From IMG/VR virus record IMGVR_UViG_3300020439_000046, positions 1-30,048 of that record: a stretch of 30,048 bases of DNA, one strand, 5' to 3'. Numbering within the stretch: the stretch's first letter is position 1; the number at the start of each line of letters is the position of its first letter. The notes beneath the pieces were generated by a model, which did not search any database, was not told where the DNA came from, and saw only the letters and a program-made list of their open reading frames with translations. This document shows positions 1 through 30,048 of this stretch, one piece after another. The translations under genes were made by a program, and so were the position numbers. The stretch is from a virus.

Positions 1-3000
1 GATTGTAATAGTTCCAGAAGTTCCAGGATCTCTGTCATCACCATAGTATCCGAAGACCCTGTTGAATGTCTCAACACCAGAACCAGCAAAGGTGAAGTCA
101 TCGAATGGACCACCAATTTCAGTTGCAGGTGTGAATCTTTCATCAGCACCGACTTCATAAACACCATCATAATCATCAGGAACATCAGTTCTGATACCAA
201 CAATGTAGATAGTACCAGAGGTATTGATAGGAGCATTGGTACGACCAATAGCCTTTCCACTGAGTAGGATTGGACCTTCATTACCAGGATAATCAGGTAG
301 ATATCTGGTAGTAACGATACCTGGACCTGTTCCATCTTCGTTGAGGCCACCACCAGGCGAGAATGTAAATCCAGTCTCGATACCGATATTTCTGTCGATA
401 CCGTAGTGTGGAGTAAAGTCGATATCTGGGTGGTTGAGTTCCCCAGATAGTCTGAGAGTTGCCTTGAGAGTTTCTGCAGCAAATCTGCGTCTCTCGGTAA
501 TTCTCGTTCCATCGAAGATGTGTAGATAAGTACCTTCTGGTGGATCTCCACTGAATTTCTCTGTGGAGTAACCTGTAATGGTTGTGATACCAGAAGCAGG
601 AGGAATGATGATCCTTCTGTATGTGGTAAATCCAACAGCATCGGTCTTGCTGAGAGTAATGGATCCAGAACCAATGAAGTCCTTGGTAACACTCTCGCTT
701 CCAATACCAGAAACTTCGTAGAGAACTGTATTCTCTGGAGTCTGAGCAATGTACTTCTCTGGAGAAGTAGTACCGACAAACTCGAATAGTGTGGTGTTGC
801 TGCTGGCAACGGCAACTCTCTCGACACCAATTCCAGTAACAACAAGTGTACCAGAACCATTGAATTTTGGAATCCACTGAGTGACAGCAAGTGGACTTGC
901 ATCGACAAGATGTGGACCAATTCCAAATGGGTAACGAGTAGGTTCGTTGGTCTCCGAGTTGACCCAACCATAATCGATGTATCCTTTTCCAATGTTGGAT
1001 TGATGACTGAATCCTGTGTAATGTGGATACAGATATTGATCGTAGGCTGGACCACCAACTGTGCTGTCCCCAACTTGACCAAAGTCCTCAGAGTTAACAG
1101 TATTACTGAGGTCAACAGAGTATACATCTGTCTTATCAAAGGATGGTAGTACACTAACACCACCAGATCCTTGGTCGTATGTTAGACCATTGTTACTGAA
1201 GAGTACATCTTGGTCATATCTGTTAGTCTCATCATCAAATGTCTCAGTACCGACTGCCTGACCTTGAACTCCGAGGTCGAATCCAAATCCTGGATCTCCA
1301 TCGATTTCACCCCAGTTCTCATCAACAGGACCGTAGAAGATGGAAGACTCATTGTAAGAATCAGTGTTCTTCTCACTGGTAGCTGCACCAACAATAGTGA
1401 TGAGACCACCAAGTTGATCATCTGGAAGATCAATAATTCTTGCATAAGTCTGACCAGGAGCTCTTCCTGTTCTGAGTGTTGCAATACCACTTGCAAATGG
1501 AGCAGGACTGAAGACCTGATCAGCAGTACCACCAAGATAGGAGTAATCTCCTTGTAGGTATGCCTTAGTGACAGATTCACTAAGACCACCGATTGTGAAG
1601 AGACTACCAGAACCAATCTCAGTTGCAGGAGTAATGGATTCTCCACCAACACCACTGAGTGTAAATTCTCCTTCCTCACCAAATACTGTGTGTTGAGGAG
1701 CCTGACTGAACCAGTTGTAACCAAAGATATTGATTCCAGCCTTGTAGGTAGCAATACCAGTGATACCCGAAGACTCGTAATCGTATGCTCCGACAGCAGA
1801 AACATCGTCGGAAAGACGAATGGTAAGGATACCAAGAGTTCCACCTGTTTGAACAACAAGTGAAGTATCTCCTTCCGATAGAGAATCGATATTTGGATAG
1901 TGTTCTCCACCCAGTTGAACGTAGTTGAACTCTCCGAGGAGATATCCCCAGTTCTCCGCAACCTTCGGTATTGTCTCGTCGTTTGTGGCGATCGGACCAA
2001 AATCTTCCGATACTTGAGTTGGAGGAATAACAGTAATGAGACCCCAATCGTATTCCTCTGTTGCAGCCTCTCCAGTTGCAGATACCCAAGAAGGAATGAA
2101 TAGAGTTCTATCAGGTAACAATCCTCCAGTGAAGTTGAAGAGATTTGTATTCTCTTCACTCTTAACAGACTGTAGATTGGTGTATCCACCAGAGATATTA
2201 AACAGTACAGTATTGGATTTATCTCCACTACCAGTAACAATACTGATGTCAGATACAGATCCAGTAAGTCTGACAGTAAGTTTGCGTTCTCCAGCCTGAG
2301 AAACAATACTTTCATTAGCCGATCCAGTCTGATTAAACAGAACTGCATTATCAACTGTTGCAGGAGTAAAGGATTCTGTTGCAGCTCCAGAGACTGTAAG
2401 TTTGTCTCCAACGCCGAATACTGTACTTTGTGGTGCCTGACTGAAGAAGTTGGTTCCAGAGAACGTTGCTGTACCAGATCCAGAGTATGCAAATCCAAAC
2501 TCTGGGGCTTCCGCAGCAGCATACTTGAAGAGACTTCCAGTACCCTCGTATGCATATGGGAAAGCTTCTTGAGCACCAACCCCAGTTGCTTGATACTGAT
2601 GTAGGAAGAGTCCGCCACCAAGTTTCCTTTCGAGTACTCCTCTATCTTCATTTTCGATAGGAACAGTAGGAGTTGTTCTTACCGAGTATTCAATAGAAGA
2701 TACTCCCCAATGATCAAAAGAGAAACTATTAGATGCATTGGGTTGTCTAAGTCTATAGAAATAATATCCTTTATTGGATGCACTTAGTGGTACTTCTACT
2801 TCTGTTAATTGATCTAGATTATCATCATCCCATGCACCAACAGTAGCAACGGAAACCCAAGCAGATCCCGTCCATCTATCTAAGTAAAGGGATTCTGCGG
2901 TGTTATCTGGTCTTTCTCCACCATTAGACCAATTACCCCTAATTACCTTAAACTTGATAGAGTCTGAATACTCGGTATTAAATCTCCACCAGAAATATCT

Positions 3001-3990
3001 TTCTCCTCCATCAGATCCAAACTTAAAGTGATCTCCAATGGCAAATCCACCATTGCTACCAGATCCAGTACCATTAGAAGCAACGAATACGTCACTTGCA
3101 TTGTAATCGTAAGTAGCGGTAGCAAGTGTAGGTGCGTCTAGAACTGTTGGGGTATCAACAGTAATAACTCTGGTCGTAACGGAGAGTAGACCAAAGTCTT
3201 CGGAAGTAAGTTGATCAGAATCACTAAAGGATCTATCCTTAAGTTTAGTCTTGATTCTGTCAAAGGTAAGGTCATCATTATCAGAGAACTTGCCACCGAA
3301 TTGAGCGGAGACAAATCCGTTGTCCTCCAGATCGAAGATAGCATCGACTGGACGAGCATAATTTTTAATAAGGGTATCAACACTTCTGCCTTTAACCTTG
3401 GCAGAGTTCTTGATAATTGGAATATAAGCGTCTTGATACGGCGTGGTCGTCGTCCCACTAAGTGTGAGAGATCCAGTTGCGGACCACGGATATACGTTAA
3501 ATTCTGCTGTAGCTGCACTGGCAGTATTGAGGAGTGTGCCAGATCCGCTGTAATTTCCTTTTGTGAATTTGAGAGTATGGGTTCCCTGTAGGGAGGTGAG
3601 AACTGGTCCTGCCGCTCCCAAGTCTGGGATAACAAGTCTTTCCAGACCGCTACCCATTTCATGTAATGTACCAGCACCGATAAATCGTTTAACTGGATTT
3701 GTTAATGCCTGAGCATTAATATCGAATAGTCCGTTACCAATAGATCCAATAACAGCGGCAACAGCTTCTCCACCGCTTAGATTTCCAATGGAACCAAATG
3801 GTACAATATCTCCTAATGTTGTAATTAATCCCCAATAATTTGGATTGAAGTTATCTGGGCCCGTCTCGTCAATAGGGGTTGACGTAATATTTCCATAGTC
3901 AAGCGACTGTCCCACCGATGCGGTGATATCACCGTTATCGATAGGAACAAAAACATCTACTTTTGTTGAGTCGTAGACGAAGGTCGCCAT
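1..3990 (-). CDS. Giant virion structural protein, 3' end outside window (at least 1330 aa)
   Basis: The frame is open from ATG at 3988-3990 to position 1: I read all 1330 codons and found no stop. The stop lies beyond the left edge. GGAG at 4003-4006 is a ribosome site 12 bases before the ATG (MATFVYDSTKVDVFVPIDNG). Features seen: recurring (E/D)-(D/N)-(F/W)-G turns such as LTSEDFGLLS (residues 261-270), EEYDWG, SEDFG and AENWG; an aromatic-rich, probably beta-sandwich segment at about residues 311-458 (RYFWWRF, YLDRWTGSAWVSV, GYYFYRLRQPN); then imperfect repeats of about 35-45 residues built on 'LF..(S/T)G...ES'. SQAPQ(S/H)TVFG occurs twice 240 residues apart, and TPAT three times. There is no signal peptide or membrane segment. 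The repeats and the late context fit a large cyanophage tail fibre or baseplate appendage protein; receptor binding is inference. It follows a terminator and a late promoter, so it may start a new late unit. Confidence 0.87.
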   Translation of the reverse strand, partial: MATFVYDSTKVDVFVPIDNGDITASVGQSLDYGNITSTPIDETGPDNFNPNYWGLITTLGDIVPFGSIGNLSGGEAVAAVIGSIGNGLFDINAQALTNPVKRFIGAGTLHEMGSGLERLVIPDLGAAGPVLTSLQGTHTLKFTKGNYSGSGTLLNTASAATAEFNVYPWSATGSLTLSGTTTTPYQDAYIPIIKNSAKVKGRSVDTLIKNYARPVDAIFDLEDNGFVSAQFGGKFSDNDDLTFDRIKTKLKDRSFSDSDQLTSEDFGLLSVTTRVITVDTPTVLDAPTLATATYDYNASDVFVASNGTGSGSNGGFAIGDHFKFGSDGGERYFWWRFNTEYSDSIKFKVIRGNWSNGGERPDNTAESLYLDRWTGSAWVSVATVGAWDDDNLDQLTEVEVPLSASNKGYYFYRLRQPNASNSFSFDHWGVSSIEYSVRTTPTVPIENEDRGVLERKLGGGLFLHQYQATGVGAQEAFPYAYEGTGSLFKYAAAEAPEFGFAYSGSGTATFSGTNFFSQAPQSTVFGVGDKLTVSGAATESFTPATVDNAVLFNQTGSANESIVSQAGERKLTVRLTGSVSDISIVTGSGDKSNTVLFNISGGYTNLQSVKSEENTNLFNFTGGLLPDRTLFIPSWVSATGEAATEEYDWGLITVIPPTQVSEDFGPIATNDETIPKVAENWGYLLGEFNYVQLGGEHYPNIDSLSEGDTSLVVQTGGTLGILTIRLSDDVSAVGAYDYESSGITGIATYKAGINIFGYNWFSQAPQHTVFGEEGEFTLSGVGGESITPATEIGSGSLFTIGGLSESVTKAYLQGDYSYLGGTADQVFSPAPFASGIATLRTGRAPGQTYARIIDLPDDQLGGLITIVGAATSEKNTDSYNESSIFYGPVDENWGEIDGDPGFGFDLGVQGQAVGTETFDDETNRYDQDVLFSNNGLTYDQGSGGVSVLPSFDKTDVYSVDLSNTVNSEDFGQVGDSTVGGPAYDQYLYPHYTGFSHQSNIGKGYIDYGWVNSETNEPTRYPFGIGPHLVDASPLAVTQWIPKFNGSGTLVVTGIGVERVAVASSNTTLFEFVGTTSPEKYIAQTPENTVLYEVSGIGSESVTKDFIGSGSITLSKTDAVGFTTYRRIIIPPASGITTITGYSTEKFSGDPPEGTYLHIFDGTRITERRRFAAETLKATLRLSGELNHPDIDFTPHYGIDRNIGIETGFTFSPGGGLNEDGTGPGIVTTRYLPDYPGNEGPILLSGKAIGRTNAPINTSGTIYIVGIRTDVPDDYDGVYEVGADERFTPATEIGGPFDDFTFAGSGVETFNRVFGYYGDDRDPGTSGTITI

Positions 3991-4013
3991 AAATTAATTA
4001 TTCTCCATCTAAT

Positions 4014-4047
4014 AAAAAAGGGTTTGCCTTAATAATAAAGCAAACCC
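4014..4047 (-). terminator. Intrinsic terminator hairpin with U-run
   Basis: On the minus strand GGGTTTGC (4040-4047) pairs perfectly with GCAAACCC (4020-4027). Three more pairs, one a T-G wobble, extend the stem to 11 bp around a loop of about 6 bases. Six T residues follow (4014-4019). It would end transcripts coming through the 335-residue gene, whose stop is 29 bases upstream. It is the only clear intrinsic terminator in the window. The plus-strand reading has no T-run after the stem, so it works in one direction. Confidence 0.87.
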
Positions 4048-4058
4048 CACATAAAATG

Positions 4059-4066
4059 TATTTATC
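4059..4066 (-). promoter_or_regulatory. T4-type late promoter box (GATAAATA)
   Basis: Minus-strand GATAAATA matches the NATAAATA late consensus of T4-like cyanophages (T4 itself: TATAAATA, read by a gp55-type sigma factor with the sliding clamp). It lies in the largest non-coding gap, before the giant gene starting at 3990. Initiation about six bases downstream would place the 5' end just ahead of the terminator hairpin at 4047, an odd arrangement discussed in the findings. Confidence 0.6.
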
Positions 4067-4075
4067 GTTTTGAAA

Positions 4076-5083
4076 TCAGTCGAGTGCGACGTTCAAGGTA
4101 ATCTTGATTTGGTCACCGTTGTTCTGAATGTTGTAAGGACCGTTTGTGAATCTCTCAGCGTACATAATTGAACTGTAGAGAGTCGCAGTGTTAAGTCCAA
4201 GAACACCGTTAGATGTAGCAGTCATAGATGGAGTTGTTGTAAACTCATCTGCGTTAGGTACATCGAATACTGTATAAACGTTAGACTCAAGAGTCGTGTT
4301 ACCAGTACCAGCGTTGATGTAAAGGATATCTCCTTTTCTAAGTCCGTGGTTAGCGAAGTTGATTCTACCGAAACTAAATGTAACCGATGGGTCGGTTGCA
4401 GCCTGGATGTTATCCACAAGTGGTTTATCAATATAAACAACTTGCAATGCTCGGTCAATACCGATAATTCTAGTTCCAGTAGCAATACCCAAGTTACCAG
4501 CAACATACTGACCAAGTGTTAGGTCATTAATAGTTACCTGAGGGTCAACAGTGAAGTAAGAGTTACCAACAACACCAATACATGGGTCAGTGTTATTACC
4601 CTTAGTTACGGTTGTTCCGATACCTACACCAGCACCATGTACAACACCCTGTACTGCAACAGGCATGTTGTTTGCTCTAGTTACATAGTAACCGTAGATG
4701 TTACCAGCAGGTCCAGTGAAGGTGAAAGTCTGTTCTGGGTAGGTTGCGGTTGTACCACTACCAACGTTCTTAATTACCCAACGGGATCCGTTAAGGAGAA
4801 TACCATACTGTTGAGTATAGTCTTGATCTGTTCTGTTATTTACACAGTTAGGATAACCTGTGTTTGCGGTAGTTCCATAACCGTTTACGTTACCGTCGAT
4901 ATATGGCTCAAAATAAGCCGTAGCGGTAGGAACATCACCCTCAGCTGGAGTGGTATTACTCGTAAAAAGTTTAAGAACTAGATTTCTAGGTGAAGTATCC
5001 TCTAGGTCTGCGACGAAGTTATTCTGAGCGATCAGATAACGCAGCGACTCAATTTCACCAATATTAGGAACTAGTAATGCCAT
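4076..5083 (-). CDS. Virion structural protein (335 aa), conserved cyanophage type
   Basis: It begins MALLVPNIGEIESLRYLIAQ and ends QIKITLNVALD, an N- and C-terminus I associate with conserved structural proteins of T4-like cyanophages; no catalytic function is known to me. The start is fixed by GAGGAG at 5092-5097, eight bases before the ATG. The chain is rich in Gly, Thr, Asn and Val, with no membrane segment. Residues about 240-265 hold NHGLRKGDILYI followed by a VYTVFDV strand, the 'HG(L/F)..GD' module also present in the gp7-like, DUF4815 and 3002-residue proteins. It is preceded by a perfect late promoter box at 5128-5135 and followed by the terminator at 4014-4047, so it could be made from its own short transcript as well as by read-through. 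Assignment as a virion protein is confident; its place in the particle is unknown. Confidence 0.88.
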   Translation of the reverse strand: MALLVPNIGEIESLRYLIAQNNFVADLEDTSPRNLVLKLFTSNTTPAEGDVPTATAYFEPYIDGNVNGYGTTANTGYPNCVNNRTDQDYTQQYGILLNGSRWVIKNVGSGTTATYPEQTFTFTGPAGNIYGYYVTRANNMPVAVQGVVHGAGVGIGTTVTKGNNTDPCIGVVGNSYFTVDPQVTINDLTLGQYVAGNLGIATGTRIIGIDRALQVVYIDKPLVDNIQAATDPSVTFSFGRINFANHGLRKGDILYINAGTGNTTLESNVYTVFDVPNADEFTTTPSMTATSNGVLGLNTATLYSSIMYAERFTNGPYNIQNNGDQIKITLNVALD

Positions 5084-5127
5084 CGAAACAACTCCTCGTA
5101 AGGGATTAGACTTTTAAGAACTATCTT

Positions 5128-5135
5128 TATTTATA
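5128..5135 (-). promoter_or_regulatory. T4-type late promoter box (TATAAATA)
   Basis: This is a perfect minus-strand TATAAATA, 45 bases ahead of the ATG at 5083. It overlaps the TAA stop (5131-5133) and last codon of the 224-residue gene, so the box is built into coding sequence. Spacing leaves room for a leader of roughly 35-40 bases that carries the GAGGAG ribosome site at 5092-5097. Confidence 0.75.
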
Positions 5136-5805
5136 ATTTTAATTTTAGAGAGATTAGGAATCTCCTGATACCTGTCACGCTAATGACTTCAAAATCGAGA
5201 ATATCTCCAGCCACAATTGAAGTATCCCAGTTATTTAGTACATCATCAAAGTATTTATTAGAGTTAGATAGTATCACTCTATTTCCACCAGTGATAGTAG
5301 TAAAAGTGGGGTAGTCATTGAAGTTTGATTTTGAAATCTCAAAAGCAACATTTCCTGTCTGGTCAGACAGAACTTTAATAGATTCAATTACTCCACTAAC
5401 ATCTAGAGTAATTTTACCCTTGCTCCCAGCTAACATTGGTGTACTACCACTGTCAATAACATAATTCACTGACCTGGTAAGATCAGCTGCTGTGGCCAAA
5501 GCAATCATGAAGACATTATCACTAGAAGCTGGAGGCTGAGTGAAAATGATTTTATCGCCTGAAATGGTATAATCAGCCGTTGGTTGCAACAATAGATTGT
5601 TTTTAGAAACAATTAGTTGCTGATTATTATTGGGAACATAGGATTGTCCCTGATCTGTCAGAGAAAACGTTACACCAATACCATTGAAACCAGTAAGGTT
5701 ATCTAATACAATATTTCCATATTGAATAGACTTACTTGGAATTTCATAATCAACACCGACACTATACTGGCCAGGTTGATTAAGTGTTACTAAGTAATCT
5801 GGCAT
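5131..5805 (-). CDS. Virion structural protein (224 aa) with gp10-like beta module
   Basis: It starts MPDYLVTLNQPGQYSVGVDY. The ATG is set by GAGGAGG at 5811-5817, five bases upstream and overlapping the stop of the 110-residue gene. Residues about 60-100 contain QQLIVSKNNLLLQPTADYTI then IIFTQPPASSDNVFMIAL, the module 'v.iN.i.Q.p..DY.v....i.F...P..gD'. That pattern also occurs twice in the 3002-residue protein and resembles a stretch of T4 gp10 (RFNGILQEL to HFDSVFEHGD). The C-terminal half is beta-rich and ends with a basic tail, RRFLISLKLKL. The role is inferred from context: a small baseplate or neck-appendage component in the late operon. The last codons double as a late promoter for the next gene. 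Confidence 0.85.
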   Translation of the reverse strand: MPDYLVTLNQPGQYSVGVDYEIPSKSIQYGNIVLDNLTGFNGIGVTFSLTDQGQSYVPNNNQQLIVSKNNLLLQPTADYTISGDKIIFTQPPASSDNVFMIALATAADLTRSVNYVIDSGSTPMLAGSKGKITLDVSGVIESIKVLSDQTGNVAFEISKSNFNDYPTFTTITGGNRVILSNSNKYFDDVLNNWDTSIVAGDILDFEVISVTGIRRFLISLKLKL

Positions 5806-5815
5806 TTAAACCTCC

Positions 5816-6148
5816 TCAAGAAACGCCTGGAATAACTAGAACATTTCCTTGGATAGGTCTAGTTTTATAAGAGTTGGGGGAAGTCAACACCAAATCATAA
5901 ACATATCTACCACCCTCAATAGCACCAGTAGCGGTACTAGCCATAGCGACTTTGATTACACCATTGATTCTATCAGGAAAAGATACAACAAATCCATGAT
6001 ATTTTGTCGCTGTTGGATGTTTTCTGATTTTGGATTCGGCAGTGTAACCAGTGAGATTCAAAGCAGAATTATTATTATTTCTAATAGTAAAAGTAGCCTC
6101 AAAATCTACACCCTGATCAACAACCAGATTGACATTTCTTGCCGACAT
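5816..6148 (-). CDS. Small Ig-like virion protein (110 aa), BppU N-terminal-like
   Basis: The sequence MSARNVNLVVDQGVDFEATF, then NLTGYTAESKIRKHP and GGRYVYDLVLTSP, has the alternating strands of the small beta-sandwich at the N-terminus of lactococcal phage baseplate protein BppU and of stand-alone homologues in cyanophages. In BppU this domain anchors receptor-binding modules to the baseplate; the same role here is inference. No strong ribosome site precedes the ATG, while a GATAAATA late box (6172-6179) lies 24 bases upstream. Its TGA is embedded in the ribosome site of the 224-residue gene (TGAGGAGG), so the two are likely coupled. No signal peptide, Cys or membrane segment is seen. Confidence 0.82.
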   Translation of the reverse strand: MSARNVNLVVDQGVDFEATFTIRNNNNSALNLTGYTAESKIRKHPTATKYHGFVVSFPDRINGVIKVAMASTATGAIEGGRYVYDLVLTSPNSYKTRPIQGNVLVIPGVS

Positions 6149-6170
6149 CGTTCACACAGGAAGATTTTAA

Positions 6171-6380
6171 CTATTTATCCAATTTGTCCAACAGTAGTTT
6201 CATCATACCTTTCAATTCATCGACATCGTTCTTCAACTTGTCCATTTCAGTCAACTCTTTTAACTTTTTCTCTTTCAAGAAAAGATAGTTATCATACTCA
6301 CTGTCGGAGCAATTAAGAATTGCTCCGCTCTCTTCATCTCTATAAAGAGAATTACTGTCTTTCACTTTGACTTTCTTCAT
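6171..6380 (-). CDS. Small coiled-coil protein (69 aa)
   Basis: The N-terminal half, MKKVKVKDSNSLYRDEESGA, is polar; the C-terminal half (residues about 28-69, YLFLKEKKLKELTEMDKLKN to LLLDKLDK) has hydrophobic residues at heptad-like spacing and is strongly charged, which predicts an amphipathic helix or coiled coil. ATG and the upstream TAA share one base (TAATG at 6378-6382), with no Shine-Dalgarno visible, so translation probably depends on ribosomes finishing the DUF4815 gene. Comparable short charged proteins occur in T4-like cyanophage structural clusters, but I know no proven function. It might help assemble or trimerise the large protein encoded just before it; that is inference. Confidence 0.82.
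   Translation of the reverse strand: MKKVKVKDSNSLYRDEESGAILNCSDSEYDNYLFLKEKKLKELTEMDKLKNDVDELKGMMKLLLDKLDK
6172..6179 (-). promoter_or_regulatory. T4-type late promoter box (GATAAATA)
   Basis: Minus-strand GATAAATA fits NATAAATA. It overlaps the end of the 69-residue gene, spelling part of its Leu-Asp-Lys-stop, and lies 24 bases before the ATG at 6148. With initiation about six bases downstream the leader would be under 20 bases. It is weaker evidence than the two perfect boxes, because coding constraint (GAT AAA TAG) could create it by chance. Confidence 0.5.
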
Positions 6381-9300
6381 TAGATAGATGCGATAGCTCT
6401 TAGGTCACGGATCTTAGGAACATGTGCGAAGTTAGTTCCATTCATAATAATCTTGATTTGGAATCCATTGAACTGTGGAAGATTCTTAGCATTGAATTGA
6501 TATTCTCTGTAATCATCTTCTGTAGTAGAAGCAAGAACTCTCTTATCAGGTAATCCACTATTCTTAGCCTTATCTACCACTTCGCCAGTTGCATCTAGAT
6601 TATCATATCCTGGGAATAGTTCAAACAACTGATATTCAGCAGGAGAATCAATTCTAAAGATTCTATAGAGGACTCTGATGTCATTAGATGGATGTCTATA
6701 GGCATCAAACATAACTCTGAGTCCATCAGCGGACTTCTCAAGATTAACTACCTTAGAAAGGTAAATTGCAGCACTTGGATCAGAATCAAGAGAATTTACT
6801 CTCAAATCAGTTGCATAATTATCAATCTTATTGTTAAGTCTATCCATTGTCGTAATGACATTGACTCTATCCAAGTCAATCATTGGACTTACTTTAGTAT
6901 CAGTAGTATTAAGGAAGAACTGCATTGTTAACGACTTTCTGCCTGGGAAGTCGGTAAGTCTGTTAAGTTCATTAACCTTAGATGCAATCAATCTTGGGGA
7001 ACTCATGACATTATTACTATTCATTGAGATAGCTTCATATCCCTGATCAACAAATGCAGTCAGGTTTCCATCTGGACTATTAGATGTAAATGTTCTCAAC
7101 TTAGCATCGATAGATGTTCCTTCTGGAAGTAGGGTTCCTACATTAGGTCTCAAAATATTAAATGCAATATTCTGAGAAGCTCTAGGAACATTCAAAATAC
7201 CAGTATTGACAAATCTTGCATCGTAACTTCCGCCAGACTTAGTTTCTCTCCAGTATAGTTCTGGGAATCCAGAAGCATTTCCAACACCTCTATCATTTCC
7301 ACGACTATCAATACCAACTTTAATCCAATAGTGATCAACATCAATTGGATATGTATCCATATCAGTATCACTAAACTTGTGGGTGGTATTAATTCTTCTT
7401 AGAGAAACACCATTAAGTTCATACTTTTTCACCTGATCATTTACGGAATAATCACCAGAACGGGTTTCATCAATAGCTCTGGTGATACCAGTTAGTGTAC
7501 CAGAAGCAGTACTAACTCCACTGTATCTGATAATTTCACTTCCAATCTTCACATATCCGAAGTTAGAACTATCAACGTTTACGTTCTCAAAGTTTGTAAA
7601 GATACCAACGGCAGAAACAGGAATTGAATCTGTACTAGAAGAATCGTAAGATGCAGTAAGTTTCTCTGGTTTTACATCAGATTCAATATCAAATAGTTCA
7701 ACAGTATCGTAATTATGGTACATTCCATGGTTATTATGTTTGACACGGAAGTGTAGTCCATCAGTAGCATCTTGTACATATTGAATAGAACCACCACTAA
7801 TCGTAGAAGTTCCACCCGTACCAACATAAACTAGAGCAGAACCAGCATCAATAACTGGTTTTCCTTGTACTTGATCGAGGAGAATAGTATTGAATGCACT
7901 AATAACTCCAACATTATTTGGAATTGTAAGAATCAGATTCTTACCAAATCCATCAGTATTTGCAGCATCTACAGTCAAAATATCACCAGCTGCATAACCT
8001 GTTCCACCAATTGAAACTGTTGCCGCAATAGCAACTCCAGAATTGACAGTTAGATTTACTTTTGCACCACTTCCTCTTCCAATTCTAGAGATTAGTGGAA
8101 CATTATTGTAACTAGTTGAAGCATTGGTAAATCCAGCACCAACACTTGTAAGAACAAGTTCAGAGCCAATTCCAATTGCACCAAGAACCTTACTCAAGTT
8201 GCCTCTAAAGTTTGCATTATTTTCTTGGTAGATAGTAATACCTTCAGTAAGATTTGTTTTTTCGGCAGTAGTAAGACTCTTACTAATACCAACCAAAACG
8301 TTCTTAGATACCATATCCAAAGGATCTTTTCTCAGAGTAGCAATTTGTCTGTTACCGATACTAAGATCTGGGTTATAGAATTTAACCTGGCCAGAAGTTG
8401 AAGCAAATTCTGCTCTATAAAGATTGAACTTAAGATCTTCCAACTGACTTGGATCCCATGTAGCACCATTCTGAGATTTAAACAAAGATCCTAGAAGTGG
8501 TTGTTGAGAAACAATAATTTTCTCAGACTCAGCTTTATTGACCGTAGAGATGTCTTCCTCTCCCATTCTGGAGATGAAGACGGTATATTCATTAGAAGCG
8601 GAAAGGAGAACGATACAGTACTCACCGCCACCTTCAAGATAACAAGGTGATGGGAAGGTAAATGTAGTTGGTTGAGAACCATCTTCAGATAGTACAACCT
8701 CATCTGGAGAGAGGATACACTCACCAAATGGTAGAATTTCTTGAGTTGGTAGACCTGTTTGTAGAGTTCTAACCTGTAGAGTAACAGGCAGTTCATTATT
8801 ATCCTTAGATCTAAAGTATACATCACACTTAGTGAGATATACACCATTCTCATCTGGAACCTCAAAAGACTGAGCAAGAGGGTCAACCCATCTTGTCTGT
8901 CTAGTTCTTCTTCTATTGAAAGTAGTATTAGCGACCAATCTGGTATCAGTATTTGTTAGAGTTCTGTTACCAGACTGTGGAATTCTCTCAATGTCTGCAT
9001 TTCTCATTCTGAGAGTGGATGCTTCTACATTTTGTAAAGTTCCTTGTGAAGTAAAGGTTGCTTCACCAGAACTATCAGTAAATCCAGAAATTGTGGAGTT
9101 TGCAGCACTACTAGTCAAAGTAAATGTCTTACTACCAGTATTGAATGTAGGTGCAGAAGGAACTGTTGGATCTGGAATAAACAGAGATCCAATGAGAGAT
9201 CCAGCCTTATCCGTAATTAGTCTAACATCCTTAACTCTAGCAATAGCACCACTAGATTGACCAACCAACTTCATTCCCTTACCAATTCTACCGAAGAAAC

Positions 9301-12300
9301 CAGAAGCAGCTTGAAGTTCAAGAGATGCAGTATCAACGTTCAACAACGTGGTTGTGGAAGAATAAGAAGATGAGATAGTGGAATTAGGTGCGTATGGATT
9401 ACTCTTATAAACCTGAGTAGGTGCATTGTATGGACCATACTTATGGTTTTGTGTAGCAAGACGCAATCTGATACCAGTTGATGTGGAGTTGGGTAGATCA
9501 CCAACAACCGTCTCACCAGGACCAAAAGTACCACTGACCATCTCAATTTCGATGAGTTTTGGTACTAGGAATGCATCCATACTGATATTATCAAAGAATG
9601 CATAGAGTCTTGTATTTGGTTTAAGTCTCCTACAAACAAATTCAATATTTCTAGATCTCATCGTAGCGATGACTTCAGTAGAAACAACTTTATCACCAAG
9701 ACTTGTAGTATCAAATCTTTCGCCAACTCTAAACTGAATACCCTGTCTAGTTTGGTTAGTTGTTGTAGTTACTGTTTGTTCTCTAATATTAACAAATCTA
9801 TCTCTGATAGTTGTAGTTGTAGTAATAGGAATACCACGACCACGTTGGAAACGACCTCTGCGGCGTCTTCTATTGATAACACGACTTCCAGTTCTTTGTC
9901 TTAAGACTCTAGGTCCATTACTTACACTTCTACCAGTCCAAGTAGTTTCCCATGAACCCCAATCAATAGGAGATAATCCAGTATTACTATCAGCACCAGT
10001 TTGTTGCATGAACGAACTGAAGTTGCCTTCGATATCGTATGTTGCAGAAGATCTTCTAGTTTCAATCCAAGTATCTGTGGATGGATTGAGTTCAATATTT
10101 CCAATCCAGTTTACAACAGCAAATGGGTTTACATTTTCAATTCTAGTTGCAAATTTATTTTCAAGGAAAACAGTATCCTCATAGTTTAGACATACAACAT
10201 CGCCAACTCTTTTTACGTTAGCATCTCCAAGATCACTTACAAATCTGTAGTCAGCAGAAGGACTAGAAGATGTAGCAGCACCAACGATAGCTTCAGAACC
10301 TAAAAGAAGATCAATAGATGTAGTGTAGTGTTGTGGTCTTAGTCTACCATCAACAGAGTCGATACTAGCCTTGTATTGAGTATTCTCTACATCTCCACCA
10401 CCACTAGATTTGAAGTTATCTACAAAGAATCCAGACTTAAATCTATCAAGATTAGTCTGAGAATCTCTAAGAGTCATATTAGCAGTCTCAGATTCTAATA
10501 GAGACAAACTAGTGTAATACTCAATATTCTTCAGTCTGTTCTCAATAGTAGAGATATCTTTCATTCGATATCTCTTATGAGTGGCTAGAGATAGTTCTAC
10601 TTCAGAAGTATCATGTACATATGGAGGCATCTCAATTGTAGCAATCTCCAGAGAACTTTCCAATACGTTAGGAACAATTGGTTCTTCTGCTGGAACACCC
10701 TTAGATAAAGTAAACACACCCTCTTTACTCAAGTAAAGTCTATCAATTCTACCAAGATAGAAATCATAGGACATGTTCATTGACTTGTCCTTAGCAACTA
10801 CATGGGAAGAAGAAGACGAAAGTGGGTCATAAACTCTTGCATTAAATTCAAATGGAGAATATCCAGATGATACGGAAGTAGCTCTAGGTCTCAAATCGAT
10901 AATATCAGTTACGGGACGACCATCTACAAATGGAATACCAAATGTATATACAGATCTATCGTAAGAGTTTACCGTAACGAAATCGCCAGGGTCAGATCCC
11001 TCAATAACAAAATGATTATATACAATTTTAAGTCTTCTTGTAGGTGATTCTGATCCAGACTTTCTTACAATAGCAGAGAAATCCAAATAGTCAGATCTTT
11101 GTCCAGGATCTAATTCAAAGTTATCTGCAATATCTTTATCACCTGGAACAACCGAAGAAATTGTTGCGGTTACATTAGATTCTTCAAAGATTACTTTCTC
11201 ATCAGTTTCAAAAGTATTCTCATTTAGATATACAAAGTCAACTTGGTTAGAACCATTATTATCTACAAGAACAGCCGCAGCACCACTATTTTGACCAATA
11301 ATTGTCTCACCAGTTAGTGAATTTAGAATGTTTGTGTTCAGTTCCGTTAAAACAATCGATGGGAACTGTGGATCTGAAGTAGAAGATGACTCTAGTACAG
11401 CAACTACGGAAGATACATCAGGTACACCAATACTAATTCTCTTATCCTGTACTCTAGTACCATACTGATTAGATAGTGTAAGACCATCTTGAATGGTGGT
11501 CATACCAATACCAGATGTAGTCTTAGCTGAGTTAGTTACAGTATAAACACTACATCTCTTATAGACCTTATTTTTTGGTTTTACATTTACTTTCTTCAAA
11601 GTAACTGTCAGAGTTGCTCCAGTATCAGAACCTACGCTCAGATTAGAAAGAGTGACAGTTCTTCCACTAACAGTCAGTTTTTGGTTGTTTAGAGACTCAA
11701 TAGCACCTGTACTATATGTGAGGTTGTAGTCTTCCTCATCAAATGGTTCTAGTGTCAGATCAGCATCTGATTCTAGAGTAGCACTATAAGAATTGTTTGC
11801 AACATTAATGTTGTAAGACTTTCTAAAGACAATATCAGATCCATTAAGATCAACACTAGCAATATTAGTCTTTGTTACTTCAGAATATAGATATGCAGAA
11901 TTATTGTTCAGTACTTCTGGAGTTACCTTAAAGAAATCATTAGCAGTAATATCACTAGTTGGTAGAGTACCTACGTTAACTCCCGCAACATTAGCTGTTG
12001 CTTCAATAATTAACTGACTGTTGGTATTGTCAATTGTTTTAATTCTAGCGTAAGATGGAACACTATTTCCACTCACACTGTAACTTACGATATCACCTGT
12101 TCTAATACCCGATTGAGCAAAATTAGCATTAGGTGAGGTTACTGTAGAAATGCCAACACTACCTGCTGTAATAGTAAACTGATTACCTACATTAGTAAGT
12201 AATTGACCGAGACTTAAAATTGGATCAGCAGTAAAGGTAGCTCCAGCACCAACCAATTGATGAATATCCTGAATGGAATAATCATCAACTTTAGTAATAG

Positions 12301-13894
12301 TTCTACTCATTGGAGAACCATTAACGTATAATTCTTCAGCCTCTTGGAATGTACCTACAGATTGATACAAAATAATCTGAGAAGTATTCGCTGCAGACTG
12401 GTATAGATATCCAGATGCATTACTACTTTGTCCCTCAATAAAAGCGGGAGTCTTCAGATCATCTACAGAAGCATTGAGTTGCAAATAGGTGAATGTTTGA
12501 ATATCATATAGAGAAGATTCAAATACACTCTTAGCATTCTGATATTCTGCATTCTTGAGTTTTAAATCATATACTCTTGCAACACCAATTTGAATACCAC
12601 TAGCAGTTCCAGGGGTTGCAGTTCTATCACTATAGAGTTTTACATATGAATTAGTTCCAATTCCAACAGGAACTGATCCATACACATTATTCAACTCAAG
12701 TTGTTTACCTACACTAAAAGGTAGGGATTCATTTTTAATTGTTTTTGTATCTCTTGGTTTAGGTACGTCAACTGTTGTTGTACCTAATGTTTCTGCTTCA
12801 TATCCACGAACATATGCCTTACCAGGACCAATAGACAAGCAAAGCATGTCATCACTTGGTCTATTTCCCTGTTGTGTGAATTGTGTGGAGTAATATGCTC
12901 CATCATTACCAATTCGATTGTTGAGGGACTCTTTAACTGTAACTGGGAATGGAGTTACGTAATAATCACCAGATTCATCATAAGTTCTTCTCGCTAACTC
13001 ATCTCGAATAGTATTATAATCAGTCTTCTTAACAAACTTCGATAATTCACCCTTTTCAATTCTCATCAACTCAACGAAGTTTTCATCATTGAAGTCTGTG
13101 AGAGATTTCTTAATAAGTGTAGTAGAAATCTTTAATCTATCAGCACCAGGTGCTGCAAAGTTTGAAAAACCTCTAGCATTATCGTAGAGATCATTATTAA
13201 CATCAGATGCAGTAACTAACTGTTCATTGATTAATAAACCAATTCTATATGAAGGAGAATTTGAATATTGATCTAGAATAACTGTAGCAGTAGGTACAGT
13301 TACAAAGAAACCTCTGATGAAGTATACACCTTCAGAGATTTTTGCAGCAGAACCAGTTTTACAAGCATTAGATATGATTGTAGTCGCAAAACTAGCACCA
13401 GATCTAATACTCGATAGTGAATATGTAACGTCTTCTTGTACTAGGAGATTCTCACCATCTACAAATGTCTGTCTAGAGAAATCAGTTTCACTAGAACTCT
13501 GATATTTAATATAGAGGGTATATGTCCCCAATTCTGAGGATCTATTATCAATATAGTTTTCTACCTTAGCGATGACGCCACTAGTCTCGCCTTTAATTTT
13601 CTTACCCTTTAGACTTTGAAGATATAAAGAAACTGGAATACCAAGGTGGGTATCATCAATTTGAACAGCAGTATAATCAGGATCGTAAGCAATTTGCCCA
13701 GGAATTACAACAGATCCTTCTTTAAAAAAGTGCTTACCAAATTTCTCAACCTGATTCTGAAGAATAGATTGTAAGGTAGTTAATTCTCTAGATTGAATAG
13801 GTAGTCCAGGCTTAAATAACACCTTCTGGTAGTTATTAGCCTCGTTAAAATCATCAAAGTACGGAGATGAATTTAAGTTAGTATTTTGTGGCAT
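6380..13894 (-). CDS. DUF4815-type giant virion structural protein (2504 aa)
   Basis: The N-terminus (PYFDDFNEANNYQKVLFKPG, then IQSRELTTLQSILQNQVEKF and GSVVIPGQIAYD) is the DUF4815 signature common in T4-like cyanophage virion proteins. Landmarks: beta-rich repeats to about residue 1080; a short helical stretch near 1110-1135 (ISTIENRLKNIEYYTSLSLL); an arginine-rich segment near 1335-1355 (INRRRRRGRFQRGRG) flanked by Thr runs; WVDPLAQSFEVPDENGVYLT near 1660; a GG-x-GY motif (VSIGGTGYAAGD, about 1960-1975); an HG module (NNHGMYHNYDTVEL); and a C-terminus FQIKIIMNGTNFAHVPKIRD LRAIASI typical of the family. The start has GGAG 12 bases upstream inside the gp8 end, 6 bases after its stop. The position just after gp8 matches where T4 encodes gp9 to gp12, so a baseplate-peripheral or fibre-connecting role is likely but not shown. 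There is no enzyme motif. Confidence 0.92.
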   Translation of the reverse strand: MPQNTNLNSSPYFDDFNEANNYQKVLFKPGLPIQSRELTTLQSILQNQVEKFGKHFFKEGSVVIPGQIAYDPDYTAVQIDDTHLGIPVSLYLQSLKGKKIKGETSGVIAKVENYIDNRSSELGTYTLYIKYQSSSETDFSRQTFVDGENLLVQEDVTYSLSSIRSGASFATTIISNACKTGSAAKISEGVYFIRGFFVTVPTATVILDQYSNSPSYRIGLLINEQLVTASDVNNDLYDNARGFSNFAAPGADRLKISTTLIKKSLTDFNDENFVELMRIEKGELSKFVKKTDYNTIRDELARRTYDESGDYYVTPFPVTVKESLNNRIGNDGAYYSTQFTQQGNRPSDDMLCLSIGPGKAYVRGYEAETLGTTTVDVPKPRDTKTIKNESLPFSVGKQLELNNVYGSVPVGIGTNSYVKLYSDRTATPGTASGIQIGVARVYDLKLKNAEYQNAKSVFESSLYDIQTFTYLQLNASVDDLKTPAFIEGQSSNASGYLYQSAANTSQIILYQSVGTFQEAEELYVNGSPMSRTITKVDDYSIQDIHQLVGAGATFTADPILSLGQLLTNVGNQFTITAGSVGISTVTSPNANFAQSGIRTGDIVSYSVSGNSVPSYARIKTIDNTNSQLIIEATANVAGVNVGTLPTSDITANDFFKVTPEVLNNNSAYLYSEVTKTNIASVDLNGSDIVFRKSYNINVANNSYSATLESDADLTLEPFDEEDYNLTYSTGAIESLNNQKLTVSGRTVTLSNLSVGSDTGATLTVTLKKVNVKPKNKVYKRCSVYTVTNSAKTTSGIGMTTIQDGLTLSNQYGTRVQDKRISIGVPDVSSVVAVLESSSTSDPQFPSIVLTELNTNILNSLTGETIIGQNSGAAAVLVDNNGSNQVDFVYLNENTFETDEKVIFEESNVTATISSVVPGDKDIADNFELDPGQRSDYLDFSAIVRKSGSESPTRRLKIVYNHFVIEGSDPGDFVTVNSYDRSVYTFGIPFVDGRPVTDIIDLRPRATSVSSGYSPFEFNARVYDPLSSSSSHVVAKDKSMNMSYDFYLGRIDRLYLSKEGVFTLSKGVPAEEPIVPNVLESSLEIATIEMPPYVHDTSEVELSLATHKRYRMKDISTIENRLKNIEYYTSLSLLESETANMTLRDSQTNLDRFKSGFFVDNFKSSGGGDVENTQYKASIDSVDGRLRPQHYTTSIDLLLGSEAIVGAATSSSPSADYRFVSDLGDANVKRVGDVVCLNYEDTVFLENKFATRIENVNPFAVVNWIGNIELNPSTDTWIETRRSSATYDIEGNFSSFMQQTGADSNTGLSPIDWGSWETTWTGRSVSNGPRVLRQRTGSRVINRRRRRGRFQRGRGIPITTTTTIRDRFVNIREQTVTTTTNQTRQGIQFRVGERFDTTSLGDKVVSTEVIATMRSRNIEFVCRRLKPNTRLYAFFDNISMDAFLVPKLIEIEMVSGTFGPGETVVGDLPNSTSTGIRLRLATQNHKYGPYNAPTQVYKSNPYAPNSTISSSYSSTTTLLNVDTASLELQAASGFFGRIGKGMKLVGQSSGAIARVKDVRLITDKAGSLIGSLFIPDPTVPSAPTFNTGSKTFTLTSSAANSTISGFTDSSGEATFTSQGTLQNVEASTLRMRNADIERIPQSGNRTLTNTDTRLVANTTFNRRRTRQTRWVDPLAQSFEVPDENGVYLTKCDVYFRSKDNNELPVTLQVRTLQTGLPTQEILPFGECILSPDEVVLSEDGSQPTTFTFPSPCYLEGGGEYCIVLLSASNEYTVFISRMGEEDISTVNKAESEKIIVSQQPLLGSLFKSQNGATWDPSQLEDLKFNLYRAEFASTSGQVKFYNPDLSIGNRQIATLRKDPLDMVSKNVLVGISKSLTTAEKTNLTEGITIYQENNANFRGNLSKVLGAIGIGSELVLTSVGAGFTNASTSYNNVPLISRIGRGSGAKVNLTVNSGVAIAATVSIGGTGYAAGDILTVDAANTDGFGKNLILTIPNNVGVISAFNTILLDQVQGKPVIDAGSALVYVGTGGTSTISGGSIQYVQDATDGLHFRVKHNNHGMYHNYDTVELFDIESDVKPEKLTASYDSSSTDSIPVSAVGIFTNFENVNVDSSNFGYVKIGSEIIRYSGVSTASGTLTGITRAIDETRSGDYSVNDQVKKYELNGVSLRRINTTHKFSDTDMDTYPIDVDHYWIKVGIDSRGNDRGVGNASGFPELYWRETKSGGSYDARFVNTGILNVPRASQNIAFNILRPNVGTLLPEGTSIDAKLRTFTSNSPDGNLTAFVDQGYEAISMNSNNVMSSPRLIASKVNELNRLTDFPGRKSLTMQFFLNTTDTKVSPMIDLDRVNVITTMDRLNNKIDNYATDLRVNSLDSDPSAAIYLSKVVNLEKSADGLRVMFDAYRHPSNDIRVLYRIFRIDSPAEYQLFELFPGYDNLDATGEVVDKAKNSGLPDKRVLASTTEDDYREYQFNAKNLPQFNGFQIKIIMNGTNFAHVPKIRDLRAIASI

Positions 13895-13900
13895 TTTTCT

Positions 13901-15496
13901 TTAAAACTCCAGTACAATCTTGATATCTTCTTTTTGACTTGAAGACCTTGGGATAGCCGCTCGGTTATCGATGTAGATAATCTCACCTGACTTGGTATTA
14001 TATTCAGCAGAAGCAATACCTGCCGTAAAGTTCATTCCAAGTTGGTATGTTCTGTTATTTATTGAGGTATTGACACCCGCAAAGTTTGTATTAATTGATA
14101 ACAAAGGTCCTTGGACTGAAGAACCACCAATTGTTACACCATAACCAGTATCGGGATTGGATGTGAACGGAATAATTTTATATCCAGTAGCACTAGAAGC
14201 AAGACCCATTGGTTGATAGTACTTAAGCACTCCACTGATCTTGTCCCAAGATGCCACATATCCAATAGCAGTAGATCCAACACCAACTGTTTGTGTGATT
14301 GTTGAGTCAACTGCATAAGTCGTCGCGGTGGTCAATCCACCCATCTTCAGAGCTTTCAATCCACTAACAATAGAGGTATCGAGAAGTTCTCTATCACTAC
14401 CAAATACCGTTGGGTTTTTAATAATACCCACTCTCGCAAAGTCATTACCTTCAATGATATCTGGGTTTGTTTCTAGAGTTTCAAATCTTGCATAAAGAAG
14501 TGCTCTATATGCACCCAATTCACGATAGATATCATAACCATGACCACCTTTAGGTGGAACAATTACTGAAAACTGTGAAATGGAGGTTGTACCAATACCA
14601 GTATTGGTTAGGTTGGCCAAAGGACCACCAGTTTCACTTCCAGGCGCGCCAGGGAAGAATTGGATAGATCCATGAGTATATCCTTCACCACCATCAGTAA
14701 CAAAGACTTCAGAGACCTTTCCGAAAGAATCTACAGTGATGGTTGCCTTCCCTCCAGTTCCATCACCCAAAATAGGAACATTAGCAAACGATGTGGAGAT
14801 CGGTTGATAGTTTGTTCCTCTATCATCAATAACTACAACTTCAATTTTACCATCGATTGCATTGTTCTTCGTTGCAATAGTTTCACCTTGATCACCCCAA
14901 TTTTCTGGAACTGGAATATATTCAATAGAATCGAATTTTACAATTTCGGAAGGTTTGATTGTGTAAAGATATTTCCAAATATAACCATCGCCAGATGTAC
15001 CCGCTGCTCTGGCCTCAAGGTCAATAAATGTGGGTTGGTCGTATGATGGGCGACCCTTAGGGTTCTCGGGATCCGATCCATTTTGTAAGCAAATATAAAC
15101 TTTAAGGTCTTCGTTAACAATATAGTAATTAGCGTCATACAAACTACCCTGACTAGTAATAGGAGTCAGATTGTAGATATTGTAATCATGTCTATACATC
15201 TCATATGTAGTACCAGCTACCCACTTAACCTTTCGGACTAATCTACGGACATCTCTATCCGTAATTTTTTTCATAGCGATAATGGATTCTTTGATGGAAT
15301 ATTCTTCCTCAAAACCATCCAAAGGAGCAGGAGTATTAGTAGCCCATGTGGTAGTACCACCAGCTTCTGGTTGCGTCGAGTTGGGTAATCCCAAGAACGC
15401 ATAATACTTATTTACAGTAGAACCAACACCGACTAAACTCTTTACAAAAGTTTCGGCATTAAGAATCCTAAATTGTTCAGAAATTATAGCGGGCAT
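13901..15496 (-). CDS. 8: Baseplate wedge protein gp8
   Basis: gp8 is a dimeric wedge component that joins gp7 and gp10 in the T4 baseplate. From remembered T4 gp8 (334 aa), matches run along the chain: EQFRILNAETFVKSL near the N-terminus with T4 SKFRTEKMLNFYNSI; GDGYIWKYLYTIKPS (about residues 168-182) with GDGYVWEYLFEIPPD; FARVGIIKNPTVF with FRQISIITNPLEA; and the end SGEIIYIDNRAAI to KIVLEF with SGEMIYMENRPPI to NILFTF. At 531 aa it is about 200 longer than T4 gp8. Extra sequence includes a GG-x-GY module (VFVTDGGEGYTHG, about 265-277) and a Gly/Thr-rich region before the C-terminus. A 30-base gap to the 3002-residue gene holds only a degenerate promoter-like box and no strong ribosome site. 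The DUF4815 gene follows after 6 bases. Confidence 0.93.
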   Translation of the reverse strand: MPAIISEQFRILNAETFVKSLVGVGSTVNKYYAFLGLPNSTQPEAGGTTTWATNTPAPLDGFEEEYSIKESIIAMKKITDRDVRRLVRKVKWVAGTTYEMYRHDYNIYNLTPITSQGSLYDANYYIVNEDLKVYICLQNGSDPENPKGRPSYDQPTFIDLEARAAGTSGDGYIWKYLYTIKPSEIVKFDSIEYIPVPENWGDQGETIATKNNAIDGKIEVVVIDDRGTNYQPISTSFANVPILGDGTGGKATITVDSFGKVSEVFVTDGGEGYTHGSIQFFPGAPGSETGGPLANLTNTGIGTTSISQFSVIVPPKGGHGYDIYRELGAYRALLYARFETLETNPDIIEGNDFARVGIIKNPTVFGSDRELLDTSIVSGLKALKMGGLTTATTYAVDSTITQTVGVGSTAIGYVASWDKISGVLKYYQPMGLASSATGYKIIPFTSNPDTGYGVTIGGSSVQGPLLSINTNFAGVNTSINNRTYQLGMNFTAGIASAEYNTKSGEIIYIDNRAAIPRSSSQKEDIKIVLEF

Positions 15497-15516
15497 TGTT
15501 AGCTAAGTTTTTTCTT

Positions 15517-15524
15517 TATTTAGT
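15517..15524 (-). promoter_or_regulatory. Degenerate late promoter-like box (ACTAAATA) before gp8
   Basis: Minus-strand ACTAAATA differs from TATAAATA at the first two positions but keeps the TAAATA core. It lies 20 bases before the gp8 ATG in the 30-base gap after the 3002-residue gene. Chance occurrence in AT-rich gap sequence is quite possible. Confidence 0.25.
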
Positions 15525-15526
15525 GG

Positions 15527-18500
15527 TTACGAAAGAGGTTGAATTCTTCGGACGGATGCAGCGGTCGATAAACCGACCATTCCAGCATCAACATTGACAT
15601 CAAATGCTTGAGGAGTACCTGCTCCTCTATTTTGATATCCGAAGATCTTACCCCAACTATATTTACCCCAGTAAGTATCAATAGTGGCCGTTGTACCAAC
15701 ACCAACTTGAATATCACTGTTGTTATTTGGACCTGGTTGGAAAGCACATGTGACAGTTACAAGACCAGAAACCGCATCTCCAGTAGTAACTCTCTCAACT
15801 CTGAATACACCTTCTAGATTCTCACCAGCAGAAATAATACCAACTTTATTTGCAGGATAGTTTGCATATCCACCAATAGAGGTAGTAATTCCAGTTAAAG
15901 CATGACCAACAACCAGTGGACTATCGTAGATAACGAAATAATCGTCTTTTTGTAGTCCAGAATAGTTGACTCCAAGGGTATTCAGTGAAGAATATCCATA
16001 ACCAAGGTTAGTATTATCATTAAATTCAGACTTAAGTGTAAATTGAAGTCTAGGTGGAACACTGAATCCAATTCCAGGCATCCAAGTATTTACACCAACA
16101 ATTACACCAAAATCACCTTCGGTTCTGAAAGAAAGAATCTCTTCCTTCTTAGGAACATCAGATTCAATAATAACAGATGGAGAAGAACCATACTCATAAC
16201 CAAATCCGCCATCAGTGATAGTGACACTTGTAACAATTCCATTGGTGACGGATGCAGTAGCAGTTGCTCTATTAGTAACTGGGTCTGCATAGAACTGTGT
16301 CGTTCCAGATCCAACTGAAATAATTCTTTGTCCTCTACTTGGACCAAAATTGGTGGCAACAATATCTCTAATCTCATTAGTATGAGGTACGTCTCTACGG
16401 TTCCAATTGATTAGATCAAAGGAATAGTAGAGAACACCGATGGTACTGATACCGATGTAAAGATTATCAATATATTTAAGGACTTTAAAGTCAAAAGTAG
16501 CTGGGTGAATAGCGTTGTTGTACTGTTGAGTACTCCAAGGTTCCCAATAATTCTTATCAGAGGAAACACCGATTGTTCCGTTATCACCAACAGTAATAAA
16601 TCTATTACCGTCGTAAATAATATCTCTCAAGTTGTATGGAGTATTACTTGCTTTTGGTGACCAGACTTTACCATCATTAGAGGCGACAATTTCACCACCA
16701 TTACCAACAGCAATAAATTCACCTTGTGCATAGACTACAGAGTTGAGATCTTGAACTGTGTTTGGATAGTTACTGAAGAATACATCACTAGTAACACCAA
16801 CCGCAGTAAATACAGATCCACCAGCACCAACTGCAACCCAAGTATCTACAACTGGTTCATAGATAACATCATTGAAAGTTTCTTCAAACGTACTTGGATA
16901 CTCAACAGTCAAGTTAAGAGCAGGGATTTGTCTCAGTTCTCTAAGTTCGATTTCAGAGAATGAAGTCAAACTGTTACCAACACCAGCAGCTCTAGCCAAA
17001 CTACCATACTCACCACCCGCAACAACATACTTAGTTGGATATCCAGAAGACTGTCCAACGCCTACACAATGGAACTGTACTGTTCCACCAAATCCAATAG
17101 TTCCTCTTTCCCAGAAACTTCCACTCTTAGTATTAATATACTGACTACTACCACCAACAGCAACGATTGGTTCTTGATCGGTCAGTGCTTTAAAATCAAC
17201 AACATTAGTTACACCACTAATTCCATCAAATCTCCAATCCTTAATTGGATCTGGTCTGGTAATACCAGAGGCAGAGATGTTCACTGTAGGGTTAACAATG
17301 TTCTTATATCCACTACCACCATCAACGATTACAATATCACTGATACTGGACGCAGTAGAGACAATAGATGTAACGATACCAGGAGTAATTTCTTCATCCT
17401 CAAAGATTTGAGCATTTCTTTCTGCCTGAGTTACAAGGTCAATTTCTGAGAATAATGGGAAAGCATTCTGAACTCTAATGAATCCATCCTGTTGATCTAC
17501 CTTGTGAATAAGTCTAGTAGTTGGAGTTACTCTACTCTTCAAACTTGGTCTAGCTTTTGGAACTAAAACACCAGATAGAACTCTATCTACCTTCTGTTTT
17601 TCCCACATCAGAGGTCTCTCTGCAACAGGATTTGTATCAATACCAATACTGTTGTAAGCGAATGTTTCTAGAACATCAGAAGCAACAATACGTTTTCCAG
17701 TTCTTTCAAACTGATCAATGTCAAAGATATTTTCTTTATTCTCTTTGATTTGAACAGTATCTCCAGCTTTTACGGTTAATGGAGGTTCAATAGTCTCTAC
17801 GTCTCTGGCAGATCCTCTATAGTAGAAAACAGAACACTTAGAGTTGCTCTTAGGAGCTTCACTAAAGATAACTCTACTACCTTTGAAAATGTAAGAAGTA
17901 CCTGGTGTTTGAAGGATATCATTAATGTAGATAAAGATATTATTAGTAATATCCATATCACTACCTGCAAGAGTCTTGAGACTTAGAATCTCGGTAGTTC
18001 CTCCAGTAGTAACAGAGAGAGTAAACTTCCTTCTATTGCTATTGAAGAATTTAGAAATATCATCAAAGAGGATGAATTGTCCAGGATAGAATCCAGAGAA
18101 CTTATCATTATCAAGTTCAATAACATTAAGTCTAAATTCAGTAAGAATACCAACTCTTGGGTCTGTTACGATTCCAGCAACCGTTAGAGAGTCTTCAACT
18201 TTATATGCAATACCCTCTTCGGTTAGATTAAACTCTCTAATGTCTCCATCAACATTAACTCGTAAATCAACAGTAGCATTAGTACCAATTCCAGTAGTAC
18301 CATCAATATAGTTTAGTGGTAGATTATAATAAGGATCTGGTTCAACGAAATCTAGGAAAATTGGTTTATCTACAGAACCACCACCAGTGTAATAGAAGTT
18401 CTCTGTTGTAAATCCCGCATTAACTCTAATGTTTGCACCATCAAATGCTTCAAGAACATCAAATCCAGAATATCCTTCTTCAATAGAAGAAGCGAGTCTC

Positions 18501-21500
18501 TTGCCCTTAAATGCAGTACCAATTCTATTGTAGAAGTGTTGACAAGTTGCAATACCAACGTTAGCAACGAATTCTCTGTTAGAAATAACCTTATCTACAA
18601 AAGTTCCACTTGCAGCATAATCTTCACCACTTGCAGAATTATTGTTAAATCTAGGAGCAATGATAGCACCCTGAATTGTTCCTCCACCAACATAGTAACT
18701 AGGAACAGTTGTTACTCCAACGTTAGCTTCAATGGTAGTATTGTTAATAACTCTAGTAATTTCAACCCCACCAAAATATGGATCACCATCCTTAGGATAT
18801 CCATGTTGTTGTGTATTGCCATCTTTAGTGCAGGTGAATATTAACCCTTCATTTCTAAACTTAAAGTTAGTATTAGCAAGTAGACTATGGGATCCAATTG
18901 CAAGGGTCATGATACCTACAACTGAGTTGTAATCTGCACCATCTACATCATATGGAACTGCGGTAGAAGTTCCAACATTAACTGTCAATGTATTGGATGT
19001 TGTAGCAGCGATTGCCAACCTTGCATTGTGTGCTGGATCAGTTGTACGTGGATATGAATGCTCAGATGCATTCTGATCCATTGTACAGGTGTAAATTAGA
19101 GAATTTGTAGCAATACCAACACCACCTTGGACAGTTGTCAATCCATGAGCAGTATCCGTTGTAAGTACAACAACTCCTGTTGATGGATCATATGTAGCAT
19201 CAGAAACGTTTAGTCTCTGAATAGTTGTTACACCAACATTTACAGTGAAGGTATTTTGTGTTGTGGTGACAACTCCAATTTCTTCTCCGTGTACTGGATC
19301 AGTTGTACGTGGATATGTGTGGTCAGTAGCATAATTGTCCTGAGCACATCTCCAAGTCAATCCATTAGTTGCAATACCAATGGTATTTTCAGATTTTTGT
19401 AAACATCCTTGATCAGCTCTCACAAATACATGAGTGTATTCTCCACCAGCGATAATAGAACTAGTAGCAGCAGATACAAAGATATGATCTGATTGGTTAG
19501 AAGACGTTCCAACATCTAATGTGATGGTCTGTTCTGTAGTAGATGTAATCTTAACCGCAGTGTTGTAAGCTGGATCTGGTCCAGTCAGTCCAGTAGCTCT
19601 AGGATAGTAGTGATTAGTTGCATGATTATCCATGCCACAAGTAAACTTAAATCCTCTAGTCTTAAGTCTTACAGACTGTCCTTTTCTGAGGTTGTGTGCT
19701 GTTCCAAATCCAACTGTCATTAATCCAGTTACAGGATCAAAAGATCCTGAAGTTGGGGAATAGAAATTGGTCAGACTTGTGCCAACATTAATATCAAAGA
19801 AATTAGTTCCTGTTCCTACAATAGGAACCCACTTATCGGAAATTGGATCGGTTCCTCTAGGATATGTGTGTTCTGTAGCTCTTCCATCAAGATCACACTT
19901 GAATACGAGTGAGTCATCTAATAGTTTAACTCTTTCACCAACTTGCCAACCATGGTTATTATCTAAGGTCAGTCTTAGTACTCCAGTACTAGGATTATAT
20001 GTGACGAGATTTGGCGTGTAAGTTTGAACACCACTATATCCGTGATCTGGAGAAGTAATTACAAGATCACCTGTTGATGGAACATAAGTTGCGGTTGTAA
20101 TTGCATTAGTTACTTGTGTTGTTACCCCAACTTGTAAAGTAATGGTATTTGCACTAGTAGATCCAATACCCAAAACTGCATTATGAGCAGGATCATCCAT
20201 ACGAGGATAAGCATGTTTAGTGGCATGATTATCTCTAGCACAAGTAAACGTATAAGAACCAGTTCCTACACCAACAGTGTATGCAGCTTTCTTAAGTCCG
20301 TTTGTAGTTGCAGATTGGAAGATATGATTACTTGTAGTACCAACACCAACAAATACTGAGAATGTGTTGACACCTACATGATAAACAGGCAACCACTTGT
20401 TTCTATATGAATCGGAAGGTCTAGGATATGCATGATTGCTACCATAATTGTCCTTGTCACAAGTAAATGTGATTGATCCATCATCAAACTTGATATACTC
20501 TCCATTCAAGAAACCATGATTAGGAACGGTAACCTCAAGTACACCAGCCGATGCGTTATAAGTTGCAGTTGTAATTGTGTGTCCAGACTGTGCATAATAA
20601 CTATGTCCAACACCAACAGTAACAACCATTTCTCCAGTAGAAGGATCATATGTTGCACCAGTTGCCTGACGAACTGCATATGTCGATACACCAACCCTGA
20701 CTGAAAGAGTATCAGCAGTTACACTGGTAATTCCCAACTCAGCATTATGAGCAGGGTCAGTAGTACGTGGATAGTCGTGGACAGTTGCGTATCCGTCCTT
20801 AGCACACTTAAATGATAGAGATCCTGTGGCAATTCCAATTCTTTGTACAGTTCTTTCCAATCCGTTAGGAGTGGCAGAAACAAAGTCATGGTTATAATTA
20901 CCACCAGTAATAACAGCACTAGAAGCAGCGCTAACGAATTGATATGGATAATCACCACCAGAGATGATAGATCCGACTGCACTACCTAGGTTAGGAACAA
21001 AAACGTGATTGTAATCCCAAGATGTACTTGGACCAACTTGCAGAGTAAGTAGAGTTCCTGCAGCACCTACAATAGGAACAGCAGTGTTGTAATATGGGTC
21101 GGAAGGTCTTGGATAGAAGTGAGTTGTTGTATATGCATTTTTGTTACACTTGAATCCAAGAGATTCATTCTTAATGCGAATACTCTGGCCAACTTGTAGA
21201 CCATGGATGACAGTCAATGCACAAGTCATAATACCCGTGGTTGGGGTATAATGTGCAAAAGCAACATCAAAAGGAACAATTGTACTTGGTCCTACGTTTA
21301 CTGAGAATGTAGTAGATCCAACACCCACAATTGATAGTGCAGACTCATATGCTGGGTCTGTTGTACGTGGATAGGTCTTATTTGAACCATATTGATCAAG
21401 ACCACAACTAAATGTGAGGGAATTTGCAGCAATCTTAATACTTGTACCAGTTGGTAATTCATGAGGACCAACGGTCATGGTCATGATACCAGTAGAAGGA

Positions 21501-24500
21501 GTATAATCTGCTCCACTTACATCAAAGTATTTTGTGCTAGTAACACCAACATAAACATCAAATGTATTCGTTGTTGTAGCAGCAATTCCCAACCACTGAC
21601 CATTTGCAGGATCATTTGCACGAGGATATGGATGGTTTGTGGCATGATTATCCATAGCACAAGTGAAAGTGATTCCACCTTGTGCAATTCTAACAGAATC
21701 ACCAACCAAGAATCCGTGAGTAGGAAGGGTTAATGTTAATTTACCAGTATTTGGTGTGTATTCTGCATCAGTTACAGTATGTTGTGTGGGACCACTAAGA
21801 CCATGACCAACAACTGTTAAAGTAAGATCTCCAGAATTTGGATTATAGTCAGCATGTGTAGGTGTAGTAGTACCACCACCAACTACGTTAATACAATCAT
21901 CATCAGCTGGAGAAACAAAAGTATGATTATATCCACCACCAACAATTATTGCTTCTTCTGATGATTCGGTATATGTGTGTGCATAGTTACCTCCACTGAA
22001 AATCGATTCAGAGATCGATGTGACGAAGGCATGGGGGAAATCACCTCCATTACGTAATGCACCCTCTACAGACCGTACAAACGTATGATCATATGCACCT
22101 CCAGTGATTACTGCACCAGTTTCTGCGGTTACAAAGGTGTGTGGATACTGATCTCTTGCTCCAGCATACCCAACATCAACTGTAATTGTCGTAGCACCTA
22201 CGGAAACAATAGGTACTGACGTGTCAAATGTAGAAGATCTTCTTCTTGGGTAATAATGGGTTCTAGCACCATTGTCTAATTGACATGTAAACCCTAATCC
22301 AGTCAATACTACTGTTCCAGCTTTTCCACCAACGGTATATCCATGAGGAGCAGCTGTAGTAACGGTCATTACACCCGTTGTATTATCATATGCAACGGTA
22401 CTAATTCCTAAAGATGGAGAATAATCACAAGTAAATGCAATTCCACTCAATACAACACAATCATCCAAATCAAGATTGTGACTATTCTTTGTAGTAAAAG
22501 TAGCAATACCAGAGGTGTTGTCATAAACAACGTTGGTAATTTCAACACCAGGAGCACTTGCAAAAGTAACAGCAATTCCAGTCACGGTTACAAAATCGTC
22601 AGTCACTAAACCATGATTTTCATACTTAATGTAAGAACCCATTCCAACAGCCTGATGGGTATGGATTCCAGAACGAATACCAAGATCTACAGTGTAATCA
22701 ATCGTACTTGGAGTTGACTTGACTGCAAAGAATTGATTTTTACCTTCTGGAGGTAAAGTAATATTTCCAGCTGGTGTACTAAATCCAATTCCAGTTAATT
22801 TTACAACATCATTAACCGACATTCCATGATTTGCTTGTGCTTGAATGGTTGCAATACCAGTAGAAGCAGTATAGTAAACATTAGCAATTCCAAGAGAATC
22901 ACTAAGTTTTTTACCATGAATAGTTACAGTTGTAATACCATCTGAGGGAGTATTTTCAATCCATGCAACTTTCTTAGTTGTAAAGTAATCTTGACCACCA
23001 GAAACAATATTCAGTGCAGTAACAATACCAGCCTGAGTTCTTTCTACTACACCACCAGTAACATAATCATGATTAAAGGTACTAACACCAACAAAGACTC
23101 TGAAAGTATTCGTAGTGACACCTAGAATATCAAATCCAACTTCATTTACAGCTTCAAGAATATTTGTATCAACACCAGCACGAACAAGACCACCACTTAC
23201 ATAAGTTAGTGGTTGTGTACCAACACCAACATCAATGTTTACGTCATTTGGACCAGATACATCAACAATAGGATATGCATCTTCCCTGAAAGTATATGTA
23301 CTAATACCATTAGAAACTTGTACTTGAGTAACTAGAAGATGTTTATTGGAATTTGTACCCGTTCCAATATAGTGACCACCAGTAACATTTACCGTTGCAA
23401 TGCCAGTAATGTAATCATACCCAAAGGTATTAACATTTCTGTTAGGAGATAATGGACTGAATGTAAATCCAGCTCCAGTAATCCTTACTCTTTCATCCTT
23501 AGCAAATCCATGAGCACCGTTTGTCTGGAATGTAGCAATTCCAGTAAACATATTGTATTGTGCTGTAGTAATACCGATTGTAGTTCCTTCATTCGTTCCA
23601 AGAACAGCAACAACACTTGCACCATAACCAACAGAAGATCTCACAGTGATTTCTGGAGGAGTTCTATATCCTTGACCTCTTCCAGTTAGTTTTGCAATTT
23701 CTAAAGTACCAGTTGTTCCAATTCCAGCAACAGCAGATGCTTTTAATGGGGTATAATATCCAGCACCCGTTTCAAGACCAACTTTTACAATTCTACCAGC
23801 TCTAGGTACACCACTTAAAAAATTAATTTTATTACTGTCAGTTCCTACAATTTCAAAATCCAAACCAGGAGTTTGAACAATGTTGTTGATTAGAACAAAT
23901 GGGTTGTTGTTAATATCAACACCCAAGTTTACGTTATTATAAAGTGCAGTAACAATTCCTAGGTTTTCAGATAACTCAAATTGAGTACCAGCAATTCCAG
24001 TAAACTCTAGAGAAATGTCATCAAGGACTAGGTTCTTATCTTTTGGTACATATGGGTCTAACTTTCTAGAGAACAATCTTCCAGAAAAAGTAGATCCAGT
24101 TAGAAGACCTACTGGACCTTGTTTACCATAGGGAGCATCAGTGAAGTAAATATCATCATCTACAATATTATAGTCCCCTGTAAATACAGAGTGTACTCCA
24201 ACTGTAGCGGTGTGATCTGTTGCGATAGATCCAAAAGCACCTCTTTCCACCACCACATCTGCAGCAGTAGTAGTACTGAAGACGGGGTAATATCCAACAC
24301 CAGGAACAAAAACTCTAACCGAGGCAATTGTTCCAATGCCTTGACTATTGTTTTTGATAATTGGATAAAAAACACCTTCTGTTGTAGGTGTTACAGTACC
24401 GTCGATCTCGATTTTTGGTGGGTCAGTCTTTGCGTAACCACTGCCTCCACTCAACACTTCAATTCTATGAACGCCGTAATTGGAAGTGAAGAATGGTCTT

Positions 24501-24535
24501 AGAAGAGCTCCTGATCCAGGTGTAGTCCTTGGCAT
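15527..24535 (-). CDS. Giant repeat virion protein (3002 aa): 12-copy C/D/H/YPR array plus propeller-like segment
   Basis: The start MPRTTPGSGALLRPFFTSNY has a strong ribosome site (GAGGAG, 24540-24545, four bases upstream). Layout: a GG-x-GY module at residues 25-44 (IEVLSGGSGYAKTDPP); an 'INNIVQTPGLDFEI' module near 209-229; repeated 'Y...(T/S)Gi(A/M)T.....HG...g..v.(L/I)....F' units from about 330; twelve units with F-x-C-x-x-D and H-x-YPR-x-x-DP at about 750-1935; a second QTPG module near 2200-2220 (FIYINDILQTPGTSYIF); GG-x-GY near 2400; a propeller-like segment at about 2449-2757 with blades such as FIAVGNGGEIVASNDGKVW and FITVGDNGTIGVSSDKNYW; another GG-x-GY (VTITDGGFGYEYG); and a Gly/Tyr-rich C-terminus. 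There is no signal peptide or membrane segment. It belongs with the long repeat virion proteins of cyanophages; a tail or baseplate fibre role is inferred from its place among the wedge genes. Confidence 0.9.
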   Translation of the reverse strand: MPRTTPGSGALLRPFFTSNYGVHRIEVLSGGSGYAKTDPPKIEIDGTVTPTTEGVFYPIIKNNSQGIGTIASVRVFVPGVGYYPVFSTTTAADVVVERGAFGSIATDHTATVGVHSVFTGDYNIVDDDIYFTDAPYGKQGPVGLLTGSTFSGRLFSRKLDPYVPKDKNLVLDDISLEFTGIAGTQFELSENLGIVTALYNNVNLGVDINNNPFVLINNIVQTPGLDFEIVGTDSNKINFLSGVPRAGRIVKVGLETGAGYYTPLKASAVAGIGTTGTLEIAKLTGRGQGYRTPPEITVRSSVGYGASVVAVLGTNEGTTIGITTAQYNMFTGIATFQTNGAHGFAKDERVRITGAGFTFSPLSPNRNVNTFGYDYITGIATVNVTGGHYIGTGTNSNKHLLVTQVQVSNGISTYTFREDAYPIVDVSGPNDVNIDVGVGTQPLTYVSGGLVRAGVDTNILEAVNEVGFDILGVTTNTFRVFVGVSTFNHDYVTGGVVERTQAGIVTALNIVSGGQDYFTTKKVAWIENTPSDGITTVTIHGKKLSDSLGIANVYYTASTGIATIQAQANHGMSVNDVVKLTGIGFSTPAGNITLPPEGKNQFFAVKSTPSTIDYTVDLGIRSGIHTHQAVGMGSYIKYENHGLVTDDFVTVTGIAVTFASAPGVEITNVVYDNTSGIATFTTKNSHNLDLDDCVVLSGIAFTCDYSPSLGISTVAYDNTTGVMTVTTAAPHGYTVGGKAGTVVLTGLGFTCQLDNGARTHYYPRRRSSTFDTSVPIVSVGATTITVDVGYAGARDQYPHTFVTAETGAVITGGAYDHTFVRSVEGALRNGGDFPHAFVTSISESIFSGGNYAHTYTESSEEAIIVGGGYNHTFVSPADDDCINVVGGGTTTPTHADYNPNSGDLTLTVVGHGLSGPTQHTVTDAEYTPNTGKLTLTLPTHGFLVGDSVRIAQGGITFTCAMDNHATNHPYPRANDPANGQWLGIAATTTNTFDVYVGVTSTKYFDVSGADYTPSTGIMTMTVGPHELPTGTSIKIAANSLTFSCGLDQYGSNKTYPRTTDPAYESALSIVGVGSTTFSVNVGPSTIVPFDVAFAHYTPTTGIMTCALTVIHGLQVGQSIRIKNESLGFKCNKNAYTTTHFYPRPSDPYYNTAVPIVGAAGTLLTLQVGPSTSWDYNHVFVPNLGSAVGSIISGGDYPYQFVSAASSAVITGGNYNHDFVSATPNGLERTVQRIGIATGSLSFKCAKDGYATVHDYPRTTDPAHNAELGITSVTADTLSVRVGVSTYAVRQATGATYDPSTGEMVVTVGVGHSYYAQSGHTITTATYNASAGVLEVTVPNHGFLNGEYIKFDDGSITFTCDKDNYGSNHAYPRPSDSYRNKWLPVYHVGVNTFSVFVGVGTTSNHIFQSATTNGLKKAAYTVGVGTGSYTFTCARDNHATKHAYPRMDDPAHNAVLGIGSTSANTITLQVGVTTQVTNAITTATYVPSTGDLVITSPDHGYSGVQTYTPNLVTYNPSTGVLRLTLDNNHGWQVGERVKLLDDSLVFKCDLDGRATEHTYPRGTDPISDKWVPIVGTGTNFFDINVGTSLTNFYSPTSGSFDPVTGLMTVGFGTAHNLRKGQSVRLKTRGFKFTCGMDNHATNHYYPRATGLTGPDPAYNTAVKITSTTEQTITLDVGTSSNQSDHIFVSAATSSIIAGGEYTHVFVRADQGCLQKSENTIGIATNGLTWRCAQDNYATDHTYPRTTDPVHGEEIGVVTTTQNTFTVNVGVTTIQRLNVSDATYDPSTGVVVLTTDTAHGLTTVQGGVGIATNSLIYTCTMDQNASEHSYPRTTDPAHNARLAIAATTSNTLTVNVGTSTAVPYDVDGADYNSVVGIMTLAIGSHSLLANTNFKFRNEGLIFTCTKDGNTQQHGYPKDGDPYFGGVEITRVINNTTIEANVGVTTVPSYYVGGGTIQGAIIAPRFNNNSASGEDYAASGTFVDKVISNREFVANVGIATCQHFYNRIGTAFKGKRLASSIEEGYSGFDVLEAFDGANIRVNAGFTTENFYYTGGGSVDKPIFLDFVEPDPYYNLPLNYIDGTTGIGTNATVDLRVNVDGDIREFNLTEEGIAYKVEDSLTVAGIVTDPRVGILTEFRLNVIELDNDKFSGFYPGQFILFDDISKFFNSNRRKFTLSVTTGGTTEILSLKTLAGSDMDITNNIFIYINDILQTPGTSYIFKGSRVIFSEAPKSNSKCSVFYYRGSARDVETIEPPLTVKAGDTVQIKENKENIFDIDQFERTGKRIVASDVLETFAYNSIGIDTNPVAERPLMWEKQKVDRVLSGVLVPKARPSLKSRVTPTTRLIHKVDQQDGFIRVQNAFPLFSEIDLVTQAERNAQIFEDEEITPGIVTSIVSTASSISDIVIVDGGSGYKNIVNPTVNISASGITRPDPIKDWRFDGISGVTNVVDFKALTDQEPIVAVGGSSQYINTKSGSFWERGTIGFGGTVQFHCVGVGQSSGYPTKYVVAGGEYGSLARAAGVGNSLTSFSEIELRELRQIPALNLTVEYPSTFEETFNDVIYEPVVDTWVAVGAGGSVFTAVGVTSDVFFSNYPNTVQDLNSVVYAQGEFIAVGNGGEIVASNDGKVWSPKASNTPYNLRDIIYDGNRFITVGDNGTIGVSSDKNYWEPWSTQQYNNAIHPATFDFKVLKYIDNLYIGISTIGVLYYSFDLINWNRRDVPHTNEIRDIVATNFGPSRGQRIISVGSGTTQFYADPVTNRATATASVTNGIVTSVTITDGGFGYEYGSSPSVIIESDVPKKEEILSFRTEGDFGVIVGVNTWMPGIGFSVPPRLQFTLKSEFNDNTNLGYGYSSLNTLGVNYSGLQKDDYFVIYDSPLVVGHALTGITTSIGGYANYPANKVGIISAGENLEGVFRVERVTTGDAVSGLVTVTCAFQPGPNNNSDIQVGVGTTATIDTYWGKYSWGKIFGYQNRGAGTPQAFDVNVDAGMVGLSTAASVRRIQPLS
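18700..22317 (-). repeat. Array of 12 imperfect protein-coding repeats (F-x-C-x-x-D ... H-x-YPR)
   Basis: It lies inside the 3002-residue gene. Each unit of about 85-140 codons carries a strand pair 'Y.P.TG.(M/L)....', an 'HG' turn, then (L/F).F.C..D......H.YPR..DP and a closing 'TI.V.VG.ST' strand. The YPR (YPK in the last) codons lie near 22245, 21625, 21370, 21110, 20770, 20425, 20203, 19857, 19600, 19306, 19046 and 18793. Adjacent units can be nearly identical over short stretches: a 24-base identity begins at 19033 and 19294, exactly 87 codons apart. Units 1, 4, 6 and 9 are interrupted by glycine/histidine sub-repeats. Confidence 0.85.
21885..22160 (-). repeat. Short tandem protein repeats GG-x-Y-x-H-x-F-V
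   Basis: Five consecutive units of about 20 residues (YPHTFV, YDHTFV, FPHAFV, YAHTYT, YNHTFV), most separated by a variable stretch ending in Gly-Gly, lie between repeat units 1 and 2 of the 3002-residue protein. Further copies recur after units 4, 6 and 9 (YNHVFV, YPYQFV, YNHDFV, SNHIFQ, SDHIFV, YTHVFV). The regular His spacing resembles a fibrous beta-helix with stacked histidines; that is inference. Confidence 0.75.
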
Positions 24536-24548
24536 TTATCTCCTCTTA

Positions 24549-25571
24549 TCAACTAATGTTTAGTGTACTGCTACAGTAGATTCTCGTTTGACCAGTACCA
24601 TCTCGGATAATACTAAAAGTAAGAATATCTTCTAATGCCGTAGATGGAGGTGGATTACCACCAACCCATTTAATACCGCCTGCGATTGATACTCCGTTCA
24701 CCGTTGCAGCATCCCCATAAGTGGATGATGTTCCTGCATCATTGATGATCGTAACTGTAGTGGCCTTACTATTTAACTGTGTTACATTAGTGAAAGCCCA
24801 GGTAGTTACTGAAGTAGTAAGTCCACCTAAAACTACAGATCCTTGATTCACATCAACGGTAAGAGTTCCTCCAATTGCAGTCAATGGAGTATTCCAATTA
24901 CCTTGAACTTGTTCTGTAATATCAGCAGCTAAATGAGTGGTATCATTGAAAGTACTAATACCACTAATTTGAAAATCACCTCTTACATCCAATCTTGATG
25001 ATGGAGCAGTTGAACCAAGTCCAACATAAGCACCAGAAGTAACAACAAAAGTTTCACTATCTACAATATCTTCTTGAGAAGATACTCTCAATCCATGTGC
25101 ATTACCTTTTGTAATTGCCCAAAGTGCAGGTTTTTCATGTGAGAAACTTGCAACTTGCAACTGAGATGTAGGGAGAGAGGTTCCGATGCCCACCATACCA
25201 TCGGACCTAATCCTCATCATAGTAGTTGCATATCCAATCTCAAGAGGACCATCAGTAATGGCCCCTGGTTGTTGAATAGTAATTTTTCCAATATCAGCAT
25301 AACTGGAAGTAACAACTCCAGTAGTATTGATATTGATATCATCGGAAACTTTAGAAGCTTCTTCAGCATAAGTTGAGGTACTAGCAATACCCGCATTAGT
25401 AGAGTACCCAGCAGTTGAAGCAAAAGATACAAAACTAACCAAATTATTACCATCTCCAAAGATATTGTAAATATCTTCAAAGTTGGCATTAATTTTCAAC
25501 GTTCCTGCTAGCAGGGTATCACCCGTGCCGTCATTCGGAGCAGTACCAGTATTAATCCCTTGTCTAGCCAT
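24549..25571 (-). CDS. Fibre-like baseplate protein with gp9/gp10-type N-terminus (340 aa)
   Basis: Residues 1-42, MARQGINTGTAPNDGTGDTL then LKINANFEDIYNIFGDG, match the start of T4 gp10 as I recall it (MKQNINIGNVVDDGTGDYLR, then IKINENFDELYYELGDG) and also T4 gp9 (STGDILFDGGNKINSDFNAI). In T4 these N-termini attach the pins and long-fibre sockets to the wedge. The middle holds fibre-type repeats (MRIRSDGMVGIGTSLPTSQL; VGLGSTAPSSRLDVRGDFQI). The C-terminal 110 residues (GTLTVDVNQGSVVL to GGIKWVGGNPPPS to IIRDGTGQTRIYCSSTLNIS) form a domain I know from cyanophage tail-fibre C-termini. It sits directly after the gp7-like gene and before the 3002-residue gene. A perfect late box (25594-25601) precedes it, but no strong Shine-Dalgarno. 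It is shorter than T4 gp10 (602 aa), so it is a gp10-like analogue rather than a proven orthologue. Confidence 0.87.
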   Translation of the reverse strand: MARQGINTGTAPNDGTGDTLLAGTLKINANFEDIYNIFGDGNNLVSFVSFASTAGYSTNAGIASTSTYAEEASKVSDDININTTGVVTSSYADIGKITIQQPGAITDGPLEIGYATTMMRIRSDGMVGIGTSLPTSQLQVASFSHEKPALWAITKGNAHGLRVSSQEDIVDSETFVVTSGAYVGLGSTAPSSRLDVRGDFQISGISTFNDTTHLAADITEQVQGNWNTPLTAIGGTLTVDVNQGSVVLGGLTTSVTTWAFTNVTQLNSKATTVTIINDAGTSSTYGDAATVNGVSIAGGIKWVGGNPPPSTALEDILTFSIIRDGTGQTRIYCSSTLNIS

Positions 25572-25593
25572 TACATGAAAGGTGGTTTTCTGT

Positions 25594-25601
25594 TATTTAT
25601 A
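25594..25601 (-). promoter_or_regulatory. T4-type late promoter box (TATAAATA)
   Basis: This perfect minus-strand TATAAATA lies 23 bases ahead of the ATG at 25571, in the 32-base gap after the gp7-like gene stops at 25604. The leader would be short (under about 20 bases). With the box at 5128-5135 it is one of two exact consensus matches found at gene junctions. Confidence 0.72.
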
Positions 25602-25603
25602 GT

Positions 25604-28600
25604 TTAATATGGAGGGTTGTCATCGTGAGTTGGGAATGTATCGTCAACCGTAGTTACATCGGAATTCATTCTCTTCACGTCATAATAGAAATTATTATCA
25701 ACTGTAGTTTCTGCGATTGCAAATCTAGATTGGACAAATGTAGTGTCACCAATAGATTTGACCTTCACCATCTCATCATCAATCTTGATGATGTCATTCT
25801 TAGCAATTGAACCAATACCAGAGGTAATAGAAATACTCTGGTCACTTGGACCCAAGTTAGATCCAATACCAATACTCAGTTTTTTATTTTTAATTGGTGT
25901 CTGAATGATATTATCAATCATAATCAGAGCATTCAAATTGGGATTGGAATATCTTAGAACGTGATTGCCTGTTCCAAATCCCGTAAAGTTAAGTGGAAGT
26001 CCTGTAGGAATACCACAAAGTTTAAAGTTAAAGTCATCTACCTTATTTACATAAACCAAATCTGGCATTGTTGTGCCACCCAATTGAATTGGTGTTAGGA
26101 AAATATCATCAGTAGGTGTAGCTCCTCCAATATATGTACCTGCAATGGAAATAACATCAGTATGTGCATAACCACTTCCACCCTGAACAACTTCAACGTC
26201 AACAACATCTAAGTTGGAATCTCTAGTGATATTGAAAATAGCACCAGTTCCAGCATTATTATTTGTTGATGGAACATTAGTATACGTTGACTGAATACCT
26301 GTGCGTGTACCAGTAACTCTAGTAACAGGGAATGATAAGTCATTAGCAGGAGACGCGCCTCCCAACCAAGTACCACCAATACTTACAGTATCTCCAACAA
26401 AGTATCCATTACCACCCTTGGTTAAAACTACATTAGTAGAAAGGGTAGATCCTTGACCATCATATGTAAATTTAACTTGGAATCTAGCACCAGTACCCCT
26501 AGTGGAGATGCCTGGGATACCACCCTCAGCCATTCCAAAACCAAACACCTTAAAGGTGACGATTGGGAATCCAGATGTCAATGAAGTACCAGTAACTCCA
26601 CCCTCAGGAATTTCAACGTTATATCCATTCTCAAACATTGCACTGCCACCAACACCAGAGGTGACTGCGGTCATAATGATATCTTTTGTACCAACAATTT
26701 GATCTGTAGTACCAATACCAATACCATCTCCTCCTTGTTTGTCATAGATCAACTCTTGACCAGTTTGGAAGTTATGATTAGGTAAATTAATAATATTATT
26801 AGTTAGATCAACTACATTTGGATTAGAAGAAGCAAAGGACACTCTAAAGATAGGACTTCCTTTAGACTTCAACTTAAATTGAGTCGAACCTACAAGAGTA
26901 CCAGTTCTATCATGAGCACCATTGAATCCTGTAGAAATATCATCAATATTCAGAACTTTGTTTGTCTTATTAAGAATGTAACTCTTAATAGGTCTACCTT
27001 CTGGGAAGAATATTCTCTGAACGGTTCCATCAGTCAATGCATCATCTTCAGTAACCATAGCAAAGTTTTCTCTGGTTCCCATGTAGATTTCATTGTCAAC
27101 ATTGACAATAAGATCGACCTTTGTATCGACTGGTTTAACTGCCATGTTGGTAGACTTGGCAACACCAACACTTACTAAATCAAAAGTTACAGCATCTTTC
27201 TTAGGATCACTCTCTAGCTGGAAGTCGGAGAACTCTCTGAATCCAGATGGGTGTAAGATAGATCTTACGGATTCTTTCCAAGTATTATAATCAAGATTAC
27301 TCTTAACTGAATAAGAGAACTTCTGGTAGTAGAAGTTGTCAGATATTCTTTGACTGAAGTCATTAAGAATACCAGTTTCTAGATCATTCTTTTCAATTTT
27401 ATCTCTAGTTACTCCCAATCTAGTTTTAACACTAAACCTACTTACATATCTGACGTTACCCTTCAGTTCAGATACTTCGCCAACCAAAGTATCACCTTCT
27501 CTCAATGTACCAATAGTATCTCTGAGTCTAAGTTGACTAATCTCACCATTCCAACCATTTTCTGCAACATATCCTTCAAATTTATTTGAAGTTACTTTCT
27601 CACCAGAAAGATACTTAGCATCATCAATCAACTTCATGCTAAACTTAGCCATGTCGTTGTAGTTGACAATGTATCCTAAGGTAAAATCATCATCATATGA
27701 ACCCAAAGGAGCAGTAGTAATGCCAGGAGCATTAGCCATACTGTAAGTAACTGTAAAGTTTGCAGTGTTTACACCAGTTACAGTAAAGAAATTATAGTCG
27801 TAAAGATCGGAGTTGAAGTTCTGTTCACCAGCAGCAAAAGAATCTGGTTTTAATCTACATCCTTCAATAAACACTCTATCACCAATAGCAAAAGGTAATT
27901 CAATATCGGTAGATCCATATCCAGTTCTAATGGGAATATTGAACTGAGGATCAAGTAACAATTCAACAGTTACATCTGTACCACTATGTGTAATTTGGTC
28001 AATGTCATAACCATTGGAATTATTTGTAGTAATAATGCTCAATGGTTCGTAGAATTCAAATGCATTTGTAACAACATCAACTCTAGATACAGATCCACCA
28101 CTTACATGAGCAGCAAGTTTAGCAGTATCATTTCCACGAATCGCCAGATTTGGTGGTTGTGTGTAATTCTTACCTCCGTCAGTAACTCTGACTTCATCAA
28201 TTCTTGCAATTCCGTTTACATCTACAATTGCAGGAACATTTAGGAATGGTAATAGTGTGGGATCAGTAGGATAATCGAATCCATCTTTCACTCTCTCTAG
28301 AGTATCAATTTCACCAACTTCTTCGGAGAAGATTTTGGCAACACCATCTACACCAGACGTAGTATCAAAATCAACTACTCTAGGAAGTCTCCTATATCCC
28401 TTTCCTGGGAAGTTGACTTTAAGTTTAGCAATAGGACCAACTGCACTACGAGAACTAGTCTCATAAGTGATTGTAGAAACACCAGCCAACGATACAAACA
28501 TCTGAGGTTCAGATGGTTTGCTCTTCAGATTGAAATTAAAAGTAGTATCATCAACTTTTACGATAGTATGTTCATTATCGAGAACAATCTTATTCAGAGT

Positions 28601-30048
28601 TATATTATTTCTTCCTTTTACTTCCTTATCTGAAGAAATATTCAGTTTTCTTTCATCAGAAGGGACAACAGGAATTACCTGATAATAACATTTTCTTGGG
28701 AAATCGGTTGAAGTAGTAATTTCAACTGTAGCACCAGTATTACCAGTAACTGCATTTCTCTTGATATTAAATCCCTGATTAACATTTCCAGAGGTCTCAA
28801 TATCTTTTACAAAATCAATATCTTCAAAGAACCTAAGTTCCATGTTTCTGAGACTTACATCAGAAACATCAAATGTAACTCTATCACCTCTAACAAAATC
28901 AAATGGTGGATTTACTCTTGCTAAGTAATAGTTACCTGTAGGTACATTAGTAATGTTGACGATAGTACCACTATCAACATCCGCTTTATGTTTACAGAGT
29001 TTGATGTACTCTGGAGATTCTCTCAATACAAAATAAGTTTCATTATGAACTAATCCAGTAATGTTTGTATTATCAACATAGAAAACAACCTTATCACCTG
29101 TATTGTAACTAGTATCATTAATTTTAAAACCAGTTAGATCAGCAGTAAATGAAGTTTGATCAAAAGCAACTTTCTTAGTAGTAACTTTAGCAATAACTGG
29201 ATCAAATCTCAACTCCACGGTCTCTGTCTGAGTTGGAATAGCAGTTAACTTAATCTCATCTTTGGTTGAAAGATTATGATTTGTCTTAGTAGTAACTTGA
29301 CCAAAGTATTTCTCAGCAACAGCAGTTACTTTCGGGAAATTAGTTGCTACTGAGTGAGCTGCACCAATATTACTTGCAACACTATACCACCAAACAGCAT
29401 CAGCAGCGGTTGGGAATCCAACTGTAGATATACCAAGGTAATCATTACCAAAGTTTACTGCATAGTAGGTCTCCCCACTCTCAAGTCTTTCTGTACCAAC
29501 CCCAGAAGTTGATCCAACAGCGGTCTTAGCATATGTTAGTGATGTTCCACCAACACCCATGTGATATACAAGACTTTGACCAGTGTAGAACTTATGGTTG
29601 GGAATGTATAACTGTCTTTGTGGTACGAATCTATTTTCAATCGTTTCATTAGCCGCAGAAAGACCCAAACCAGTCAGAGAAATATCATAATGTGTTCCAG
29701 TAGATCCCATACCTACAGTAAAGGTAGGATCAAAGAAGAGCATTTGATTGGTATATGTCAAATAGGACAATTTAATGTCCTTATCTTCAACCAATTCAAA
29801 TTTATTTGGTTTTAAGAATACATTATTAGTTCCAACAGCATGTGTGATACCAATACCAACATAATATTCTCTGTTGACTCTAAATCTACCAAACTCACTA
29901 TCTACATTCAAAATAGTAAGAGTCTCAGTACCAATACCAATTACGTCACCAGCTACAAAGTCTCTAGTATCTGTAACTGAAATATATGTGGTAATGCCAG
30001 TAGCACCAACATCAGCAAGTTCAACATTTAGACCTGTTGTTCTTGTTT
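25604..30048 (-). CDS. Probable gp7-type baseplate wedge protein, 5' end outside window (at least 1480 aa)
   Basis: The frame stays open past a TTG at 29911 to the right edge (TRTTGLNVELADVGATGITT upstream), so the true start is outside. About two thirds along (27239-27340, in-window residues about 903-936), NFYYQKFSYSVKSNL, W-K and HPSGF match a T4 gp7 C-terminal stretch I recall (SYYVMKIKSNL, then W-K and HPVGFGF). The stretch before it (REGDTLVGEVSELKGNVRYV) is also comparable. gp7 organises the T4 wedge and contacts gp8 and gp10; both partners are encoded downstream here. The rest is beta-rich, with four GG-x-GY-type motifs (FPGKGYRRLPRV, VTDGGKNYTQPP, LTKGGNGYFVGD, VVQGGSGYAHTD) and HG-like modules (TNHNLSTKDEIKL, NHNFQTGQELIY). 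At 1480+ aa it exceeds T4 gp7 (1032 aa), so it would be an enlarged or fused form. Virion role is secure; gp7 identity is moderate. Confidence 0.85.
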   Translation of the reverse strand, partial: TRTTGLNVELADVGATGITTYISVTDTRDFVAGDVIGIGTETLTILNVDSEFGRFRVNREYYVGIGITHAVGTNNVFLKPNKFELVEDKDIKLSYLTYTNQMLFFDPTFTVGMGSTGTHYDISLTGLGLSAANETIENRFVPQRQLYIPNHKFYTGQSLVYHMGVGGTSLTYAKTAVGSTSGVGTERLESGETYYAVNFGNDYLGISTVGFPTAADAVWWYSVASNIGAAHSVATNFPKVTAVAEKYFGQVTTKTNHNLSTKDEIKLTAIPTQTETVELRFDPVIAKVTTKKVAFDQTSFTADLTGFKINDTSYNTGDKVVFYVDNTNITGLVHNETYFVLRESPEYIKLCKHKADVDSGTIVNITNVPTGNYYLARVNPPFDFVRGDRVTFDVSDVSLRNMELRFFEDIDFVKDIETSGNVNQGFNIKRNAVTGNTGATVEITTSTDFPRKCYYQVIPVVPSDERKLNISSDKEVKGRNNITLNKIVLDNEHTIVKVDDTTFNFNLKSKPSEPQMFVSLAGVSTITYETSSRSAVGPIAKLKVNFPGKGYRRLPRVVDFDTTSGVDGVAKIFSEEVGEIDTLERVKDGFDYPTDPTLLPFLNVPAIVDVNGIARIDEVRVTDGGKNYTQPPNLAIRGNDTAKLAAHVSGGSVSRVDVVTNAFEFYEPLSIITTNNSNGYDIDQITHSGTDVTVELLLDPQFNIPIRTGYGSTDIELPFAIGDRVFIEGCRLKPDSFAAGEQNFNSDLYDYNFFTVTGVNTANFTVTYSMANAPGITTAPLGSYDDDFTLGYIVNYNDMAKFSMKLIDDAKYLSGEKVTSNKFEGYVAENGWNGEISQLRLRDTIGTLREGDTLVGEVSELKGNVRYVSRFSVKTRLGVTRDKIEKNDLETGILNDFSQRISDNFYYQKFSYSVKSNLDYNTWKESVRSILHPSGFREFSDFQLESDPKKDAVTFDLVSVGVAKSTNMAVKPVDTKVDLIVNVDNEIYMGTRENFAMVTEDDALTDGTVQRIFFPEGRPIKSYILNKTNKVLNIDDISTGFNGAHDRTGTLVGSTQFKLKSKGSPIFRVSFASSNPNVVDLTNNIINLPNHNFQTGQELIYDKQGGDGIGIGTTDQIVGTKDIIMTAVTSGVGGSAMFENGYNVEIPEGGVTGTSLTSGFPIVTFKVFGFGMAEGGIPGISTRGTGARFQVKFTYDGQGSTLSTNVVLTKGGNGYFVGDTVSIGGTWLGGASPANDLSFPVTRVTGTRTGIQSTYTNVPSTNNNAGTGAIFNITRDSNLDVVDVEVVQGGSGYAHTDVISIAGTYIGGATPTDDIFLTPIQLGGTTMPDLVYVNKVDDFNFKLCGIPTGLPLNFTGFGTGNHVLRYSNPNLNALIMIDNIIQTPIKNKKLSIGIGSNLGPSDQSISITSGIGSIAKNDIIKIDDEMVKVKSIGDTTFVQSRFAIAETTVDNNFYYDVKRMNSDVTTVDDTFPTHDDNPPY

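Follow-up and report, generated by a model that had tools for sequence, protein, structure and literature searches.

A giant fibre-type gene cut by the contig edge

The window analysed here is the whole of IMG/VR virus record IMGVR_UViG_3300020439_000046 (30,048 nucleotides). Its left edge is a single open frame on the minus strand, with an ATG start and an open 3′ end (Table 1); because the window spans the entire record, the stop codon of this gene lies outside the data. The original prediction of one stop-free 1330-codon frame from ATG 3990 was borne out by the ORF list and by a translation without stops; the random expectation for such a run at the given base composition is ~6e-35. This ATG stands immediately 3′ of a stop, and relatives share a conserved N-terminus with it, so we judge the start to be correct. 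The open frame cannot credibly be put down to a sequencing error, a source named at the outset, since frame 0 is equally open in 32 other close-family loci.

The frame-0 translation matched 29 IMG/VR loci and aligned end to end (aa 1–1330) with S-SSM7 gp110, annotated as ‘hypothetical’, at 53.8% identity. That homologues might instead match an alternative frame, the other refutation foreseen, did not occur: they match frame 0, and the 489-codon frame +1 ORF found only the three nearest copies. The warning that this ORF and the 179-codon ORF are misleading and not separate genes was likewise correct, as the +1 and +2 ORFs have no matches beyond this gene, read in the same frame. We therefore assign frame 0 as the coding frame from homology, in agreement with the prediction of a single long phage gene truncated by the contig. 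Gene order is also shared (gp8, DUF4815 giant, small gene, L-shaped fibre assembly, structural protein, 335-aa protein, window gene), and this full synteny identifies the window gene as the orthologue of S-SSM7 gp110 (Kyanoviridae, Lipsvirus). By these sequence comparisons, the virus is a marine, T4-like and Lipsvirus-like cyanophage, and the frame is the 5′ portion of one of its genes, a genuine giant of virion type.

Complete relatives sharing the extra domain of the window gene are 1698–1725 aa long, and in contig L007, 97% identical to it, the frame stays open up to codon 1486. The window thus holds the N-terminal ~78% of a protein of ~1,700 aa, with ~370–395 codons missing. In complete relatives the C-terminal end is conserved (...RTYVVII or ...RVYVTII, then stop), and the FGYYGDD[RK]DPGTSG repeat recurs several times in the C-terminal part that the window lacks.

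Table 1 Features and neighbouring genes in the window
Feature	Position	Strand	Remark
Giant fibre-type gene, first 1330 of ~1,700 codons	1..3990	-	Contig end cuts gene; S-SSM7 gp110 orthologue
Conserved N-terminus, aa 1–100	3691..3990	-	Out-of-frame stop density normal
Optional jelly-roll domain, aa 285–445 (reelin subrepeat / CBM6/35-like)	2656..3138	-	Not stop-depleted
Codons 968–1231, stop-free in all three forward frames (264 codons)	298..1089	-	Maximum in 87 control ORFs: 48
Frame +1 open stretch, 489 codons	1182..2651	-	Stop-depletion by-product, no gene
Frame +1 open stretch, 179 codons	3138..3677	-	No gene
Frame +1 open stretch, 387 codons	3..1163	-	Runs off window
Frame +2 open stretch, 224 codons	293..967	-	Shuffle mean 28
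Frame +2 open stretch, 137 codons	1676..2089	-	
First copy of FGYYGDD[RK]DPGTSG repeat, aa 1312–1326	13..57	-	
Upstream neighbour, 335 aa, phrog_10467	4076..5083	-	S-SCSM2R orthologue labelled ‘tail fiber rope protein’; null control
DUF4815 protein, 2504 aa	6380..13894	-	Null control for stop depletion
Positional orthologue of S-SSM7 gene 103 (‘baseplate wedge subunit gp7’), 3002 aa	15527..24535	-	Null control

Foldseek on aa 285–445 returned reelin (6.3e-06) and CBM35 (2e-04), and Pfam PF21471 scored above cut-off in relative L014 (29.6 vs 27 bits), under it in L015, and was absent in the window copy. Fold and profile evidence together identify this region as a reelin-subrepeat/CBM6/35-like jelly roll. 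Between relatives L011 and L034, the domain is present or absent as a clean 495-nt difference. AlphaFold2 gave no usable shaft model for aa 445–1010 (mean pLDDT 25.7). PDB sequence searches with whole-protein and domain profiles yielded no significant match. Pfam gave no match for a fibre-type protein, and the only family hit was phrog_11522 (unknown function), in 11 of the 12 members scanned but not in the window’s own stretch. In the predicted layout, a jelly-roll domain of carbohydrate-binding-like type, exchangeable between relatives, lies close to the N-terminus; a long shaft rich in repeats follows, and the C-terminal tip is conserved. The protein had been described as a clean beta-repeat virion protein; its synteny with baseplate and tail-fibre genes of T4-like type favours a virion role, and for the beta-repeat description the support is limited to sequence repeats. 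A tail fibre or whisker subunit is the probable product. The part of the S-SM1 proteomics report that was available (PMC3037559) does not cover a gp110-type gene.

Two unused forward frames are kept nearly free of stops

The reason for the alternative ORFs had been overlooked: stops are selectively missing from the other two forward frames, family-wide. Under synonymous codon shuffling of the window gene, the mean longest +1 ORF was 155 codons, and 0 of 1000 shuffles attained the observed +1 or +2 length, which rules out chance alternative ORFs; the antisense frames were at null. Out-of-frame stops numbered 14 against 30 expected in frame +1 and 108 against 148 in frame +2. Five other window genes and three S-SSM7 genes were at null.

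Consistently, the gp110 family is depleted in both other forward frames and normal in the antisense frames. Ranked by two-frame depletion, 34/34 family ORFs stood above 87/87 other ORFs of the same loci, although the 34 include near-identical copies (e.g. L002/L004, L021/L022/L034, L028/L029) and are not 34 independent observations. The window’s own copy (L001) was excluded from this set, and for most composition tests the sample was 9 or 10 representatives. A single ORF among 115 was outstanding in the S-SSM7 genome (z-sum −15.2; next −3.9), and S-SSM7 gp23, gp18 and psbA did not deviate in both frames. Frame +1 is depleted over most of the gene; depletion in +2 is not monotonic and is absent at aa 751–1000 in the Lipsvirus-type family.

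Depletion is stronger in the diverged positional homologues of the S-CAM1/S-CAM3 type, whose 37 ORFs had z-sums of −22.8 to −3.8 against a lowest value of −3.5 among 151 neighbours; short fragments (401–404 codons) were narrowly separated from other ORFs (−3.8 and −4.2 vs −3.5), and a matching ORF of at least 300 codons was missing from 3 of the 39 loci. Codons 1101–2130 of the S-CAM1 gene contain no stop in frame +1 and three in frame +2. Some 500 other phage ORFs were scored for comparison in total, and other giant genes of the same phages (2500–3000 aa) showed no out-of-frame stop depletion.

The depletion obeys stop-codon logic. Relative to 87 controls, a third-position T was rare before GA, AG and AA (odds ratios 0.24, 0.28 and 0.41), with ratios of about 0.9–1.1 before AC, AT, GG and GC. 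When stratified by dipeptide, 69 of 73 contexts were lower (Mantel–Haenszel (MH) OR 0.23, against 0.78 for matched non-stop contexts), excluding a repeat-copy artefact; the stratified OR for frame +1 was also 0.23, with 1.50 for matched non-stop contexts. Among 721 cyanobacterial host ORFs no such context bias was seen (odds ratios 0.71–1.16). In one host ORF (L153, 1155 codons) depletion was confined to frame +2 (z −7.0).

Depletion deepens from 5′ to 3′ in both families, with observed/expected ratios falling from 0.90 to 0.17 and from 0.76 to 0.05 (rho with position −0.55 and −0.66). Density of the repeat motif, a hand-made regular expression, was a weak driver (rho −0.21 in both families). 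Frames +1 and +2 of the complete genes read stop within −11 to +68 nt of the true stop. Both families avoid T|TT and A|AA at codon borders; the T|TT avoidance runs throughout the gene with no gradient, and control genes share it more weakly. Collectively, gp110-type genes keep two unused forward frames nearly stop-free through synonymous codon choice, increasingly so toward the 3′ end, and the amino acids of the alternative frames are unconserved.

Weighing the causes of stop depletion

That the gene occurs in known phages and is cut by the contig end would fit an ordinary gene with accidental ORFs, a reading to which the shuffles and the family-wide depletion leave almost no credence. A reading with one or two further protein-coding genes, overlapping in the +1 and +2 frames, would fit the +1 depletion along most of the gene and the very long +1 ORFs that several relatives possess (S-SSM7, 1248 codons; L029, 1264). 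Against this, rare stops break the +1 frame at differing sites among relatives, both frames are depleted simultaneously, and the +1 translation matches near-identical copies only. Synonymous differences creating or removing a +1 stop made up 0.9% against 3.2% expected. Alternative-frame substitutions are as radical as random by BLOSUM (the DUF4815 control was exactly null), so conservation does not exceed the frame-0 constraint; we rejected the overlapping pair, which is very improbable.

The depletion could also be a by-product of some other mRNA- or codon-level pressure (codon-pair preference, expansion of a stop-free repeat unit, host-like codon context) with no selection on stops. The fibre gene has internal repeats and its own codon usage (more C3), its fourfold sites are slightly more conserved than those of the DUF4815 gene (obs/exp about 0.70–0.87 vs 0.82–0.91 in distant pairs), and stops do not explain the T|TT avoidance. 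However, the depletion persists under local shuffling in 100-codon windows, under a null holding the codon-junction base fixed and under composition-preserving shuffles. It is spread over nearly all dipeptides, TAC, TAT, TGG and TGC are not avoided, and neither the host ORFs nor highly expressed phage genes share it. We consider this origin doubtful. Another possibility is that the gene tolerates inherited frameshifts, arising by indels or out-of-frame recombination, an idea put forward for PE_PGRS genes; shifted fibre variants would then keep their full length and supply diversity. Such tolerance accounts for loss in the two forward frames only, for the 5′-to-3′ rise and for the receptor-binding type of gene, and modular domain gain and loss in the fibre gene is real. 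In contig L094, +1 indels break the gene into ORFs of 516 and 1806 codons, but these indels lie within runs of G and could be sequencing errors; this is the only split gene in 36 S-CAM-type loci, with none in 34 Lipsvirus-type genes. Cross-frame HSPs numbered 0 among 34 genes against 5502 same-frame HSPs. A second comparison, of 17 genes from two families, likewise gave none, and out-of-phase shared 17-mers there were 0/10,784. No shifted block of at least 18 nt occurred in 25 close pairs (longest 17 nt, 59% identity), and no silent cassette was found elsewhere in S-SSM7. Inherited frameshifts are thus an unlikely cause.

We favour, with a probability of roughly 0.38, selection for tolerance of translational frame errors. 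Ribosomes on a very long, repeat-rich mRNA may occasionally lose frame, and misframed ribosomes would build up along it. If one of these encountered a stop, a truncated fibre chain retaining the attachment end would be released; without stops, the ribosome would continue and may slip back or finish at the gene’s own end. Readability of the wrong frame would then matter and its sequence would not. The avoided T|TT and A|AA, slippage-prone triplets, are consistent with the same frame-keeping pressure. A more tentative extension is that this whole class of giant cyanophage fibre genes has been selected so that a ribosome in any forward frame reaches the end, wrong-frame stops being purged in proportion to the expected misframed ribosomes and border-crossing T/A triplets along with them. 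The fitness benefit of stop-free frames is a guess. Counting against frame-error tolerance are the ungraded T|TT avoidance, which controls share in weaker form, the lack of +2 depletion at aa 751–1000 of the Lipsvirus family and the undepleted 2500–3000-aa genes.

If frame-error tolerance is the cause, misframed translation would be frequent and costly on fibre mRNA, the opposite of the ambush hypothesis, which, in the available parts of its sources, predicts that out-of-frame stops are favoured (PMC2996987, PMC5909447). Such stops are usually viewed as neutral or beneficial, and their near-complete removal without conservation of an alternative protein is a strong signal that may reveal the imprint of misframed translation or frameshift tolerance on a gene. 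For annotation, long same-strand ORFs in such genes are no sign of genes and codon-based overlap detectors misfire; the depletion pattern is itself usable for detecting unannotated family members.

Relation to known genes

S-SSM7 gp110 (SSSM7_110, YP_004324163), S-SSM6a CYVG_00284 and Sf-FS3 gene 93 share gene position, neighbours and stop depletion with the window gene, at 47–54% identity over 88–92% of its protein, but are shorter (1505–1552 aa) and lack the 285–445 domain. S-CAM1 SXBG_00232 (2130 aa) and S-CAM3 gp164 (2558 aa), which match phrog_11522, occupy the same syntenic slot ahead of ‘tail protein’ and ‘tail fiber protein’ and show weak repeat homology and even stronger depletion; they are longer, with a different N-terminal half, and S-CAM1 and S-SSM7 share about 28% identity over 15% of the S-CAM1 protein. 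T4 long tail fibre genes 34 and 37, also giant T4-like fibre genes, show no out-of-frame stop depletion.

Our open-access literature search found no report of such depletion in a phage and a single similar case, the PE_PGRS genes of Mycobacterium tuberculosis, which likewise encode long repetitive surface-type proteins with out-of-frame stop depletion and a frameshift-tolerance proposal (PMC13328622). In the available part of that report, the authors ascribe the depletion largely to a passive effect of GC content. Frequent frameshift indels between strains, as would be expected of a PE_PGRS-type gene, were not seen in the fibre genes, the L094 split being the sole case. Unlike in PE_PGRS genes as described there, GC is 41–45% in the fibre gene and depletion stays with amino acids, codon usage and junction fixed. 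PE_PGRS genes are nonetheless the nearest precedent for stop depletion in the fibre gene.

Extent and domains of the fibre gene

As in the original prediction, the minus frame from ATG 3990 of this giant tail-fibre-type gene runs for 1330 codons without a stop down to base 1. Since the window is the entire virus record (30,048 bases), the gene is truncated by the contig end. Its protein matched 33 of 50,697 phage records by tblastn, four of them with at least 80% query coverage (S-SSM6a, two S-SSM7 entries and Sf-FS3); identity was 53.8% to both S-SSM7 entries and 47.4% to Sf-FS3, and S-SSM7, S-SSM6a and Sf-FS3 share the gene order of the window. Relatives are encoded at 29 loci in the viral contigs searched. 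Complete ones comprise 1493-1725 aa, and those with the same inserted domain 1698-1725 aa, indicating that ~370-395 residues are absent from the window protein; all complete close relatives have a conserved C-terminal tip. The RefSeq start of S-SSM7 gp110 (88246) is placed 69 nt late (locus L002, 12001-12069): a TTG start that far upstream gives back the conserved N-terminus, and the S-SSM6a orthologue is annotated from the TTG agreeing with it.

Residues 285-445 form a jelly-roll (AF2 model, pLDDT 79) that appears similar to reelin repeats and CBM6/CBM35 modules, and one relative (locus L014) exceeds the Pfam cut-off for Reelin_subrepeat-B. By tblastn, the domain also matches a protein of ACG-2014b and related phages labelled 'baseplate wedge subunit' or 'hypothetical'. 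It is present at locus L011 and absent from L034 as a clean 495-nt block, the two fibre genes being otherwise 86-99% identical (300-nt windows); this gain or loss between closely related phages is a candidate host-range difference. The shaft gave no usable AF2 model (pLDDT 25.7), so the predicted 'clean beta-repeat' character is based on the sequence repeats, which are present.

Further features of the window
Feature	Position	Strand	Description
Second edge-cut gene	25604-30046	(-)	1480 codons, 5'-open, at other contig edge
Candidate intrinsic terminator	4014-4047	(-)	GGGTTTGC ... GCAAACCC then six T; spotted by eye

The candidate terminator sits between a 335-aa gene and the fibre gene. By its place in the gene order, the second edge-cut gene is the counterpart of S-SSM7 gene 101 (3007 aa). 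Read from a TTG start (25604-29911), it showed no stop depletion upon synonymous-codon shuffling.

Stop depletion in two gene families

Synonymous-codon shuffling was used to test a chance origin of the alternative ORFs. Of the two forward frames not used by the fibre gene, +1 held 14 stops against ~30 expected and +2 held 108 against ~148, and the longest ORFs were 489 codons (shuffle mean 155) and 224 codons (28), respectively. Local shuffling gave the same result; the antisense frames did not deviate, and five other window genes and three S-SSM7 genes were at the null. Among all 121 ORFs of at least 300 codons in the window and related loci compared, the 34 fibre-family ORFs took ranks 1-34. 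The fibre-family gene was the one depleted ORF of 115 in S-SSM7 and ranked first of 114, more mildly, in S-SCSM2R (z-sum -7.6; next ORF -4.6). No stop-depleted ORF was found in ACG-2014b (160 kb, 66 ORFs) or the T4 fibre region (7 ORFs). In the window, the longest run open in all three forward frames is 264 codons long; S-SSM7 has one of 398 and S-CAM1 one of 560, versus at most 48 in 87 control ORFs.

S-CAM1 and S-CAM3 carry, in the same slot, giant genes of only weak similarity, in which depletion is stronger than in the Lipsvirus-type fibre genes (S-CAM1: +1, 15 vs 40 stops; +2, 56 vs 166; S-CAM3: 31 vs 77 and 98 vs 210). Their neighbours are not depleted, except one with a mild +2 deviation (z -2.8). 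Across 39 S-CAM-type loci, z-sums of the 37 family ORFs ranged from -22.8 to -3.8, versus a lowest value of -3.5 in 151 others. This family serves as an independent replication. At one S-CAM1-type contig (L094, 8001-14965), the giant gene is broken by small insertions at G runs (~codon 516-527), which may reflect either sequencing error or a real frameshift.

None of 721 cyanobacterial ORFs was as depleted in both frames, the lowest z-sum (-5.2) being owed to one frame. A Prochlorococcus ORF of 1155 codons (L153, 11707-15171, (-)) showed strong depletion in +2 only (72 vs 107 stops).

Target and gradient of the depletion

The depletion follows stop-codon logic. Compared with 87 controls, the fibre family avoids T at the third codon position before GA, AG and AA (odds ratios 0.24, 0.28 and 0.41) and not before AC, AT, GG or GC, with TTT as the sole further outlier (0.26). 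TGA, TAA and TAG are all within the top five family-depleted triplets of 64 in frame +1, and stop avoidance is present in 69 of 73 dipeptide contexts. Under a null that fixes the base after each codon, applicable to +2 alone, the +2 depletion persisted in five genes (z -6.0 to -13.5).

In both families the depletion climbs from 5' to 3': against quintile-local nulls, observed/expected ratios for both frames were 0.90, 0.59, 0.73, 0.33 and 0.17 in the Lipsvirus-type genes and 0.76, 0.63, 0.52, 0.08 and 0.05 in the S-CAM type. Position predicted depletion better than repeat motifs did. The inserted jelly-roll showed no depletion, and at aa 751-1000 of the fibre family +1 was depleted and +2 was not.

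Explanations for the depletion

Across 12 pairs, 0.9% of synonymous differences made or removed a +1 stop (3.2% expected) and 11.9% a +2 stop (13.6% expected; 4.5% vs 7.6% in the last block); the control, the neighbouring DUF4815 gene, was null for every measure. In these pairs alternative-frame amino acids were not conserved, the BLOSUM scores of their changes being equal to those of random changes. Between relatives, there were no cross-frame HSPs and no out-of-phase 17-mers among those shared (0/10,784). Overlapping coding and detectable frame swapping are therefore both rejected. The warning that same-strand alternative ORFs mislead holds in that they do not encode overlapping proteins; the shuffle test shows that they are not chance products.

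We infer that selection acts on the readability of the wrong frames, not on their sequence, with an effect that increases along the mRNA. The simplest account, to which we give a probability just under 0.4, is that misframed ribosomes would build up along the fibre mRNA and that terminating them within the fibre chain would be costly. Inherited frameshift tolerance of the gene predicts the same static pattern, but we consider it unlikely, as the frame-swapped alleles it leads one to expect are missing. An unknown codon-context pressure is possible. Both families are also poor in T|TT and A|AA spanning codon borders (T|TT observed/expected 0.15 in the fibre family and 0.19 in the S-CAM type; controls 0.47-0.65), and stop avoidance does not account for the T|TT deficit. 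A sequence resembling TATAAATA, the T4 late promoter motif, stands just past the fibre stop codon and ahead of the next gene in complete close relatives (L012 and others), which makes it less likely that the depletion is due to polarity effects on downstream genes.

The ambush hypothesis makes a prediction opposite to out-of-frame stop depletion. The nearest published depletion is that of PE_PGRS genes, ascribed by its authors mainly to GC content (PMC13328622).

Follow-up and report, generated by a model that had tools for sequence, protein, structure and literature searches.

The window, that is the whole stretch of 30,048 bases analysed here, is an uncultivated virus record (IMG/VR IMGVR_UViG_3300020439_000046) of a T4-like marine cyanophage near Synechococcus phage S-SSM7 (Kyanoviridae). 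Its minus strand carries, in this order, a gp7-like fragment (25604-30046), a gp9/10-N-like protein (24549-25571), a giant gp7-like baseplate or structural protein of 3002 aa (15527-24535), a gp8-like protein (13901-15496) and a DUF4815 protein (6380-13894). The 3002 aa protein matches PHROG baseplate wedge, tail fiber and structural families and aligns with SSSM7_103 of S-SSM7, which is annotated as the gp7 baseplate wedge. This collinear similarity and the gp8- and gp9/10-like neighbours place it among the gp7-like giant baseplate proteins of cyanophages. A phmmer comparison of the whole protein with all PDB chains found no similarity to T4 gp7 or to anything else of known structure, and the name gp7 thus rests on the annotation of its relatives.

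An earlier note on this DNA had reported, without giving a strand, a 12-copy repeat with conserved C, D, H and YPR residues at 18700-22317. All 12 units were found in the single minus-strand ORF 15527-24535, with the consensus CxxDx5HxYPR and C-to-R spans from 22285 down to 18791. In the order of the protein these are unit 1 (CQLDNGARTHYYPR, 22244-22285, Y of YP[RK] at aa 762), unit 2 (CAMDNHATNHPYPR, 21620-21661, aa 970), unit 3 (CGLDQYGSNKTYPR, 21365-21406, aa 1055), unit 4 (CNKNAYTTTHFYPR, 21107-21148, aa 1141), unit 5 (CAKDGYATVHDYPR, 20765-20806, aa 1255), unit 6 (CDKDNYGSNHAYPR, 20420-20461, aa 1370), unit 7 (CARDNHATKHAYPR, 20201-20242, aa 1443), unit 8 (CDLDGRATEHTYPR, 19856-19897, aa 1558), unit 9 (CGMDNHATNHYYPR, 19598-19639, aa 1644), unit 10 (CAQDNYATDHTYPR, 19307-19348, aa 1741), unit 11 (CTMDQNASEHSYPR, 19046-19087, aa 1828) and unit 12 (CTKDGNTQQHGYPK, 18791-18832, aa 1913). 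All 12 units have C and Y-P, and D, H and R are each present in 11, the exceptions being those already noted: Asn for Asp in unit 4 (KCNKNAYTTTHFYPR), Lys for His in unit 3 (GSNKTYPR) and YPK, with Lys for Arg, in unit 12. At the codon level the C-D-H-Y-P pattern occurs ten times in the window, compared with 0.01 expected from shuffled sequences, and none of 100 shuffles reached ten.

The spacings between successive units (208, 85, 86, 114, 115, 73, 115, 86, 97, 87 and 85 residues) cover 73-208 residues rather than the range of about 85-140 given earlier. Such variable spacing fits inserted segments containing H-x-F and TG. A second short repeat, GGxYxHxFVS, of about 25-29 residues, is found between units of the same ORF, at aa about 805-885, 1185-1220 and 1695-1705, and may be the source of part of the variation. 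Upstream of unit 1, Cys703 (22427-22429, minus strand) ends an FxC strand in the context GIAFTCDYSP, with no D/H/YPR loop, and may mark a degenerate or related unit.

The S-SSM7 orthologue has 3001 aa and 12 units in the same order, ten of the 12 window units having their positional counterpart in S-SSM7 as best match. Units 2 and 6 have His in the window and Lys in both S-SSM7 and the related locus L051, whereas unit 3 has Lys in all three; unit 4, with Asn in the window, has Asp in the other two. Free exchange with Lys is unexpected of a metal ligand, and the swaps therefore count against a metal site.

A two-unit protein query found the module in 325 public phage records, all of them Synechococcus or Prochlorococcus phages, cyanophages or unassigned marine virus records; among isolates, the repeat class is restricted to marine cyanophages. 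Further loci were obtained with DNA-pattern scans, the patterns of which require C, D and H, and iterated profiles gave 672 units in 153 sequences. Profiles built on two units drifted to single units on iteration. Matches in contigs of Enhydrobacter, Polaromonas and Rhizobium were out of frame and were discarded as chance. A giant wedge initiator has been detected in virions of S-SZBM1 (PMC9146016); this protein of 6619 aa has no YPR units, and so it supports only the virion location of the protein family.

Some arrays were found under cellular names. A 188,235-base contig titled Nonlabens xiamenensis 1Q3 (L022, NZ_RMVE01000006.1) was 98.5 % identical, at the protein level, in the stretch read, to cyanophage P-TIM40 (188,632 bases), and is most likely a cyanophage contaminating a flavobacterial isolate assembly. 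Ten other contigs with YPR arrays (L005, L007, L010, L011, L020, L023, L028, L031, L035 and L040) had been assigned to MAGs of Flavobacteriales, Dehalococcoidia, Euryarchaeota, Planctomycetes or Rhodobacteraceae; these are probably misbinned phage contigs. Ten loci (L071, L099, L127, L128, L200, L244, L246, L262, L264 and L273) encode small complete proteins, 322-457 aa long, that have two or three FxC units and contain no further Cys. In size they resemble PHROG 1276, a profile of 325 positions and unknown function which also matches the window protein, and they could be used as minimal models for structure work.

In 495 units with less than 80 % identity, C was conserved in 99 %, P in 100 %, Y and R each in 95 %, the first D in 90 % and H in 75 %, with K at the His site in 17 %. 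A second Asp, in the TDP that follows YPR, had not been mentioned before and was present in 94 %, which is more than either the first Asp or the His. Of the residues named in the earlier note, His varies most across the family. Both the DNA pattern and the profile are biased towards the motif, and units were therefore searched for a second time by their flanks alone, with everything from C to DP masked. This motif-blind profile gave 499 units, 497 of them with C, including 325 with the canonical C-D-H-YP and 81 with C-D-K-YP. Three of the four rows in this set labelled as having YPR and no C do carry C, with a long loop.

The loop from C to YP varied from 6 to 22 residues, with a mode of 10, and D and H were at the canonical spacing in 281 of 481 unique segments. 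Losses of D11 and H17 (Cys being numbered 8) were associated (odds ratio 6.8, p 1e-9) and C was retained; 31 units had neither D nor H. Units with short loops had lost D, often H too, and kept C. In a divergent subclass (L033, L105, L117 and L126) YPR is replaced by HPR, SPR or APE and the glycine loops are short; the Cys is kept here too.

Two adjacent units (aa 921-1096; 21248-21775, minus strand) were modelled with AlphaFold2 from an input containing 93 related two-unit stretches. The model (mean pLDDT 92.1, pTM 0.67) was all-beta with a small barrel for each unit. FxC is predicted to end one strand, CxxD to form one helical turn and HxYP to form the facing strand: C39 follows strand 35-38, residues 40-42 (AMD) make one turn of helix, and H48 and Y50 are within strand 47-50. 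The earlier note had raised the question of whether the conserved residues would be far apart; in this predicted structure C, D and H are all on one hairpin. Mean-field direct coupling of 532 units (effective number 445, Cys numbered 8) gave the pairs 5-18, 7-16 and 5-16, in the same hairpin register as the model, as well as D11-Y19, D11-H17 and Y19-D24, in which the first Asp is coupled to both Tyr19 and position 17, and the second Asp to Tyr19. Independent BFVD models of the S-SSM7 gp7 matched over 167-176 aligned columns with rmsd 2.2-2.4 (E 1e-16).

Searches of Pfam, NCBIfam and the PDB with the whole protein and with units gave no domain name, and no Pfam match up to E 0.5 was found to the YHYH domain (PF14240), which is annotated on the Sf-FS3 homologue. 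A PDB match to iota-carbonic anhydrase was weak, consisting of three sub-threshold stretches, and was dropped; a match to the retroviral Gag zinc knuckle (E 4) was a chance C-H resemblance. Fold matches to Uba6 recurred, at E 0.2-2.8 and probability up to 0.87.

Viral contigs also contained a sister class, FxC-x10-FPD (for example GITTTIFPD), which shares C and the aromatic-Pro with the YPR class but has none of its Asp, His and Arg. The two classes are homologous, with the same C-to-Pro distance and similar strand order, and in the hhalign alignment the C and the P of one class fall on those of the other (probability 97.7, E 2e-12). The C-to-Pro loop of the FxC...GITTTIFPD units was 10 residues in 77 and 11 residues in 41 of 121 units. 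Among the 27 FPD sequences lacking FxC, 22 carry an upstream HTYxSGG-like segment in place of the FxC strand. The sister-class model had a mean pLDDT of 81.5 and also gave a weak match to the phi92 endosialidase barrel. As this class has neither D nor H, conservation of the Cys does not depend on them.

The YPR module is best read as an undescribed repeat class. With a probability of roughly 0.6, the 12 units are small beta-barrel modules in which the conserved set locks a surface hairpin, and the array is a spacer or host-contact surface of the baseplate. Twelve tandem all-beta barrels, FCCH/SH3-like, would then build an extended chain of beads in the gp7-like protein, and the conserved set would be the signature of one beta-hairpin inserted in each barrel. 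The F-x-C strand would end in the Cys, followed by the one-turn helix C-x-x-D and a loop, with the H-x-Y-P strand pairing back. In both classes the hairpin would be packed around an invariant core of Cys and the aromatic-Pro. In the YPR class only, Asp (+3 from the Cys), His or Lys (+9), Arg (+13) and Asp (+16) may form a polar network of hydrogen bonds and salt bridges which locks the loop. The baseplate setting suggests that the array would most likely serve as a stiff spacer and host-contact surface, with a possible adhesin role.

The earlier proposal that the conserved residues stabilise each unit thus stands as regards a repeat with a structural role. The evidence does not support a metal site or bond common to Cys, Asp and His, because D and H vary independently of C, His and Lys exchange at orthologous positions, and the sister class keeps C and the aromatic-Pro without D or H. 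It is consequently unlikely that Cys, Asp and His, possibly joined by the second Asp, act as metal ligands in every canonical unit, which would amount to as many as a dozen metal sites in a chain. Such a site would agree with the position of all three residues on one hairpin of a confident model, with the coupling of D and H, with a Cys which is almost never replaced and with retention of the set in isolated and odd-numbered units, but the ligands are not conserved together across units: the three residues stand together at canonical spacing in only 281 of the 481 unique units, Lys takes the place of His in about 17 % of units, orthologous sites included, and the sister class keeps its C with neither D nor H.

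Disulfides formed by the single unit Cys between neighbouring units or chains after lysis, stiffening the fibre, are likewise improbable. The unit Cys is nearly invariant, 12 of the 21 Cys of the 3002 aa protein are unit Cys and the neighbouring proteins have few, and phage Milano, reported to have a disulfide network in its tail (PMC10811340), provides a precedent. However, units may be less than 60 or more than 200 residues apart, which offers no fixed geometry, and no second conserved Cys was found within the unit in the 495 divergent units. Seven complete proteins of 431-457 aa each have three units and exactly three Cys, so that complete intrachain pairing is ruled out in these seven; interchain disulfides are possible. 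A Cys-His-Asp catalytic triad of a protease or transamidase in 12 copies is highly improbable, for although C, H and D share one hairpin, many units have Lys for His or have lost the Asp, no enzyme family was matched, and twelve copies would stand in a structural chain.

Packing of a locked hairpin does not by itself readily explain why Cys, and not some other small residue, is kept in 497 of 499 divergent units, and the thiol may have a chemical role. It is improbable that arrays of thiols on the baseplates of these common marine cyanophages serve to bind a metal or are attached covalently to a ligand; if true, there could be dozens of sites per virion, with an effect on trace-metal chemistry or host attachment. 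Apart from this, a module present in 325 phage records and yet without an entry in Pfam, NCBIfam or the PDB is recognised, giving the domain a name accounts for much of the content of giant baseplate genes that otherwise lack annotation, and the attractive but weak case for a Cys-Asp-His metal site is set aside.

The nearest known kind of protein is the cyanophage gp7-like giant wedge protein, represented by S-SSM7 SSSM7_103, P-SSM2 gp7 and PHROG 2885, 5342, 701 and 1276. These are known by annotation only, and the repeat has not been described as a Pfam or NCBIfam domain. The E1 FCCH domain (PF16190; Uba6 structures) is a more distant likeness. Ten of 51 aligned sister-class members match the E1_FCCH profile (best E 6.7e-5) and weak structure matches recur, whereas the 12 YPR units have no direct match to the profile; the likeness of the units to FCCH is weak, as no solved structure was matched at E<=0.001. 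FCCH is not known to have a conserved Cys hairpin. The earlier note had also compared the array with the tip of the T4 long fibre, gp37, in which iron is coordinated by HxH motifs. Alteromonas phage R22Y also has an HxH fibre (PMC11705849). The array resembles both fibres in having a repeated His-containing motif in a phage tail protein, but the comparison fails on the motif, since the units carry no repeated HxH and have H (or K)-x-Y-P-R, an HxY with a replaceable His, set in beta-barrel units rather than in a fibre tip.
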